From assembly GCA_017473265.1 (NCBI GenBank), contig JAFULQ010000016.1, positions 1-58,019 on the forward strand: 58,019 nucleotides of DNA. Direction: 5' to 3'. The DNA is from Erysipelotrichaceae bacterium. GTDB lineage: Bacteria > Bacillota_I > Bacilli_A > Erysipelotrichales > Erysipelotrichaceae. The notes beneath the pieces were generated by a model, which worked only from the letters and a program-made list of their open reading frames with translations, ran no database searches and was not told the DNA's origin. Both the position numbers and the translations under genes were made by a program. Shown here piece by piece: positions 1-58,019 of this stretch (within the stretch, counting starts at the first letter, position 1; each line of letters begins with the position of its first letter).

Positions 1-63
1 AAGCGCATCCAAAAATACTATTTAAGTTTAGATAACAAACAGCAATCTTATGCGATGGCCTAA
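1..63 (+). CDS. 3' end of an unidentified gene (partial)
   Basis: Frame 1 is open from the window edge to a TAA at 61-63, giving a 20-residue C-terminal tail that ends in SYAMA. A strong hairpin follows at once, as expected at the end of a gene. The tail is too short to assign a family. It could also be a chance open frame, since only 60 bases are visible. Confidence 0.4.
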   Translation, partial: KRIQKYYLSLDNKQQSYAMA

Positions 64-68
64 GAAAA

Positions 69-93
69 GATGCCTTACATTGCGTAAGGCATC
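69..93. terminator. Hairpin terminator after the first partial gene
   Basis: A perfect 10-bp stem (GATGCCTTAC at 69-78, GTAAGGCATC at 84-93) with a 5-nt loop. The minus-strand reading is followed by TTTTCTT; the plus-strand reading by a weaker T-rich stretch. The rest of 94-228 shows only a small CTGTC/GACAG hairpin near 114-130 and no convincing gene. Confidence 0.7.
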
Positions 94-228
94 CAATATC
101 TTTATTTATTTCCACTGTCTACTTGACAGGGAGCTGATCATATCTCAAGGAGCTTTTTTATGTCTTTTTTGTAATTGTGGTAGGAATTTTCTCTTTTTCT
201 GGCGAATAAAAGAGTAGGAGGGATTGGT

Positions 229-303
229 ATGAGAGTTACTATGAAGTTTCAATTTTGTAGGTATTGGTGTGAAAAGAGAGGAGAAGGCGTATGGAAAAGA
301 TAA
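229..303 (+). CDS. Possible 24-aa leader peptide overlapping the next gene
   Basis: ATG at 229 follows a good AGGAGG at 216-221. The frame runs 24 codons to TAA at 301-303 and overlaps the start of the next gene (291) in another frame. The peptide is basic and aromatic-rich (contains FCRYWCEKR). It could couple translation into the next gene or simply be chance. No family is recognised. Confidence 0.3.
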   Translation: MRVTMKFQFCRYWCEKRGEGVWKR

Positions 304-629
304 TGGAGTATTTATTGGAGAAAATGGATTGGGAAGATAATGATAAGATTGATGTTATTTACTTAATTGATAAAGTAAAAGCGATTTTACTGAATGATGA
401 GCAAACAAAGCTGTATATTAAAAACCTAATAGATTCTAAGTTGGATAGTAAAATGTCGAATAAGTATATTGATGTTGCTTTGCACAATATTAAGACATCT
501 GAATTGTCTACTTTATTGCGTATTTCTGAGATGGAAGCAAAGTATAAAAGAGAAACTATGTCATTTACAGTTTTGGAATATGAAAAACTTAGGAATGTTG
601 GGGCTATGTATATTGATAGATGTAGATAA
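291..629 (+). CDS. Hypothetical protein, 112 aa
   Basis: I do not recognise this protein. It is acidic in its first third (MDWEDNDKID), predicted mostly helical, and has no signal peptide or membrane segment, so it is probably cytoplasmic. The start is preceded by GAGAGGAGAAGG at a normal distance. The next gene begins ten bases after its stop, so the two are probably co-transcribed. Composition is AT-rich, like the surface/pilus cluster downstream. Its position suggests accessory-region cargo, but nothing in the sequence gives a function. Confidence 0.6.
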   Translation: MEKIMEYLLEKMDWEDNDKIDVIYLIDKVKAILLNDEQTKLYIKNLIDSKLDSKMSNKYIDVALHNIKTSELSTLLRISEMEAKYKRETMSFTVLEYEKLRNVGAMYIDRCR

Positions 630-639
630 TGAGGGGTGA

Positions 640-1140
640 ATGATGCAGCGTCTTAAGGATTTGATTTATGATAGAGATATGTCTAGTGATGAGAAGTATG
701 ATTATCTTTTATCATTAATGCATAAGTTAGATGGGAGATTTGAATTAGAAGTTGATGGGCAATTTGTGTACGTGCCACATCAAATAGATAGTTCTTTACA
801 TGGTGGAGTCATTACTATTCAACATAATGGGGGAAGAGATGGCACTCCGTTGGTAAACAAAATTACTAGAAATATGTTAGATGAGAAAGTGGGTAGGGTT
901 ATTTGCAAAAGGTTAAACTATATTGATGATGTGATTGCTAAGAAGGTTTTTTATGATCGACAGATATTAAGAAGAGATGTTCGTTATATTAAAAAGAAAT
1001 ATAGATTAGGTAGTACAGGATACTATTCTTTGTTGAATGATGTGAAGAATATCTTGATTGAGTTTATGTGTTTTAACATATCAATTGATACAATTTGCAT
1101 GTTAGAGAAACATGAACAACAAAATGGTTGGTATTGCTAG
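640..1140 (+). CDS. Hypothetical protein, 166 aa
   Basis: Unrecognised, soluble-looking protein. The central part (about residues 35-75) is strand-rich with a GGVITIQHNGG segment; the second half is basic (RRDVRYIKKKYR) and then hydrophobic. It starts with two Met codons after GAGGGGTGA, ten bases behind the previous gene, so the pair forms a small operon. About 80 bases after its stop a new promoter and terminator-like hairpin appear, so it is probably transcribed separately from the surface-protein genes. Function unknown. Confidence 0.6.
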   Translation: MMQRLKDLIYDRDMSSDEKYDYLLSLMHKLDGRFELEVDGQFVYVPHQIDSSLHGGVITIQHNGGRDGTPLVNKITRNMLDEKVGRVICKRLNYIDDVIAKKVFYDRQILRRDVRYIKKKYRLGSTGYYSLLNDVKNILIEFMCFNISIDTICMLEKHEQQNGWYC

Positions 1141-1161
1141 AAAATAATGTGTCTTGAATCT

Positions 1162-1192
1162 TTTTGTGCACAGGCACAAAAGCCATGATAAT
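1162..1192 (+). promoter_or_regulatory. Promoter with overlapping palindrome before the surface/pilus cluster
   Basis: TTGTGC (1164-1169), a 17-bp spacer and GATAAT (1187-1192) form a plausible sigma-A promoter. A perfect palindrome TTTTGTGC-ACAG-GCACAAAA (1162-1181) covers the -35 box and looks like an operator. Together with the hairpin at 1221-1253 it suggests controlled expression of the 1284 and 2297 genes. Confidence 0.5.
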
Positions 1193-1220
1193 ATGTTAAC
1201 GTAATAAAAAAGAATAAGAG

Positions 1221-1253
1221 AACTCGATGTATTAGATATCGAGTTTTTCTTTT
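1221..1253 (+). terminator. Intrinsic terminator or attenuator before the Ig-like protein gene
   Basis: Stem AACTCGAT (1221-1228) with ATCGAGTT (1238-1245), followed by TTTCTTTTG. It lies downstream of the promoter at 1164-1192 and about 30 bases before the start at 1284. It may therefore attenuate that transcript rather than only end the upstream operon. Confidence 0.65.
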
Positions 1254-1283
1254 GTTGGATGGTTTGAAAGGAAGATTGTGTCT

Positions 1284-2276
1284 ATGGGAATTAAAAGTTT
1301 GAGTAAAATGGGTTGGATAAAAGTGGTTGGTATTAGTAGTGTAATTATGGTTTCTATAGCAGGCGGTATGAATATATATTTTGAAAATAATAAAGTAAAT
1401 AAGGAGGATAAGGCTGAGTCAAAAGCATCATTTTCATTAATAAGCAAGGAAGTTGAAATGGAATATGGAGAGTTGGTATCGGTGGATCCACAGGATTATG
1501 TCAAAGAGTGTACAAATGAAGTGATGAATATGCTTGAGGTAGATTTATATAAAGTTATGGAAAATGGAACTTCTATTGAAAAAATAGATGGTAATAAAAA
1601 GATGTTGGATGTTGGAATTTATTACTTAGTTTTTACTCATAATGAAGAGAAAAAAGAAGTAAAAATAAATGTGGTCGATACACAAGCTCCAGTAATTACA
1701 TTGAAAAAAGAGGAAGTTGAATTGCAGTATGGGAAAAAATGGAATCCTCATATGTATGTGGATTCTGTTAAAGATTGTGTGGATGGTGATTTAGATTATG
1801 TGGTTGAAGGAGAAGTGAATAGTAACAAAGCTGGAATATATGAAATTAATTACAAGGCTGTAGATAAAAATGGTTGTGTATCTAAAGAAGCGTTGAAAGT
1901 TGTAGTTCATGATAAAGAAGTAGTCAGATATGATAATGTTTCTCATAAAGAGGAGTATATAAATCCTGAAGATGGAAAAGTAGACCCAGATTATGATAAG
2001 AATGCTGGATCATCTGGAACAAAAAAAGAGGAAAGCGCAAATGAAAAAGAGGTATTAAAACCGTGGACAGTTGATGAGGTTCCTACTGAGAGAAAGGGTG
2101 ATGGTGATATGGCTTTTAAAACTAAGGAAGAGGCGCTACAATGGGCGAGTAATCAGATTGGTGATGAAAATAGTCAATGGTATGGTTGTAAATTTATGGT
2201 GTCACAAATCCAAAAGTATGGACAGCAAAGGTTGCCTAATGATCCGTGGGCAGTGACTTTTATTTTAGTTAATTAA
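1284..2276 (+). CDS. Membrane-anchored surface protein with two DUF5011-like Ig domains
   Basis: An N-terminal hydrophobic helix (about residues 10-30) anchors the protein with its bulk outside the cell. Two Ig-like domains of the DUF5011 type follow: roughly residues 45-135 and 135-215. The second opens with VDTQAPVITL and has the usual YxVDxVxDxVDGDL and GxYxINYKAVDKNG elements. The C-terminal third is charged and low in complexity, then ends in a small segment with KEEALQWASNQIG. No LPXTG is seen. I prefer ATG at 1284 because AAAGGA is nine bases upstream; a GTG two codons earlier sits too close to it. The secreted protein at 2297 follows in the same direction. Likely an adhesin or stalk component; partner unknown. 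Confidence 0.7.
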   Translation: MGIKSLSKMGWIKVVGISSVIMVSIAGGMNIYFENNKVNKEDKAESKASFSLISKEVEMEYGELVSVDPQDYVKECTNEVMNMLEVDLYKVMENGTSIEKIDGNKKMLDVGIYYLVFTHNEEKKEVKINVVDTQAPVITLKKEEVELQYGKKWNPHMYVDSVKDCVDGDLDYVVEGEVNSNKAGIYEINYKAVDKNGCVSKEALKVVVHDKEVVRYDNVSHKEEYINPEDGKVDPDYDKNAGSSGTKKEESANEKEVLKPWTVDEVPTERKGDGDMAFKTKEEALQWASNQIGDENSQWYGCKFMVSQIQKYGQQRLPNDPWAVTFILVN

Positions 2277-2296
2277 CTATATGAAGGAGGGAAAAT

Positions 2297-5200
2297 ATGA
2301 AAGGAAAGATACTTGTTTTTCTAATAGCGGTACATGTATTTACTTTTCTGTTGGGATATTATCAAAGTGTTAAGATTTTTGCTGAAGCATCTTATCCAAA
2401 AGTGCCTGAGTATTTTAATGAATCTGCAATTAATACAAGGGATGAAAGGGGGTATTTGCATTTTAACGAAACTTCAGCAAGACTTAATGGAGAGAGAGTT
2501 ATTGCGTATTCAGAAGAGATTGGAGAAAACAGTAACAAAGGTAAATATTTTGAAGTGGCAACAATAAAGCCCATTTTTAATTCTGCAACAAATACATATT
2601 CAATTACTGTTTATTTCTATGTTGTAAAATGGCCAGGTAATAAGCCTAATGGTGGTGCTAGTGCAAATTATGGATATTGTTATCCGGATAAATATCTATA
2701 TGTAGATGTCTTTGATGGAGATGTTATTGAGTATACGGAAAATAATCCTAATGTAGATGGTGATTTGGTTGCTAGTGGTGTAATGAATAATCATCGAATT
2801 GATAATAATAGCGATGCGGGAAACCGCATTTTTTTACAAGGTGTTTATAGGGTTGATAGTGTTACTCTGACAGGATTGTCTGCTGGCAATTATGTTTTGC
2901 GTTTATGGGATAATAATGAGGGAGCATCTAATGCAATGAATTGCGGTGGATTGTTGGGTTATCATGAATTAATTTTAACTCCAGATTTTCCAGAATATGC
3001 TATTCAGTATGATTATCAAGGTGGAAGTTTGCCTAGCGGGAAAGTAAATCCAAAAGGGTATTCTAAAGAAGATACGGTTAATATTATTTCTCCTGAAAAG
3101 AACGGTCACACTTTTGTAGGATGGAATGAAATATTACAAACTACTGATTGGAGAAAAGGAAGAGTAACAAAGTCTACAGGAAGAGCGGCTCCAGATAGTT
3201 CATATAAGAATGCAATCTATAGTGATTTTTTGCGAGTAGAAGCTGGGGTGACGTATTCATTAAAGAATATTGGTGATAGTAAAGTTGATGTTCATTTTTT
3301 TGATATGAATATGAATGTTAAGGAAAGTGAATATTTTGATTCATCAACTAAAACAACTTTTACACCATCAGAAACAAGATATGTGAGATTTTGTTTTGCT
3401 CGAGGGCATAGTAGCAATTCGCCAGGTGCTTTGCAAATAGTATCATTCAAACAACCTGGAGTAACTATACCAGCTGGTTCTACTGGGAACAGAAAGTATA
3501 TAGCTAATTGGACGGCAAGTAAAATAAAATTAACATTGAATCCAAATGGAGGTAGTGGTGGCACCAAAAATGTTTGGTATTACTATGGTATTAATAAGTT
3601 CTATAGCAATGAGGCATGTACAACACAAATTTCTACTATTATTAGACCAACAAGAACTGGATATGATTATGTACATTATTATGGTGATGGAACTTGTGGT
3701 GGAAATAATGGTGAACGATATATAGCATATGATGGTGTTGAGTTTGCATCAGATTTATGTACGGATATTTATAAAGACGCTACATTGTATGCTAAATGGA
3801 ATCCCCAAAACAACATTTCATATAAAGTGAATCATTATCTTATGGATACGGATGGAAATTATCAATTACAAGCAACTGAAAACAAAACAGGAACAACGGA
3901 TTCATTAGTTACTCCAACGAAAAAAGACTATGGAGTTGGAATCCAATTTAATGCGAAGAAAAGTACACCATTGCCTGTGGTAATTAAAGGAGATCATTCA
4001 ACAGTCATTAATTACTACTATGAAAGAATTAAATATACGATTACATTAAATAAATCGAATGGTATTGATAATGTTACAGGCGATGGAACTTATTATTATG
4101 GTAAAAATGTTGCTATTAATGCTACAGTGAAAAGAGGATATCAATGGCAAAAATGGAGTAGTAATACAAACTATTTGCCAGGTAGTACAAATCAATTGTA
4201 TTCGTTCAATATGCCGGCTAATAATGTCACATTGTTGGCAACTGCAGAGGTTATTCCATATAACATAACGTATATTCCAAGTGGAGGAATTATGCCAAGT
4301 ACGTATGTAAAAGTGTATACCGTTGAGGATGAAGTAAAATTGCCTACGATTAAGAAAGAAGGATATGTTTTTATAGGATGGTATGATAATAAAGGTTTTA
4401 ATGGAAATGTTATTGAAAAGATAGAAAAAGGGACTATTGGTGATAAACAGTATTTTGCTAAATTTGTACCTATTACATATATTGTTGAGTATCATGGCAA
4501 TGGAAATACAAGTGGTTCAATGGAACCTTCTGTGCATGTTTATGATCAGCTAAAAGAATTGAATAGGAGCACTTATAAAAAAGTGAATAGTAGTTTTGTT
4601 GGTTGGAATACTGAAGCGGATGGATCTGGTGTTTGGTATAAAGACGGGCAAGAAGTTGTAAATTTAACAAATCAACAAGGTGATATTATTCGATTGTATG
4701 CTCAATATAATTCGAGTAATTATGTTGTTAATTTTGATTCGAATGGTGGATTACCTCCAAGTTTTACAACAATAGAACAAGTATTCGGAGAACCATTAAA
4801 GAAATTACCTACGACATCTTTTAATGGTTATGAGTTTGACGGTTGGTATAGTTCTAAAACTGGAGGAACAAAGATATCAGTAGATACAGTTCCTACGGAA
4901 AATACTACGTATTATGCTCATTGGAAAGTGATTCCTCCGAATGTTGTAGCCAACAAGAAATACTATTATCAAAATACGACAGTTACAGTCGATATGTTAA
5001 TACAAAATGCAACCGCTAATGATTGCGTAGATGGTAACATTTCTAACCAAATAATTGTTAGTAAGGTAGTATACCCAAATGGTACAGTTGTTCATTATCC
5101 AACAGTTATTGATACAACAAATGTAGGGGATATTTCTGTTGAATATAAGGTTACGAATAAAAGAGGAGCATCGGCAGTAACGGTAAATACGGTTACTATT

Positions 5201-5410
5201 ATTGCTAAAGGAAATCAAAGTGATAACTTATCAAAAACATCTAGCGTATATTCTCGATTTATTGCAGATTTAGCATTAGATGATGGAAAAAATGCCAAAG
5301 AAACATTGAATTCAAAGTCTATATGGAATTTGGAAGAATATAAAACTAAACTAGAGAAAGCACTGTCAAATAATCGTCCATTGGAAGAGTATGAATATAT
5401 TAATAGATAA
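2297..5410 (+). CDS. Large secreted protein with InlB-type (Flg_new) repeats
   Basis: 1037 aa with an N-terminal signal peptide (ILVFLIAVHVFTFLLGYY, cleavage near residue 30). The first 230 residues form an unassigned domain. Several Listeria-Bacteroides/InlB B-type repeats follow, recognisable by a V/I-x-Y/F-D/N-x-N/Q-GG start and an F-x-GW ending (GHTFVGW, GYVFIGWY, SSFVGWNT, GYEFDGWY), each closing with an A-x-W/Y/F strand. A MucBP-like stretch lies near residues 510-570 (VNHYLMDTDGNY), and a DUF5011-like domain near 870-965 (ATANDCVDGNIS-type). There is no LPXTG, terminal membrane helix or other visible cell-wall anchor, so it may be released or held by the neighbouring pilus. Strong AAGGAGGG RBS, 20 bases after the previous gene. 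Predicted adhesin. Confidence 0.75.
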   Translation: MKGKILVFLIAVHVFTFLLGYYQSVKIFAEASYPKVPEYFNESAINTRDERGYLHFNETSARLNGERVIAYSEEIGENSNKGKYFEVATIKPIFNSATNTYSITVYFYVVKWPGNKPNGGASANYGYCYPDKYLYVDVFDGDVIEYTENNPNVDGDLVASGVMNNHRIDNNSDAGNRIFLQGVYRVDSVTLTGLSAGNYVLRLWDNNEGASNAMNCGGLLGYHELILTPDFPEYAIQYDYQGGSLPSGKVNPKGYSKEDTVNIISPEKNGHTFVGWNEILQTTDWRKGRVTKSTGRAAPDSSYKNAIYSDFLRVEAGVTYSLKNIGDSKVDVHFFDMNMNVKESEYFDSSTKTTFTPSETRYVRFCFARGHSSNSPGALQIVSFKQPGVTIPAGSTGNRKYIANWTASKIKLTLNPNGGSGGTKNVWYYYGINKFYSNEACTTQISTIIRPTRTGYDYVHYYGDGTCGGNNGERYIAYDGVEFASDLCTDIYKDATLYAKWNPQNNISYKVNHYLMDTDGNYQLQATENKTGTTDSLVTPTKKDYGVGIQFNAKKSTPLPVVIKGDHSTVINYYYERIKYTITLNKSNGIDNVTGDGTYYYGKNVAINATVKRGYQWQKWSSNTNYLPGSTNQLYSFNMPANNVTLLATAEVIPYNITYIPSGGIMPSTYVKVYTVEDEVKLPTIKKEGYVFIGWYDNKGFNGNVIEKIEKGTIGDKQYFAKFVPITYIVEYHGNGNTSGSMEPSVHVYDQLKELNRSTYKKVNSSFVGWNTEADGSGVWYKDGQEVVNLTNQQGDIIRLYAQYNSSNYVVNFDSNGGLPPSFTTIEQVFGEPLKKLPTTSFNGYEFDGWYSSKTGGTKISVDTVPTENTTYYAHWKVIPPNVVANKKYYYQNTTVTVDMLIQNATANDCVDGNISNQIIVSKVVYPNGTVVHYPTVIDTTNVGDISVEYKVTNKRGASAVTVNTVTIIAKGNQSDNLSKTSSVYSRFIADLALDDGKNAKETLNSKSIWNLEEYKTKLEKALSNNRPLEEYEYINR

Positions 5411-5430
5411 GAACAAAGATGAATTTATGA

Positions 5431-5463
5431 AGAAGCATGAATGTGAATGCTTCTTTTTGTTTT
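5431..5463 (+). terminator. Terminator between the surface protein and the pilin gene
   Basis: Stem AGAAGCAT (5431-5438) with ATGCTTCT (5447-5454), then TTTTGTTTT. It separates transcription of the large surface protein from the pilus operon starting at 5520. Confidence 0.8.
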
Positions 5464-5519
5464 AGCAAATCCAAAGCAAGTCTTTGTTTTTGTATAGATA
5501 ATGAAAAGGAGGTGAAAAT

Positions 5520-5705
5520 ATGAAAGAAATTATTAGTGAATACATCTGGGTTGCAATTTGCATCTTAGCTGGAATTGCTGTAATTGTATTTGTTCCTGAT
5601 TTTGTATCAACAGTGTTTGGCTACTTAGAAACAATGGTAACAGAGTTTTCTAGTGAAGTGTCTGAATGGGTGGGACAAATCCAATTACCTACAACAGGTT
5701 CATAA
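5520..5705 (+). CDS. Small Flp/Tad-like pilin ending in LPTTG, 61 aa
   Basis: Predicted major pilin of the following Tad-like system. It begins directly with MKEIISEYIW and has a single hydrophobic helix (about residues 9-30), then a short amphipathic tail. The EY pair resembles the Glu-Tyr of Flp pilins, but there is no leader or cleavage Gly, so it looks leaderless. The last six residues are LPTTGS, an exact LPXTG sortase motif but without the usual hydrophobic tail. The N-terminus recurs in the 8876 (MKDIFTEYIW) and 9022 (MKDFISKYLW) proteins. The RBS AAAGGAGGTGAAAAT is near perfect, fitting high expression. A terminator precedes it and a hairpin follows. Assignment as a pilin rests on size, helix and context. 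Confidence 0.6.
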   Translation: MKEIISEYIWVAICILAGIAVIVFVPDFVSTVFGYLETMVTEFSSEVSEWVGQIQLPTTGS

Positions 5706-5711
5706 TTTTAA

Positions 5712-5737
5712 AGGGACTCTCTAAAAATGAGGGTCCT
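5712..5737 (+). other. mRNA hairpin after the pilin gene
   Basis: AGGGACTCTC (5712-5721) pairs with GAGGGTCCT (5729-5737) with one bulged G and a 7-nt AU loop. No T-run follows, so it is more likely a 3'-end stabiliser or partial attenuator. It could raise pilin mRNA above that of the machinery genes behind it. Confidence 0.45.
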
Positions 5738-5763
5738 AATATTATATAGGAATGGTGATATAT

Positions 5764-6174
5764 ATGAAAATCATAGTGAGAATATTTGGTCTTAGTGTCA
5801 TGTTGTTTTATGTAATACTAATTTTTTTGCAAATGATTGACTACAACATTAGACGAGATGAGTTAAATCAGTGTATTTCTATGGCAATGACAAGTACTCA
5901 AATTATTATGATGGAAAACATTGAAGATCAAATTTTAGGAACAAATAATTGTAGGAAAAAAATAACATCGAACAAAGAATATCTAGATGAATTTAAAAAC
6001 AATTTTCATGTGTTGACATCAACAAATACCGATTACAAAATCCACGTTTATGCAATTGACTATACAACTGGATTATTGTCAATTGGTGTTGAGGGTCAGT
6101 TTTTAACATTAAATGGAATTAAAAAAAAGTTTAATAGTCGAAAGACCTCTGTAATTGATGTGTTACATGAATAG
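5764..6174 (+). CDS. TadE/TadG-like pseudopilin, 136 aa
   Basis: One N-terminal hydrophobic helix (IFGLSVMLFYVILIFLQM), then a mixed region from about residue 30 that ends in beta-strand-rich sequence (YKIHVYAIDYTTGLLSIGV). This layout is that of the minor pseudopilins encoded in Tad loci. An ATG four codons earlier exists, but GGTGAT lies at the right distance from 5764. The ATPase gene follows 12 bases later. No prepilin-peptidase site is visible. The family is inferred from architecture and neighbours, not from a strong motif. Confidence 0.55.
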   Translation: MKIIVRIFGLSVMLFYVILIFLQMIDYNIRRDELNQCISMAMTSTQIIMMENIEDQILGTNNCRKKITSNKEYLDEFKNNFHVLTSTNTDYKIHVYAIDYTTGLLSIGVEGQFLTLNGIKKKFNSRKTSVIDVLHE

Positions 6175-6186
6175 AAAGGAAAGTAG

Positions 6187-7257
6187 ATGATGGACACAAT
6201 TAAAATACCAATAAATGATGAGACTTTTGGAAAATTATATCCATATATTATTGATGATTTGATAACCGATATCCGTTGGAATGGACGATTCTTAATGATA
6301 GAACATCTAACAAAGGGATATATGAAAACAGATGATGTATTATCTGAAGAATGGTTAAGTATTTTGACAAAGAATATAGCGACAAGCAATGATTTAAACT
6401 TTAATCCGACACAACCATCTTTGGATGCTTCTACTGATGATTTGCGATTTCATGTGTATCATCCGTCTATAACTGGTGAAAATAAAACGATTTTATCGAT
6501 AAGAAAAACACCAGCTGTTGCTCGAATTACTGAAGAAAGTTTCATTGAAACAAATTATGGCGATTTACTTTTGTTGAGATTGCTTAATTTACTAATTACG
6601 TCGAAATGCAGTGGATTTGTTATTGGGGAAACAGGAGCTGGGAAAACAGAACTTATTAAATTATTAGCTAAATTTATACCAGATCATGAAGTGTGCTTAA
6701 CTGTAGAAGATACGTTTGAATTGCGTTTACCTGTTATTTATCCAAACAAAAATATTAATTCTATTAAAGTGGATAAGTTCTATTCATATGAAAAAGCAAT
6801 AAGAGATGCATTGCGTTCTTTAGTAAAGTATCTGTTTTTAGCTGAAGCAAGAGGAAGAGAAATTACTCGAATTGTAGAAGGAGCATCCACTGGATGTTCG
6901 GTTTGGACAACTATTCATGCAGATAATACATGGGAAGTAATAAGTCGCGTAAAAGATATGACTGGAACAGATAAAGATGGTAATGATTATGAAAATAGAA
7001 TTTATACATTTTTTGATTGCGCTATTAAAGTTAAAAAGATGGTTAAAAAAGGTTCCATTCGAAGAATTGATCAAATATGTTTTTTTGAAAGAACAAACGA
7101 GAAGAATCAAGTAATTGTTTTTTATAAAGACGGCAAATATACAGGGAATAAAATACCCAAAAGTATTTTAGATAGATTTAATGAATGTGAACAGTTTGAA
7201 TCGTTTAAGAAATTGTGGAAAGCAACATTTGGAGGTGACTTAAGTGCAGAAAAATAG
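6187..7257 (+). CDS. CpaF/TadA-type secretion ATPase
   Basis: Cytoplasmic hexameric ATPase of the VirB11/PilT/CpaF superfamily, expected to power assembly of the pilin. Walker A GETGAGKT is at residues 147-154, the Walker B region KYLFLAEARG at about 214-223, and the His box TTIHADN at 241-247. The N-terminal domain (1-110) is shorter than in typical CpaF, and there is no receiver-like domain. The Walker B segment is diverged: the usual R-P-D before the hydrophobic run is replaced by LVK, and GEVRG by AEARG. Its end overlaps the GTG start of the platform gene by 14 bases. Family confident; exact pilus subtype less so. Confidence 0.85.
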   Translation: MMDTIKIPINDETFGKLYPYIIDDLITDIRWNGRFLMIEHLTKGYMKTDDVLSEEWLSILTKNIATSNDLNFNPTQPSLDASTDDLRFHVYHPSITGENKTILSIRKTPAVARITEESFIETNYGDLLLLRLLNLLITSKCSGFVIGETGAGKTELIKLLAKFIPDHEVCLTVEDTFELRLPVIYPNKNINSIKVDKFYSYEKAIRDALRSLVKYLFLAEARGREITRIVEGASTGCSVWTTIHADNTWEVISRVKDMTGTDKDGNDYENRIYTFFDCAIKVKKMVKKGSIRRIDQICFFERTNEKNQVIVFYKDGKYTGNKIPKSILDRFNECEQFESFKKLWKATFGGDLSAEK

Positions 7258-8752
7258 AAACTTTTGGAGTAATTTTAATATTAAATTACTATTACAAGAC
7301 ATAGAATCTTATGGATACGAATATTCTTTAAAGAAATTTTTGTTACATACGGTAGGTTGTTTTGTTTTTATTGGATGTATTGCATATATCTGTAAATTAC
7401 AAATGTTTTTCATATTAATACTTGGTGTATTATCACTATTTGTTTTTCCATTTATTGTTCGTTCGCAGTTTGTACAGTTATATGAAATAAAACGATTTCA
7501 AATGGTTGTTACTTATTTGGAAAATATTATTCCAATTTTTAAAAGTAAACCGATAATTACACATGCATGGCAACAGGTTGCGGAATTGTTAGATGGAGAT
7601 ATGAAAAAAGTTATTCATAAAGCAACAGATTATGTGTTATTCAATACAAGTGATGTTCATCCATATAAAACTGCATTTTCTATGATAGAAGAAGCCTTTC
7701 CAAATAGTCGTATACATGCAGTTCATCGTATGATGTACACAGTTCAAGAACAAAACTCTGTGGATTTTGCTCATGCTTCTGACAATTTATTCTTTGATAT
7801 AGATGCTTGGATACATCGAAGCTATTCTTTTCAAAAAGAGTTAAAGCATCGTCGAAATTTATTGATATTTATTTGTTTACTAACCTTAGCAATTAGTTGT
7901 TGGTTTATTGTTGTATATTCAGCTAGTGATGTATTAGCAGATTTTGTTAATTTGTTGCCGTATCAAATTTCCACATCTATTTTCATATTTGTAATGTTTA
8001 TCTTTATTACGTTTGTTTTTATTAAAATGAATGGTAGATGGATGGTTGATGATAAAACAAAACGAAAAGAGCATGAGACGGAAGAAATTTTCAAGAAATA
8101 TAAAATGACAAATCAAGCAAAAGCGACAAAGTTAGATATTTTATTATCTGTAATTTTGATGAGTATAGCGATTTATAACTATTTTATAAATAATATTGCA
8201 TTTGCTACATTATTTATTATTTCTAGTTTCGTACTTCTTGTTCAAAAAAGGAGGAAATACTTTTCATATAAAAAGAGAATTAAAAAATATATAGAGATTG
8301 AATTTCCTATTTTCTTAAGAGAAGTATCATTAAATTTATATAATATGACAGTGGTTAATGCTATTAGAAATAGTCGCGATACAGTATCTCCAATATTGGA
8401 TTATTACATTCTTGAATTTCTGGAAAATGTTATGAAAGATCCAAATACAATTTATCCATATGATAGTTTTTTAAAGGAGTACGATTTACCAGATATTCGT
8501 TCAGCGATGAAAACTTTATATAATATGAATGAAATTGATTATGAATATCGTCAAAAACAAATAAGTTCATTAATTGAACGTAATCAAATTATGCTTGCTC
8601 GTTCTGAAATCCTTAGAAACGAGGATGCTCTTTTAGGTGTTGAGGTTTTGAACTATATTCCAGTTTTATTGTTTGTGATTCAATTGTTAGTTGTTATGGT
8701 TTTATCATTAACGTGGTTAATGCAAACGGTAATACAATCTATTCAGTTTTAA
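7244..8752 (+). CDS. Fused TadB/TadC-type inner-membrane platform protein
   Basis: 502 aa with hydrophobic pairs near residues 30-70, 200-260, 290-330 and 465-500, flanking two cytoplasmic helical regions. This matches two T2SSF-type domains in one chain, whereas classical Tad loci use separate TadB and TadC. It would sit in the membrane above the ATPase as the pilus assembly platform. The GTG start at 7244 is chosen because GGAGGTGA lies five bases upstream, inside the end of the ATPase gene, so translation is coupled. It could alternatively be one diverged domain plus an unrelated membrane region. Confidence 0.7.
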   Translation: MQKNRNFWSNFNIKLLLQDIESYGYEYSLKKFLLHTVGCFVFIGCIAYICKLQMFFILILGVLSLFVFPFIVRSQFVQLYEIKRFQMVVTYLENIIPIFKSKPIITHAWQQVAELLDGDMKKVIHKATDYVLFNTSDVHPYKTAFSMIEEAFPNSRIHAVHRMMYTVQEQNSVDFAHASDNLFFDIDAWIHRSYSFQKELKHRRNLLIFICLLTLAISCWFIVVYSASDVLADFVNLLPYQISTSIFIFVMFIFITFVFIKMNGRWMVDDKTKRKEHETEEIFKKYKMTNQAKATKLDILLSVILMSIAIYNYFINNIAFATLFIISSFVLLVQKRRKYFSYKKRIKKYIEIEFPIFLREVSLNLYNMTVVNAIRNSRDTVSPILDYYILEFLENVMKDPNTIYPYDSFLKEYDLPDIRSAMKTLYNMNEIDYEYRQKQISSLIERNQIMLARSEILRNEDALLGVEVLNYIPVLLFVIQLLVVMVLSLTWLMQTVIQSIQF

Positions 8753-8765
8753 ATATGGTGATTTT

Positions 8766-8879
8766 ATGAATAAAATTGTAGAAGAAATGTGTTGTTGTAT
8801 TGTAGAGTTATTAATTTGTATTGGAGGCGTATCGTTATTGCAAATAATTTATACACTTATAGTGGAGATGCTTGTATGA
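8766..8879 (+). CDS. Tiny hydrophobic pilin-like protein, 37 aa
   Basis: ATG at 8766 after GGTGAT. 37 codons encode a short N-terminus (MNKIVEEM), three Cys in a row and one hydrophobic helix. The stop TGA (8877-8879) overlaps the next ATG (8876) as ATGA, typical of coupled genes, and this argues that it is real despite its size. It resembles the N-terminal helix of its pilin-like neighbours. Role unknown: minor pilin, assembly factor or leader for 8876. Confidence 0.5.
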   Translation: MNKIVEEMCCCIVELLICIGGVSLLQIIYTLIVEMLV

Positions 8880-9022
8880 AAGATATATTTACAGAATATA
8901 TTTGGTTTTTATTAACTTTATTTGGTTCATTGTTAGGACTACAAATGTTGTTAACATTGTTTTTTAAAGAGCCAAATGCAATTTACAATATTGTAAATAC
9001 GATTTTAGGAGGCTTAATGTGA
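8876..9022 (+). CDS. Small pilin-like membrane protein, 48 aa
   Basis: The product opens with MKDIFTEYIW, close to the MKEIISEYIW of the 5520 pilin, followed by a long hydrophobic helix and a short tail ending ILGGLM. I place the start at this ATG (GGAG eight bases upstream) rather than at a TTG 29 codons earlier, because the homologous N-terminus begins here and the upstream reading overlaps the 37-aa gene. Its stop overlaps the next start as TGATG. Predicted minor pilin. It lacks the LPTTG end of 5520. Confidence 0.6.
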   Translation: MKDIFTEYIWFLLTLFGSLLGLQMLLTLFFKEPNAIYNIVNTILGGLM

Positions 9023-9432
9023 TGAAAGATTTTATATCTAAATATTTATGGATTTGTGTAGAAGTATTGTTTGCGGTTGCTTCTTTAACTATGATTCTTT
9101 ATATATATGATAATGTGGATTTGGTTAATTCGGCTGCAGCATATCATTTACAACAAACAATAATTTCTGAAAATTTATTAGTTGATTATGAAATTCCTAC
9201 GATTAATGATACTTCGTTTATTGTTAATGGCGATATTCTTGAACTAAATAGTGAATTCAATTGGAAAAATTATGTTAGCGCTAGTGATTCGCAAGGTAGT
9301 GATTTAATTGGTTATGTAATTATGAATGGAAATGTAGATACAAGTATAGCTGGAAAATATGAAGTGGAATTTATTTTAAATTGGAATGGAGAGTCTATTT
9401 CTAAAAAAGCTGATTTTTTCGTTAATGAGTGA
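9022..9432 (+). CDS. Pilin-like helix fused to a DUF5011-like Ig domain
   Basis: 136 aa. Residues 1-30 repeat the pilin-like start (MKDFISKYLW plus a hydrophobic helix). From about residue 58 the sequence reads as a DUF5011-type domain: EIPTINDTSF, an ASDSQGSDLIGYV segment, then GNVDTSIAGKYEVEF and a closing strand. The same domain type occurs in the 1284 and 2297 surface proteins, linking them to the pilus. AGGAGG lies nine bases before the ATG; a GTG one codon earlier is possible. Likely a tip or minor subunit displayed outside the cell. Confidence 0.6.
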   Translation: MKDFISKYLWICVEVLFAVASLTMILYIYDNVDLVNSAAAYHLQQTIISENLLVDYEIPTINDTSFIVNGDILELNSEFNWKNYVSASDSQGSDLIGYVIMNGNVDTSIAGKYEVEFILNWNGESISKKADFFVNE

Positions 9433-9440
9433 GGTGTAAA

Positions 9441-9773
9441 ATGAAGGGAATTATTGAAACGTTTGTTGGTTGTATATATTTAGTGTTAGTCGTATTTACT
9501 ATAAGCAGTTTTAGTGTTGCTGGAATGCAAATTATGATGGCGCGTCATTACCATACTTCTATTATTAATCAGATTCAAGCTTCTTATTATGAGGTTGATA
9601 TAAATGAAATAAATAAAAAGCTAAAGGAAGTTTGTCCTACATGGAATGTAACATCAACTGTTATTAATTCTGTGAATAACCGCCAGGATCGCCTTGTTAC
9701 ACTAACGTATAATGTATCTTTGCCTTTATTCAATATAACGAAAAAAGGACAGATTGATGGATATGCAAGGTAA
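9441..9773 (+). CDS. TadE-like pseudopilin, 110 aa
   Basis: Begins MKGIIETFVG followed by a hydrophobic helix to about residue 33. The Glu near position 6 recalls the conserved Glu of type IV pseudopilins. The remainder is a short helix and strand-rich region ending LTYNVSLPLFNITKKG, typical of TadE-like C-termini. ATG 9441 is preferred over the GTG at 9429 because GAGGTG lies five bases before it. It is the last clear gene of the pilus operon, separated from 9846 by a new promoter. Confidence 0.6.
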   Translation: MKGIIETFVGCIYLVLVVFTISSFSVAGMQIMMARHYHTSIINQIQASYYEVDINEINKKLKEVCPTWNVTSTVINSVNNRQDRLVTLTYNVSLPLFNITKKGQIDGYAR

Positions 9774-9801
9774 AGATACGTGTTTTATAAAGTATTTTTC
9801 T

Positions 9802-9830
9802 TTTTGAATCGTACAGTGATACAATATAAT
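9802..9830 (+). promoter_or_regulatory. Promoter for the 9846 gene
   Basis: TTTTGA (9802-9807), 17-bp spacer, perfect TATAAT (9825-9830). It predicts transcription starting near 9837, which makes a GTG start at 9780 for the next gene unlikely on this transcript. Confidence 0.5.
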
Positions 9831-9845
9831 AAAGATATAAGGAAA

Positions 9846-10562
9846 ATGCTAATTATGAAAATAAAAGGAATTAAGGAAAGTGAAATACGTATTACAGTAA
9901 ATCATAAAGAAGTATGGCAAAACAAAAAATTAATTGATTTTAATTTGTGGAACCAAGAATATGATTTACGAATGAAGGCAGAAGATCATATTGTGTTAAG
10001 TGAATTGGAAGTGGATGTTTTAAATAAACAGGTAACAAAAGAAGAAATGGTTATGGATATTGATTTAGTAACTAGTAACATTCATGTTGTGCCGAATGGA
10101 TGTGCATATGGAGAAGTGTTGCTAGATTTCTATAATTCATATATTAAGGATAAAGAATGGAACCCATTGCCTACTTTAGAAATCCGTGGAGGAAGTTTTG
10201 CTTGGAAACCTTGGAAGAATAAAGTCTGGATGCGTGTTGTTGAAGGTGATGTAATTTATCTAGCGCATTTTGAAAGTGTTGCTTTTAGAATGTCTGATGA
10301 AAAGATGATTGCGAAATTGGCAGATATGCATTTTTATAAAGGATTTGGTTGGGATCAAGTGCATACAAAAGATGAAGAAGGTATTCATTTTTATCTACCA
10401 ACGATTGATGAAATTGGTAATGTAGAATGTTTGGATGATTCATATATTCCAAATATTGATGTATCGATGTTATTTGATGAAACAACGACTACTATGGAAA
10501 AAGAGATGTTGGCTCGTTGTATAGTATTAACGTTTGAAGAATATGTAAAAAGGAATCGCTAG
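9846..10562 (+). CDS. Hypothetical protein, about 238 aa
   Basis: Unrecognised cytoplasmic-looking protein without signal or membrane segment. It is rich in aromatic and acidic residues, with a [17 protein letters not shown] stretch near the middle and an acidic, Thr-rich end. Start choice is uncertain. ATG 9846 is three bases behind AAGG and ATG 9855 is 12 bases away; a GTG at 9780 lies upstream of a good promoter. It has its own promoter, so it need not belong to the pilus operon. Its stop codon overlaps that of metK on the other strand within a shared terminator hairpin. Confidence 0.6.
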
Positions 10563-10579
10563 TTAGCTAGTGATTCCTT
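10550..10579. terminator. Bidirectional terminator containing both stop codons
   Basis: AAGGAATCG-CTAG (10550-10562) pairs with CTAG-TGATTCCTT (10567-10579) around a TTAG loop, giving a 13-bp stem with one G-U pair. T-runs follow on both strands. The TAG stops of the 9846 gene (10560-10562) and of metK (10559-10561, minus) both lie inside the stem. Confidence 0.85.
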
Positions 10580-11704
10580 AATTTTTTCTAATTTATCTAA
10601 TTGTTCAAATGAGATGTGCAAGTCTTCTCTTCCCATATGACCATAAGCGGCTAATTGCTTATACATAGGAGTTTTTAGATGTAATTCATTGATGATATTA
10701 GCTACACGTAAATCGAAGTGCGCATTTACAATTTCATATAACTTACTCATTTCTACTTTATTTGTACCATATGTATCAATATGAATAGATACTGGTGTTG
10801 GAATACCGATAGCATAAGCTACTTGTACTAAAGCTTTATCACAAAGATTAGCAGCTACTAAATGTTTTGCTACATAACGAGTATAATAAGCACCACTTCT
10901 ATCAACTTTAGATGGGTCCTTACCACTAAATGCACCACCCCCATGAGGTGCATATCCACCATATGTATCAACGATAATTTTTCTACCTGTTAATCCAGCG
11001 TCACCAATAGGACCACCAATTACAAATCTTCCAGTTGGATTGATATATATTTTTGTGTTTTCATCCATTAAGTGTGCAGGGATGACTGCATCAATTACGT
11101 GTTTTCTGATGTCTGCTTTTAAAGCGTCTAGGTCAATAGAAGCTAAGTGTTGATTAGAAACAACGATTGTATCAACGCGTTTGATTTCTCCATCTTCAAA
11201 TTCTACGCTTACTTGTGCTTTCCCATCTGGTCCTAAGTATGTTAAAGTGTCTTTTACTTCATCTAACTTAGCACATAGCTTAGAAGCTAATTCAAATGAT
11301 AGTGGCATTAAGTTGGCTGTTTCATTACAAGCGTATCCAAACATCATTCCTTGGTCGCCTGCACCAATTTCTTCTTCGCTTAAAGAAACACCTTGGTTAA
11401 TGTCTGCGGATTGGGTGCTTAGATGAACTAATACTTCGATTTCGTCATATTTGAATCCCCATTCTGGACGAGTATAACCAATTTCTTTAATTGTTTCTCT
11501 AGCGATGGCTTCGTAATCTACAATTGCGGAAGTTGAAACTTCTCCTGTGATTAATAATAAGTTCTTACTTGTGACTGTTTCGCATGCAACGTGTGCATGA
11601 GGGTCTTGTTTTAAAATAGCATCCAAAATAGCATCTGATACTTGATCGGCTACTTTGTCTGGATGTCCTTTTGTTACTGATTCTGATGTAAAAATTGTTT
11701 TCAT
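10559..11704 (-). CDS. metK: S-adenosylmethionine synthetase
   Basis: Makes S-adenosylmethionine from methionine and ATP in the cytoplasm. The 381-aa length and order match MetK. The start [12 protein letters not shown] carries the ATP/Mg-binding His-Pro-Asp, FGYACNET lies mid-protein, and [18 protein letters not shown] is the conserved substrate and phosphate-binding region. RBS AAAGGAG lies before the ATG. The gene stands alone under an S-box (SAM-I) riboswitch with its own terminator, so its product feeds back on its own expression. The 3' end overlaps the converging 9846 gene by four bases. Confidence 0.98.
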
Positions 11705-11730
11705 ATTTCATTCTCCTTTATTTTTTTCCA

Positions 11731-11759
11731 AAATAAAAACCTCTTCAGAACAAAGAGGC
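11731..11759 (-). terminator. Riboswitch expression-platform terminator
   Basis: On the minus strand GCCTCTT and AAGAGG pair around a TGTTCTG-type loop, followed by TTTTTATTTT. It lies between the SAM aptamer and metK and would form when SAM is bound. Confidence 0.85.
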
Positions 11760-11778
11760 AAAGAATGACTATTCTTTC

Positions 11779-11871
11779 CTCATCTTCCAGATTGCTCTGT
11801 AGGATTTAGCACCTTGTTATAACAGGTTGCCGGGTTTCATAGGGCCTATCCCTCCACCACTCTTGATAAGG
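11779..11871 (-). promoter_or_regulatory. SAM-I (S-box) riboswitch aptamer for metK
   Basis: Read on the minus strand it contains the S-box consensus in order: CTTATCAAGAG, GGTGGAGGGA, GGCCCTATGAAACCCGGCAAC and GGTGCTAAATCC. It closes with GATGAGG pairing back to CCTTATC (P1, one G-U). With the terminator before metK this is a transcription-off switch responding to SAM. Confidence 0.96.
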
Positions 11872-11885
11872 TTTTTACTCGAAAT

Positions 11886-11914
11886 ATATTACAGTAAATA
11901 TATATAAAAAGCAA
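11886..11914 (-). promoter_or_regulatory. Promoter of the metK riboswitch transcript
   Basis: On the minus strand TTGCTT (11914-11909), 17-bp spacer, TAATAT (11891-11886). This puts transcription start just upstream of the aptamer. Confidence 0.55.
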
Positions 11915-11957
11915 GAATTTTTAAAAAATAATATTTGTGAAAAAAATGGCAAGTTCA

Positions 11958-11986
11958 TTGAAAATGAAAAGAATTAGGCGTACAAT
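11958..11986 (+). promoter_or_regulatory. Promoter of the AhpD/lipoyl-E3/LplA operon
   Basis: TTGAAA (11958-11963), 17-bp spacer, TACAAT (11981-11986). The start at 12028 lies about 40 bases behind the -10 with GGGAGGA as RBS. Confidence 0.7.
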
Positions 11987-12027
11987 ATATTTGTTAATAA
12001 CTTATATAGTTTACGGGAGGAATTATA

Positions 12028-12381
12028 ATGGCAAAAGATGTTAGACAAATGTTAGCGGATTTTAGTGCAGGTAGTGCTAAAATGTATGGTGAAAGACCTG
12101 AAGTTGCAGGTGCATTCAGTAATTTTGTAAAAACAACTGAAGGTAATGGTGTATTAGATGCGAAGTTTAAAGAATTAATCGGTGTTGCAATTTCTGTATA
12201 TTGCAGATGTGAATACTGTATCGTATACCATGTATATAATGCATTTAAACATGGTGCTACACGTCAAGAAATCGTTGATGCAGCTATGACAGCTATGGTT
12301 TATGGTGGTGGGCCAACAATGGCATACATTGCGGCTACATTATATCCATGTGTAGATGAATTCGAAAAAGACTTTCAATAA
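12028..12381 (+). CDS. AhpD-like carboxymuconolactone decarboxylase-family protein
   Basis: 117-aa all-helical CMD/AhpD-fold protein. It carries C61-E-Y-C64-x3-H68 with Glu49 twelve residues before the first Cys. This E-x11-C-x2-C-x3-H spacing is that of the catalytic set of mycobacterial AhpD, an alkylhydroperoxidase reduced by lipoylated E2 and dihydrolipoamide dehydrogenase. An extra Cys59 is present. The next two genes encode a lipoyl-bearing dihydrolipoamide dehydrogenase and a lipoate ligase, supplying a reductant and its maturation enzyme. I infer a peroxide- or disulfide-reducing role. Other CMD proteins bind different substrates, so the substrate is uncertain. Confidence 0.85.
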   Translation: MAKDVRQMLADFSAGSAKMYGERPEVAGAFSNFVKTTEGNGVLDAKFKELIGVAISVYCRCEYCIVYHVYNAFKHGATRQEIVDAAMTAMVYGGGPTMAYIAATLYPCVDEFEKDFQ

Positions 12382-12429
12382 TAATTTGTGCGAGATGTAA
12401 GTCTCGCTTTTTTTAGTGGAGGTAAGAAT

Positions 12430-14292
12430 ATGTTGGAAATAAAAGCACCTGTTTTATCCGAGACAACGAAGGTTGCCCGTGTTTGTGTTGAAAAGGATCA
12501 GTATGTTAAAAAGGATGATGTTTTATTTCATTTAGAAGGAATGAAGGGAAATCATGTTATTAAATCTAGTAAAAATGGAAAAGTAACAGAGATTTTGATG
12601 AAATTAAATGATGAAGTTACATCCAATTGCGTATTGTGTGTAGTTGAAGAAGAAAAAATATCTGGAGTTGTTGAAGTGTGTTGTCCAGATTTTCATGCGA
12701 CTGGTGATATGGTTGTTACCAAGGTATGTGGACAAGATATGATTCGTGAAGGTGATACCGTTTGTGAAGTTGAAATACTAAAAGGAAGTCATAAAATTGT
12801 AGCACCAGTTTCTGGAAAAGTACAATTGTATGTTTCTGTAAAAGAAAAATTAACTATAAATCAATTAGTTGCAACAATTGAACCATCTGATGTTGTAGAA
12901 ACTGTAACAAAAGAAGAAGCAGGTTGTGATGTATTAGTTATTGGTGGAGGACCGGGAGGATATGTTGCGGCTATTTATGCGGCTCAAAATGGCAAAAAGG
13001 TTACTTTGATTGAAAAGGATTCATTAGGTGGAACTTGTTTAAATGTAGGATGTATTCCAACAAAAGCTTTAGTAAAATCTTCTGAAGTGATGCATGAAGC
13101 ACAACATGCGGAAGTTTTTGGTATTGAAATTGAAAAGGTTATACCAAACATTAATAAGATGATGAATCACAAAGAAGAAGTGGTACAAACACTAGTGAAT
13201 GGTGTTGAATTCTTAATGAATAAGAATGATATTCATGTAGTACGTGGTGAAGCATCGTTTAAAGATAATTCAACGGTTGTTGTAAATGGAGAAGAATTTA
13301 AAGCAAAGGATATCATAATTGCCACAGGTTCTAAGATTTCTCAAGTTAATATTCCAGGTATTGAATTACCATTTGTATTAGATAGTACTAAAGCATTATC
13401 GTATCGTACATTACCTAATTCCATTACTATCATTGGTGGTGGAGTAATTGGTATGGAATTTGCTTTCATGTATCGTAATGTTGGTGTTGAGGTTTATGTA
13501 GTTGAATTTGCAGATCGCTTATTGAGTATGATTGATGTCGAGGCATCACAAGAAATCTTACGCATTGCTAGAGAAAAGGGCATTCATGTATCTTTACAAT
13601 CTAGAGTAGTGAAAATTGAAGAACATAATAACAAAGCGATTGTAAGTTATGAAAAAGAACATCAAATACATACAATAGAAACAGACAATGTATTATATGC
13701 AATCGGAAGACAACCAAATTTAGATAATTTAGGGTTAGAAAATACAACCATTGAACTAAATGAACGAGGTCGCGGGGTTCATGTGGATGAATACATGAAA
13801 ACCAATGTAGATCATATTTATGCAATTGGTGATGTGACAAATATTATTCAATTAGCGCATGTGGCTAGTGAACAAGGTATTGTGGCGGTTGATAATATTT
13901 TAGGTAAAAAAGTTAAAATGCATTATCATGCAGTACCAAATGTGATTTTTACTGATCCTGAAATTGCATGTGTAGGCCTTTTAGAACAAGAATTAGATGA
14001 TAAGGCTAATTATACGATTTCTAAATTTAATTTCACAGGAAATGGAAAAGCATTAACGATGAATAAAAATATCGGATTTGTAAAACTTATTATGGAAAAT
14101 GCATCTAAAAAAGTGGTTGGTGGAACAATTATTGGACCAGATGCTTCTTCGTTGATTAATGCATTAACAATTGCAATTCAAAATGAATTGACCGTAGAAG
14201 CAATTACGCAAACCATTTTCCCACATCCTACAACGGGTGAAGCGATTCATGAAGCAGCTCTTGGACTTGGACTAGGAAGTATTCATGGCTAG
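12430..14292 (+). CDS. Dihydrolipoamide dehydrogenase with two N-terminal lipoyl domains
   Basis: 620-aa E3-type flavoenzyme with two lipoyl-like domains: about residues 1-75 (E36-G-M-K39) and 80-150 (E115-I-L-K118). Each has Glu three residues before the probable lipoyl Lys and the same KG-x-H context. The E3 part shows the FAD motif IGGGPGG (171-177), the redox pair in GGTCLNVGCIPTK (C203, C208), an NAD-binding IGGGVIGMEF and the C-terminal H599-PTTGE. It would transfer electrons between NADH and tethered lipoyl groups. Start 12430 is chosen for GGAGGTAAG just upstream; a GTG 14 codons earlier lies in the spacer. No E1 or E2 gene is nearby, which is odd for an E3. The symbol lpd/pdhD would be possible but the role here seems distinct. 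Confidence 0.92.
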   Translation: MLEIKAPVLSETTKVARVCVEKDQYVKKDDVLFHLEGMKGNHVIKSSKNGKVTEILMKLNDEVTSNCVLCVVEEEKISGVVEVCCPDFHATGDMVVTKVCGQDMIREGDTVCEVEILKGSHKIVAPVSGKVQLYVSVKEKLTINQLVATIEPSDVVETVTKEEAGCDVLVIGGGPGGYVAAIYAAQNGKKVTLIEKDSLGGTCLNVGCIPTKALVKSSEVMHEAQHAEVFGIEIEKVIPNINKMMNHKEEVVQTLVNGVEFLMNKNDIHVVRGEASFKDNSTVVVNGEEFKAKDIIIATGSKISQVNIPGIELPFVLDSTKALSYRTLPNSITIIGGGVIGMEFAFMYRNVGVEVYVVEFADRLLSMIDVEASQEILRIAREKGIHVSLQSRVVKIEEHNNKAIVSYEKEHQIHTIETDNVLYAIGRQPNLDNLGLENTTIELNERGRGVHVDEYMKTNVDHIYAIGDVTNIIQLAHVASEQGIVAVDNILGKKVKMHYHAVPNVIFTDPEIACVGLLEQELDDKANYTISKFNFTGNGKALTMNKNIGFVKLIMENASKKVVGGTIIGPDASSLINALTIAIQNELTVEAITQTIFPHPTTGEAIHEAALGLGLGSIHG

Positions 14293-15178
14293 TATCTTTT
14301 TAGCAAAATCGAATAATCCATATGAAAATTTAGCAATTGAAGCAGCTATATTCAAACAAAAAGAAGAGGCGTTATATCTTTGGGTGAATCAACCATCGAT
14401 TATTATGGGAAGAAATCAAGATGCCTGTAAAGAATATAATCCGGAGGTACTTAAGAGGAAAAATATACTTCCTGTCCGTAGGTTGACGGGTGGTGGATGT
14501 GTTTACCATGATTTTGGTAATTTGAATTTTTCCTTTTTTGGAAAAGAACTAAATAAAGATAAATGGCTCCAAATTATTAAAGATGCACTAGAAACATTTG
14601 GTATCCATGCGAATACATCAGGTAGAAATGATTTGCTTGTAGATGGCTATAAAGTGTCAGGAACAGCATATTTACAAGAAGATGATTGGTATGTATTTCA
14701 TGGAACATTAATGGTAGATGTGAATATTGAAGAGTTGGTATCTGTTTTACAGGTTTCTCATCTTAAATATGAAGGAAAAGGGATTGATTCTATTAGAAGT
14801 AGAGTGAAAAATCTATGTGATTTTTCTAATGAAATTACGGTTTCTTCTTTGCAGTGTGCAATTATTGATGCCTATAAGAAAAAATTTCCAGATGCTGAAT
14901 ATGGAAATATTTCAAAAGATGAGAGACAATATCAAATATTGATTTCCAAGGATTGGATTTATTCATCAAATGATTGTAGTTTGGTCATAGAAAAAAAGGT
15001 TGGCAAAGCTATTGTGCAACTACATTTATTTGTTGAAAATAATAAGATTAATCACATAAAGGTGTATACAGATAGTTTGGATATTAATTTGTGTGAAATG
15101 ATTCAAAATAAGTTAGTAAATACAGAGTATTCAAAATTTGAAAATGTATTGCATAGTATTGAGGAAGAGATTCGTTGA
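14285..15178 (+). CDS. lplA: Lipoate-protein ligase A
   Basis: Attaches free lipoate to lipoyl domains via lipoyl-AMP in the cytoplasm. The 297-aa protein has the LplA hallmarks: RRLTGGGCVYHDFGNLNFS near residues 60-80, the catalytic Lys region DLLVDGYKVSGTA, and a smaller C-terminal accessory domain. The start overlaps the end of the E3 gene by eight bases, so its obvious client is that protein's two lipoyl domains. A hairpin terminator overlaps its stop. Confidence 0.93.
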   Translation: MASIFLAKSNNPYENLAIEAAIFKQKEEALYLWVNQPSIIMGRNQDACKEYNPEVLKRKNILPVRRLTGGGCVYHDFGNLNFSFFGKELNKDKWLQIIKDALETFGIHANTSGRNDLLVDGYKVSGTAYLQEDDWYVFHGTLMVDVNIEELVSVLQVSHLKYEGKGIDSIRSRVKNLCDFSNEITVSSLQCAIIDAYKKKFPDAEYGNISKDERQYQILISKDWIYSSNDCSLVIEKKVGKAIVQLHLFVENNKINHIKVYTDSLDINLCEMIQNKLVNTEYSKFENVLHSIEEEIR

Positions 15179-15190
15179 ATCTCTTTTTTC
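15165..15190 (+). terminator. Terminator of the lipoyl operon
   Basis: AAGAGATTC (15165-15173), GTT loop, GAATCTCTT (15177-15185), then a T-run. The TGA stop of lplA is within it. Confidence 0.85.
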
Positions 15191-15229
15191 ATTGTTGAAC
15201 ATATATAGGAATTATATTATATTGTAATT

Positions 15230-15599
15230 GATAAACGTAATGTGGTTATGATTATTTCGAATAGTGGACGTAATAGTGTACCTGTAGAAGTTGCTTTAGA
15301 ATTTAAAGCAAAAGGTGCACAGGTAATTGCGATTACATCAATGCGTCCTTCTACACAAGTTTCTTCTCGTCAAAAAGATGGTAAAAAACTATATGAAGTT
15401 GCGGATTTAGTATTAGATAATCAAGCAGTATTTGGTGATGTGGCATATACTCCAGAAGGATATGATAAACCAGTTGCAGGAACAAGCAATTTTATAGGTA
15501 TTGCCATTGTACAATGTATTCTTAAGTGCTAATATTGACGGTTCTGCAAAAAGGAATTTGAAGTGGGCATTGAAATACAATTTACGTGTACCAAGATAA
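15230..15599 (+). pseudogene. Decayed SIS-domain protein (UPF0309-like)
   Basis: From 15230 the frame reads DKRNVVMIISNSGRNSVP and continues through a sugar-phosphate-binding SIS domain (AKGAQVIAITS, SSRQKDGKKLYEVADLVLDN) to a stop at 15530-15532. The frame starting at 15531 resumes with NIDGSAKRN and ends at 15597-15599, matching the C-terminal NVDGSxxHN-type tail of these proteins. The N-terminal half is missing, an upstream in-frame TAG is at 15206, and about 20 residues seem deleted at the junction. There is no RBS. A remnant, not a working gene. Confidence 0.75.
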
Positions 15600-15603
15600 A
15601 TAT

Positions 15604-15627
15604 ACCCTCCATTAGGAGGGTGTTTTT
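15604..15627. terminator. Terminator between the SIS remnant and tetR
   Basis: ACCCTCC (15604-15610) pairs with GGAGGGT (15615-15621) around ATTA, then GTTTTTATA on the plus strand. The minus reading is followed by the A/T-rich TATATTTAT, so it may serve the converging regulator too. Confidence 0.75.
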
Positions 15628-16279
15628 ATAGTAAAAGAGGAATAAATTGATGAACGTGTTGAAGTAGGAATTCATAGCCTTCATCAATGTGTTCATATAA
15701 TAAGTTTACATCATAAGAGAATAATTGAGCAGTAACTGTATAGATTTTGGTTACTAGCTCTTTTACTTCTGTAAGATCCTTGGTTTGTTTGGATTTGGCT
15801 GATGCAAGATTCATTTCTCTGCGAACAGCATTATCTGCAAGAATAAGAATTTCAAACATATCATCATTTTGTGCTAAAGAAGAGTGAGCAGCAAATGGAG
15901 CAATTGTTTCTCTTTGATTGTATAGAATATTATACATCGATGTATTTTCTAATACTTCCTCATGAAAGCGAACCACATTGCAATCTCTATAGATATTAAA
16001 ATAATAAAGTAAAATCATGTAGATATGTGCTTTAGCTGGATCTAAGTTGTCAGTGGAATCTTTCACAAATTGATTGATTCGAGACATATAATCATTATAG
16101 AAATAACTTAATAAATCATCTTTTTTATTAAAGTAATAGGTTAAGGTGCCTAGTTTAACATTCGCTTCTTTACAAATCATATTGGTTGAAACGTTTTTTA
16201 ATCCGTGAATGTAGAAAAGTTTTTTTGCACTAGCTAGAATGTTATCTTTGGTCTCAAGACCTTTTTTTGTTTGTGACAT
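15626..16279 (-). CDS. TetR-family transcriptional regulator
   Basis: 217 aa. The N-terminal helix-turn-helix spans about residues 10-55 (ILASAKKLFYIHGLKN, then VSTNMICKEANVKLGTLTYYF); the C-terminal ligand-binding helices fill the rest. The start is the ATG at 16279 with AGGTGATACC before it; an upstream in-frame Met 32 codons earlier would read through the promoter. It is divergent from the GntP-type transporter, and two inverted repeats with CGTAAA/TTTACG half-sites lie between the two promoters. It most likely represses itself and the transporter/MBL operon. Inducer unknown. Confidence 0.9.
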   Translation of the reverse strand: MSQTKKGLETKDNILASAKKLFYIHGLKNVSTNMICKEANVKLGTLTYYFNKKDDLLSYFYNDYMSRINQFVKDSTDNLDPAKAHIYMILLYYFNIYRDCNVVRFHEEVLENTSMYNILYNQRETIAPFAAHSSLAQNDDMFEILILADNAVRREMNLASAKSKQTKDLTEVKELVTKIYTVTAQLFSYDVNLLYEHIDEGYEFLLQHVHQFIPLLL

Positions 16280-16301
16280 GGTATCACCTACCTTTGTTAG
16301 T

Positions 16302-16330
16302 ATTGTACATGAAAAATGTTGAAAATGCAA
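16302..16330 (-). promoter_or_regulatory. Promoter of the tetR-type gene
   Basis: On the minus strand TTGCAT (16330-16325), 17-bp spacer, TACAAT (16307-16302), about 23 bases before the ATG. Confidence 0.65.
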
Positions 16331-16340
16331 AAAGAATAAA

Positions 16341-16366
16341 TTCGTAAACATTGTTAATAATACGAA
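16341..16366. promoter_or_regulatory. Candidate TetR operator 1
   Basis: TTCGTA (16341-16346) and TACGAA (16361-16366) form an interrupted palindrome directly upstream of the tetR -35 box. It shares the CGTA half-site with the second site at 16403. Confidence 0.5.
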
Positions 16367-16402
16367 AATGAGCACAAAAATATCTTATATTTGATAATAC
16401 AA

Positions 16403-16425
16403 TCGTAAAACTAATAAATTTACGA
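16403..16425. promoter_or_regulatory. Candidate TetR operator 2
   Basis: TCGTAAA (16403-16409) and TTTACGA (16419-16425) form a perfect 7-bp inverted repeat with a 9-bp centre, nine bases before the -35 box of the transporter promoter. Confidence 0.55.
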
Positions 16426-16433
16426 AAATATTA

Positions 16434-16462
16434 TTGACTTTCATAAAGGGGAGTTTTACAAT
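16434..16462 (+). promoter_or_regulatory. Promoter of the GntP-type transporter operon
   Basis: TTGACT (16434-16439), 17-bp spacer, TACAAT (16457-16462). A good sigma-A match. Confidence 0.75.
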
Positions 16463-16506
16463 GAAATCAAGAAATGCTAGCATCTTTTAAGAAAGGATGA
16501 TCAATC

Positions 16507-17853
16507 ATGATGGGAATTATCGGATTGGTATTGGGACTTGTTGTCTTAATTGTCTTGATTTTTAAAAAAGTTCCTACTGTTTTAGCTGTTTTGTCAGCTG
16601 CATTAACTGCTGGTTTGTGTAATGCGTTAGAACCATGGACAATTCTTAATGCTTTAGCTGATGGTACTGGAGCTACTTTTGCTTCTTACTTTTTCGTTTT
16701 CTTTTTAGCTACTTTATATGGAGAATTGATGTCTATATCAGGTTGTGCTAATGCTATTGCAAATGCATTAGTAAAAGTATTTGGTAAAAAGAATGTCGTA
16801 TTAGTTATTATTTTAACTACAGGATTATTGGTATATGGTGGTGTGACAGCCATGGTTGTTTGCTTTACAGTTTGTCCAATTGGGATTTCATTACTTAGAG
16901 AAGCTAATATTTCAAAGAAATTTTTACCAGCTATGATTGCTTTTGGGCAAGGAACCTTTGCACTTACTGCATTACCAGGCACACCTCAATTAAATAATAT
17001 TATTCCAACAGAAGCGCTTGGAACTAGTTCTACGGCAGCTCCAGTTTTAGGTATTATTGGTGCAGTGATTATGTTTGTTCTAGGTACTGTATATCTTCAA
17101 GTGATGGTGAATCATTCTGTTAAAAAAGGAGAAGGGTTTGATGAATCTACAGTCAAACAAGATGCTGGTGGAAATAAAAAGGATGGAAATGAAGTGTCAG
17201 CTCTTTTAGGATTCCTACCCATGATTTTATTAGTTGTTAGTTATATGTTGTTTGAAAATGTGAATTTTGGTGGATATGTTTTTAGAGAACATGGAACTTA
17301 TAGTGCAGTATCGACGGCTATGTTTGTATCGATTATATATTTGGTAATATTAGGTTTTATGAAGAAACCAAAGGAAGAGATGATTCATGGATTAGAGATG
17401 GGTTGTGTGGATTGGATTATGCCACTACTTAATTTCTCTATGATTGTAGGATTTGGTAGTGTTATTAAAATGACAGTTGGATTTGAACAATTGGTTCAAA
17501 TTGCTATCAATATTCCAGGATCTGCATATGTAAGTGCTGCTATTTCAGTAACTTTATTAGCGGGAGTAACTGGGTCGGCTAGTGGTGGTATGAAAATCGC
17601 TTTGAGTTCTGAAACGTTAGTTTCTAGTTGGATGAATTCAGGAATCAGTGCATCTGCATTACATCGAATCGTATCAATAGCTAGTTGTGGTTTGGATTCA
17701 CTTCCTCATTGTGGTGGTATTTTGGCAACCTTAAATGTATGTAATGAAACTCATAGTTCTTCATATCTTCATATATTTGTTACAACTGTTCTTGTACCAA
17801 TTATTGCGACAGTGATAATTGTTGCATTAGCAAGTTTAGGTTTAGTTTTTTAA
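16507..17853 (+). CDS. GntP/CitMHS-type organic-acid permease
   Basis: 448 aa with about 11-12 hydrophobic segments throughout and a central hydrophilic loop (KKGEGFDESTVKQDAGGNKKDGN). The N-terminal GLVLGLVVLIVLIFKKVPTV and the Gly-rich re-entrant-like segments (ALPGTPQLNN, GVTGSASGGMKIAL) are typical of the ion-transporter superfamily that includes gluconate:H+ symporters. It probably imports a hydroxy acid or related carboxylate by proton symport. Two Met codons stand at the start, after AAAGGATGATC. The MBL-fold hydrolase follows 48 bases later and the TetR gene is divergent, suggesting substrate-induced expression. Substrate not determinable. Confidence 0.85.
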   Translation: MMGIIGLVLGLVVLIVLIFKKVPTVLAVLSAALTAGLCNALEPWTILNALADGTGATFASYFFVFFLATLYGELMSISGCANAIANALVKVFGKKNVVLVIILTTGLLVYGGVTAMVVCFTVCPIGISLLREANISKKFLPAMIAFGQGTFALTALPGTPQLNNIIPTEALGTSSTAAPVLGIIGAVIMFVLGTVYLQVMVNHSVKKGEGFDESTVKQDAGGNKKDGNEVSALLGFLPMILLVVSYMLFENVNFGGYVFREHGTYSAVSTAMFVSIIYLVILGFMKKPKEEMIHGLEMGCVDWIMPLLNFSMIVGFGSVIKMTVGFEQLVQIAINIPGSAYVSAAISVTLLAGVTGSASGGMKIALSSETLVSSWMNSGISASALHRIVSIASCGLDSLPHCGGILATLNVCNETHSSSYLHIFVTTVLVPIIATVIIVALASLGLVF

Positions 17854-17901
17854 AGATTGGACAGTAAGGACCTAGGGTCCTATCAAGGAGGAAAATATAA
17901 T

Positions 17902-18567
17902 ATGGAAATTATCTCAAGAGAAATTGGATTAAGTAATGTGCATGTGATTCGTGGCGAAAAGACTGTCATCATTGATACAGGATGCTATCGCAATAAAGCA
18001 GGTATGGCCAATGAATTGTACTTAATGGGTGTTGATCCAAAAGAAATTAGTTTGATTATTGTGACACATGGTCACTTTGATCACTGTGGTAATTTAAAGG
18101 TGTTAAAAGAGTTAACAGGAGCTCCTATTTTGGCTCATGAAAAAGCCGTAAAATTCTTAGAAACAGGAGAATTCGCTCCATATGTAACACGTGGTGAATG
18201 GGGACAAATGTTCTTTGATATGGTAAAAGGTAGTCCATTAGATATTACACCAGGTGTAACACCGGATATTGTTGTTGGCGATGAAGATTTTGATTTAAAA
18301 CCATATGGAGTCAATGGTAAGATTGTATATTCTCCAGGACATGTAAATAATAATATTTCAGTTGTATTAGATACTGGTGAAGCTTTCTGTGGAGATACAA
18401 TTGTTATTAATCCATTTAATAATTTTACTGGCACAGGCGCTTTATTCTGTGATGATCGTGAAGCATTAGATAAGACAATGGCAAGATTATATAAAGAAGC
18501 AAATGTGTATTATAGTGGGCATGGTGGGCCTTTCACTAAAGATCAAATTATTGTTGATCCAGAATAG
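17902..18567 (+). CDS. MBL-fold metallo-hydrolase
   Basis: 221-aa metallo-beta-lactamase-fold protein. The metal-binding motif THGHFDH gives H56, H58, D60 and H61; later His residues come from SPGHVNNN and SGHGGP. IIDTGCYR near residue 24 is the usual first Asp strand. ATG 17902 follows AAGGAGGAAAATATA; an upstream TTG adds only intergenic sequence. Co-directional with the transporter and closed by a strong terminator, so it probably acts on the imported compound or a thioester/lactone made from it. The precise reaction is unknown. Confidence 0.88.
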   Translation: MEIISREIGLSNVHVIRGEKTVIIDTGCYRNKAGMANELYLMGVDPKEISLIIVTHGHFDHCGNLKVLKELTGAPILAHEKAVKFLETGEFAPYVTRGEWGQMFFDMVKGSPLDITPGVTPDIVVGDEDFDLKPYGVNGKIVYSPGHVNNNISVVLDTGEAFCGDTIVINPFNNFTGTGALFCDDREALDKTMARLYKEANVYYSGHGGPFTKDQIIVDPE

Positions 18568-18590
18568 TATTCTTATAATTGTGATAAGGA

Positions 18591-18626
18591 AAAGATTTCT
18601 ATGTATTTGTTCATAGAAATCTTTTT
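18591..18626 (+). terminator. Terminator of the transporter/MBL operon
   Basis: AAAGATTTCTATG (18591-18603) pairs perfectly with CATAGAAATCTTT (18612-18624), followed by TT. A 13-bp stem. Confidence 0.9.
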
Positions 18627-18732
18627 ATATGGTACAAAATAATGGGATTTGTAGAGTATATACTTTCCATATAAATTAAGGATTGCACTAGAAACATTTA
18701 CGTTATACCATAAAGAAAAGGAGATTATAATT

Positions 18733-19599
18733 ATGAGTGCTAAAGTATATTTTTCAAAAACAATTACGCCTGAAAAAGTGTTAGAACTTTACCAAATGTT
18801 AAATGTAGAATTAAAAGGGAATGTAGCAATTAAGGTGCATTCTGGGGAAAAGGGAAATCAAAACTTCTTAAAACCAGATTTTTGGAAACCTACAATTGAT
18901 CATGTTAAAGGTACAGTTGTTGAATGTAATACTGCATATGAAGGTGCAAGAAATACAACAAAACGTCATATTAAATTATTTAAGGATCATGGTTGGAGTG
19001 CTCATTTCCCAGTTGAAATCTTAGATGATGAAGGACCAGATAAAGTTTTAGAAATTCCTGATGGAAAACGTATTAAAAAGAATTATGTTGGTAAAAACAT
19101 TGAAAAATATGATTCAATGTTAGTATTATCACATTTTAAAGGACATCCAAGTGGAGGATACGGTGGAGCATTGAAACAATTGTCGATTGGAGTTGCCTCT
19201 AGTTTTGGTAAAGCCTATATTCATGGTGCTGGTGTTCCTGAAGAAAAATGGACAAGTGTTAGAGATCATTTCTTAGAATCAATGGCAGACGCTGCTAAAA
19301 GTGTTGTAGAATATTTCCAAGGAAATATTGTGTATGTAAATGTTATGAAGAATATGAGTGTGGATTGTGACTGTTGTGCAGTTGCGGAAGATCCATGTAT
19401 TGCAGATATTGGTATATTGGTGTCATTAGATCCAATTGCGATTGATCAAGCATGTATTGATTTAGTTTATGCATGTTCTGATCCGGGTAGACCTCATTTA
19501 ATTGAACGCATTGAAAGTCGTCATGGTATTCATACGATTGAGGCTGCCGCTGAACATGGCTTTGGTACTCGTGAATATGAGTTAATTGAAGTGGAATAA
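18733..19599 (+). CDS. DUF362-family protein
   Basis: 288 aa with the DUF362 layout: VYFSKTITPEKVLELY at the start, NVAIKVHSGEKGNQNFL, and the middle block SHFKGHPSGGYGGALKQLSIG. The Cys-rich segment near residues 210-225 (DCDCCAVAEDPC) and SLDPIAIDQACIDLV follow. Some family members carry an extra ferredoxin-type 4Fe-4S domain; this one does not. The function of the family is not settled; metal or cluster binding by the Cys cluster is plausible. Clear RBS AAAGGAGATTATAATT. It is separated from the transporter/MBL pair by a strong terminator. Confidence 0.85.
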   Translation: MSAKVYFSKTITPEKVLELYQMLNVELKGNVAIKVHSGEKGNQNFLKPDFWKPTIDHVKGTVVECNTAYEGARNTTKRHIKLFKDHGWSAHFPVEILDDEGPDKVLEIPDGKRIKKNYVGKNIEKYDSMLVLSHFKGHPSGGYGGALKQLSIGVASSFGKAYIHGAGVPEEKWTSVRDHFLESMADAAKSVVEYFQGNIVYVNVMKNMSVDCDCCAVAEDPCIADIGILVSLDPIAIDQACIDLVYACSDPGRPHLIERIESRHGIHTIEAAAEHGFGTREYELIEVE

Positions 19600-19637
19600 A
19601 AGCCTAGTTGTAGTCTTTTTGTAAGAAAGGAGTAAGT

Positions 19638-20624
19638 ATGCATTATCAAGACATGTATTTTAAACGATATCCATTAGGGACAATACAAGACTTTATAAAA
19701 TATTTGTATCAAGCAACTCTTGGTTCTGCACACTTAGTTGCGAATCAAGAAGATAATTACCAATATTTAGTTAAAGAATATGAAACTATCGAATATGATG
19801 AGAATCATATTCTTTTTGAAGAAATCAGTGATGAATTAGTTCGGGTGCATTTAGAGGCAATCCCTAAAGATTATCTTTCATACTATCATTATTTCTTTAT
19901 GTTAAGTGTAGAAATGAATGAAGATAAACAAAAAATAATGGATGCTTTAATAAAAGTGCAAAACATACCATTTGCAAAAGATGAATGGGATAAATATGTT
20001 GAGGAATATATTCAAAAAGGGTGTCCGGTTATGAGACATAGTGAACTATTTAGAAAACAATATCATCCACATTATCGTTTAATGAAAAAAGAATACATTC
20101 CTTATATACAATTATTAGATAAAGAAGGAATTATTGCTATTGATGGTAATAGTGCATCAGGAAAAAGTACATTAGCTAAATTATTGAGTGAGGCAAAAGG
20201 GTATCCAGTGATTGCTATGGATGACTTCTTTTTACAGCCATATCAAAGAACTGAGGAACGTTATACGGAAATTGGAGGGAATGTTGATTATGAACGTTTC
20301 TATCAAGAAGTAGTAAATAACATAAATCAGTATACGATTACCTATCAAATCTTTGATTGCCGCTGTATGCAATTAACAAGTTCTAAAACAGTGGATATTT
20401 CTAAAGGCTTAATTGTTGAAGGATGCTATAGCCATCATCCATATTTTAAAGAGTATATGGATTATAAAGTGTTTTTAAGCATAGACAAAGAAACCCAAAT
20501 CTCACGCATTTTAAAACGTAATGGTGAAAAGATGTTACTTCGTTTTGTGAATGAATGGATTCCAAAAGAAGATTTGTATTTTGAAACATTTAGAATAAAA
20601 GAAAAAGCAAATATTATCTTATAA
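19638..20624 (+). CDS. Uridine-kinase-like P-loop kinase with an unknown N-terminal domain
   Basis: 328 aa. Residues 1-150 form an unrecognised domain rich in Tyr and His. The second half is a nucleoside-kinase-type P-loop domain: Walker A GNSASGKST near residue 175, then MDDFFLQPYQRTEER, which is like the Asp-containing substrate loop of uridine kinases and phosphoribulokinase-like enzymes. The end lacks an obvious extra domain. The substrate could be a nucleoside, sugar or vitamin. Starts with AAGGAG RBS, 38 bases after the DUF362 gene; a strong hairpin terminator overlaps the stop. Confidence 0.8.
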   Translation: MHYQDMYFKRYPLGTIQDFIKYLYQATLGSAHLVANQEDNYQYLVKEYETIEYDENHILFEEISDELVRVHLEAIPKDYLSYYHYFFMLSVEMNEDKQKIMDALIKVQNIPFAKDEWDKYVEEYIQKGCPVMRHSELFRKQYHPHYRLMKKEYIPYIQLLDKEGIIAIDGNSASGKSTLAKLLSEAKGYPVIAMDDFFLQPYQRTEERYTEIGGNVDYERFYQEVVNNINQYTITYQIFDCRCMQLTSSKTVDISKGLIVEGCYSHHPYFKEYMDYKVFLSIDKETQISRILKRNGEKMLLRFVNEWIPKEDLYFETFRIKEKANIIL

Positions 20625-20646
20625 CTCTGTGAAAACAGAGTTTTTT
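20623..20646 (+). terminator. Terminator after the kinase gene
   Basis: AACTCTGT (20623-20630), GAAA loop, ACAGAGTT (20635-20642), followed by TTTT. Confidence 0.9.
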
Positions 20647-20647
20647 A

Positions 20648-20675
20648 TTGAAAAATCATGTACAATAAAGATAAT
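20648..20675 (+). promoter_or_regulatory. Promoter for the oxidoreductase gene
   Basis: TTGAAA (20648-20653), 16-bp spacer, GATAAT (20670-20675), immediately behind the terminator. Confidence 0.6.
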
Positions 20676-20696
20676 AAATAAAAGAGGTATTAGATA

Positions 20697-21671
20697 ATGA
20701 AATTTGGAATTATTGGAACTAACTTTGTCTCTGACTTTTTTATGGAAGGGGCTAAATTAGAAGATCGTTGTGAGGTTGTTGCGGCTTGTGGTATTTCCCA
20801 AGAAAGACTACAAACATTTGTGGAAAAATATAATATTCCTCAAAGTTTTACCGATTATAAAGAAATGGCAAAAGTGATTGATGCAGTCTATATTGCAACT
20901 CCAAATGCTAAACACTTTGAAATGGCTAAATACTTTTTAGAAAAGAAAATCCCAGTATTTTGTGAAAAGCCTTTAGCAAGTAATGCTAAAGAAGTTAATG
21001 AATTAGTAAGAATTGCAACAGAAAATCAAGTGTATTTCCATGAGGGATTAGTATCATTGTATCAACCGAATTATCAAGTTATAAAAGATAATTTGCATCT
21101 AGTTGGGAATTTGAGACAAGTAAATGTGAATTTCTCAAAATATTCAACAAGATATGATGCATTTTTAAACAATGAAAATCCAACAACCTTTAGATTGGAA
21201 TTATCAAATGGGGCTACTATGGATTTAGGTGTTTACTGTGTAGGATTTGCGATTGGTTTATTTGGTAAGCCAAACAAAATTTTAAGCACAGCATCCGTAT
21301 TAGAAAATGCGGCTGATGTAGCTGGTTCTACGATTTATGATTATGGTGATTATGTAGTTAGCTTAAATTATTCTAAAGTATGTGACGCAAATCCTGTAGC
21401 TGAAATTTGTGGTGAATTAGGTACTATTCGTATTGACCATCCAAGTCTATTATCGACTGTAACTTTTACAGATCGTAAAACAAAAGAAGTTAAAAATATT
21501 GGTGTAGAACAAAAACAAAACTTCTATTATGAAATCAGTGAAATGATTGATCAAATTGAAAAAGGGGAAACAGAATCTAGAAGTGTTCCTTTACATTTGA
21601 GTCAAGAAATTCATGAAGTATTAACAGAAATGCGAAGACAATCTGGTATTGTATTCCCAGCAGATAAATAG
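20697..21671 (+). CDS. Gfo/Idh/MocA-family NAD(P)-dependent oxidoreductase
   Basis: 324 aa. The N-terminal Rossmann domain begins FGIIGTNFVSDFF (G-x-x-G variant), and VFCEKPLASNAKEV near residue 95 contains the EKP signature with the catalytic-type Lys. The C-terminal alpha/beta domain includes GATMDLGVYCVGFAIGLFG. Such enzymes oxidise or reduce sugars, inositols or related alcohols; the substrate cannot be read from the sequence. RBS AAAGAGG. The double GNAT gene follows after about 30 bases and is probably in the same transcript. Confidence 0.9.
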   Translation: MKFGIIGTNFVSDFFMEGAKLEDRCEVVAACGISQERLQTFVEKYNIPQSFTDYKEMAKVIDAVYIATPNAKHFEMAKYFLEKKIPVFCEKPLASNAKEVNELVRIATENQVYFHEGLVSLYQPNYQVIKDNLHLVGNLRQVNVNFSKYSTRYDAFLNNENPTTFRLELSNGATMDLGVYCVGFAIGLFGKPNKILSTASVLENAADVAGSTIYDYGDYVVSLNYSKVCDANPVAEICGELGTIRIDHPSLLSTVTFTDRKTKEVKNIGVEQKQNFYYEISEMIDQIEKGETESRSVPLHLSQEIHEVLTEMRRQSGIVFPADK

Positions 21672-21703
21672 AATCTATATTTTGTATGAAGGAAGGTGAA
21701 AAC

Positions 21704-22627
21704 ATGTATATTCAATATCATAACTATATCATTCGAAACGCTACTGAAAAAGATGTGGATAATTTAGTTTTATGGTGGAATGATGGAGCAGTGATGGAAC
21801 ATGCTGGTTTTCCCAATGGTCTTCAAATTACAAAAGAAAAAGTGAAAGAGCAATTAGAGAATCATGATGATCAGAATCAAAGATTAATTATGGAATATGA
21901 TGGAATTGCCATTGGTGAAATGTGTTATACCCATCTTGGTGATTCTGTAGATATTGGTATTAAAATATGTAATTTTGATTATCAAAATCAAGGACATGGA
22001 AGAATCTTTCTAAGTATGTTAATTGAGAGATTGTTTCAAAAAGGATATCAAAAGATTGTGTTAGATACTATGGTTGAAAACAAAAGAGCACAACATGTTT
22101 ATGAAAGTTTAGGTTTTGTAAAGCAAGGTGTGAAGATAGATTGCTGGAAAGATCAAGTAGGAAATATGCGTAGTGCAGTGGATTATAGTCTGGTTTTAGA
22201 AAGTTTTCATAGTTTTTTAACGGATGTTATGATTTCAGATATTGATGAAAAAGACTGTGATTGTATCTATCAAGAAATGAGGAATTTAGTATATGCATAT
22301 GAAGATTTATTAACTATTGATGTAGAATATGTTATGAATTGGATGTATAAAAAAGTACATAATCATAAAGAGTGGTATAAGAAAGTTATATATCAACATG
22401 ATGTTGTCGGATATTATGCTATTAATGATGATGAACTTGAGGATTTTTATATTCTAGATGCCTATAGAGGTCAAGGCATTGGAACAAAAATAATGGAAGA
22501 ATATATCCACTCAAATACATTGTGTGTATTTAAAAAGAATGAAAGGGCAATTGCTTTTTATCAACGATTTGGTTTTGAAATTGTTGAAGAGATGAATACT
22601 CGGTATATAATGAAAAAAGGAAGATAG
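21704..22627 (+). CDS. Protein with two GNAT acetyltransferase domains
   Basis: 307 aa. Residues 1-165 are a RimJ/RimL-like GNAT domain (YIIRNATEKDVDNLVLWW start, acetyl-CoA loop NQGHGRIF, then a VYESLGF helix). Residues 175-307 are a second GNAT domain with AYRGQGIGTKIMEEY as its acetyl-CoA loop and AIAFYQRFGFEIVEE. ATG 21704 follows AAGGAAGGTGAAAAC; an earlier ATG six codons upstream overlaps this RBS. Acceptor substrates unknown. Its stop lies in the bidirectional terminator shared with the DtxR-like gene. Confidence 0.87.
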   Translation: MYIQYHNYIIRNATEKDVDNLVLWWNDGAVMEHAGFPNGLQITKEKVKEQLENHDDQNQRLIMEYDGIAIGEMCYTHLGDSVDIGIKICNFDYQNQGHGRIFLSMLIERLFQKGYQKIVLDTMVENKRAQHVYESLGFVKQGVKIDCWKDQVGNMRSAVDYSLVLESFHSFLTDVMISDIDEKDCDCIYQEMRNLVYAYEDLLTIDVEYVMNWMYKKVHNHKEWYKKVIYQHDVVGYYAINDDELEDFYILDAYRGQGIGTKIMEEYIHSNTLCVFKKNERAIAFYQRFGFEIVEEMNTRYIMKKGR

Positions 22628-22642
22628 TGATTATCTTCCTTT
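22616..22642. terminator. Bidirectional terminator holding two converging stops
   Basis: AAAGGAAGATA (22616-22626) pairs with TATCTTCCTTT (22632-22642) around GTGAT. The minus reading is followed by TTTTTTCATT; the plus reading runs into TATAATTT. The stops of the GNAT gene and the DtxR-like gene overlap it. Confidence 0.8.
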
Positions 22643-23003
22643 ATAATTTAGTGTGTTTTAGAATTGCTTCAAAACTTTCATTACTTAAAACGTGTTCTAA
22701 GCGACAAGCATCTTCAGCGGCGATTTCTGGATCTACTCCTAGAGCAGTAAGCCATTTCGTTAATAGGGTATGGCGTTCGTAGATTCTTTCAGCTATTTCA
22801 CGTCCTTTTTCTAATAGTGTAATATGTCCTTCTTTATTAATATGAATATAACCATGTTCGCGTAAATTTCGCATAGCGATACTTACACTTGGTTTAGAAA
22901 AGCCCATTTCATTCACGATATCAATAGAACGTACATAAGCATTGCGATTTAAAAGGACTAGAATAGTTTCTAAATAGTTTTCTGCTGATTCTTGAATTTT
23001 CAT
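22641..23003 (-). CDS. DtxR/MntR-like metal-dependent regulator
   Basis: 120 aa. The N-terminal winged helix (ESAENYLETILVL, then VRSIDIVNEMGFSKPSVS and MRNLREHGYI) and the dimerisation helices with ERHTLLTKWLTALGV and EDACRLEHVLS are typical of the family. The conserved E-x-x-CR-x-EH of the metal site is visible near residue 100. It is shorter than many MntR proteins and has no SH3-like C-terminal domain. Start 23003 is preferred because AGGTGGTG lies about eight bases upstream. Probably a manganese or iron sensor; no metal transporter is nearby to show its target. Confidence 0.88.
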   Translation of the reverse strand: MKIQESAENYLETILVLLNRNAYVRSIDIVNEMGFSKPSVSIAMRNLREHGYIHINKEGHITLLEKGREIAERIYERHTLLTKWLTALGVDPEIAAEDACRLEHVLSNESFEAILKHTKL

Positions 23004-23080
23004 ATACATCACCACCTCTTAAATTATAGCAATGTTACATTTGTTTTTCAATCATTGTGCATGTATGCATGGGAATCACA

Positions 23081-23554
23081 TTATTCTTTAATAGTAAATA
23101 ATTGCATATAGAAGTCATATGCTTTTGAACATTCATCAAAAGATCCTCCGGATTCTTTGACTAAAAAGCTTATAGCCTCTTCTTTACTATTAAAAGATTT
23201 TAATAATGTTGTAGTTTCTGCTATACCATCAAGCGCATGACTAAATTGTGAAAAGGAAATTGTTTTATCGCTTAAGCAATATAACTTATATTTTAGCATT
23301 TGCATTAACTGTAGATTTGCTTCTTCCTTGATGTTTGAGGAGTTCATTCGATGCCCGCAAAATAATTCATTTATTGTAATATTAAGAACTTTACAAAGAT
23401 CTTCATATAATGCAGAATCAGGCATACATTTTCCATTTTCCCATTTAGAAACTGATTTGTTTGTTGTGTTTAACATTTTGGCAAGTTGTTCTTGTGTGAT
23501 GGCTTTTTCTTTTCTGCATTGTGCAATGAATTTTCCAATTTTAATTTGATCCAT
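23081..23554 (-). CDS. XRE-family helix-turn-helix regulator
   Basis: 157 aa. The first 65 residues are a Cro/CI-type HTH: KIGKFIAQCRKEKAITQEQLA, NTTNKSVSKWENGKCMPD, then LCKVLNITINELF. The rest is a helical domain without a recognisable family. RBS AAGGAGGAG is near ideal. Encoded downstream of the divergent RNA/amidase region on the opposite strand. It could be a regulator of the neighbouring amidase or a general one; nothing decides. Confidence 0.88.
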   Translation of the reverse strand: MDQIKIGKFIAQCRKEKAITQEQLAKMLNTTNKSVSKWENGKCMPDSALYEDLCKVLNITINELFCGHRMNSSNIKEEANLQLMQMLKYKLYCLSDKTISFSQFSHALDGIAETTTLLKSFNSKEEAISFLVKESGGSFDECSKAYDFYMQLFTIKE

Positions 23555-23724
23555 AAAAACTCCTCCTTATATCTTAATTATATAAGCGTGTGTAAAATAT
23601 AACACCCATTAAAAGTAGAATTGTGATAATAAAAAAGTACGAGCATATGATTTGAAATATAATAAATGGCATGTTAAATTATAGACAGTTAGAAAACTAA
23701 CTCTTTATACGTCAAATAGAAAAT

Positions 23725-23815
23725 AAACCGTAAGCAATCTAGACGATCTCCTTTCTCTCATATTCACTAGATTGAATAGTACATGGCATGAGTACTAGAA
23801 AATACGGTTTTTTTC
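23725..23815 (+). ncRNA. Structured RNA candidate: three-way junction ending in a terminator
   Basis: Outer stem AAACCGTA (23725-23732) with TACGGTTT (23803-23810) and trailing TTTT. Inside are CAATCTAG (23735-23742) with CTAGATTG (23767-23774), and TAGTAC (23777-23782) with GTACTA (23792-23797). The first inner loop holds the pyrimidine-rich TCTCCTTTCTCTC, which is complementary to GAAAGGAGA-type ribosome sites. It lies in the 316-base gap before the amidase and could be a small RNA or a leader. A TTGAAA-17-TAAATT promoter-like pair lies upstream at about 23652-23680. Confidence 0.5.
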
Positions 23816-23870
23816 TTGTTTAAGAACATAATACTTTCTTTTGCATACACTAGTACGAAAGAGGTGTTTT

Positions 23871-24440
23871 ATGGCAATTAAAATATTTGTGGATGCAGGA
23901 CATAATCCGGGAGTCATTAATGCAGGAGCAAGTGTGAATGGTGTTTTAGAAGCAGATGTGAATTTTAATGTGAGTAAATATTTGGGAGATATTTTAGCAC
24001 TAGATAGTCGATTTGAGGTAATGCTATCAAGGAATAGTATAAATGAAGTACTAGGGAATGACCGTAATAGTTCCTTGCAAGCAAGAGTGGATATGGCAAA
24101 TAACTGGCCTGCTGATTACTTTTTGAGTATTCATTGTAACTATAACAATAATCCAAATATCAATGGTAGTGAGGTGTATATTTATCGTGCAAATTCACAA
24201 GCGCAATGGTTAGCAGAAGAGATTTTATCAAGTTTAGTTAATGTGGTGCAAATGAACGATAATAATATATATGTGAATCCTAATTTATATGTATTACGGA
24301 ATACAAGAATGCCGGCAAATTTGATTGAGCTTGGATATTTAACGAATACTAATGATTTTAATAAATTGGTTAGTGAACAATTGTTGTTTGCGATTGCAAT
24401 ATATATTGGTTTGTTACAATATTTTGGATTTTTGAACTAA
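23871..24440 (+). CDS. N-acetylmuramoyl-L-alanine amidase (Amidase_3)
   Basis: 189 aa zinc amidase that cleaves the bond between MurNAc and the stem peptide of peptidoglycan. Motifs in order: IFVDAGHNPG (first zinc His), LEADVNFNVSKYL (Glu), FLSIHCNYN (second His) and NLIELGYLTNTND (catalytic Glu). There is no signal peptide or cell-wall binding domain, so it resembles CwlC-like enzymes that act without export or during mother-cell or phage lysis. Start 23871 follows GAAAGAGG; an in-frame upstream TTG extension is unlikely. A terminator hairpin shared with the opposite gene follows. Confidence 0.9.
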   Translation: MAIKIFVDAGHNPGVINAGASVNGVLEADVNFNVSKYLGDILALDSRFEVMLSRNSINEVLGNDRNSSLQARVDMANNWPADYFLSIHCNYNNNPNINGSEVYIYRANSQAQWLAEEILSSLVNVVQMNDNNIYVNPNLYVLRNTRMPANLIELGYLTNTNDFNKLVSEQLLFAIAIYIGLLQYFGFLN

Positions 24441-24441
24441 A

Positions 24442-24465
24442 AAAGCAAGTTTAATAACTTGCTTT
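24442..24465. terminator. Bidirectional terminator between amidase and GlsB-like gene
   Basis: AAAGCAAGTT (24442-24451) pairs with AACTTGCTTT (24456-24465) around TAAT. T-rich on both exits. The minus-strand stop of the GlsB-like gene overlaps it. Confidence 0.8.
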
Positions 24466-24703
24466 ATTTTAAATATTTTTTAGCTAACCAAATGCATAAA
24501 CAGCTTCCTGCTACAGAAATGGCAATTCCACCGATACTTAGTGTTTTAGCAGAAATTCCTAAGAAACCGGCTAATAAGTTTCCTACAAATGAACCGCATA
24601 CACCAAGGATCATATTTCTTAACCATGTTCCTCTGCTATTCATAATTTCGCCAGCAATCCAACCGCATAGTGCGCCGACTGCAAGTCCGATAATTAATCC
24701 CAT
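24464..24703 (-). CDS. GlsB/YeaQ/YmgE-family small membrane protein
   Basis: 79 aa, highly hydrophobic with three membrane segments. The family signature is clear: GLIIGLAVGALCGWIAGEIM at the start, then ILGVCGSFVGNLLAG and a Gly-rich last helix. Members are linked to general stress and envelope changes. It starts 12 bases after the DUF1846 gene with TAGGAGGTCAATTAT as RBS, so the two are co-transcribed. Confidence 0.9.
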   Translation of the reverse strand: MGLIIGLAVGALCGWIAGEIMNSRGTWLRNMILGVCGSFVGNLLAGFLGISAKTLSIGGIAISVAGSCLCIWLAKKYLK

Positions 24704-24715
24704 ATAATTGACCTC

Positions 24716-26203
24716 CTAACGTTTGTGATATAACTTCTTGTGATGGTATTGAGCATCACAAGTCATATTTACACCAAGTTTTCTAAAGATATTCGCATCT
24801 TCTAAAGGTAAAATAACCGTTGAATGACCTTCAGCACCTTTAAGTTTGCTTAATTGTTTCATTGCTAATTCAGCAACTGGATTTGTTGTAGCAGCAATAC
24901 TTAAAGCAATTAACAATTCATCTGAATGTAATCTTGGATTATGGTTTCCTAAACAATCAATTTTTAAAGATTGAATTGGTTCAACAACACGTTTAGAAAT
25001 TAATTGTAATTCTGGATTGATGCCACCCAATGCTTTTAATGCATTCAAAATGACAGCGGCACTTGGTCCAAATAAACTAGATGTTTTACCAGTAACAATC
25101 GTTCCATCGTTTAATTCTATCGCTAATGCAGGAGAACCAGTATCTTCAGCTTTTTGTCGAGCAGCTAAAGCAACTTTACGTTCATTCACATTTGTAGATG
25201 CTTGTTCCATTAACAATTCGATTTTTTGGATAGAATCCATTTCTAAGTCACCTTGTTTATAAGAAACTAAAGCATGATAGTATCTACGAATGATTTCATT
25301 TTTACTTGCTTGAATTGCAGCATCTTCATCTGTAATACAGAAACCAACCATATTTACACCCATATCAGTAGGTGATTTGTATGGAGACTCCTCTTGAATG
25401 CGTTCAAAGATACGATTTAATACAGGGAATACTTCAACATCACGATTATAGTTAACAGCTAATTGTTGATACGCTTCTAAATGGAATGGGTCAATCATAT
25501 TGACATCATTTAAATCAGCAGTAGCTGCTTCATAAGCTAAATTTACAGGATGCTTTAATGGTAAATTCCAAATTGGGAATGTTTCAAATTTTGCATATCC
25601 TGATTGAATACCGTGCTTATGATCATGATACATTTGAGAAATACAAGTAGCCATTTTTCCTGAACCAGGACCTGGTGCAGTAACAACTACTAATTGCTTT
25701 GTTGTTTCAATGTATTCATTTTTCCCTAAACCATCTTCGCTTACTACAAAATCTACCTTTGTAGGATAGCCATCAATTGGATAATGTAAATATACTTTAA
25801 TTCCTTGTTTTTCTAATTGCTTTTTATAAGCAACTGCAGAAGGTTGGTTGGCAAATTGAGAAATAACCACACTACCTACATATAAGTTTAATTCTTTAAA
25901 TGCATCTAATAGACGATATACATCTTGATCGTAACTGATTCCTAAATCACTACGTGTCTTATTTTGTTCAATGCTATTAGCGCTAATGACAATAATAATT
26001 TCGACATAGTCTGCTAATTTCGTTAACATGTGAATTTTATTGTTAGGATCATATCCAGGTAATACTCTAGAAGCGTGGAAGTCATCGAAAATTTTACCAC
26101 CAAATTCTAGGTATAATTTATGATTGAATTTACGAATACGTTCAAGGATTTTTTCTGTTTGTAATTCTAAATACTTGGTACTGTCAAATGCAATTTTATT
26201 CAT
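24716..26203 (-). CDS. DUF1846-family protein
   Basis: 495 aa, close to the family length. Recognisable segments are [20 protein letters not shown] near the start, [20 protein letters not shown] (a P-loop-like GPGSGKMAT) near residue 185, and [17 protein letters not shown] toward the end. The function of the family is not firmly known; a nucleotide-binding role is likely from the loop. The start is at 26203 with AAGGGGTG before it; the extension to 26233 only reads the leader. Operon with the GlsB-like gene. Confidence 0.9.
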
Positions 26204-26335
26204 ATATTCACACCCCTTATTCACAATACTCAAATTATACTAAAGGTAATTTATAAATGAAAGTGGAAAACGAATTTTTTCTTAGAAATATTTACCAAAA
26301 TATATTTATTGATACAGAAAAATAAGAAATATATA

Positions 26336-26364
26336 TTGTAAATATAAGAAAAATAAGATACAAT
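26336..26364 (+). promoter_or_regulatory. Promoter of the tandem small-gene operon
   Basis: TTGTAA (26336-26341), 17-bp spacer, TACAAT (26359-26364), 26 bases before the first gene. Confidence 0.7.
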
Positions 26365-26389
26365 GAAGATGCAAGGAGGTAAGTAGTAT

Positions 26390-26614
26390 ATGAAACAAAT
26401 GGAAGCAAAGTTTTTACGCATGGGTGCTGGATACGGATTTCTAGTTTTTCATGTAAGTTATGCGTTTTCTGTAAATAAGGAGGAGAAACGTTTCCTTTTA
26501 CCTCAATTTCTAAAAGGACCAACACCAGATATGAATACATGGGGTACTTTAACGTTAACGGATGATGATGAATTTGTGAGTTTTGAGTATGATGGCAAAA
26601 TGATGCAAAAATAG
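26390..26614 (+). CDS. Tandem small-protein family, copy 1 (74 aa, short)
   Basis: First of three adjacent paralogues of an unrecognised family. Shared landmarks are an N-terminal MKQxEAKF.xMGAG, a middle FLxGxxPDMNTWGTLT, and DDEFVSFEYDG. This copy diverges before the middle motif (it lacks the VDGxQxKYNFNRF segment) and stops at DGKMMQK, without the GGYLAL tail and IP-ending of copies 2 and 3. No membrane segment is present. RBS GCAAGGAGG. Confidence 0.7.
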   Translation: MKQMEAKFLRMGAGYGFLVFHVSYAFSVNKEEKRFLLPQFLKGPTPDMNTWGTLTLTDDDEFVSFEYDGKMMQK

Positions 26615-26629
26615 GAAAGGTGAATCATT

Positions 26630-26896
26630 ATGAAACAAAAAGAAGCTAAATTTATACAAATGGGTGCAGGTGGACTTGGTGGTTTATTTGCGAAAACAGT
26701 ATATGTATTTGAAGTGGATGGTAGACAAGTTAAGTATAATTTCAATCGATTCTTATCAGGTATGCAACCGGATATGAATACATGGGGTACATTAACTGTA
26801 AATGATGATGAAGAGTTTGTGAGTTTTGAGTATGATGGAGGATATTTGGCGCTAGTAGCCAAAAAGAAACCATTCATTGAGATTCCAAAAGAATAG
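26630..26896 (+). CDS. Tandem small-protein family, copy 2 (88 aa)
   Basis: Fullest member of the trio: GGLGGLFAKTVYVFEVDGRQ, then KYNFNRFLSGMQPDMNTWG, EEFVSFEYDGGYLAL and the ending IEIPKE. Predicted compact alpha/beta or all-beta soluble protein. Begins 15 bases after copy 1 with GGAAAGGTG as RBS. No function can be assigned. Confidence 0.75.
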   Translation: MKQKEAKFIQMGAGGLGGLFAKTVYVFEVDGRQVKYNFNRFLSGMQPDMNTWGTLTVNDDEEFVSFEYDGGYLALVAKKKPFIEIPKE

Positions 26897-26914
26897 AAGT
26901 ATAATATTTATATA

Positions 26915-26935
26915 ATATAGATAATGAAAGGAAAG
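26915..26935 (+). repeat. 21-bp direct repeat, first copy
   Basis: ATATAGATAATGAAAGGAAA followed by G, just upstream of copy 3. The same sequence recurs at 27220-27240 before the 27248 gene. It contains the RBS and marks segmental duplication. Confidence 0.75.
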
Positions 26936-26944
26936 GTGGAATTT

Positions 26945-27211
26945 ATGAAAAAAGTAAATGCTATATTTGAAATGATGAGCGCAGCAAGTATTAGTGGTTT
27001 TTTTGGCAAAACAGTATATGTGTTTAAAGTGGATGGTAAGCAGATCAAATATAATTTTAACCGTTTCCTTGCAGGAAATAATCCTGATATGCACACAGAA
27101 GGTATATTAACTTTAAATGATCATGATGAGTTTGTTTCCTTTGATTATGAAGGTGGATATTTAGCTTTAGAAAAGAGAAAACAACCACATGTTGAGATTC
27201 CTAGAAAATAG
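26945..27211 (+). CDS. Tandem small-protein family, copy 3 (88 aa)
   Basis: Aligns with copy 2 along its length (SGFFGKTVYVFKVDGKQIKY, FLAGNNPDMHTEGILTLND, SFDYEGGYLAL, ending VEIPRK). The Trp of the NTWG motif is changed to Glu. I start at ATG 26945 behind AAAGGTGG; an in-frame ATG at 26924 lies inside the repeated spacer. Confidence 0.72.
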   Translation: MKKVNAIFEMMSAASISGFFGKTVYVFKVDGKQIKYNFNRFLAGNNPDMHTEGILTLNDHDEFVSFDYEGGYLALEKRKQPHVEIPRK

Positions 27212-27219
27212 TTTAATAT

Positions 27220-27240
27220 ATATAGATAATGAAAGGAAAG
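27220..27240 (+). repeat. 21-bp direct repeat, second copy
   Basis: Identical to 26915-26935. It serves as the RBS region of the 27248 gene. Confidence 0.75.
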
Positions 27241-27247
27241 AAAGATC

Positions 27248-27469
27248 ATGAATCATAAAAGAAAAATGATTGGCCCCATTATAGCTGCTTGTGCTTTGAT
27301 TGCATATTTTATCCTATATTTTAGTTTGATAATTACAGCAGTTAATGGTGTAATGAAGTATCTTTTGGGAGTTCTTCCATTACTATTTGTATTTGTTATT
27401 ATAAGAGTTTGTATAGAAAGAATAAACGAAATAAAAGAGGGTGAAGAAGATGATCTTAGTAAATACTGA
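27248..27469 (+). CDS. Small membrane protein, 73 aa
   Basis: Two hydrophobic segments (about residues 8-33 and 38-55) with a short loop, a basic N-terminus and an acidic tail (EGEEDDLSKY). Not assigned to a family. It follows the tandem trio in the same transcript and overlaps the start of the YbjQ gene by 20 bases, so translation is probably coupled. Confidence 0.7.
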   Translation: MNHKRKMIGPIIAACALIAYFILYFSLIITAVNGVMKYLLGVLPLLFVFVIIRVCIERINEIKEGEEDDLSKY

Positions 27470-27764
27470 TTTTATTACAGGAAAAGAATTAGAAACGATT
27501 GGTTTAGTTAAAGGAAGTACAATTCAATCTAAACATCTTGGAAAAGATATTATGCAAGCGTTCAAGATGATGGTTGGAGGAGAATTGAAAGCTTATAATG
27601 AAATGATGAATGAAGCTAGAGCTTTGGCTACGAAACGTATGGTACAAGAAGCAGAAAGCTTAGGTGCTGATGCAGTTATTAATATTCGTTATGCTTCAAG
27701 CGCAGTTATGCAAGGGGCTGCTGAAGTTATTGTATATGGTACAGCAGTCAAATATGTTAAATAG
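27450..27764 (+). CDS. YbjQ/UPF0145-family protein
   Basis: 104 aa. Family features: ILVNTDFITGKELETIGLVKG at the start, a GGELKAYNEMMNEAR middle, and GADAVINIRYASSAVMQGAAEV. Members form small oligomers and are often called putative heavy-metal-binding proteins, although this copy has no Cys or His cluster. ATG 27450 with GAGGGTG upstream is chosen over the GTG at 27441. Ends the operon with a hairpin terminator. Confidence 0.88.
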   Translation: MILVNTDFITGKELETIGLVKGSTIQSKHLGKDIMQAFKMMVGGELKAYNEMMNEARALATKRMVQEAESLGADAVINIRYASSAVMQGAAEVIVYGTAVKYVK

Positions 27765-27788
27765 ATGGATGTTTATCCATCTTTTTTT
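27763..27788 (+). terminator. Terminator of the tandem-gene/ybjQ operon
   Basis: AGATGGAT (27763-27770), GTTT loop, ATCCATCT (27775-27782), followed by a T-run. Confidence 0.9.
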
Positions 27789-27801
27789 GTGAGCATATGA
27801 T

Positions 27802-27830
27802 TTGTATTGTATCTTCATATAATGTATTAT
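27802..27830 (+). promoter_or_regulatory. Promoter of the 38-aa gene
   Basis: TTGTAT (27802-27807), 17-bp spacer, TATTAT (27825-27830). Another possible -10, TATAAT, is at 27818-27823. Confidence 0.6.
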
Positions 27831-27866
27831 ACATAGTCAACTAAGTTGAATATAGGAGGAAATTAT

Positions 27867-27983
27867 ATGAGTCAATATATTAAAAAAGTATTAAAAGATA
27901 TAAAAAAAGAAGTTGCATCTGGAAAAAATATAAATAGCGCTGAAGTTAGCGTGTTAGTGAATATTAGTAATATGATGCACTAA
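27867..27983 (+). CDS. 38-aa protein with its own promoter and terminator
   Basis: ATG at 27867 after TATAGGAGGAAATTAT, an ideal RBS. The product is basic in its first half (YIKKVLKDIKKEVASGKN) and then neutral, ending NISNMMH; probably one or two short helices and soluble. Flanked by a promoter and by a perfect terminator six bases after the stop, so it is an isolated monocistronic unit. No family recognised. Could be a toxin, a regulator or a small sporulation- or stress-type protein. Confidence 0.65.
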   Translation: MSQYIKKVLKDIKKEVASGKNINSAEVSVLVNISNMMH

Positions 27984-27988
27984 AAGAT

Positions 27989-28020
27989 AACATCTTGTGT
28001 AAGCAAGATGTTTTTTTTTA
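27989..28020 (+). terminator. Terminator of the 38-aa gene
   Basis: AACATCTTG (27989-27997) pairs with CAAGATGTT (28004-28012), followed by seven or more T. Confidence 0.92.
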
Positions 28021-28069
28021 TTGGTAACGTTTACTTGGGTAAAAATTTCACAAAATTTTAACAGGGTAG

Positions 28070-28097
28070 TTGTAAACTATTAATATCATGATATAAT
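28070..28097 (+). promoter_or_regulatory. Promoter of the pyrimidine operon
   Basis: TTGTAA (28070-28075), 16-bp spacer, TATAAT (28092-28097). Transcription would start near 28104, leaving only about 25 bases before pyrB. No PyrR-type attenuator can fit. Confidence 0.7.
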
Positions 28098-28128
28098 ATT
28101 GACAATTTGGGCATAAGGAGGAGATTAT

Positions 28129-29001
28129 ATGAAAAATTTGCTTCAACTTAGTACTCTATCAAAAGAAGAAATAATGGATATTTTAAACGACGCTATCAAG
28201 ATGTCGCAAGGTGAAGGATTGGATAGTTGCAAAGACAAAATCGTTGCGAACTTATTCTTTGAACCATCTACTAGAACGCAATATAGTTTCAATGTAGCTG
28301 AAGAAAAGTTAGGTTGTAAGGTGATTAGTTTTAATGCGGCAGCTTCTAGTCTTCAAAAAGGTGAATCTTTTTATGATACAGTGAAGACGTTTGAAAGTTT
28401 TGGTATTGATGCAGTAGTTATTCGTTCTAGACAAGATGAATACTACAAAGAATTAGTTGGGCGAATCTCTATTCCTATTTTAAATGCAGGTGATGGTGTG
28501 AAAGATCATCCAACTCAATCTTTATTAGATTTATTAACTATTTATCAAGAATATGGAAAATTCGAAGGATTGAAAATTGCGATTGTTGGGGATATTAAAC
28601 ATTCTCGCGTAGCACACACAAATATTGAAGTTATGGAACGTTTGGGAATGACTTGTTATATTAGTGGTCCTGAAGAATATCGTGATGATGAATATACATA
28701 CATTCCATTTGATCAAGCAGTTGAAGAAATGGATATCCTTATGTTGTTACGTGTACAACATGAAAGACATGAAAAAGAAATGTCATTAAGTAAAGAAGAA
28801 TATCATGCTCGTTATGGTTTAACTATGGAGCGTGTACATAAAATGAAAGAGCATGCAATTATCATGCATCCAGCACCATTTAATCGTATGGTAGAAATTG
28901 CGGATGATGTAGTTGAATGCGATAAGAGTCGTATTTTCAAACAAGTAAATAATGGTGTTTATGTAAGAATGGCCGTAATTAGACGCGCTTTTGGAGGTTA
29001 A
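28129..29001 (+). CDS. pyrB: Aspartate carbamoyltransferase catalytic subunit
   Basis: Condenses carbamoyl phosphate with aspartate, the first committed step of UMP synthesis. Key motifs: FEPSTRTQYSF (carbamoyl-phosphate loop), HPTQSLLDLLTI and MHPAPFNR. 290 aa is a normal catalytic-chain length; there is no regulatory pyrI partner, as in other Firmicutes. First gene of an eight-gene operon; RBS AAGGAGGAG. Confidence 0.97.
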   Translation: MKNLLQLSTLSKEEIMDILNDAIKMSQGEGLDSCKDKIVANLFFEPSTRTQYSFNVAEEKLGCKVISFNAAASSLQKGESFYDTVKTFESFGIDAVVIRSRQDEYYKELVGRISIPILNAGDGVKDHPTQSLLDLLTIYQEYGKFEGLKIAIVGDIKHSRVAHTNIEVMERLGMTCYISGPEEYRDDEYTYIPFDQAVEEMDILMLLRVQHERHEKEMSLSKEEYHARYGLTMERVHKMKEHAIIMHPAPFNRMVEIADDVVECDKSRIFKQVNNGVYVRMAVIRRAFGG

Positions 29002-29002
29002 T

Positions 29003-30289
29003 ATGATTCGATTATTCAAAGATGGGAAATTGTTTTATAAAAATCGCTTTCAAGATTTGGATTTCTTGATTGATGATGAAGGTAGAATTGTAATCGCTGA
29101 TGCGATTGAATTAGATGATAATGATGTAGATGAAGTGGTTGATTGTAGAGGCATTCATATAATGCCTGGTTTTATCGACCCACATGTTCACTTACGTCAA
29201 CCTGGCTTTGAATATAAAGAGACAATAAAGACAGGAACGACTGCCGCTGCACATGGAGGTGTGACGACAGTTTTTGCCATGCCAAATTTGAACCCTGTAC
29301 CAGATTCTTTAGAAAATTTAGCCATTCAACAAGATGCAATTGATAAAGATGCAGTAGTAAAGGTATATCCAATTTGTGCAATTACAAAAGGGCAAAAGAG
29401 TCGTTCAGAAGTAGGAGATATTGATATATTATCTCAAGCTTGTTTCTTATATTCAAATGATGGTGTAGGAGTACAAGATGAAGATACAATGCGCCAAGCA
29501 ATGAAACTAGTAAAGAAAAATGATGGTGTCATCATTGCGCATTGTGAAGATGAAGATGAATTATTACCTGGTGGTTGTGTTCACATGGGTAAAAAGGATA
29601 AAGAATATGGTTTAGTTGGTATCAATAGTGCTAGTGAATACAAACAAGTACAACGTGATTTAAAATTAGTAGAAGAAACAGGATGCCAATATCATATTTG
29701 CCATATGTCTACTAAGGAAAGTGTTGAAGCTTTACGTGAAGCTAAGAAAAAAGGTTTACCGGTTAGTGGAGAAGTAACAGTTCATCATTTATTATTATGT
29801 GAAGACGATATTACAGAAAATCATGGACGATTCAAAATGAATCCTCCATTACGTAGCAAAGAAGATCAAGAAGCGTTAATTCGTGGTATTCAAGATGGAA
29901 CCATTGAAATGATTGCGACAGACCAAGCACCACACAGTGAGGAAGAAAAAAATTGTACAATGGATAAAGCGAAAATGGGGATTGTTTCCATTGAACGTTC
30001 TTTCGCACTTGTATATACCTATTTAGTTAGAAAGGGAATCATTACATTAGAACAAGCCGTACGCTTAATGAGTTGTAATGCGGCAGAAATTTTCAGAATT
30101 CCTGGCGGAGAGATTGTGAATTTTGAAAAATGTGATTTAGCTTTCTTCCATTTAAATACAAATGAAAAGATTAATGCATCTAAATTTGTGTCAAAAGGAA
30201 AGAGTACACCATTTGATAAAATGTATGTGCAAGCTAAATGTGTAATGACAATTGTGGATGGAAAAATCGTATTTAGGAGGGATATTTAA
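29003..30289 (+). CDS. pyrC: Dihydroorotase
   Basis: Zinc enzyme that cyclises carbamoyl aspartate to dihydroorotate. 428 aa, class I type. The metal-binding DPHVHLRQPGFE is near residue 55 and ATDQAPHSEEEK near residue 305; the usual ATDHAPH has its first His replaced by Gln, a position that is not a metal ligand. The start overlaps nothing: ATG 29003 is one base behind the pyrB stop with GGAGGTTAAT inside the end of pyrB. Confidence 0.96.
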   Translation: MIRLFKDGKLFYKNRFQDLDFLIDDEGRIVIADAIELDDNDVDEVVDCRGIHIMPGFIDPHVHLRQPGFEYKETIKTGTTAAAHGGVTTVFAMPNLNPVPDSLENLAIQQDAIDKDAVVKVYPICAITKGQKSRSEVGDIDILSQACFLYSNDGVGVQDEDTMRQAMKLVKKNDGVIIAHCEDEDELLPGGCVHMGKKDKEYGLVGINSASEYKQVQRDLKLVEETGCQYHICHMSTKESVEALREAKKKGLPVSGEVTVHHLLLCEDDITENHGRFKMNPPLRSKEDQEALIRGIQDGTIEMIATDQAPHSEEEKNCTMDKAKMGIVSIERSFALVYTYLVRKGIITLEQAVRLMSCNAAEIFRIPGGEIVNFEKCDLAFFHLNTNEKINASKFVSKGKSTPFDKMYVQAKCVMTIVDGKIVFRRDI

Positions 30290-31353
30290 TGAAAAGAAAA
30301 TTAGTTCTTCAAAATGGTATGGAATTTATCGGCCATGGATTTGGAAGTTTCAAAGAAACAATTGCGGAATTGGTATTTAATACTTCTGTAGTTGGATATC
30401 AAGAAATTCTAAGTGATCCAACCTATTATGGCCAAATGTTGTGTATGACATATACCTTAATTGGTAACTATGGAATGATTGATGAAGATTATGATTCAAA
30501 AGTTATTGGCCCAAAAGCATTAGTTGTACGTGAATACAACGATAAACCATCTAACTTCCGCTATACCAAGACATTAAATGAAGTATTAGAAGAAAATGAT
30601 GTAGTAGGAATTACACATGTAGATACTCGTCAATTAACAAGAGTGCTTCGTGAACAAGGTAGTATGCTAGCAATTATTTGTGACTTAGATGTAACAACAG
30701 AAGAAGCATTAGCAAAAATAAATGATTACATTGCGATTGAACATCCAGTATCACAAGTAAGTTGTCAAAAAATATGGTATTCTCGTTGTCCAAATCCTAA
30801 GTACAATGTTGTGACTGTGGATTGTGGGGCAGCTTATAATATGATTCGCGAATGGAATCATTTAGGTTGTAATGTAACAATCGTGCCATATAACACAAGT
30901 TATGAAAAAATCATGGGTATGAATCCAGATGGTGTTGTGATTTCAATGGGACCTGGTAGTCCAGAAAACTGTAAAGAAGTGATTGAATTGATTCAAAAGA
31001 TTCAAGGTCAAAAACCAATTTTAGGTTTTGGATTAGGTTGTCAATTAATTGCTTTGGCTAATGGATTATCTGTTGAAAAATTAGTACATGGACATCGTGG
31101 ATCAAGCTATCCAGTAAGAAATACAAAGACAAACAAGGTAGAAATTACTTCACAAAATCATAGTTATGTAATTTCTAGTGGTAATGATAATGTACAAGTC
31201 ACTTATGAAAATGTAATGGATCATACAATTGAAGGAATTGAAGTTGTTGATCAAAAATGTTTTGGTGTGCAATTCTATCCAACCAATACATTAGGAGTAT
31301 CACATGAGTGTTATCAACAATTTATTGAATATATGCAAAAAGGAGGGAACTAG
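30289..31353 (+). CDS. carA: Carbamoyl-phosphate synthase small chain with dead glutaminase site
   Basis: 354 aa, normal length and both domains present. Class I amidotransferases have a Cys nucleophile in GICLGHQ and a His and Glu in QYHPE. Here those segments read GFGLGCQ (residues 246-252, Cys replaced by Gly248 and the neighbouring His by Cys251) and QFYPTN (His replaced by Tyr330, Glu by Thr332). The GGNHPV loop is also altered to GSSYPV. The reading frame is intact and in an intact operon, one base overlapping pyrC. Glutamine hydrolysis should be lost, leaving a structural subunit for ammonia-dependent CarB. This parallels ammonia-dependent CPS I, where the Cys is replaced by Ser. Confidence 0.95.
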
Positions 31354-31355
31354 TC

Positions 31356-34300
31356 ATGCCAAGAAGAGAAGATATTAAACGTGTATTAGTGATTGGTTCT
31401 GGTCCAATTGTTATTGGACAAGCTGCTGAGTTTGACTATGCTGGAACTCAAGCTTGTTTAGCATTAAAAGAAGAAGGATATGAAGTTATCTTAATTAACT
31501 CTAACCCTGCAACAATTATGACAGATACAAATATTGCGGATAAAGTATATATGGAACCATTAACATTAGAATATGTAAGCCGTATTATCCGTAAGGAAAG
31601 ACCGCATGCGATTTTACCGACATTAGGTGGACAAACAGGTCTTAACTTAGCTATGCAATTAGCTAAAAAAGGTGTATTAGAAGAATGTCAATGTGAAATC
31701 TTAGGAACAAGTTTCCGTTCTATTCAAGAAGCTGAAGATAGAGAAGATTTCAAAAAGTTATGTGAACGTATCAATCAACCATGTTTGGAATCATTGATTG
31801 CTCATACAGTAGAAGAAATTGTGGCTTGTGCCAATGAAATTGGTTATCCAGTTGTTCTTCGTCCAGCTTTCACATTAGGTGGAACTGGTGGAGGTTTTGC
31901 TTATAATGATGATGATGCAAGAAGCATTGGTAAAAATGCGTTAAAACTATCTCCAGTAAGTGAAGTATTAGTTGAAAAATCAATTAAAGGATACAAAGAA
32001 ATTGAATTTGAAGTTATGCGTGACAAAAACGATACAGCAATCGTTATTTGTAGCATGGAAAATATTGACCCTGTAGGTGTTCATACAGGAGATAGTATGG
32101 TAGTAGCTCCTGCACAAACACTATCTCAAAAGGAATACAATTTATTAGCAAACTCTGCTTTAGCTATTATTCGTGAATTAAAGATTGAAGGTGGATGTAA
32201 CGTACAATTTGCGTTAGACCCATTCTCATTCCAATACTTTGTAATTGAAGTAAATCCACGTGTATCTCGTAGTTCTGCATTAGCATCTAAAGCTACAGGA
32301 TATCCAATTGCTAGAGTAAGTTCTAAGATTGCGGTTGGTTTAACATTAGATGAAATCCAATTAGGAAAAGTATGTGCAGCATTTGCGCCTACAGTAGACT
32401 ACGTGGTAACAAAAGTAGCTCGTTTCCCATTTGATAAATTTACCAAAGCAGATCGTACATTAAGTACGCAAATGAAAGCGACTGGAGAAGTTATGAGTAT
32501 TGGTCGTACAATGGAAGAGTCTTTATTAAAAGCGATTCGTAGTTTGGAAATTGGTGTAGATCATTTATACTTAGAAAAATTTGATAGTTATACAACAGAA
32601 GAATTATTGAAGAGTATTGAAACAGCAACAGATGATCGTATCTATGCGATTGCGGAATTATTTAGACGTAAAGTAGATATGATGTTAATTAACAATGCGA
32701 CTAAGATTGATGCATTCTTCTTAGATAAGATTCATCATATTATTTCGGTTGAAGAAAAAGTAAAAGCAAATCCTAATGAAAAGTATTTACGTAAAGCTAA
32801 GAAGTTAGGTTTCTCTGATCGCTATTTAGCTAAGATTTATGGAATGACAGAACTAGAAATGTACCAATATCGTACAGGTTTAGGAATTCGTCCAGTGTAT
32901 AAGATGATTGATACTTGTGCTGGTGAATTTGATGGTTATGTTCCTTATTTATATAGTACCTATGAAACTGAAAATGAATCTGTGGTTACAGATAAAGAAT
33001 CAATTGTGGTATTAGGTTCAGGACCAATTCGTATTGGACAAGGAGTAGAATTCGATTATTCTACTGTACATGCGATTTGGGCAATTCAACAAGCTGGTTA
33101 TGAAGCGATTGTTGTAAATAATAACCCAGAAACTGTTTCTACAGACTATTCAATTAGTGATAAGTTATATTTTGAACCATTGTGTATTGAAGATGTAATG
33201 CATGTTATTGATTTAGAAAAACCAAAAGGTGTCATTGTGTCTTTAGGTGGTCAAACAGCAATTAACTTAACAGAACGTTTAACAAAATTAAATGTACCTA
33301 TTATTGGTACTGATCACTATGCGATTGAAAGAGCAGAAAACCGTGATTCTTTTGAAAAAGTAGTTAAAGAAACAGGTATTCCTCAACCAATTGGTCAAGC
33401 AGTAACAGATATTGAAACAGGTATCGAAGTTGCGAATAAGATTGGATATCCAGTATTGGTTCGTCCATCTTATGTATTAGGTGGTCGTGCAATGCAAATT
33501 GTACATCATGATGAAGAATTAAGAGAATACTTAACAACAGCGGTTAAGATTGATAAAGATCAACCAGTATTAGTTGATAAATATATCAGTGGTACAGAAG
33601 TAGAAGTGGATGCTATTTGTGATGGTGTGGATGTATATATTCCAGGTATCATGCAATTGGTTGAAGCTACTGGAGTTCACTCTGGGGATTCTATGAGTGT
33701 ATATCCTCCTTATTCATTAAGTCAAAAAGTAAAAGATACAATTGCGGATTATACTGTGCGTTTGGGCTTAGCCATCGGTATTAAAGGATTATTTAATATT
33801 CAATTTATTGTAGATTCTAATGATGAAGTTTCTGTAATTGAAGTAAATCCTCGTTCAAGTCGTAGTGTTCCATTCTTATCTAAATCTAGTGGAATTCCTA
33901 TGGCAAATATTGCGACAAAAGTTATGTTGGGACAATCTTTAAAAGAACAAGGTTATGGCACAGAGGTAATGCCAGAGAAGAAACGTTTCTATGTTAAATC
34001 GCCTACTTTCTCATTCTCTAAATTGCATGGATTAGATACATATTTGTCTCCAGAAATGAAGTCTACAGGGGAAGCGATTGGTTATGATGATACATTGAAT
34101 CGTGCGTTATATAAGTCATTACAAGCTAGTAATTTACGTGTAGTGAACTATGGTACAGTGTTTGTGACTGTTGCGGATGCGGATAAAGAAAGAGCGTTAC
34201 CATTAGTTAAACGTTTCTATGATTTAGGATTTAATATTGAAGCAACTGCTGGTACAGCTAAATCATTAAAAGAATATGGTATTCGTACGCGTGTAAAACA

Positions 34301-34538
34301 AAAGATTTCTGAAAATTCAGAAGAAATCTTAGAATCTATTCGTAAAGGTCATATTACCTATATTATTAATACAGTAACTCCTTCTGATAGTAAGATGTCA
34401 CAAAGTAAAGATGGCTATTTAATTCGTAGAACTGCGGTAGAAAATAATGTCACAATCTTTACTTCATTAGATACAGTTAATGTATTGTTGAATATTTTAG
34501 AAGAAATCACAATGCAAGTTTCTACAATTGATCAATAG
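31356..34538 (+). CDS. carB: Carbamoyl-phosphate synthase large chain
   Basis: 1060 aa. Two homologous ATP-grasp halves are evident: [20 protein letters not shown] at the start and [19 protein letters not shown] near residue 550. The first makes carboxyphosphate/carbamate; the second phosphorylates carbamate. The ends of both halves show the metal-binding EVNPR motif ([26 protein letters not shown]). A C-terminal MGS-like allosteric domain follows. The enzyme looks complete, so with the altered CarA it probably uses free ammonia. Two bases separate carA and carB. Confidence 0.97.
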
Positions 34539-34547
34539 GAGGTACTT

Positions 34548-35297
34548 ATGAAATCGATTCAAAATTATGAAGTATTAAGTAATGAGTATCTAGCATTAGA
34601 TATTTATAAGATGGTATTAAAGGGTGATAGTTCATGGATTACTAATCCTGGTCAATTTGTGAATATTACCATTGAGAATGCTTATTTAAAGCGTCCAATT
34701 AGTATTTGTGATTGGGATGAAAATAGTATCACTATTATTTATAAGGTAGTAGGTTTTGGTACAAAGCAATTATCACAAAAGAAAGTTGGAGATGTTATTG
34801 AGTGTTTAGTTGGTTTAGGTAATGGTTATGATATTGAAAATATCAATGAACCTGTACTAGTCGTAGGTGGAGGAGTGGGGGTTCCTCCTATCTATGGACT
34901 GGCTAAATCGTTAGTTAAAAAGGGTGTAGATGTAACTGCGATTTTGGCTTTCAATGGTCAAGAAAATGCCTTCTACTTAAAAGAGTTTGAAGATTTAGGT
35001 GTAAAACTACATGTATGTACAATGGATGGAAGTTTGGGAACTAAGGGGTTTGCCTCTGATGTAATGAAGAATGAAAATCTATGTGATATGTTATACATGG
35101 TATGTGGTAATGTACCAATGATGCAAAGTGTATTTAAAGCAAGTAATCATAATGGTTTATTATCATTTGAAGAACGTATGGGTTGTGGTTTTGGCGCTTG
35201 TATGGGATGTAGTTGTAAAACGTTAACTGGTTATAAACGTATTTGTAAAGAAGGGCCAGTTATGAAGAGTGAGGAAATTCTATGGACGAAAGACTAA
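34548..35297 (+). CDS. pyrK: Dihydroorotate dehydrogenase electron-transfer subunit
   Basis: 249 aa FAD and 2Fe-2S protein that passes electrons from type 1B PyrD to NAD+. Features: RPISICDWDENSITIIYKVV (FAD-binding), VVGGGVGVPPIYGLAKSL (NAD-binding) and the cluster ligands in CGFGACMGCSC plus a later Cys in KRICKEGP. Overlaps pyrD by 16 bases. Confidence 0.96.
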   Translation: MKSIQNYEVLSNEYLALDIYKMVLKGDSSWITNPGQFVNITIENAYLKRPISICDWDENSITIIYKVVGFGTKQLSQKKVGDVIECLVGLGNGYDIENINEPVLVVGGGVGVPPIYGLAKSLVKKGVDVTAILAFNGQENAFYLKEFEDLGVKLHVCTMDGSLGTKGFASDVMKNENLCDMLYMVCGNVPMMQSVFKASNHNGLLSFEERMGCGFGACMGCSCKTLTGYKRICKEGPVMKSEEILWTKD

Positions 35298-36202
35298 AAG
35301 TAAAATTAGGAAATTGGGAATTGGATAATCCAATTATTCCAGCTAGTGGAACTTATGGGTTTGGTTATGAATTTTGTGAGTTCTATGACATTAATATTTT
35401 AGGTAGTATTGCGACTAAAGGGACAACATTAGAACCTCGTTTTGGGAATCCTACACCACGTATTGCGGAATGTACTAGTGGTATGATCAACTCTGTAGGA
35501 TTGCAAAATCCTGGTTTGGATGAAGTTATCAATGTAGAGTTTAAGAAATTGGCTGAAGTATTCCATAAGAAAGTGGTTGCGAATGTTAGTGGATTCTCTA
35601 TTGAAGAATATGTAGAATGTGCAAAACGTATGGATGCATGTGACATTGTTGGTATTATTGAAGTAAATATTTCTTGTCCAAATGTAAAGCATGGTGGTAT
35701 GAGCTTTGGCACAGATCCTAAAGCGGCTTATGAAGTGACTAAAGCGGTTAAGGATGTGGTAAAGAATAAACCAGTATATATTAAATTGAGTCCGAATGTA
35801 ACGGATATTGTGGCTATTGCGAAGGCTTGTGAAGAAGCTGGCGCAGATGGTATTAGTATGATTAATACACTATTGGGTTCTCGTTTTGATTTGAAAACAG
35901 GAAAACCAATTATTGCGAATGTAATGGGTGGATTTAGTGGACCTGCTATTTTGCCAGTTGCATTGCGTATGGTATACCAAGTGTATAAAGCAGTGAATAT
36001 TCCAATCATAGGGATTGGTGGAATATCTAAAGCGGAAGATGTAATTGAAATGATGTATGCGGGAGCGACTGCAGTTCAAATTGGAGCTGAAAATTGTCGT
36101 AATCCGTATGTATGCAAGGAAATCATTGAACGCTTACCTCAACTCATGGATGAGTTGAAAATCAATACATTACAAGAAATTATCGGGAGGGCACACGTAT
36201 GA
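35282..36202 (+). CDS. pyrD: Dihydroorotate dehydrogenase, type 1B catalytic subunit
   Basis: 306 aa FMN barrel that oxidises dihydroorotate to orotate in the cytosol. PASGTYGFGYEFCEF at the start, the active-site Cys region VNISCPNVKHGG, and GIGGISKAEDVIEMMYAGA as the FMN-phosphate site. Its partner pyrK precedes it. Next gene overlaps its stop by four bases. Confidence 0.97.
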   Translation: MDERLKVKLGNWELDNPIIPASGTYGFGYEFCEFYDINILGSIATKGTTLEPRFGNPTPRIAECTSGMINSVGLQNPGLDEVINVEFKKLAEVFHKKVVANVSGFSIEEYVECAKRMDACDIVGIIEVNISCPNVKHGGMSFGTDPKAAYEVTKAVKDVVKNKPVYIKLSPNVTDIVAIAKACEEAGADGISMINTLLGSRFDLKTGKPIIANVMGGFSGPAILPVALRMVYQVYKAVNIPIIGIGGISKAEDVIEMMYAGATAVQIGAENCRNPYVCKEIIERLPQLMDELKINTLQEIIGRAHV

Positions 36203-36894
36203 GAGATGTAATTATTGCATGTGATTTTTCAACAAAGGAACAAACATTAGCATTTTTAGACCAATTTACAACAGTTAAACCTTTTGTAAAGATTGGTATG
36301 GAATTGTATTATGCAGAAGGACCAGATATGGTTCGTGAAATTAAGGCTAGAGGACACAAGATTTTCTTAGACTTAAAATTACACGATATTCCAAATACTG
36401 TATATAAAGCTATGAAAAATGTAGCAAAATTAGGCGTTGATATGACAAATGTTCATGCGGCTGGAACTATTGAAATGATGAAAGCTGCACAAAAGGCAAT
36501 TGATGAAGTTAATCCTGAAACTAAATTAATTGCAGTTACTCAATTAACAAGTACTAGTGAACAAATGATGCAAGAAGAATTATGGATTAACCATCCTATT
36601 AATGATACTGTACAACACTATGCAAAGAATGCGCAAAAGGCAGGTTTAGCAGGAGTTGTTTGTAGTCCATTAGAAGCGCATTTAGTACAAGAAGTATGTG
36701 GGGAAGACTTTATGACAGTTACTCCTGGTATTCGCTTTGATGATGCGTCTAAAGGGGATCAAAAGCGTGTTACAACACCAGCTATGGCTAAAGAGATTGG
36801 TTCTCACTTTATCGTTGTAGGACGTCCGATTACTGCAGCAGAAGATCCAGTAGCTGCATACCAACGTTGTGTGAAAGAATTTGTAGGTGAATAA
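36199..36894 (+). CDS. pyrF: Orotidine 5'-phosphate decarboxylase
   Basis: 231 aa TIM-barrel enzyme making UMP. The catalytic motif DLKLHDIPNTV is at about residue 57; PGIRFDDASKGDQKR and IVVGRPIT form the phosphate site. RBS GGGAGGGCACACGT. Confidence 0.97.
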   Translation: MRDVIIACDFSTKEQTLAFLDQFTTVKPFVKIGMELYYAEGPDMVREIKARGHKIFLDLKLHDIPNTVYKAMKNVAKLGVDMTNVHAAGTIEMMKAAQKAIDEVNPETKLIAVTQLTSTSEQMMQEELWINHPINDTVQHYAKNAQKAGLAGVVCSPLEAHLVQEVCGEDFMTVTPGIRFDDASKGDQKRVTTPAMAKEIGSHFIVVGRPITAAEDPVAAYQRCVKEFVGE

Positions 36895-36895
36895 T

Positions 36896-37573
36896 ATGGA
36901 ACAATACAAGCAAGAGTTTATTGAATTTATGGTGGATAGCCAAGTTTTAAAATTTGGTGATTTTACATTAAAGAGTGGTCGTAAGTCTCCTTTCTTTATG
37001 AATGCTGGAGCTTATGTAACTGGCACACAATTACGCAAATTAGGTGAATACTATGCGAAAGCGATTCATGATAACTATGGATTAGATTTCGATGTTATTT
37101 TTGGACCTGCATATAAAGGTATTCCACTATGTGTAGCTACAACTATGGCTATTAGTGAATTATATGGTAAAGATGTTCGTTATTGTTCAAACCGTAAAGA
37201 AGTAAAAGACCATGGTGATACAGGGATTCTTTTAGGTTCTAAATTAAAAGATGGGGACCGTGTTATCATTATTGAAGATGTAACAACTTCTGGTAAATCA
37301 ATTGAAGAAACATATCCTATCTTAAAAGCACAAGCTGATGTAGAAGTTAAGGGATTAATTGTTTCATTAAATCGTAATGAAAAAGGTAAACAAGATGATA
37401 AAACTGCATTGGATGAAATCAAAGAAGTATATGGTTTCAATACCGCAGCTATCGTTAGTATGCCTGAAGTAGTAGAACATTTATATAACAAAGAATATAA
37501 AGGCCAAGTAGTAATCAATGATGAAATCAAAGCTCGTCTTGATGCTTACTACGAACAATATGGAGTGAAATAA
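36896..37573 (+). CDS. pyrE: Orotate phosphoribosyltransferase
   Basis: 225 aa enzyme joining orotate and PRPP. FTLKSGRKSPFFMNAG and the PRPP motif VIIIEDVTTSGKS (near residue 125) are diagnostic. I start at ATG 36896, one base after the pyrF stop and behind TAGGTGAATAAT, rather than at the GTG three codons upstream. Last gene of the operon; terminator follows. Confidence 0.97.
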   Translation: MEQYKQEFIEFMVDSQVLKFGDFTLKSGRKSPFFMNAGAYVTGTQLRKLGEYYAKAIHDNYGLDFDVIFGPAYKGIPLCVATTMAISELYGKDVRYCSNRKEVKDHGDTGILLGSKLKDGDRVIIIEDVTTSGKSIEETYPILKAQADVEVKGLIVSLNRNEKGKQDDKTALDEIKEVYGFNTAAIVSMPEVVEHLYNKEYKGQVVINDEIKARLDAYYEQYGVK

Positions 37574-37583
37574 TTTTCATGAA

Positions 37584-37622
37584 AAAGATTGTCTACTTTC
37601 AAAAGAGTAGGCAATCTTTTTA
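37584..37622 (+). terminator. Terminator of the pyrimidine operon
   Basis: AAAGATTG-T-CTACT (37584-37597) pairs with AGTAG-G-CAATCTTT (37606-37619) with one T-G pair, then a T-run. The remaining bases to 37956 are AT-rich regulatory sequence with no gene. Confidence 0.9.
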
Positions 37623-37731
37623 TTATGTGTCAGTGTGAATCTAATGTATATATGATACACGTGTGATTTATATGTGAGTTTTGATGAATTTGTTAAGGAA
37701 AAGTTAGTGTTTAAATGATGTGTGAAATGTG

Positions 37732-37859
37732 AAATTTTCGTGAAAGAGTTTTCAAAAAACCGTTGCAAAATGGCAATTTTATGAAAAATATGAAAATAAA
37801 AATATATGATTTAAAGCATGAAAATCTTTTCAAAAATAATGACATTTTTTTCATGAAAA
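37732..37859. promoter_or_regulatory. Cluster of TTTTCA/TGAAAA palindromes upstream of the peptide operon
   Basis: Three sites recur: AAATTTTCGTGAAAGA (37732-37747), a perfect TGAAAATCTTTTCA (37819-37832) and a perfect TTTTCATGAAAA (37848-37859). They resemble the CodY box AATTTTCWGAAAATT with an extra central base, and lie just before the promoter at 37874. A nutrient-responsive regulator would suit a peptide-use operon, but no CodY gene is in view. Confidence 0.4.
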
Positions 37860-37873
37860 GTTGAAAAAAGCCC

Positions 37874-37902
37874 TTGAAAAGGCTGAAAATAAGGCATATA
37901 AT
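37874..37902 (+). promoter_or_regulatory. Promoter of the peptide-use operon
   Basis: TTGAAA (37874-37879), 17-bp spacer, perfect TATAAT (37897-37902), about 55 bases before the first start at 37957. Confidence 0.8.
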
Positions 37903-37956
37903 CGACTTATATTTTTGAATATGATATATCAAGTTGATAACAAGGGGGTTCGTTAT

Positions 37957-39138
37957 ATGTTCTCAAAAGAAAAAATTGCAATTGCAATCGAAGCACTCAA
38001 GGAACAAAACATTGATATGTGGATTATTGCTGGTCAAGAATCTGCTACAAATACAGAACCAATTCTCTCAGTAATGAGTGATGCAGAATTCATTGGCTTA
38101 ACGGCTCTTATTTTTAATAAGGACGGTTCAAGTGCAGCGATTTGTACACCAATCGATTATAACGGTTATGTACATCATGGTGTATTTGATGAAGTTATTG
38201 CTTTCCCAGTTTCTTTCATTGATACATTAGCTGAATATGTTAAGAAAATGAATCCTGCAACAATTGGTTTGAATTTCTCTTTAGAAAATCCAAGTGCAGA
38301 TGGATTAAGCTTAGGAATGTATAACACATTAATGAAAGCATTTGAAAAGGCTAATTTCCAAGGTGAAGTAGTTAGTGCTGAAAGAGTAGTTGTTAAAGTT
38401 AGAGGAATTAAAACTGAGGAAGAAATTGCTAAGATTCGTAAAGCTTGTTTAGCAGCTGAAGAAATTTTCAATGATGCCAAAGATTTTATTAAAGCAGGTA
38501 TGAATTGCAAAGATGTATATGCATTCTTCCAAAACGAAGTGGATCGTAAGGGTTATGGATACTCTTGGCCTAAGAGTTGTAATCCTGGCGTATTTAGTGG
38601 AGATGGTTGTCCGGGTGGACATATGGGTGCTCCTGACTTCCCAATTTCTTATGGAGATGTTGTAAACATTGACTTCGGTATTGTAGTTGATGGTTATGGT
38701 TGTGATCTTCAAAGAATGTATTATGTTTTGAAACCTGGTGAAACAGATGCTCCTCAAGATATTAAAGACGCCTTCTATGTTGTTAGAGATTCTATTCAAC
38801 TTGCAGCGAAAACTTTAAAACCTGGTGTTACTGGTTTAGAGGTTGATACAGTTGCTCGTGAATATGTTGTGTCTAAAGGCTTCCCATCATGGAATGCTGC
38901 TCTTGGTCATCAAATGGGTCAAGTTGCACATGATGGTGGTCCATTACTTGGGCCTGAAAGACCTAGATATAATCGCGATGAGTTGATTCGCACTCCATTA
39001 TTTAAAAATATGGTGTTTACAATTGAACCTGGTATTCCAACAAGAGCTGGACGTATCGGTTTAGAAGAAGATGTAGTTGTTAAGGAAGATGGAGCAGAAT
39101 TTATCGTTCCATATCAAGAAGAATTATATCTAGTGTAA
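37957..39138 (+). CDS. M24-family Xaa-Pro peptidase (PepQ/PepP-type), paralogue 1
   Basis: 393 aa creatinase-fold metallopeptidase expected to remove residues preceding proline. The N-terminal domain spans 1-155; the catalytic half shows the metal ligands in VNIDFGIVVDGYGCDLQ (two Asp), GHQMGQVAHDGG (His), FTIEPGI (Glu) and LEEDVVV (Glu). Start 37957 follows AAGGGGGTTCG; the open frame extends upstream across the promoter. Leads directly into the Opp transporter genes and is closely related to the 44736 protein. Confidence 0.92.
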   Translation: MFSKEKIAIAIEALKEQNIDMWIIAGQESATNTEPILSVMSDAEFIGLTALIFNKDGSSAAICTPIDYNGYVHHGVFDEVIAFPVSFIDTLAEYVKKMNPATIGLNFSLENPSADGLSLGMYNTLMKAFEKANFQGEVVSAERVVVKVRGIKTEEEIAKIRKACLAAEEIFNDAKDFIKAGMNCKDVYAFFQNEVDRKGYGYSWPKSCNPGVFSGDGCPGGHMGAPDFPISYGDVVNIDFGIVVDGYGCDLQRMYYVLKPGETDAPQDIKDAFYVVRDSIQLAAKTLKPGVTGLEVDTVAREYVVSKGFPSWNAALGHQMGQVAHDGGPLLGPERPRYNRDELIRTPLFKNMVFTIEPGIPTRAGRIGLEEDVVVKEDGAEFIVPYQEELYLV

Positions 39139-39157
39139 AAAAGAAGGGGTTTGTAAT

Positions 39158-40081
39158 ATGTTCAAGTACATTGTAAAAAGATTGTTAATTGGATGTCTTA
39201 CTTTGTTTATTTTGGCAACGATTACTTTCTTCGGTACAAAAGCGATGCCGGGGAATCCATTTGCTCAAGATAACAGAGGGTTGTCTCCTGAAGCATATGC
39301 AGCTTTAGAAAAGAAATATGGATTAGATAAACCAGTATCTGAACAATATGTAATCTATTTAAAAAATGCATTACATGGTGATTTTGGTGAATCTATTACT
39401 AAGAAAGGTCAAATGGTTGCCGACATTATTGTGAAACGTGCACCAGTTACTGCTAAACTTGGTACAGTGGCATTCGTTGTTGCTGTATCTGTAGGTTTAA
39501 CGCTTGGTGTTGTTTCTGCATTAACTAAGAAACGTTGGGTAAACAATGCGATTACAACATTCGCAACATTAGGAGTTTCGATTCCGGGATTCTTATTTGC
39601 GATGATTATTATGTATATCTTCGGTGTAAAACTGAAATTGTTACCAGTTATGGAACTGTTAACATGGAAGCATTACATAATGCCTGCATTAGCATTATCA
39701 TTGAGTCCTATTTCAATGATTACTCGTTTAACTCGTAGTTCTTTAAAAGATGTAATGAATAAAGACTACATTACATTAGCTAGATCAAAAGGTACTAAAG
39801 AGTTAATGGTAATTATTAAACACGGATTGAAAAATGCGATGTTACCAGTTGTAACATACTGTGGTCCAATGTTTGCTGGATTGGTTACTGGTTCAGTGGT
39901 AATTGAAAAGTTATTTACAATTCCAGGAATTGGTGCTGAATTTACAAACAGTATTATTAACCGTGACTATACATTGGTTATGGGATTAACATTACTATTT
40001 GGGGCAATCGTTATTGTAATGAATATCGTTTCTGATATTGCGGCTGCATTAATTGACCCACGTATTAAATTAGAAAAGTAG
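39158..40081 (+). CDS. oppB: Oligopeptide ABC transporter permease, OppB-type
   Basis: 307 aa with six membrane segments. The start FKYIVKRLLIGCLTLFILAT and the PGNPFAQDNRGLSPEA extracellular loop are typical of OppB/DppB. The EAA-type loop near the C-terminus (TLARSKGTKELMVIIKHGLKNAMLP) contacts the ATPases. Permease half one of a complete Opp set; ligand likely di- or oligopeptides. Confidence 0.93.
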   Translation: MFKYIVKRLLIGCLTLFILATITFFGTKAMPGNPFAQDNRGLSPEAYAALEKKYGLDKPVSEQYVIYLKNALHGDFGESITKKGQMVADIIVKRAPVTAKLGTVAFVVAVSVGLTLGVVSALTKKRWVNNAITTFATLGVSIPGFLFAMIIMYIFGVKLKLLPVMELLTWKHYIMPALALSLSPISMITRLTRSSLKDVMNKDYITLARSKGTKELMVIIKHGLKNAMLPVVTYCGPMFAGLVTGSVVIEKLFTIPGIGAEFTNSIINRDYTLVMGLTLLFGAIVIVMNIVSDIAAALIDPRIKLEK

Positions 40082-40090
40082 GTGAGTAAC

Positions 40091-41014
40091 ATGAGTGAAA
40101 ATAAAATTGTTTTAACAGATGATATGCTCGAGTTACTTGATGATAGCGAAAAGAACTCTGAGTTTATTGCGATTCAAAGTAAAACTTTCTTAAGAGATAC
40201 ATGGGATCGTTTCAAAAGAAATAAGTTAGCTTTATTTGGTTTAATTTTCTTAATCATTATGGTATTAGGTGCAATTTTTGTTCCTATGATTTCTCCATTT
40301 GGTTATGAAGAACAAAATATGATGCTACGTAATGCATTGCCAAGTTTACAACATCCATTTGGTACAGATAAGTTAGGTCGTGATATTTTAGTTCGTGTTA
40401 TGTATGGAGCTAGAATTTCATTGGCAATTGGTTTCTCAACTGCTGCTATTAACCTATTTATTGGTATCGTATATGGTGGAGTTGCTGGTTATGTTGGTGG
40501 TAAATTGGATATGGTTATGATGCGTATTATTGATATCATCTATGCAGTTCCAAGTTTATTATATGTAGTATTAATCTTGATGGTGTTTGGTAATAGTGTT
40601 AAGAGTATGATGATTGCGATTTGTTTAACATCATGGATTCAAATGGCGCGTCAAGTTCGTACACAAGTTATGGCTCTAAAGGAAATGGAATTTGCTTTGG
40701 CTGCTAAAGTATTGGGTGCTAGTAACATGCGTATTTTGATGAAGCACTTAATTATCAATGCTTTAGGTCCAATTATTGTATGTTTAACGATGATGGTTCC
40801 TAGTGCAATCTTTACAGAATCATTCCTATCTTTCGTAGGTATTGGTTTGGACCCTACAATTCCAAGTTGGGGTAAATTAGCAAATGATTGCCGTCCATTA
40901 TTGTTTACAGATCCAATTCAAATTATTTGGCCTATTGGTGCTATTTGTTTAACTATTCTATCATTAAACTTCCTTGGTGATGGTTTAGGAGAAGCACTTG
41001 AGGCAAAAAGGTAG
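40091..41014 (+). CDS. oppC: Oligopeptide ABC transporter permease, OppC-type
   Basis: 307 aa. A soluble N-terminal tail (about 35 residues) precedes the first helix, as in OppC. GTDKLGRDILVRVMYGARIS and the EAA loop EFALAAKVLGASNMRILMKH are diagnostic. ATG 40091 is used; the GTG three codons upstream overlaps the AGTAGGTGAG RBS region. Confidence 0.93.
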   Translation: MSENKIVLTDDMLELLDDSEKNSEFIAIQSKTFLRDTWDRFKRNKLALFGLIFLIIMVLGAIFVPMISPFGYEEQNMMLRNALPSLQHPFGTDKLGRDILVRVMYGARISLAIGFSTAAINLFIGIVYGGVAGYVGGKLDMVMMRIIDIIYAVPSLLYVVLILMVFGNSVKSMMIAICLTSWIQMARQVRTQVMALKEMEFALAAKVLGASNMRILMKHLIINALGPIIVCLTMMVPSAIFTESFLSFVGIGLDPTIPSWGKLANDCRPLLFTDPIQIIWPIGAICLTILSLNFLGDGLGEALEAKR

Positions 41015-41024
41015 GTTTTAGATT

Positions 41025-42026
41025 ATGGCATTATTAGAAGTTAAAAATTTGTGTACAGAGTTTAAAACAGACCAAGGTAGAGTTCAAGCGGTTCGTAATG
41101 TATCTTTTGAATTAGGTGAAAAGGAAGTGCTTGGTATTGTTGGTGAGTCTGGTTCAGGTAAGAGTCAAACGATGTATTCTATCATTGGTTTATTAGCTGA
41201 AAACGGACAAATTTCAAATGGTGAAGTTATTTTTGATGGAAAAAATATTTCACGTAATCAATTTAGTACGAAAAAAGAGTATGAAGAAATGATGTCTAAG
41301 ATTCGTGGTAATTCTATGGCGATGATTTTCCAAGATCCAATGACATTCTTAAATCCAGTATTAAAGATTGAAACACAATTGGTGGAACCATTATTGAATC
41401 ATACCAATATGAGTAAAGAAGAAGCTCGTGAAAGAGCGTTAGAACTTATGAGATTGGTTGGTATTCCTTCTCCTGAAAAGCGTATTACTCAATATCCATT
41501 TGAGTTCTCAGGCGGGATGAGACAACGTATTGTTATTGCTATTGCATTGGCTTGTAATCCAAAATTAATCATTGCGGATGAACCTACAACTGCATTAGAC
41601 GTTACAATCCAAGCTCAAGTTCTTGAATTAATTGAGAAATTAAGAACAGAGGCTGATTCTTCGATTATCATGATTACTCATGACTTAGGAGTTGTTGCTA
41701 AGTTATGTGACCGTATTGCAATTATGTATGGTGGTAAGATTGTTGAAATCGGTACGGATAAAGAAATTTTCTATGATCCAAAACATCCATATACACACGG
41801 CTTATTAAGTTGTATTGCTAATCCGGAAAATGATGATGAAGAGGAATTAACTCCAATTCCTGGATCACCTCCAGATTTATTGAATCCACCAGTTGGTTGC
41901 CCATTTGTGGATCGTTGTACAAAAGCTATGAAGGTGTGTAAGTTATATCCACCTGAAGTAACAACATACAGTGATACACATCAATGTGCATGCTGGTTGT
42001 GTCAAAAGGAGGCGTTGAATAAATGA
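41025..42026 (+). CDS. oppD: Oligopeptide ABC transporter ATPase, OppD-type
   Basis: 333 aa. Walker A GESGSGKSQ near residue 40, signature FSGGMRQR, Walker B LIIADEPTTALDV. The C-terminal oligopeptide domain carries a Cys set (CPFVDRCTKAMKVC, CACWLC). Cytoplasmic, pairs with OppF. Overlaps oppF by four bases. Confidence 0.94.
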   Translation: MALLEVKNLCTEFKTDQGRVQAVRNVSFELGEKEVLGIVGESGSGKSQTMYSIIGLLAENGQISNGEVIFDGKNISRNQFSTKKEYEEMMSKIRGNSMAMIFQDPMTFLNPVLKIETQLVEPLLNHTNMSKEEARERALELMRLVGIPSPEKRITQYPFEFSGGMRQRIVIAIALACNPKLIIADEPTTALDVTIQAQVLELIEKLRTEADSSIIMITHDLGVVAKLCDRIAIMYGGKIVEIGTDKEIFYDPKHPYTHGLLSCIANPENDDEEELTPIPGSPPDLLNPPVGCPFVDRCTKAMKVCKLYPPEVTTYSDTHQCACWLCQKEALNK

Positions 42027-43000
42027 GTGAAAAGCCAATTTTAAGTGTTAAGAACATTAAAACTCATTTTGATGTAACTAAAGGATTATTTGCTCCAAAG
42101 CAAATTGTTAAAGCGGTTGATGATGTTAGTTTTGATGTTTATCCTAATGAAACCTTTGGATTAGTTGGTGAATCAGGATGTGGTAAGTCTACATTAGGTC
42201 GTACAATTGTAAAATTATATGATCCAGTAGATGGCTCTATTGAATTCAATGGAGTTGATATTTCTAAAATTAAAGGTGCGGAATTAAAAGAGTTCAGTAA
42301 AGATATGCAAATGATCTTCCAAGATCCATATGCATCATTAAACCCTAGAATGACGGTTGGTGAAATTATTAAAGAACCAATGATTATTCATGGTATCTAT
42401 AACACAGATGAAGAAAGAGAAGCTCGTGTTGTAGAATTACTAAAAATTGTTGGTTTAAAACCTGACCACATTCGTCGTTATCCTGCAGAGTTCTCTGGTG
42501 GACAACGTCAAAGAATTGGGATTGCTAGAGCATTAGCAGTAAATCCTAAATTCATTGTTTGTGATGAACCTATTTCAGCATTGGACGTTTCTATTCAAGC
42601 TCAAGTTATTAATTTATTGAAAAACATCCAAAAAGAAATGGGATTATCATACTTATTCATTGCTCATGACTTGAGCATGGTAAAACATATCTCTGATAAA
42701 ATTGGAGTTATGTACTTAGGCCATATGATGGAATGTGGACCATCTAATGATGTATATCATCGTCCATTACATCCATATACGGTCGCATTATTGTCGGCAA
42801 TTCCGATTCCGGATCCAAATATAGCGAAAGCTAAAAGCCGAATTGTATTGGAGGGTGAAATTCCTTCTCCAATCAATCCACCTGAAGGTTGTGTATTCTG
42901 CACAAGATGTTCTAAAGCGACGGAACGTTGCTTTAAAGAAAAACCACAACCAATTCAAGTGGGAAATAGAATTGTTTCATGTTTCTTATATGAGAGATAA
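42023..43000 (+). CDS. oppF: Oligopeptide ABC transporter ATPase, OppF-type
   Basis: 325 aa. Walker A GESGCGKST, signature FSGGQRQR, Walker B FIVCDEPISALDV. Ends with a Cys-bearing oligopeptide domain (CVFCTRCSKATERC). The ABC motor partner of OppD. Confidence 0.94.
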   Translation: MSEKPILSVKNIKTHFDVTKGLFAPKQIVKAVDDVSFDVYPNETFGLVGESGCGKSTLGRTIVKLYDPVDGSIEFNGVDISKIKGAELKEFSKDMQMIFQDPYASLNPRMTVGEIIKEPMIIHGIYNTDEEREARVVELLKIVGLKPDHIRRYPAEFSGGQRQRIGIARALAVNPKFIVCDEPISALDVSIQAQVINLLKNIQKEMGLSYLFIAHDLSMVKHISDKIGVMYLGHMMECGPSNDVYHRPLHPYTVALLSAIPIPDPNIAKAKSRIVLEGEIPSPINPPEGCVFCTRCSKATERCFKEKPQPIQVGNRIVSCFLYER

Positions 43001-43012
43001 GGAGGGAAAAAT

Positions 43013-44662
43013 ATGAAAACAATGAAAAAATTATTAGTTGCTTTATTAGCTATGATGATGGTATTCTCATTAGCTGCTTGTGGTGGCGATAATGGGGATA
43101 ACGGTGATACAGGTGCTATTAAAGACACATTCACTTATGCATTAGGTGGAGAACCTAACTACTTAGACCCAGCTGTAGCAAGTGACTCTGTTGGTTCTTA
43201 TGTATTAAACCAATCTTACTATCCATTATTTGCGATTGGTGCTGATGGTTCTACAGTTAAACATGCATGTGTAGACTACTCTGTAGATGAAACAAGAACT
43301 GTTTATACATTCAAATTAACAGAAAACAACTACTGGTCAGATGGTCAAAAAGTTGTTGCTGGTGATTATGTATATGGTATGTTACGTTCATTAGGTTTAG
43401 GTTCTGGTGATTCTTACTATTCTTACTTCATTCGTAACTATGTAAAAGGTGCTGCTCCTTATGGTGCTGATGCTACTACTGCTTACATTGCTGATATGAA
43501 AGATGTTGGAATTAAAGCATTAGATGACTACACAATCGAAATCACATTAGAAAAACCATGTGATTACTTCGTAGGTTTAATGACTGCTGGTGTATTCTAT
43601 CCTGCACGTAAAGATTATGCTAAAGAATGTGACTACACTTGGGCTGCTGAATTACACCCAACAAATGGTCCTTACACATATGAAAAAATCGATAACGCAA
43701 CAGAAATCGTATTCGTTAAGAATGAATACTTCTATGATGCTGCTAATATCAAAACTAATAAGTTAATTGCTAAAGTTATGCCTGACCCAGATGCTCAATT
43801 AATGGCATTCCAACAAGGTGGTATTGACTTTGCTAGTAACGTTGACTCTTCAGTAACTAAATTATATGCTGGTCAACCTGAATTAGTTATTTCTGATTCT
43901 GTAATTAACTACTACATGATGATGAATGCTTACAAGAGCGTTGATGCATTAAAAGACGTTAGAGTTCGTAAAGCTATCCAATTAGGTATCGACCGTTCTG
44001 CTATCGTTACTGCTTTAGATGCTGCTGATGTTTACTATGAATTATACGGTTATGTTCCTAAGGGATTTGCTGGTAAAGATGGCGACTTCCGTGGTGAACA
44101 AGATGCTGCTAACCAATTAATTAAGACAGACAAAGAAGAAGCTAAACGTTTAATGACAGAAGCTGGATACAGTGCTGAAAATCCATTAAAACTTGAATAC
44201 TACTACAACCAAGCTGCTATGCATGATACAGTTGCTGCAGTATTAAAAGTTCAATTAGCTGATATCTATGTTGACTTAACATTAAGAACTGGTGAATTAC
44301 GTACATTCTTCGATGACCGTGACCAACAAGGTAACTTCCAATTAGCTCGTGGTGCTATGAGTGCTGACTACATGGACCCAACAACATTCTTAGAAATGGC
44401 TAACTCTAAAAACTTATATGGTAACCCAACTTGGGGTGATGCTCATTATGACCAATTATTAGCTGAAGCTGACTTATTAACAGGTACAGAACGTATCGAA
44501 AAATTACATGAAGCTGAAAACTACTTAGTAGGTGAAATGGCATACACATGTCCATTATTCGGTTACAAACAAATTTGTTTAGCTGCTGCTGGTACAACTG
44601 GTATGGAAAGTAGTCCACAAGGTAACTACACATTCTGGTATGTAACAACACCTGCAAAATAA
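43013..44662 (+). CDS. oppA: Oligopeptide-binding lipoprotein, OppA-type
   Basis: 549 aa, SBP_bac_5 family. Lipoprotein signal with lipobox SLAAC, lipidated Cys at residue 23, followed by a Gly/Asp linker. The mature part includes GGEPNYLDPAVASDS and a YWSDGQKVVAGDYV motif. It captures peptides outside and delivers them to OppBCDF. Codon use differs from neighbours: many C-ending codons (AAC, GAC, TTC, TAC), as in highly expressed genes. RBS AAGGAGGGAAAAAT. Confidence 0.94.
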   Translation: MKTMKKLLVALLAMMMVFSLAACGGDNGDNGDTGAIKDTFTYALGGEPNYLDPAVASDSVGSYVLNQSYYPLFAIGADGSTVKHACVDYSVDETRTVYTFKLTENNYWSDGQKVVAGDYVYGMLRSLGLGSGDSYYSYFIRNYVKGAAPYGADATTAYIADMKDVGIKALDDYTIEITLEKPCDYFVGLMTAGVFYPARKDYAKECDYTWAAELHPTNGPYTYEKIDNATEIVFVKNEYFYDAANIKTNKLIAKVMPDPDAQLMAFQQGGIDFASNVDSSVTKLYAGQPELVISDSVINYYMMMNAYKSVDALKDVRVRKAIQLGIDRSAIVTALDAADVYYELYGYVPKGFAGKDGDFRGEQDAANQLIKTDKEEAKRLMTEAGYSAENPLKLEYYYNQAAMHDTVAAVLKVQLADIYVDLTLRTGELRTFFDDRDQQGNFQLARGAMSADYMDPTTFLEMANSKNLYGNPTWGDAHYDQLLAEADLLTGTERIEKLHEAENYLVGEMAYTCPLFGYKQICLAAAGTTGMESSPQGNYTFWYVTTPAK

Positions 44663-44677
44663 GATTTTAAAAAACTA

Positions 44678-44715
44678 GAGGGAGTTCTGGTCTTCCAGGA
44701 CTCCTCTTTCTTTTA
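44678..44715 (+). terminator. Terminator after oppA
   Basis: GAGGGAGTTCTGG (44678-44690) pairs with CCAGGACTCCTC (44695-44706) with one bulge and one G-U pair, followed by TTTCTTTT. It splits the transporter genes from the second peptidase run, perhaps partially. Confidence 0.85.
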
Positions 44716-44735
44716 GATAAGGAGCAAGTATATTT

Positions 44736-45926
44736 ATGAATTTAGATCAAGAAAAACTACCTATTATATATGATGTGATGCAAAAGAATAATGTCGATGC
44801 CTGGTTAATTACTGGACGCGAAAGTATTATGAAAAGTGAACCAATTCTTCCAGTTTTAGGAGATATGGCATTCATTATTGCAACAACACTTATCTTTACA
44901 TCTGATAGAAAATGTCTTGCTATTGTTTCTCCTTTAGATGTTGAATGCTTCAAATTGATTGAAGGTGTTGATGAAGTATATGAATATCCAACAACTATGG
45001 AAGAAACAATCTTTGAAGTCTTATCAAAACTTAAACCAAAGAACTTAGCATTGAACTTCTCAAGTAACGATTCAAGTGCTGATGGTTTAACAGTTGGAAT
45101 GTATATGAAACTTAAAAAGGTATTGGATCAATTAGAAAATCCAGTAGAAATTGTGAGTGCATTCCCAATCATTTCTGAAGTTCGTGGACGTAAAACGTCT
45201 ACACAAATTGAAAAGATTCGTCATTGTGCAATTAAAGCGGATGAATACTTAAGAAGAGTTCCTGAAATCTGTAAAGAAGGAACAACTTCATTAGATATTT
45301 TTAACTTCCTTCATAATGTGGCTTATAATGAAGGCTATGGTATGAGTTGGGCTGATTCACAATGCCCAGGTGTAAGCGTGGATCCAAATGTTCCTAGTGG
45401 ACATATGGGAATTATTGAAACACCAATTGTAAAAGGTTATCTAATTAATATTGACTATGGTGTAAGTAAGGATGGCTATTGTTCAGATTTACAACGTATG
45501 TACTATGTGTTAAAAGATGATGAAGACGATGCTCCAGAACATGTTAAACAAGCGTTCTATTTAATTCGTGATGCAGTAAATGCTTCTAAAGAATTTATGA
45601 AACCTGGAGTAACTGGTTTTCAAGTTGACCAAATTGCTCGTCACATGGTAGTTGATGAAGGATATGACTCTTGGAATGCGGCATTAGGACATCAAGTGGG
45701 ACATCAAACACATGATGGTGGTACGATTTTAGCAAATCGTCGTCCTCGTTATAATCGTCCTGAATTAATTGATACACCTCTACAAGTAGGTAATGTCTTC
45801 ACAATTGAACCAAGTATTGAAATTGCTGAAGGTCGTATTGGACTTGAAGAAGATGTTGTCATTACTGAAAATGGAACTGAATGGTTAGTAGAACCACAAA
45901 GAGAACTAATCTTAATTCGTATCTAG
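44736..45926 (+). CDS. M24-family Xaa-Pro peptidase, paralogue 2
   Basis: 396 aa, same architecture as the 37957 protein. Ligands: INIDYGVSKDGYCSDLQ, GHQVGHQTHDGG, FTIEPSI, LEEDVVI. Canonical active-site set, so it should be a working proline-directed peptidase. RBS GGAGCAAG. First gene of a tight run of peptidase genes. Confidence 0.92.
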   Translation: MNLDQEKLPIIYDVMQKNNVDAWLITGRESIMKSEPILPVLGDMAFIIATTLIFTSDRKCLAIVSPLDVECFKLIEGVDEVYEYPTTMEETIFEVLSKLKPKNLALNFSSNDSSADGLTVGMYMKLKKVLDQLENPVEIVSAFPIISEVRGRKTSTQIEKIRHCAIKADEYLRRVPEICKEGTTSLDIFNFLHNVAYNEGYGMSWADSQCPGVSVDPNVPSGHMGIIETPIVKGYLINIDYGVSKDGYCSDLQRMYYVLKDDEDDAPEHVKQAFYLIRDAVNASKEFMKPGVTGFQVDQIARHMVVDEGYDSWNAALGHQVGHQTHDGGTILANRRPRYNRPELIDTPLQVGNVFTIEPSIEIAEGRIGLEEDVVITENGTEWLVEPQRELILIRI

Positions 45927-45938
45927 GAGGAAAATATA

Positions 45939-47162
45939 ATGTTGAATTTAGTGGATCAAAATCGTATTAAAGATGAAATCTTGGCAGAACGTCTTGCGTT
46001 GGCTGAAAGCTTAATGAAGGAGTGTGAAGTGGATGCTTGGATTATTGCATCGAGAGAATACAATGAAGATCCACTTTTTCATGCTTTAACACCAGCTCAT
46101 TTCCCTACAGCTAGAAGAGTAACTATCTTAGTTTTAGGATTTGAAAATGGTAAATATGTAAAATATTGTGTAAATTTACCAGATCATGAATTGGAAAAAT
46201 ATTATGTTCAAGATTATGATCGTAAAAATGAAACACAAATGGAGGCATTGACACGTGTATTAACACGTATGAATCCAAGAAATATTGCTTTAAACTATTC
46301 GGATCATTTTGCATATACGGATGGTTTATCTGTAGGTTTATATCGTCTGTTCCATAACGAATTACCAAAAGAATTAACGGATAAGTTTATTAGTGCAGAT
46401 AGTATTGGTATTCGTTTATTAGAAACACGTACAGCAAAAGAATTGGAAGTGTATCCAATGGTTATGGATGTAGCTATAGAAATCATTGAAAAAACATTTA
46501 GTGCTGAACAAATTATTCCTGGTAAAACAACTTGTACAGATTTAATGAATTTTATGGAACAAGAAACAAATAATCGTGGTATTTATACTTGGTTTGATTC
46601 TACGATTGATTTACAAAGAAGTGATGGTATGCATGGTGAAGATACTGTCATTGAAAAAGGTGATTTATTACACTGTGATTTTGGTATTCGTTATCTTAAT
46701 TTATGTACAGACACACAACGTTTGTGTTATGTCTTAAAAGATGATGAAGAAGATATTCCAGAAGAGTTACAAAAAGCATTTGCTCGTAATAATCGTTTCC
46801 AAGATATTGTAAGAGAACAAATGCAATTAGGCAAAACAGGAAATGAAGTATTTGTTGATAGTATTCAACAAGGAAAAGCGGAAGGAATTCGTCCGATGCT
46901 ATATACCCATCCATTGGGATTCCATGGACATGCGGCTGGACCAATTATTGGATTGTTCTCTGATCAAAATCCAATTCCTGTTAGAGGAGATTTAAAACTA
47001 TACAATCATACAGGATATGCTTTGGAATTGAATACAACAGAGCATTTAGATATGTATGGTCGTGATACATTTATTTTCACAGAAGAAAGTGTTATCTTTG
47101 TTGATAATGAAGTGCATTTTTTAGCTGAAAATAGAGATAAGATGTATAAAGTTAAGGGGTAA
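45939..47162 (+). CDS. Divergent M24-family peptidase, paralogue 3
   Basis: 407 aa. The M24 ligands are still visible: HCDFGIRYLNLCTDTQ (two Asp), HPLGFHGHAAGP (His), YALELN (Glu) and FTEESVIF (Glu). The sequence around the His is unlike PepQ and shared with the 52377 gene, forming a second subgroup in this locus. Probably a peptidase of different substrate preference. RBS AGGAGGAAAATATA, 12 bases after the previous gene. Confidence 0.85.
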   Translation: MLNLVDQNRIKDEILAERLALAESLMKECEVDAWIIASREYNEDPLFHALTPAHFPTARRVTILVLGFENGKYVKYCVNLPDHELEKYYVQDYDRKNETQMEALTRVLTRMNPRNIALNYSDHFAYTDGLSVGLYRLFHNELPKELTDKFISADSIGIRLLETRTAKELEVYPMVMDVAIEIIEKTFSAEQIIPGKTTCTDLMNFMEQETNNRGIYTWFDSTIDLQRSDGMHGEDTVIEKGDLLHCDFGIRYLNLCTDTQRLCYVLKDDEEDIPEELQKAFARNNRFQDIVREQMQLGKTGNEVFVDSIQQGKAEGIRPMLYTHPLGFHGHAAGPIIGLFSDQNPIPVRGDLKLYNHTGYALELNTTEHLDMYGRDTFIFTEESVIFVDNEVHFLAENRDKMYKVKG

Positions 47163-47166
47163 AATT

Positions 47167-49095
47167 ATGGAAAAGATTACATTAGATTTATTTACAAAAT
47201 TTAGTTTTTTATCTGATTTGCAAAGATTTAATAAAAACCTATTATTTGTAGAATCCAAATGTGATATGGAACATAATAATTATTATCAATATTTACATAC
47301 ATACAATTTAGAAAACAAAGAAGACAAGGTGTTGTTTCATAGTAAACGTACACCATTCTTTGCTTTAAAAGATAGAGTATTAGTTGTTAAAAATGATGAA
47401 GATAATCCATATGTTCATACACATTTCTATACATTAGATAGTACAACAGGTGATTTACAAGATGCATTTACATTACCATTATCAGTAAGTACCATTGTGG
47501 ACTTTAATGATGAGTATTATTTAGTGTCAGCAGGTGTAAACCGCCATAAAGCGGATTATCATTTGTGGAGTGATGAGCAAAAAGAACAGGATCTTCAAGC
47601 AATGAAAGCTAATGAAGATTATGTTGTATTTGATGAATATCCATTTTTCTTTAATGGTGCAGGTATCATTAATGGAAATCGTGAAATGTTATTTAAAGTG
47701 CATAAAACAAATTATGAAATTACTGCGTTGACAACACCAACGATGGATGTTGAAACCTTTGATTTTAATGATACACATGTTGTATTTACTGCGGTTGATT
47801 TTGAAACATTTAAAGGTAAATGGCCACATGTATATCAAGTTAATTTCTTAACTGGAGAAATTGAAGAAATCTATGATCAAACGACACAAGTTGCTAGAGC
47901 TTTCTATTATCAAGATAAAATTATTGTTATGGCTACATTTGCGAAAGAATATGGAGCTATGGAAACGAATAAGTTCTATGAGTTAAAGAACAATGAGTTA
48001 CATTTAGTACTTGATTGTGATTATTCTTTCTATAACAGTGTAGGTAGTGATTGTCGTTATGGAAAAGTTAAGAATTATTTAAAAGTAGATGAAAAAGTAT
48101 ATTTTATCTCTTCTTATGAATCGCGTTCAGTGGTATTAGAGTATACAGGTGATGCGATTGAACATGTTGTTTCATTTGAAGGTAGTGTAGATGATATGCA
48201 AGTTATTGATGATGAGATTTATGTGATTGGCTTACAAGATCAAAATCTGCAAGAAGTATTATCTACAAAAGATGGTATTGTACCATTAACACATATGAAT
48301 ACTGCGTTGGAAGGTAAGTATGTCGCAAAACCTGAAAGAGTGGTATTAGATAAAGAAACACCAATCGTTGGATGGGTATTAAAACCATACAATTATGATC
48401 CAAATAAAGTTTATCCAGCTATTTTAGATATTCATGGTGGACCGAAAACAGCTTATGGAGAAGTCTATTATCATGAAATGCAATATTGGGCATCTTTAGG
48501 GTACTTTGTGATGTTCTGTAATCCTAGAGGTTCTGACGGTAGAGGAAATGCATTTGCGGATTTACGTCAAAAGTTTGGTACTATTGATTATGAAGATATT
48601 ATGGATTTCGTAGACGAAGTTTGTAATAGATATCCAATCGATGCAAATAAATTAGGGGTAACTGGTGGTAGTTATGGTGGTTATATGACAAACTGGATTG
48701 TTACCCATACAGATCGTTTTAAGGCAGCCGCATCTCAGCGTTCGATTTCTAACTGGATTACTGAAGTATGTGCATCTGATTATGGTATTGATTTCCCAAT
48801 TGAACAAGAATATGACGATATTTACAATTGTCATGATGGTTTGTGGGAGATGTCACCATTAAAATATGCAAATAATGCTGTAACACCTACTTTATTTATT
48901 CAAGCAATTGAAGATTATCGTTGTCCAATATGTGAACCAATTCAATTGTATACCGTATTAAAGTGTCGTGGTGTTGATACAAAATTAGTAGCATTTAAAG
49001 AAGAAAATCATGATTTATCTAGAACGGGTAAACCATTACATCGTATAAAACGATTAACAGAAATAACAGAATGGATAGGTAAATATATCCAATAG
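47167..49095 (+). CDS. S9 prolyl-oligopeptidase-family peptidase
   Basis: 642 aa serine peptidase. The first about 390 residues form a beta-propeller-type domain; the alpha/beta hydrolase domain holds Ser502 in GGSYGGYM, Asp583 in IEDYRCP and His615 in ENHDLS. No signal peptide, hence cytoplasmic. Acylaminoacyl or prolyl oligopeptidase-like activity on imported peptides is likely. Five bases after the previous stop. Confidence 0.93.
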   Translation: MEKITLDLFTKFSFLSDLQRFNKNLLFVESKCDMEHNNYYQYLHTYNLENKEDKVLFHSKRTPFFALKDRVLVVKNDEDNPYVHTHFYTLDSTTGDLQDAFTLPLSVSTIVDFNDEYYLVSAGVNRHKADYHLWSDEQKEQDLQAMKANEDYVVFDEYPFFFNGAGIINGNREMLFKVHKTNYEITALTTPTMDVETFDFNDTHVVFTAVDFETFKGKWPHVYQVNFLTGEIEEIYDQTTQVARAFYYQDKIIVMATFAKEYGAMETNKFYELKNNELHLVLDCDYSFYNSVGSDCRYGKVKNYLKVDEKVYFISSYESRSVVLEYTGDAIEHVVSFEGSVDDMQVIDDEIYVIGLQDQNLQEVLSTKDGIVPLTHMNTALEGKYVAKPERVVLDKETPIVGWVLKPYNYDPNKVYPAILDIHGGPKTAYGEVYYHEMQYWASLGYFVMFCNPRGSDGRGNAFADLRQKFGTIDYEDIMDFVDEVCNRYPIDANKLGVTGGSYGGYMTNWIVTHTDRFKAAASQRSISNWITEVCASDYGIDFPIEQEYDDIYNCHDGLWEMSPLKYANNAVTPTLFIQAIEDYRCPICEPIQLYTVLKCRGVDTKLVAFKEENHDLSRTGKPLHRIKRLTEITEWIGKYIQ

Positions 49096-49105
49096 GAGGT
49101 TTGTT

Positions 49106-50542
49106 ATGGAGTTTGATTTAAGTAAAAGACATTGTTTCTATTTTAATGAAACAACAAAGATTCCACATGGTTCTTACAATGAAAAAGCCTTAAGTGATTA
49201 CATTGTGGAATTTGCGAAAGCACACAATTTAAAATATATGCAAGATGATATGTGGAATGTCATAGTTTATAAACCAGCGAGTGTTGGTTATGAATCAGCA
49301 GAACCATTGATTATTCAAGCACATATTGATATGGTTTGTGAAAAGAACAAAGATTCCAATCATAACTTTGAAACTGATTCATTACAACTATATGTAGAAG
49401 ATGGATGGTTAAAAGCAAAGGGTACAACACTTGGTGCAGATGACTGTGCTGGTGCTGCTTATATGCTAGCAATCTTAGAAGATGATACTTTAGCGCATCC
49501 TGCTTTAGAATGTATTTTCACAGTACAAGAAGAAGTTGGTTTATTTGGTGCAATGAACTTAAAAGCTGAAGATATTTCAGCACATCGTATGATTTCTTTA
49601 GATGGTGGTGGAGAAGTTAGTACATTATTATCAAGTGCTGGAGGATGTAGAGCTGACATTTCTAAGAAATTAGAATGGGAAGACAATACGGATGCTTGTT
49701 ATCGTGTTGCGGTTAGAGGATTATTTGGTGGTCATTCTGGTGGGGAAATCCATAAAGAAAAAGGAAATGCCAATGTATTGGTTGCTCGTATCTTAAAAGA
49801 AGCACAAGTAAATGGATGTGATATCCAATTAATTAACTTCAATGGTGGATTAAAGGATAATGCGATTCCTCGTGAAGCAGATATGGTATTTGCTTCTAAT
49901 ACAAATGTTGAAGAATTGAAAAAGAGTCTTTTCAATACAGAAAATGATATTAAAATAGAATTAGAATTTAGTGATGCTGGATTCCATATGGAATTTGAAC
50001 CAGTGGAAACAGAATCTAAAAAACTTACACAAGCAGTAAGTGATGCCATTTTAGATTATGCAATGTTAATGCCAAATGGCTTTATGCATCGTTCAATGGC
50101 TATTGAAGGATTAACATTAACATCTTTAAACTTAGGTGTTGTGGAAATGGATGAAGAACGTATTTCTTTCCATGTATCAATTCGTAGTGCCATTGAAAGT
50201 GGTATTGACCATTTAGTTCGTCAATTAGAATTATTAGCAAAACATTTAGGTTTCGCTATTGAAACAGGTGCTAGATATCCTGGATGGAACTATAGTGAAG
50301 TAAGTGGTATGCGTGATATTTATGATGAAGTGGTTCAAGAATTATATGGTAAACCATTAGTGAAATTAGCGGCACATGGTGGATGTGAATGTGGCGTATT
50401 TAAAGCATTAGTTAATGATATGGATATTATTTCAGTTGGTCCAGTATCAAAAGATATTCATACACCAGATGAAAGTTTAGATTTAGCATCATTTGATCGT
50501 ACATATACAATTTTGCGTAATATTGTAAGTCGTTGTAAATAA
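49106..50542 (+). CDS. pepD: M20-family Xaa-His dipeptidase (PepD-like)
   Basis: 478 aa, length typical of PepD. AHIDMVCEK (metal His and Asp), LGADDCAGAAYML (bridging Asp), VQEEVGLFGA (catalytic Glu pair), and HTPDESLD near the end (last His) are all present. Hydrolyses dipeptides, including Xaa-His. RBS AGGAGG. Confidence 0.93.
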   Translation: MEFDLSKRHCFYFNETTKIPHGSYNEKALSDYIVEFAKAHNLKYMQDDMWNVIVYKPASVGYESAEPLIIQAHIDMVCEKNKDSNHNFETDSLQLYVEDGWLKAKGTTLGADDCAGAAYMLAILEDDTLAHPALECIFTVQEEVGLFGAMNLKAEDISAHRMISLDGGGEVSTLLSSAGGCRADISKKLEWEDNTDACYRVAVRGLFGGHSGGEIHKEKGNANVLVARILKEAQVNGCDIQLINFNGGLKDNAIPREADMVFASNTNVEELKKSLFNTENDIKIELEFSDAGFHMEFEPVETESKKLTQAVSDAILDYAMLMPNGFMHRSMAIEGLTLTSLNLGVVEMDEERISFHVSIRSAIESGIDHLVRQLELLAKHLGFAIETGARYPGWNYSEVSGMRDIYDEVVQELYGKPLVKLAAHGGCECGVFKALVNDMDIISVGPVSKDIHTPDESLDLASFDRTYTILRNIVSRCK

Positions 50543-50556
50543 GGGAGGATATAGAT

Positions 50557-51132
50557 ATGTCAAAAGGTTTAGTAGTTATTTTAAGTGGAGCAAGTTCTGT
50601 TGGTAAAGGAGCTATTCGTGAACGTTTATTGCATGATCCAGAATTGAAATTATTTTATTCAATTTCTATGACAACTCGCCCAGCTAAAGGTGATGAAGTA
50701 GATGGAAAAGATTATTATTTCGTTTCCCATAAAGAGTTTGCGGATGCTGTTAAGAAGAAAGAATTATTAGAATACACAGAATTTAATGGATACTACTATG
50801 GTACTCCTAAGAATCATGTAGAATTCTTACGTAGTAAAGGGAAAAATGTATTAATCGAAGTAGAAGCACAAGGTGTTGGTCCAATTAAATTAAATGTACC
50901 TGATGCAGTAGCATTCTTCGTTATGCCTGAAAGCTTAGAAGAATTAGAAAAACAAATTCATTTACTTTATAAAGATGATGAAGCAAGTATTACTCGTCGT
51001 ATTAATAAAGCAAAAATGGATATGGAAATTGCGCCATTATTCAAAAATGTTGTTTACAACAATGATACTGATTTAGCCGTTTCTCAAATTAAAGAAGTTA
51101 TCTTGAAAGAGATGGCTAAAAATAATGGATAA
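50557..51132 (+). CDS. Guanylate-kinase-like protein with altered P-loop
   Basis: 191 aa with the guanylate kinase fold: SISMTTRPAKGDEVDGKDYYFVS (GMP-binding) and EYTEFNGYYYGTP. The P-loop reads SGASSVGKGAIRE. In functional guanylate kinases it is SGPSGVGKGT or similar; the Thr/Ser that helps bind Mg-ATP is replaced by Ala and the Pro is lost. Placement inside a peptidase operon is unusual for an essential gmk, so this may be a second copy with a new role. The 3' end overlaps the M29 gene by eight bases. Confidence 0.75.
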   Translation: MSKGLVVILSGASSVGKGAIRERLLHDPELKLFYSISMTTRPAKGDEVDGKDYYFVSHKEFADAVKKKELLEYTEFNGYYYGTPKNHVEFLRSKGKNVLIEVEAQGVGPIKLNVPDAVAFFVMPESLEELEKQIHLLYKDDEASITRRINKAKMDMEIAPLFKNVVYNNDTDLAVSQIKEVILKEMAKNNG

Positions 51133-52375
51133 TACATTATGTCAAAAGTATGCGAAAGCATTACTTCATATTGGCGTAAATTTACAAAAAGGTGAAACGG
51201 TATTATTACAAACATGCACAGAAGGCTTGCAATTAGCTAAAGAAGTCACAAAACAAGCATTTGAGATGGGTGCTAAAGATGTTGTAGTACATATTGAAGA
51301 TGCTGAAATCAATCATTTACGTGCATTACATTGTGATGAAGAAACACTTAAAGAAGTTCCTGCATGGAAACTTGAAAGTGTAGATTCAGTATTAAGAGAT
51401 GGTAATGCTGTGCAAATTGGGATTATGTCTAGTTATCCTACATTAAATAATGATGTAGATACTGCAAAGTTATTAGCACAAGGGTTTGCTAGTAATGAAG
51501 TGCGTAATGTGGTACGTAAATACATTCATGCAGGTACTTTAAAATGGGTAGGAACCGTTTGTCCAAGTATGAATTGGGCAAAGCAATTGTATCCAGAACT
51601 ATCTGATGAAGAAGCATATAAGAAATTAGAAGAAGAATTATGCTATATGATGCGTGTGGATGCCGATACAGATCCTGTAGATAATTGGCATGCTCATTGT
51701 GCGGATATGGCTAAGATTTCTAAAAAATTAAATGAACATAACTTTAAGTCTTTACATATTACTAGTGAACTAGGTACAGATATAACAATGGATTTAGTAA
51801 AGAATCATATTTGGACATCTGCAGCCGATATGGGTTCTAGTAAAGTGAATGCTCCATATGTTGCGAATATGCCAACAGAAGAAATATTTACCGATCCTGA
51901 TTATCGTACTGTAAATGGGGTTGCGGTTGCGTCTTTCCCATTAATGATGTCTGGTAAACTAGTAAAAGATTTTAGTATTACATTTAAAGATGGTAAAGCT
52001 ATTTCTTGTAGTGCTAGTGAAAATGTAGAGTGTTTAGAAGATACTTTATTTAAAAATGAATATACACGCCAATTGGGTGAAGTGGCGTTAGTATCAAAAC
52101 AATCACCTATTAAACAATTAAATCGTATTTTCTTTAATGGATTAATTGATGAAAATGCGGCTAGTCATTTAGCATTTGGTACTTCTTTCCCAAGTAATAT
52201 TAAGGGTGGCTCAGATATGAGTAAAGAAGAACTATTGGCTAATGGAGTCAATGTGGCAGTAAGTCATACAGACTTTATGATTGGTACACCAGATTTTAAA
52301 GTAGTGGGAATTAAAGAGTCTGGTGAAGAAGTTGTAATTATGGAACACGGAGATTTTGTGTTAGAGGGGTGTTAG
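51125..52375 (+). CDS. M29-family aminopeptidase (AmpS/PepS-type)
   Basis: 416 aa. Family landmarks: CQKYAKALLHIGVNLQKGE at the start, NMPTEEIFTDP and ENAASHLAFGTSF as metal-binding regions, and VSHTDFMIGTPD at the end. A broad-specificity metal aminopeptidase acting on imported peptides. Start inside the end of the guanylate-kinase-like gene. Confidence 0.93.
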   Translation: MDNTLCQKYAKALLHIGVNLQKGETVLLQTCTEGLQLAKEVTKQAFEMGAKDVVVHIEDAEINHLRALHCDEETLKEVPAWKLESVDSVLRDGNAVQIGIMSSYPTLNNDVDTAKLLAQGFASNEVRNVVRKYIHAGTLKWVGTVCPSMNWAKQLYPELSDEEAYKKLEEELCYMMRVDADTDPVDNWHAHCADMAKISKKLNEHNFKSLHITSELGTDITMDLVKNHIWTSAADMGSSKVNAPYVANMPTEEIFTDPDYRTVNGVAVASFPLMMSGKLVKDFSITFKDGKAISCSASENVECLEDTLFKNEYTRQLGEVALVSKQSPIKQLNRIFFNGLIDENAASHLAFGTSFPSNIKGGSDMSKEELLANGVNVAVSHTDFMIGTPDFKVVGIKESGEEVVIMEHGDFVLEGC

Positions 52376-52376
52376 T

Positions 52377-53741
52377 ATGGGAATCTCTAAAGAACAGTTT
52401 TTAGTAACATCTGTTGCTTCAACAGATGGATTAAAAGATAAGATTATGTCTTATCGTGAACAAGAGAGAATTTTAAATGGTTGGTTAGTAGAACGTTTGG
52501 ATACGATTTTACCAAGAGTTATGAAGCGTGCTGAAATTGATACTTGGGTAGTTGCTTGTAGAGAATACAATGAAGATCCAGTATTAAAAACATTAGTGCC
52601 TTGTGCAATGATGACAGCTCGTCGTTTAACCATTTTATTATTCCATTTAGAAGAAGATGGTACAGTATCTCGTTATGCTTTAACTCGTCCAGGTGTTGGT
52701 CTTGATGGTATTTATAAATCTGTATGGACAAATCCTAAGGGGGCAAATTGGGAAGATTCTGAAAGCTTAATGCCTTTTGATCCAAATAAGAATGATGATG
52801 CTCCGTTAGAAACACAATTAGAATGCTTAAATCGTATGTTGAAGAAATGCAATCCTACAAAGATTGGTTTGAATACATCTAGTACTTTTGCATTTGCGGA
52901 TGGTTTATCTCATCAATTATATGAAGATATTATGGGTGCAATCGATGATGAATTAAAAGCAAAGGTAGTACCTGCTGATGCTGTATGTGTTGGTTGGTTA
53001 GAAACACGCTTGGAAAAGGAAATGGCTGCTTATACAGGTATTATGCAAATTGCACATACAATGATTGCGGAAGCATTCTCAAGTAAAGTTGTAGTGCCAG
53101 GTGTAACTACAAATATGGATGTTAAATATTGGATGATGCAAAAAGTAATCGACTTAGGATTAACTCCTTGGTTTGATTTTGAAGTAAGTGTAAGACGTGC
53201 TAACATCGGTGAAGTTGAAGGGGAAACAGTAATTATGCCTGGAGACTTATTACACTGTGATGTTGGATTGAAATATTTGAACTTATGTACAGATACACAA
53301 GAAAATGCATATGTATTGAAATTAGATGAAACAGATGCACCTGAAGAATTAAAAGATGCTTTAAAAGCCGCAAATCGTCTTCAAGATATTACAATTTCTA
53401 ATTTCAAAGAAGGTAGAACTGGTAATGAAATTCTTGCTTTATCATTAGAACAAGCAAAAGCAGAAGGAATTAACCCATGCATCTATACACACCCAATTGG
53501 ATTCCATGGCCATGCGGCTGGACCAACAATTGGTTTATGGGATATGCAAGGTGGTGTGCCAGGTTGTGGTGATTATCCAATGTACAATGACACAGCTTAT
53601 TCTTTGGAATTAAATTGTAAGTATGAAGTGAAGAGTTGGAATATCGTATTAACATTAGGTGCTGAAACAGATGTATTATTTACAAATGATAAAGCACACT
53701 ACATTGCTGGAAGACAAGATAAATTCCATTTAATTAAATAG
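52377..53741 (+). CDS. Divergent M24-family peptidase, paralogue 4
   Basis: 454 aa, related to the 45939 protein rather than to PepQ. Shared segments: HCDVGLKYLNLCTDTQ, HPIGFHGHAAGP, YSLELN and ETDVLF supply the metal ligands. It is about 50 residues longer, with a longer N-terminus and an inserted Trp/Asp-rich loop near residue 125. One base separates it from the M29 gene. Confidence 0.85.
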   Translation: MGISKEQFLVTSVASTDGLKDKIMSYREQERILNGWLVERLDTILPRVMKRAEIDTWVVACREYNEDPVLKTLVPCAMMTARRLTILLFHLEEDGTVSRYALTRPGVGLDGIYKSVWTNPKGANWEDSESLMPFDPNKNDDAPLETQLECLNRMLKKCNPTKIGLNTSSTFAFADGLSHQLYEDIMGAIDDELKAKVVPADAVCVGWLETRLEKEMAAYTGIMQIAHTMIAEAFSSKVVVPGVTTNMDVKYWMMQKVIDLGLTPWFDFEVSVRRANIGEVEGETVIMPGDLLHCDVGLKYLNLCTDTQENAYVLKLDETDAPEELKDALKAANRLQDITISNFKEGRTGNEILALSLEQAKAEGINPCIYTHPIGFHGHAAGPTIGLWDMQGGVPGCGDYPMYNDTAYSLELNCKYEVKSWNIVLTLGAETDVLFTNDKAHYIAGRQDKFHLIK

Positions 53742-53742
53742 T

Positions 53743-54927
53743 ATGAAAAAGATTTCTGTTTTTCGATTATTTATCTTTATCTTCTTATATAGTTTGGTTG
53801 CGAACTTTGCGCATCCAATTACTCCAACTTTTATTCAAAATTTAGAATTACATGATTATATGTTTGGTGTAGCCTTTGCTTGTATGTCTATTACCAACTT
53901 TGTATTCTCTCCATTTTGGGGAAAAGTATCTAGAAACTTTGGTATTTCTAAAGTACTAGGTTTCTGTTTTATGGGTTATGCATGTGCTCAATTGATTTTT
54001 GGTTGGTCTACTAGTGAATTAGGTATTATGATTGCTCGTTTAGTTGGTGGGGTATTCATTAGTGGTATCACGGTTAATAACATTTTATATGTTATTGATA
54101 ACTCACCAGTTGAAACTCGTGGTCGTGATTTGGCTACTAGTGCAACGATTAATGCTGTTGTTGCAGCATTCGGATTTATGATTGGTGGATTCTTAGGTGA
54201 TATTTCTATTGCTTTAACATTTAATGTACAAGCTATTGGTTTAGCTTTAATTGGCTTAATGCATTGGTTCTTATTAGATGATAACCAAGAAACAATGACA
54301 CATTTACCAATGAAAGAAGTATTACAAAAATCCAATCCATTCCAAGCATTAATTGATGCAAAAGATGTAATTACTACAGTGATTATTTGTTTCTTAGCTG
54401 TTTGTGCTTTAACTACATTCGCATCAACATGTTATGAACAATGTTTTAACTATTTCATTAAAGACCAATATGGATTCCCTCCAAGTTATAATGGATTGTT
54501 AAAAGCAGCAGTTGGTATTATTGCATTCATTGCCAACTCAACAATTTGTAATTACTTATTAAAGAAAACGTATGTTATTAAATCTATTATTCCAGTATTA
54601 ACCATTTGTTTTGCGATGATGGTTAGTATTGTAGCATTAGATGCAGTGGTTCCATTCATTATTATGAACGTTGTATTCTTCGGATTTAATGCAGTATATA
54701 AACCATTATTACAAACAAGTATTACCTACTTTAATGATGTAGATAATGGAATTATGGTTGGTTTATACAATTCTATGTGTGCTTTAGGTAGTGTAGGTGG
54801 ATCATTATTAGCAGGATTTATTTATGGTGTACATCCTAAGATGTCATTCATTGTATCTGCGATTGCTTTCTTATTAGCAGTCATGTTTGCTTATATGTTA
54901 TTTAAACGTAAACCAGTAACAAGATAA
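53743..54927 (+). CDS. MFS-type transporter
   Basis: 394 aa, about 12 membrane segments. FSPFWGKVSRNFGISKVLG near residue 55 is the MFS loop 2-3 motif. The start codon follows the previous stop by one base and has no recognisable RBS, so translation probably depends on coupling to the peptidase gene. It may export amino acids or dipeptides released inside the cell, or import another peptide-derived compound. Substrate uncertain. Confidence 0.88.
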   Translation: MKKISVFRLFIFIFLYSLVANFAHPITPTFIQNLELHDYMFGVAFACMSITNFVFSPFWGKVSRNFGISKVLGFCFMGYACAQLIFGWSTSELGIMIARLVGGVFISGITVNNILYVIDNSPVETRGRDLATSATINAVVAAFGFMIGGFLGDISIALTFNVQAIGLALIGLMHWFLLDDNQETMTHLPMKEVLQKSNPFQALIDAKDVITTVIICFLAVCALTTFASTCYEQCFNYFIKDQYGFPPSYNGLLKAAVGIIAFIANSTICNYLLKKTYVIKSIIPVLTICFAMMVSIVALDAVVPFIIMNVVFFGFNAVYKPLLQTSITYFNDVDNGIMVGLYNSMCALGSVGGSLLAGFIYGVHPKMSFIVSAIAFLLAVMFAYMLFKRKPVTR

Positions 54928-54956
54928 ACAAGGATCGTAAGGTCTTTGTTTTTTTT
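54927..54956 (+). terminator. Terminator at the end of the peptide operon
   Basis: AACAAGGATC (54927-54936) pairs with GGTCTTTGTT (54941-54950) with two G-U pairs, GTAA loop, then a T-run. It ends the peptidase run. Confidence 0.75.
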
Positions 54957-55027
54957 ATTAAATATATTTATCCAATGGTAGGGATTTCTCTACTATTTTG
55001 CGTATATATAAGTAGGGGGTAATCTTT

Positions 55028-55918
55028 ATGGATAAATACAAAGAGGCATATAATAAACAATGTAAAAGTATATTGTCTTATAAGGTGATTTTAGCCAAAA
55101 TAATGAAAGAGTGTATATCTGAATATAAAAACTATGATATGGATACAATCATAAGATGTATTGAAGATGGAAATACTACAGATAAAATTGTTGGTATAAC
55201 AAATGATATTGATGACATCAAATATGATGTATTTTATAGTGCATCTATACCTAATAGTAGTCATTCTATTGGTGCATTTATTAACATAGAAGCCCAAAAG
55301 ACATCTAAATTAAAATATAAAATACATAATAGAGCACTTGTTTATGCAGGATATGAAATTGTATATCAATACAATCGAGTGTTTAAAAATCAGGATTATG
55401 ATCAATTACAAAAAGTTGTTTCTATTTGGATATGTTTTGATGCACCAACAAAACAGGAAGAGAATAGCATAACCTACTTTTCACTCTTTAAGGATGTAAA
55501 AGTAGGTTATAATATAGTTACACTAGATGAATATGATAAATTACTAATTGTGATTATCTATTTAGGTGAAGAAAGTTCAAAACATGAGTTTTTAAAGTTT
55601 TTAGAAGTATTATTTACGAATCAGTTAACTTCAGATGAAAAGAAAAGTATATTAGAAAAAAATTATCAGATAAATGTTAATGAAATTATGCAAAAGGAGA
55701 TGGATACTATGTGTAATTTAGCAGATAGAATAGAAGAAAAGGCTTTAGAAAAAGGAAAAAGACAAGGAATTGAGCAAGGAATTGAACAAGAAAAGATTCA
55801 TACAGTCGTAACATTAATCGAAAAGTTAAATCTACCCTTTGATGAAGTGATTAAACTATTGAATGTACCTGATGATTTGATTGAGTCATGTAAGAAATGT
55901 ATAGTGAAAAATGTGTAG
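55028..55918 (+). CDS. Rpn/PD-(D/E)XK-type nuclease-like protein
   Basis: 296 aa. The first 200 residues fit the Rpn/YhgA-like transposase family: an Asp in KYDVFYSAS followed by FINIEAQKT (the E-x-Q form of the nuclease motif), then a long helical part. The tail has a charged coil (EEKALEKGKRQGIEQGIEQE) common in this family. Such proteins are scattered DNA endonucleases linked to recombination. Usually high copy in related genomes. Confidence 0.78.
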   Translation: MDKYKEAYNKQCKSILSYKVILAKIMKECISEYKNYDMDTIIRCIEDGNTTDKIVGITNDIDDIKYDVFYSASIPNSSHSIGAFINIEAQKTSKLKYKIHNRALVYAGYEIVYQYNRVFKNQDYDQLQKVVSIWICFDAPTKQEENSITYFSLFKDVKVGYNIVTLDEYDKLLIVIIYLGEESSKHEFLKFLEVLFTNQLTSDEKKSILEKNYQINVNEIMQKEMDTMCNLADRIEEKALEKGKRQGIEQGIEQEKIHTVVTLIEKLNLPFDEVIKLLNVPDDLIESCKKCIVKNV

Positions 55919-55949
55919 TTTATATAGAAATGTTTAGGTGGTGATACTT

Positions 55950-56945
55950 TTGAAAACGACATCCATAAATATATTAAATCTTAGTGTTCCCTGTAATAAT
56001 CACTGTAAGTATTGTTTATTATCATGGGATGGAAATTGCTTAGGTATTGTTGAAGAAAGAGCAATGAATTATGCAAAAAGATTTTATTCGTGGTTAAAGA
56101 AAAATCGCCCTGAATTGAATTTTGTTTATTATTTTGGTTATTCTATGGAACATCCTAAGCTTTTTGAAGTGATTGATTTTCTTCAAGAAACAAATTCACC
56201 TGGTGGAAATTTTTTGCAGTTTGATGGAATGAATATGCGTTCAAATGATGAGTTAGAAGAACTGTTCATACAATTAAAGAATAAAGGTATTCAACTGATA
56301 GATTTTACATTTTATGGAATGGAAGCTTATCATGATAAGTTTGCTGGAAGAAAGAACGATTTTGATCTAATGATGCGTTCTTTAAGAATTGCCTTGGATA
56401 AAGGATTACAAGTGGAAGTAGGTATTCCAGTTATTAAAGATAATATAAATCAAATTGATGAATTGATTTCCATATTGCCGCAAGAAGAAATTCGTATTTT
56501 CTTATTTACGCCTCATTCTAATGGCAGAGGAATTCATTTAGCTGATTCTAAAATAACTGTAAATGATTATGAAAATATGAGTGATGTGACTAAAAAACTT
56601 TTAAATAGAGATAAAAATTGTACACCATTAGAGTGGTTGAATGCTTCTTTTAAAGAAGTTGAAAATAGGATTTTGACATTATCATTGTTGCCATCAAATA
56701 TTGATAAACTAGAGAATCAAGAGTTTGATAAAACTATATTGGAATTGGAACGAATGGATGAAACATATTATCAAGTAATTCCATCTTTTAGAGAGTTGTT
56801 GAGGATGTATGCAAATGAGAAGGATAATCATCTGTATACACAAAAGGATTTATACATTCAGTATCGTAGAAGGTATATTGAGGAGAACCATTTAGATATA
56901 ATTGATCTTACGGATGAAAGATTCTCTGGAAGTATACGATACTAA
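55950..56945 (+). CDS. Radical SAM protein of unknown role
   Basis: 331 aa. The cluster motif CNNHCKYC is at residues 15-22, followed by a TIM-barrel-like domain (FYGMEAYHDKFAGRKNDFDLM). No SPASM-type Cys cluster is visible at the C-terminus. I choose the TTG at 55950 because AGGTGGTGAT lies at the proper distance; two GTG codons upstream overlap that RBS. No peptide substrate gene is adjacent, so it may modify a cellular molecule. Follows the Rpn-like gene by about 30 bases. Confidence 0.78.
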   Translation: MKTTSINILNLSVPCNNHCKYCLLSWDGNCLGIVEERAMNYAKRFYSWLKKNRPELNFVYYFGYSMEHPKLFEVIDFLQETNSPGGNFLQFDGMNMRSNDELEELFIQLKNKGIQLIDFTFYGMEAYHDKFAGRKNDFDLMMRSLRIALDKGLQVEVGIPVIKDNINQIDELISILPQEEIRIFLFTPHSNGRGIHLADSKITVNDYENMSDVTKKLLNRDKNCTPLEWLNASFKEVENRILTLSLLPSNIDKLENQEFDKTILELERMDETYYQVIPSFRELLRMYANEKDNHLYTQKDLYIQYRRRYIEENHLDIIDLTDERFSGSIRY

Positions 56946-56951
56946 ATATTT

Positions 56952-56979
56952 TTTACTCACTGAGTGGAAATGTTATACT
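56952..56979 (+). promoter_or_regulatory. Possible promoter of the deoD remnant
   Basis: TTTACT (56952-56957), 16-bp spacer, TATACT (56974-56979), 27 bases before the ATG at 57007. Confidence 0.4.
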
Positions 56980-57006
56980 CTAAATATGAAATAGGGGGAA
57001 TAAACT

Positions 57007-57720
57007 ATGTCAACACCACATAATCAAGCTAACAAAGGTGATATTGCTAAAACGGTTTTAATGCCAGGAGATCCATTACGAGCGAAGTATATTGCTGAAA
57101 CATTTTTAGAGAATCCTAAACAATTTAATACAATTCGTAATATGTTTGGATATACAGGATTGTATAAGGGTAAAGAAGTATCGGTAATGGGTAGTGGAGT
57201 TGGTATGCCTAGTATTGGTGTGTATTCTTATGAATTGTATAAGGAATATGATGTAGAGAATATTATTCGTATTGGTTCTTGTGGTAGTTATACTACGGAA
57301 TTAACGTTGGGAGATGTATTAATTGCGGAAGATTGTTGGAGTGATTCCAGTTTTGCGAAAGTACAAAATCTTGATGAGAGTGATATTCAAGTTCCTAATG
57401 AGAAGTTATTGCAACAGTGTATAGATTTAGCTAAAGAGTATGAAATTCCATATAGCGTTGGTAGACTTCATTCTAGTGATATCTTTTATGTAGAATAACA
57501 TGCGAAAAGAGATTGGTTACATGAATTTGGTTGTTTGGCTGTGGAAATGGAAAGTTTTGCGTTATTCTCTAATGCGAAAGTATTGGGGAAACATGCGGTT
57601 TGTTTGGTAACGGTTAGTGATAATTTAGTAACTGATGAACATATGAGTGCTAATGATCGCGAAGTGTCCTTTAAGAATATGATAAAAATTGCGTTAGAGG
57701 TTGCGATAAAACAGATATAA
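57007..57720 (+). pseudogene. deoD: Purine nucleoside phosphorylase with in-frame stop
   Basis: DeoD-type phosphorylase, which splits purine nucleosides with phosphate. The start NKGDIAKTVLMPGDPLRAKY and GSGVGMPSIGVYSYEL are conserved. After SSDIFYVE a TAA (57496-57498) interrupts; the same frame then continues HAKRDWLHEFGCLAVEMESF through DNLVTDEHMSA to a stop at 57718-57720. The lost codon appears to be one position (any of GAA, CAA, AAA changed to TAA). The rest of the gene is intact, so decay is recent or the base is an assembly error. Promoter and AGGGGGAATAAACT RBS remain. Confidence 0.88.
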
Positions 57721-57728
57721 ATTATGAA

Positions 57729-57757
57729 AAAATGGTCAAACTGAGTTTGGCCATTTT
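57729..57757 (+). terminator. Terminator of the deoD region
   Basis: AAATGGTCAAACT-type stem (57730-57742) with AGTTTGGCCATTT (57744-57756), one T-G pair, then T-rich sequence. Confidence 0.85.
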
Positions 57758-57770
57758 TGTTGTTATAGAA

Positions 57771-57793
57771 AACCACACGATAGTCGTGTGGTT
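57771..57793 (+). repeat. Left-end hairpin of the IS200-like element
   Basis: Perfect inverted repeat of 10 bp with a TAG loop. It is the expected single-strand recognition structure for the TnpA dimer. Confidence 0.75.
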
Positions 57794-57815
57794 CCGTGTA
57801 GCTTAAGCGATGAAT

Positions 57816-57924
57816 CCTATTGTGCTAAACTATTTGTAAGCCGGCCAGCTTGCAAAAAGAAATAACACAATAGGAGGACACATTATAATGAGTAACCAAA
57901 ATAATGCTGTAAATAGTTTAGCAC
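57816..57924 (+). promoter_or_regulatory. tnpA leader with two competing pairings
   Basis: CCTATTGTG (57816-57824) is complementary to CACAATAGG (57866-57874), which includes part of the RBS (AGGAGG at 57872-57877). The overlapping TGTGCTAAACTATTT (57821-57835) is complementary to AAATAGTTTAGCACA (57911-57925) inside the coding region. Both pairings cannot form at once. Translation of the transposase is probably blocked, as described for IS200. Confidence 0.6.
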
Positions 57925-58019
57925 ACAGTAAATGGAATTGTAAGTATCACGTGGTATTCGCACCAAAATATAGAAGAAAGGTATTCTTTTATGAAAAAAG
58001 AGAAGCGATACGAGAAATA
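57888..58019 (+). CDS. tnpA: IS200-like transposase TnpA, N-terminal part
   Basis: 44 codons before the window ends. After a short leader (MSNQNNAVNSLAHS) comes KWNCKYHVVFAPKYRRKVF, the hallmark N-terminus of the Y1 HUH transposase family (HVVFxPKYR). RBS AGGAGGACACATTATA. The HUH motif and catalytic Tyr lie beyond the edge, so its activity is unknown. Confidence 0.92.
   Translation, partial: MSNQNNAVNSLAHSKWNCKYHVVFAPKYRRKVFFYEKREAIREI

Follow-up and report, generated by a model that had tools for sequence, protein, structure and literature searches.

A minimal Tad-like type 4 filament operon with leaderless pilin-like subunits in the Erysipelotrichaceae

An operon for a minimal Tad-like type 4 filament, whose pilin-like subunits begin directly at their initiating methionine, occupies positions 5520-9773 on the forward strand of a contig from an Erysipelotrichaceae bacterium (JAFULQ010000016.1, assembly GCA_017473265.1; the whole analyzed stretch of 58,019 nucleotides is referred to here as the window). 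It encodes a CpaF-like ATPase, a fused TadB-TadC platform protein and six small membrane proteins. The gene set, the fusion of the platform and the lack of a linked A24 prepilin peptidase are shown by sequence, as is the leaderless state itself: no leader, no canonical cleavage motif and a conserved N-terminus. We infer, and consider it likely, that natively leaderless pilins are put together without cleavage by a minimal Tad-like (type 4c-like) machine of a monoderm; filaments have not been observed, nor has any N-terminus been measured. The designation “pilus” is likewise an inference, filament formation and function being untested.

Leader cleavage by an A24 peptidase is treated as a defining step of every type 4 filament, and class III signal peptides are used to find pilins. 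An earlier reading of the window, made without database searches (the sequence-only reading), had proposed a compact Tad-like machine with leaderless pilin-like subunits. The proposal held on sequence, the pilus itself remaining inferred, and requires correction on two further points: the genome does encode a prepilin peptidase away from the operon, and the leaderless feature extends beyond the window operon, being conserved across the family and recurring in two further families of the class.

Operon organization

The eight genes of the operon, all on the + strand, mostly overlap their neighbors or sit a few bases apart (Table 1), and the four products encoded after the platform gene are single-helix proteins. 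The sequence-only reading had counted at least six small membrane subunits, of which six were found; its fused TadB/TadC and diverged CpaF held under profile and structure comparison and in the ATPase tree, respectively, and its statement that the operon contains no prepilin peptidase gene held as well. Neither TadZ/CpaE nor RcpC/CpaB was found among the genes of the operon. The same operon is present in six genomes of the family, while split versions occur in many genera.

Table 1. Genes of the window operon and its upstream neighbors
Feature	Coordinates	Strand	Remarks
332-aa membrane-anchored protein, bacterial Ig-like domain (PF16403)	1278..2276	+	neighbor; membership of the system uncertain
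1037-aa secreted protein, signal peptide and List_Bact/InlB-B repeats	2297..5410	+	candidate displayed or tip adhesin
Flp-like leaderless major pilin candidate, 61 aa, MKEIISEYIW	5520..5705	+	strong Shine-Dalgarno; in-frame stop 5 codons upstream; no alternative start
TadE-like leaderless putative minor pilin, 136 aa, MKIIVRIFGL	5764..6174	+	modelled helix and three-stranded sheet
CpaF/TadA-like ATPase, 356 aa, GETGAGKT Walker A	6187..7257	+	T2SSE match; branch apart from canonical CpaF
Fused TadB-TadC platform protein, 502 aa	7244..8752	+	GTG start; residues ~8-270 TadB-like, 276-494 TadC-like
37-aa single-helix protein, MNKIVEEMCCCIVELL	8766..8879	+	probable counterpart of relatives' 32-35 aa M[KR]ELhxEY proteins
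48-aa leaderless pilin-like protein, MKDIFTEYIW	8876..9022	+	ATGA overlap with preceding gene
136-aa leaderless pilin-like protein, MKDFISKYLW	9022..9432	+	candidate minor or tip pilin; C-terminal bacterial Ig-like domain
110-aa TadE-like leaderless putative pilin, MKGIIETF	9441..9773	+	invariant residues given in text

A hairpin lies at 5713-5737, after the first pilin gene. A role for it in controlling subunit stoichiometry was considered and set aside, since the short gaps of relatives are too small to hold such a hairpin. The TadE-like gene that follows has two in-frame starts 3-4 codons upstream (GTG 5755, ATG 5752), neither of which would gain a cleavage site, and for the 48-aa gene the GTG at 8789 given by the ORF lister is an unsupported alternative start. 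The Ig-like domain of the largest EY-type protein scores 1.4e-4 against PF16403, below the cut-off.

Structure prediction of the 136-aa TadE-like product, of high confidence (pLDDT 89), yielded a helix over residues 2-58 with nothing before it, then a short helix and a three-stranded sheet. This is the lollipop shape of a pilin, without a significant fold match alongside: a Foldseek search of the PDB returned no significant match, and no pilin family stood out. Upstream of the operon, the gene for the 1037-aa secreted protein has a terminator-like hairpin of its own at 5429-5456. The C-terminal ~150 residues of this protein are common to otherwise different proteins of 446-593 aa encoded in relatives' operons, and it is therefore probably part of the system, as displayed cargo or tip, an assignment that is likely but inferred.

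N-termini of the small subunits

Three of the small proteins start M-K-x-h-h-x-[E/K]-Y straight from Met, the near-identical beginnings (MKEIISEYIW, MKDIFTEYIW and MKDFISKYLW) from which the sequence-only reading had set out. Each ATG has a ribosome site, with a Shine-Dalgarno sequence 7-9 nt upstream (AGGAGG, GGAG and AGGAGG for the genes at 5520, 8876 and 9022). Counting both strands, the 1.8 Mb genome contains 58 copies of the DNA pattern encoding M-K-x4-[E/K]-Y, and the 4.25 kb operon holds three copies against 0.14 expected (Poisson P ~4e-4). All three coincide with the start of a gene and precede a transmembrane stretch, and homologous operons keep the motif.

The same features were followed through 58 homologous pilin-like starts from 30 loci. 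No upstream in-frame start of any kind exists for 41 of the 58, and a stop falls within five codons upstream in 27; a Shine-Dalgarno-like site is present at 46, the remainder mostly overlapping the preceding gene. A misannotated start hiding an upstream leader, which the sequence-only reading had named as grounds for refutation, was thus ruled out by the stop codons and ribosome sites of the homologues; no such leader exists. Among 19 aligned Flp-like sequences, the rows of which were picked by similarity, M1, K2 and E7 are invariant and Y8 and G9 are conserved at >=90%, while in 16 TadE-like sequences homologous to the 110-aa protein M1, K2 and E6 are invariant. The start reads MKAFFEEYGLVLVVTVIATGM in most genera, MKSFFEEYGFVMLAAVVVIAL in close relatives, MKEIFQEYGGLIIAVILIGLL in one further genome (G079), MKDFLGEYGLVVVTALVILAF in a different family of the same order (G467) and MKAATGELNLTVITIIAIAAV in a third family (G405 and G279). 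One variant (L050, genome G159) has no E-Y pair.

A match to a conventional pilin family had also been named as refuting. The small proteins matched neither Flp, TadE nor other pilin families (the 61-aa product has no match in Pfam), while canonical pilins of the same family, used as controls, score clearly: 1e-10 to 1e-15 against Flp_Fap, with neighboring TadE proteins at 1e-9 to 1e-11. Conventional pilin family identity was ruled out on these grounds. Alignment of the leaderless and canonical Flp profiles places EYG on EYG at 51%, over six columns only and with low confidence.

Motor and platform

Of the profiles suggested for the operon (Flp, TadE, T2SSF, CpaF), only the secretion ATPase family was matched directly: the ATPase matches T2SSE at 8.6e-19, and no Flp, TadE or direct T2SSF match was obtained. 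Against PDB sequences the ATPase matches GspE, FlaI and CpaF, the last (8rkd) at 8.7e-12. In the ATPase tree the leaderless loci form a branch split from canonical CpaF with support of 100/99, and this separate branch occurs in three families of the class.

The 502-aa protein is a TadB+TadC fusion, as shown by remote profile comparison and a structural model, without a direct match in Pfam. A family search recovered full-length homologues at 35-37% identity from six genomes; many other genera have a pair of neighboring genes whose products match approximately residues 8-270 and 276-494 of the fusion. By hhalign, the N-terminal half of the fusion matches split TadB at 99.9% (E 6e-32); split TadB matches canonical TadB at 92%, and the fusion matches canonical TadB at 66%. 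One split TadB reaches 1.4e-4 against T2SSF, just under its cut-off. Foldseek of the AlphaFold2 model (pLDDT 85) against the PDB gave no significant match, nor did a PDB sequence search with the TadBC profile. Structural alignment placed residues 83-205 of the model on the cytoplasmic domain of EpsF (Z 8.2, 3.1 A, 113/115 residues); SpoIIIAB (Z 8.5) and PilC (Z 9.0) were likewise among the leading matches. Z values of 8-9 are modest for helical proteins; the fold assignment agrees with the profile evidence in that several members of one family rank on top and the full domain is covered.

Prepilin peptidase

The genome containing the window encodes exactly one A24 peptidase, a 233-aa protein with A24_N_bact and Peptidase_A24 domains on another contig (C9). 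It is a ComC-type enzyme, remote from the operon, and its evident client is ComG: the comG operon lies on contig C5, and its ComGC starts MKG/FTVLEM (L131; the slash marks the cleavage site), with a leader of three residues. No A24 gene was found in the window operon and no canonical Tad ATPase in the genome. In none of 49 leaderless-locus genomes with a listed A24 gene does that gene lie within 20 kb of the locus, the closest on the same contig being 156 kb away; this count is limited to the available contigs, and many assemblies are fragmented.

Processing cannot be excluded by absence of the peptidase, since nearly all carriers, the window genome among them, encode a ComC-type A24 enzyme. 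To process the leaderless proteins, ComC would have to cut after Glu/Asp3 or after Lys2, and such cuts fall outside the Gly/Ala rule for leader ends (PMC10191384; PMC3244431). According to a review, leaders are 6-26 aa long and invariably end in Gly except in archaea (PMC4471445). In one genus (g32; genomes G032, G077 and G104) no A24 peptidase was detectable, and the window ComC used as query matched nothing there; a weak A24 match in G104 was rejected, as it sits in a PAP2-type phosphatase-like ORF. The three genomes keep ComGA and a ComGC with its cleavage site, so that the absence may be a detection gap and is not used as proof. Another genome (G095) has neither A24 nor ComGA; its completeness is 80%, and its locus, which looks like the f12 type, is possibly contamination.

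Canonical Tad loci of the same family provide an internal control. In 10 of 10 such loci CpaF has a TadV (A24) gene 4-11 kb away, and their pilins carry leaders of the form MKNFLFNEESG/QGMVEYGLI (MKNFLFNEESG/QGMVEYGLILVLVSVV or similar). A single genome from the genus of the named Erysipelothrix loci (G129) holds both a leaderless locus (L044) and a canonical one (L120). A TadZ-sized gene is found in canonical loci only.

Distribution and relation to known systems

A scan of named genomes detected the Flp-like start with intact neighbors in Erysipelothrix inopinata, E. urinaevulpis and Traorella massiliensis; in Anaerorhabdus furcosa it occurs in an apparently decayed copy. The closest known system is the Tad/Flp (type 4c) pilus, with which the operon shares a CpaF-type ATPase, a TadB/TadC platform, several Flp-like and TadE-like single-helix subunits, the E-Y pair at the start of the helix and, in its split relatives, RcpC/CpaB. 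It differs in having no leader, no Gly(-1), no TadV or TadZ and no Flp_Fap or TadE profile match, in the fusion of TadB with TadC, and in an ATPase on a separate branch. Measured against the components of a Tad system, the window operon has the TadA/CpaF ATPase and, by remote comparison only, the TadB/TadC platform, and does not meet the requirements for Flp with a leader, Gly(-1) and E5-Y6, or for TadE/TadF (PF07811), TadV, TadZ/CpaE or RcpC/CpaB. TadV need not lie in the same operon. With Flp, TadE, TadV and TadZ failing, it is not a strict Tad system, and a Tad-like mode of working is inferred.

The Com pilus of Firmicutes (ComGA-ComGG, ComC) is also a minimal monoderm type 4 filament with a single-protein platform, and is encoded in the same genome, but ComG pilins retain G/FTxLE cleavage sites, the ATPase belongs to a distinct family, and ComC serves Com. 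Imam et al. (2011; PMC3244431) reported that some tad-like loci of Clostridia and Desulfitobacterium have no prepilin motif in any protein; unlike the window operon, those loci contain tadV and tadZ, and the paper does not describe leaderless subunits sharing a conserved M-K-x4-E-Y start. The canonical tad operon of Bulleidia extructa (Erysipelotrichales), with tadV first and conventional pilins (PMC12786226), represents a different type of locus, like L120-L125. No description of natively leaderless or peptidase-independent pilins was found in the open literature searched, subscription papers being outside its scope.

A model for assembly without cleavage

Canonical Flp pilins lose a leader that ends in Gly, which exposes a helix with Glu5-Tyr6. 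In the window proteins all that is left of a leader is Met-Lys: no Gly precedes the helix, and E-Y follows directly at positions 7-8. In the model proposed here, the pilins would be inserted N-in, with Lys2 inside, via an SRP/YidC or Sec route. Methionine aminopeptidase is inactive before Lys, and we therefore propose that Met1-Lys2 would be retained. The pilins would then diffuse to the fused TadBC platform, where the CpaF-like ATPase would pull them into the filament, neither cleaved nor N-methylated. Lys2 and Glu6/Glu7 may replace the pairing between N-terminus and Glu5 of ordinary pilins. For the 61-, 48- and 37-aa proteins the predicted role is that of shaft or initiator subunits; the Ig-domain and TadE-like proteins would serve as minor or tip pilins, and the 1037-aa repeat protein would be an adhesin on display.

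Alternative explanations

One objection is that an ultra-short M-K-x leader is still cut by ComC, making the system an ordinary peptidase-dependent Tad variant. ComC is present in the genome, whose own ComGC leader is just three residues long, and residue 3 is Ala, a permitted leader end (PMC10191384), in the Flp-like protein of many relatives. We nevertheless regard this explanation as unlikely. The three EY-type proteins of the window have Glu or Asp as residue 3; a cut after it places Glu at +3/+4 instead of +5, and the (A/G)x4(D/E) rule (PMC3244431) is not satisfied. Across relatives position 3 varies (A, S, E, D, K, R, N, H), whereas residue 2 never departs from K/R and Y8 (or E7) is kept, and A24 is linked to 0 of 49 loci.

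Alternatively, there may be no surface pilus at all, only a short, pseudopilus-like, peptidase-free device that secretes or displays the co-encoded large repeat protein. The tiny subunits favor this idea, as does the large Sec-signal protein with the common C-terminal module in or adjoining most fused-type operons, but it too seems improbable: Erysipelothrix-type loci have no such large protein, and the signal peptides of the large proteins themselves make the machine unneeded for membrane crossing. It could also be argued that, instead of being pilins, the small proteins are single-helix accessories to an ATPase-platform complex with some other role; the absence of a pilin family match and the weak profile link to Flp can be cited in favor. 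This we consider the least credible of the three, very unlikely given that the proteins occupy the place of Flp/TadE, directly after TadC in split loci (L042, L047, L048 and L053), that EYGL is kept at the expected place, that there are several per operon, and that one has a lollipop model.

Implications

The preferred reading remains assembly of leaderless pilins without cleavage. A bolder version holds that prepilin processing has been abandoned by a whole lineage of machines, in the Erysipelotrichales and in one or more further families of the class, with all pilins made mature-like, with uncleaved Met-Lys, and polymerizing without leader removal or N-methylation; we lean toward this version, though only by a narrow margin. 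Carriers in culture, Erysipelothrix inopinata (L109) and Traorella massiliensis (L101), make the system testable. If the reading is correct, it would provide a natural test of the roles of the free N-terminus and Glu5 in assembly, and would explain machines without pilins detectable by signal-peptide search. A conserved leaderless lineage would mean that leader cleavage is dispensable.

Start codons, hairpin and possible integration at leaderless flp genes

The flp-like gene of three Erysipelothrix-genus genomes seems to use ATA as its initiation codon, in the context GGGGGGTGAGTTGT-ATA-AAA-GCA; a good ribosome site lies 8 nt 5' of this codon. ATA is a start codon of great rarity; elsewhere among members the gene starts with ATG, GTG or TTG. 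In the window, a 9-pair hairpin lies immediately 3' of the first flp-like gene and could conceivably limit read-through or protect the pilin message. In genome G024, a recombinase gene immediately 3' of tadC, together with the presence of the flp 3' part and adjoining tadE on a separate contig, suggests that the leaderless flp gene is an integration site for a mobile element.

Features and their coordinates
Feature	Locus: position
Apparent ATA start	L044:6891; L049:6844; L056:5338
Hairpin	window 5713-5737
Recombinase gene, G024	L045:7289-8839
flp 3' part and tadE, G024	L085:6819-7246
Apparently decayed locus, Anaerorhabdus furcosa	L118:6001-7686
Stand-alone proteins, G537	L080:7362-8300; L081:4205-4876
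ComGC	L131:3752-4042; L129:4067-4360
Leaderless Tad-like locus with type IV secretion-like genes, f12	L082:5037-12000; L083:5673-11801

Related loci and prepilin processing

The Anaerorhabdus furcosa locus, ordered flp, TadE-like, CpaB-like and a CpaF truncated at 116 aa, has the appearance of a decayed leaderless locus. Genome G537 encodes several stand-alone proteins of 223-312 aa beginning MKKFFEEYGSVAIIVIVIAVLLL or similar, with no Tad machine nearby at L080 or L081.

ComGC leaders in Erysipelotrichaceae comprise only 3-4 residues (MKG|FTVLEM, MRKG|FTMLEM), below the 6-26 given in a review (PMC4471445). No A24 prepilin peptidase was detectable in three genomes of genus g32 (G032, G077, G104), yet comG is present there and ComGC is cleavable; an unrecognised peptidase is possible.

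In f12, a third family of the class, type IV secretion-like genes (TrbL-like, T4SS pilin-like and FtsK/SpoIIIE-like) lie downstream of a leaderless Tad-like locus, and the two may form a joint machine.

Follow-up and report, generated by a model that had tools for sequence, protein, structure and literature searches.

The pyrimidine operon and its carbamoyl phosphate synthetase

The window, that is, the whole stretch of 58,019 nucleotides that was analysed, belongs to an Erysipelotrichaceae assembly of 1.80 Mb in 29 contigs (completeness 95.11%, contamination 0.97%) and carries on its forward strand an intact operon for pyrimidine synthesis, with the gene order pyrB-pyrC-carA-carB-pyrK-pyrD-pyrF-pyrE. 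All eight genes are open reading frames (ORFs), and the six besides carA and carB were named by NCBIfam HMMs. The first, pyrB (28129..29001; NF002032, 357.6 bits versus a cut-off of 263), codes for aspartate carbamoyltransferase, the consumer of carbamoyl phosphate. It is followed by pyrC for dihydroorotase (28991..30289; TIGR00857, 374.4 versus 279.05), for which the search used a translation begun at ATG 29003, inside the listed ORF; PyrC passes this subfamily cut-off and lies below its best equivalog cut-off. Downstream of the two genes of carbamoyl phosphate synthetase (CPS), carA (30289..31353) and carB (31356..34538), lie pyrK for the electron transfer subunit of dihydroorotate dehydrogenase (34548..35297; E 1.9e-68, under the strict equivalog cut-offs), pyrD for dihydroorotate dehydrogenase (35282..36202), pyrF for orotidine-5'-phosphate decarboxylase (36199..36894) and pyrE for orotate phosphoribosyltransferase (36887..37573). 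The two CPS genes are adjacent, separate ORFs, which is the gene layout of a heterodimer, and a complex of their products is predicted from it.

CarA is 354 residues long and contains both domains of a CPS small subunit, CPSase_sm_chain (PF00988) and GATase (PF00117), with scores above the NCBIfam cut-offs for this subunit (355.6 versus 221 and 354.6 versus 307.35 bits; NF009475/TIGR01368). Alignment to E. coli CarA shows that the nucleophile Cys269 is Gly248 in the window (GGA, 31030..31032), that the nearby His272 is Cys251 (TGT, 31039..31041), and that His353-Pro-Glu355 has become Tyr330-Pro-Thr332 (31276..31284; Tyr330 TAT, Thr332 ACC). The motif GGNHPV reads GSSYPV, and the Gly359-Pro360 loop corresponds to Gly336-Val337-Ser338 (31294..31302), where the match of residue 361 is ambiguous. 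These are the losses of nucleophile, neighboring histidine, catalytic His and Glu and GGNHPV that a sequence-only reading of this DNA had described, and its further statement that the gene is nonetheless full length and in frame within an intact operon agrees with the single open ORF and the complete set of pyr genes. The E. coli enzyme cannot hydrolyze glutamine without Cys269 and His353 (PMC6245113). TIGR01368 is named for a glutamine-hydrolyzing protein with a Cys-His-Glu triad, at the positions of which the window CarA has Gly, Tyr and Thr. A separate Erysipelotrichaceae MAG from water buffalo rectum (L031) encodes a CarA that is 98% identical and has the same residues at the altered positions, which makes a sequencing error unlikely. 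An AlphaFold model of the window CarA built on three sequences had a mean pLDDT of 40.7 and was set aside.

A second carA, which would have supplied a working small subunit, was not found by a protein search of the same genome, of which about 5% may be missing from the 95% complete assembly. A PF00117 search of this genome returned only the window CarA and one short amidotransferase-like protein that is peptidase-like by inspection.

CarB was expected from the earlier reading to be complete, and it is: the protein is full length (NF003671, 1494 versus 599 bits), and both ATP-grasp halves of a CPS large subunit (TIGR01369) carry their catalytic residues by HMM and alignment. The 11 positions checked, which we take to be the catalytic ones in E. 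coli, are all as in E. coli, and among the partners of triad-less CarAs from related genomes each is kept in 28/28, or in 27 where the remaining sequence has a gap. The tunnel gate (C232, A251, A314) is likewise kept, both in the window and in 28/28 of these partners.

Recurrence of triad loss

Of 272 genomes of the family, 111 gave a CarA match with an E-value of at most 1e-20. The CarA alignment holds 123 sequences, eight of them from a neighboring family of the same order; two duplicates (L032, which equals G245, and L167) were removed to leave 121 counted loci, and three partial matches (L162, L164, L165) were left out. Among the 121 loci, 87 have the Cys-His-Glu triad, 3 have Cys-His-Asp, and 31 are without the Cys and/or the His and are here called triad-less. 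The latter are spread over 31 of 110 family genomes. Their nucleophile position is occupied by Gly (25), Ser (4), Asp (1) or the original Cys (1), and all three triad positions are changed in 16/31, the window CarA among them. The Cys-His-Asp type, which differs by Glu to Asp, occurs in G213, G214 and G276 in the family and in G353 and G336 outside it; the strict sets do not treat it as a loss because the Cys, the His, Q262 and R265 are all kept.

Given that Cys251 lies only three residues from the nucleophile position, it might be asked whether triad-less CarA still hydrolyzes glutamine through another nucleophile such as this one. A Cys is found there in 7/31 triad-less CarAs, but also in 5/87 intact ones, which marks it as a tolerated variant; the other 24/31 triad-less proteins have no Cys at this position, and in the window CarA the His and Glu have been lost as well. 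Such a substitute nucleophile is scarcely credible.

To count the losses, a CarB tree of 110 rows was used, which includes 28 of the 31 triad-less loci (11 rows without a long CarB were dropped) and was rebuilt without the coevolving columns 258-270. Strict triad loss requires at least 14 changes on the rebuilt tree. With the Cys-His-Asp rows counted as lost, the best CarB tree gives 14 changes, of which at least 10 are forced by well-supported branches, and a tree of the CarA N-domain (120 rows, L161 also dropped) requires 13; these are quick trees, with a possible long-branch join at the group with long CarB. The hypothesis of a single origin, in which the 28 triad-less rows form one clade, is rejected (p-AU 0.000439). 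As judged from these alignments and trees, triad loss is a recurrent change in the relatives of the window organism and not a single oddity.

Selection on triad-less CarA

If the pyrimidine pathway were dispensable in these hosts, carA could be in decay towards a pseudogene. In deeper comparisons the divergence of the GATase domain relative to that of CarB is indeed greater among triad-less rows (median ratio of 2.5 for 28 rows) than among intact rows (1.35 for 79), although this is expected once the catalytic constraint has been lost. In recent triad-less pairs (dS <0.6), the GATase domain has dN/dS values of 0.046 (window versus G003), 0.080, 0.055, 0.051 and 0.027, and a range of 0.03-0.08 is not that of decay. 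For intact pairs of similar age the range is about 0.01-0.07. In the same triad-less pairs, CarB has a dN/dS of 0.006-0.041 (four pairs with CarB available) and the CarA N-domain one of 0-0.08 in three and 0.14 in two, where it is less constrained. No internal stop is present among the full-length matches listed. Together with the retained operon, the patterned changes in CarB and the genomes that keep two kinds of CPS (see below), these values make decay very unlikely.

The purifying selection on the GATase domain would also be expected if triad-less CarA had taken on a sensory or regulatory role, for instance towards glutamine, with the use of ammonia as a side effect, and the Asn at the E. 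coli Asn311 position is kept in 29/31 triad-less proteins (2 gaps). Against this, the Gln at the Gln273 position and the Ser at the Ser47 position, both found in 87/87 intact proteins, remain in only 10/31 and 13/31 triad-less ones, and the substitutions vary by lineage, which is not suggestive of one new ligand. For this reason, a sensory role is regarded as unlikely.

Coordinated changes in CarB and in the Pro360 loop of CarA

A scan over 1060 CarB columns looked for residues that are absent from 79 intact partners yet present in triad-less clades. Column 262 ranks first (9/14 triad-less clades) and column 265 second (6/14), followed by column 258 (5/14), joint third with 532 and 745. When 300 pseudo-sets of intact clades were treated in the same way, the highest-scoring column reached 8 in one set, 7 in another and 6 in ten, so that the score of 6 for column 265 was equalled or exceeded by the maximum in 12/300. 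Column 262 is thus above the null, and the score of column 265 belongs to the upper tail of the null. That columns 258, 261, 262 and 265 all fall in a stretch of eight residues speaks for a common cause of the changes in these aligned sequences. In the window, this patch reads from Asn262 to Ala265 (32139..32150, forward strand), in the place of E. coli Gln262 and Arg265.

Counted by rows, the Gln or His at CarB 262 is altered in 17/28 partners of triad-less CarA, the Arg at 265 in 12/28, and one or the other in 22/28, versus 0/82 of the other rows in each case; Pro360 of CarA is changed or deleted in 23/28 versus 1/82. The 82 comparison rows take in three Cys-His-Asp rows, and Pro is found at the 360 position in 86/87 intact relatives. 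In sign tests on independent pairs of the tree, the median p is 0.0078 for 262, 0.0039 for 262/265 and 0.0039 for Pro360; for 265 alone it is 0.0625, short of significance. If the three Cys-His-Asp rows of the family are counted as lost, the median p weakens to 0.0156 for 262/265 and 0.0078 for Pro360.

Six of the 28 triad-less pairs keep both Q262 and R265. At the nucleophile position, three of them have Ser (G244, G245, G264), one has Asp (G117) and two have Gly (G140, G107). The Ser and Asp types without a change at 262/265 may be younger, or may have taken another route, as in human CPS1.

Other families, operon context and genomes with two synthetases

When 392 genomes of the phylum were searched with a pattern that detects only Cys-to-Gly CarAs whose motif is otherwise standard, there were two matches, an Obg-like GTPase (by inspection) and the triad-less CarA of G427, in whose family all five CarAs found in 15 genomes are triad-less. 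A class-wide protein search found carA in 64/395 genomes. From it, 30 loci outside three families (that of the window, the neighboring one of its order and that of G427) were taken together with four from the family of G427; of these 34 loci, 25 are intact, 2 are Cys-His-Asp and 7 are triad-less, and the addition of L194 gives 8 triad-less. In these other families of the class, whose rows are partly related and not all independent, CarB 262 or 265 is altered in 7/8 triad-less versus 1/23 intact rows, two of the 25 intact rows having these positions outside their CarB coverage. For the triad-less rows, 262 is altered in 7/8 and 265 is Lys in 5/8; the intact rows whose CarB covers the patch have Arg at 265 in 23/23 and Gln or His at 262 in 22/23. 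The one intact exception, G650, has Asn at CarB 262, and G637, the only triad-less row with both residues unchanged, is of the Ser type, which also accounts for three of the six family exceptions. Counted against an ammonia-dependent reading of these enzymes were the Asn262 of G650, the six family pairs that keep Q262 and R265, and human CPS1, which keeps both residues.

The order pyrC-carA-carB is seen at 29/33 loci without the Cys-His-Glu triad versus 41/84 intact loci, and carB-pyrK-pyrD likewise at 29/33; the 33 include the three Cys-His-Asp loci and three with two pairs. Exceptions to pyrC-carA-carB are mostly at contig edges, and G026 has no visible pyrC between pyrB and carA. It follows from these counts that triad-less copies are typically the CPS of the pyrimidine operon, while many intact copies are not seen in that position.

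Four genomes carry both a triad-less and an intact carAB, and in 4/4 the triad-less copy is the one in the pyr operon. In G023, G240 and G009, the triad-less carA lies in pyrB-pyrC-carA-carB-pyrK-pyrD-pyrF and an intact carA-carB follows downstream on the same strand (in G023, with a masked stretch between the two pairs), while in G754, from another family, the triad-less carA lies in pyrC-carA-carB-pyrK and the intact carAB on another contig. The sequence-only reading had named a second intact carA pairing with this CarB as what would overturn it: no such gene was found in the 95% complete genome of the window, and the intact carAs of these four relatives each have their own adjacent carB.

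Ammonia and glutamine genes

Searches for Gln-synt_C and Amt covered 80 genomes, namely 28/28 with only a triad-less carA, 45/76 with only an intact one, 3/3 dual, 3/3 Cys-His-Asp and G001, in which no carA was found. Those for CTP synthase and for class I and class II amidotransferases covered 40 genomes (22/28, 14/76, 3/3 and 0/3 of the same groups, and G001). The ammonium transporter Amt is present in 0/28 triad-less-only, 17/45 intact-only, 3/3 Cys-His-Asp and 1/3 dual genomes. The absence of Amt would fit ammonia-rich habitats; after correction for relatedness the difference is not significant (median p 0.125). The sources known by name are those of two MAGs, from the rectum of water buffalo and of roe deer; such sites are rich in ammonia.

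CTP synthase was undetected in 11/22 triad-less-only versus 0/14 intact-only genomes, with too few independent pairs for a paired comparison; this is a hint of reduced pyrimidine metabolism, and thereby a point for decay. Two other causes of triad loss were considered. An absence of glutamine synthetase is rejected in view of a Gln-synt_C match in 75/80 genomes, including G003, whose CarA is 98% identical to that of the window; in the window's own genome, no Gln-synt_C match was found. By our reading of the high-scoring matches, glutamine synthetase type I occurs in 6/28 triad-less-only versus 24/45 intact-only genomes, a difference that is not significant in the paired test. A general abandonment of glutamine is not supported, given that a class II amidotransferase domain is present in the own genome (609-aa ORF) and in 34/40 genomes, and that class I matches of the size of GMP and CTP synthases occur in many triad-less genomes.

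Most of the 40 genomes encode additional proteins with a class I amidotransferase domain, and one of these could dock on CarB and supply it with ammonia in trans. This is highly improbable, since CarA is retained beside CarB and would fill the docking site, the interface residues are changed instead of kept, and the only PF00117 protein in the own genome other than CarA is the short peptidase-like one.

Proposed function

We consider it probable, at about three chances in four, that the CarAB of the window is an ammonia-dependent CPS for pyrimidine synthesis with a remodelled ammonia entrance, of a kind that evolved repeatedly. The earlier prediction of an ammonia-dependent CPS with a retained non-catalytic small subunit is supported in so far as genes and alignments can support it, by the failure to find a second carA in the genome searched, the purifying selection, the CarB sites, the operon and the coevolution.

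Having lost the nucleophile and its partners, CarA would be unable to hydrolyze glutamine, and the selection observed on it suggests that it is kept as a structural, tunnel-lining subunit. Free NH3 would enter at the CarA-CarB interface, where the coevolving residues, in the Pro360 loop of CarA and at CarB Gln262/Arg265, point to a former tunnel wall that has been opened or reshaped. From there it would pass the conserved gate and react in CarB at the carboxyphosphate site, which is unchanged. Such a switch would have taken place repeatedly within the bacterial class, probably in settings with ample ammonia. The ammonia concentrations that the E. coli enzyme requires are very high and probably unphysiological (PMC6245113). 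If the ammonia reading holds, either the affinity has been improved or the niche is rich in ammonia.

We also lean, though only slightly, towards the broader view that these enzymes form a distinct, recurrent type of bacterial CPS, an ammonia-specific heterodimer with a disarmed CarA and a tunnel wall opened at Pro360/Gln262-Arg265, with more than ten origins in one class, and that in some species the two donor types coexist as a nitrogen-source pair, in three of them within one gene cluster.

A review gives glutamine as the rule for bacterial CarAB, calling it the preferred and physiologically relevant donor of the E. coli enzyme; if the ammonia reading is true, this rule fails in a group of gut bacteria. 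The automatic annotation "glutamine-hydrolyzing" of TIGR01368, which the window CarA passes, would then misname such proteins, and the more than ten origins would be natural replicates of a channelled enzyme switching to external ammonia, in which the order of residue changes, the reopening of the tunnel and the affinity can be followed. The species with two CPSs offer a direct test of why a cell keeps both kinds.

Comparison with known systems

Ammonia-dependent CPS itself is already known as CPS I. What appears to be new here, as far as the sequences go, is a triad-less bacterial CarA, together with its recurrence and the coevolution of CarB; among the titles and opening parts of abstracts in the open-licence literature, no description of such a CarA was recognised.

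The E. coli-type CPS II (CarAB) has the same subunits, domains and CarB active sites as the window enzyme. It differs in that its triad is present, whereas in the window the triad is gone and the Pro360 loop of CarA and CarB 262/265 are altered. Kim and Raushel (2004) reportedly perforated the tunnel wall of the E. coli enzyme by the mutations alphaP360A/alphaH361A/betaR265A and were left with an ammonia-only enzyme, and CarB R265 and CarA P360 are presumably the site of that perforation. This mutant reportedly concerns the same CarA loop and the same CarB residue as the window enzyme, in which Ala265 is natural, and differs in being engineered and in having an intact triad. On the broader view given above, nature would repeatedly have come upon the perforation that was introduced into the E. 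coli enzyme for channelling studies. E. coli CPS whose tunnel was blocked or perforated is described as still active with external ammonia (PMC4655335).

Human CPS1 resembles the window enzyme in that the nucleophile Cys is replaced, by Ser, and the glutaminase domain is retained in inactive form (PMC4655335). It is a single fused chain activated by NAG, whereas the window enzyme has two chains and Gly at this position. The parallel to CPS I drawn by the sequence-only reading stands for the replaced nucleophile and is otherwise loose: the residues at CarB 262/265, which most triad-less enzymes change, are still Gln and Arg in CPS1, whose old tunnel is blocked by Gln318 at the Gly293 position (PMC4655335), where the window has Ser at CarA 272 and Gln occurs in 0/31 triad-less CarAs.

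A convergent shift towards ammonia has likewise been proposed from sequence for CPS III of Alcolapia fish, which differs in that the triad is kept and one glutamine-binding residue is missing (PMC7657897). The 41-kDa CPS of the archaeon Methanobrevibacter smithii also comes from a gut prokaryote and is described as consisting of synthetase domains only (PMC6022934); it is one short protein acting as a dimer, whereas the window enzyme is a predicted heterodimer of CarA and CarB.

Results and Discussion

Changes in CarA

In the CarA of five loci, namely L223 (genome G353), L224 (genome G336), L142, L147, and L148, the glutamate of the Cys-His-Glu glutaminase triad is replaced by an aspartate, with no other triad residue altered. 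These Cys-His-Asp proteins fall into two separate groups, in one of which UGA is apparently read as a sense codon, and their glutaminase is perhaps still working. The most eroded CarAs are those of L163 (G197) and L166 (G194), with 334 and 331 amino acids, respectively, where the GATase domain is partly absent from the alignment and a long CarB adjoins the eroded protein. These two proteins possibly represent an end state of the process. Short fragments resembling the N-terminal part of carA, each with one internal stop, were found in two genomes that also contain a full carA (G026:C1:260141-260308 and G119:C3:3-473), and are possibly remnants of a second copy.

Fused and split CarB

A CarB of approximately 1340 amino acids is found in L090 (4977-9005), L109, and 17 more rows, one of them truncated by the contig end, all within one single CarB clade. 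The CarA triad is intact in all 19. This CarB consists of the CPS large subunit and an additional C-terminal part, which in the two of 19 rows tested is a diaminopimelate epimerase (PF01678, E values of 3.5e-53 and 3.1e-53). Separately, in L062 (G216, 5087-8382) carB lies in two overlapping frames adjoining an intact carA, which may reflect an assembly error or a real frameshift.

Nucleotide synthesis and regulation in the window

Although the window holds a complete UMP pathway, a profile search did not find CTP synthase (PF06418) in its own genome, G000, nor in 10 more genomes where the only carA type found is triad-less. Likewise, a class I amidotransferase domain of the GMP synthase type was not found when G000 was searched. 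A SAM riboswitch (RF00162, 84.4 bits) is located on the minus strand of the window at 11777-11872, upstream of the minus-strand ORF 10559-11704.
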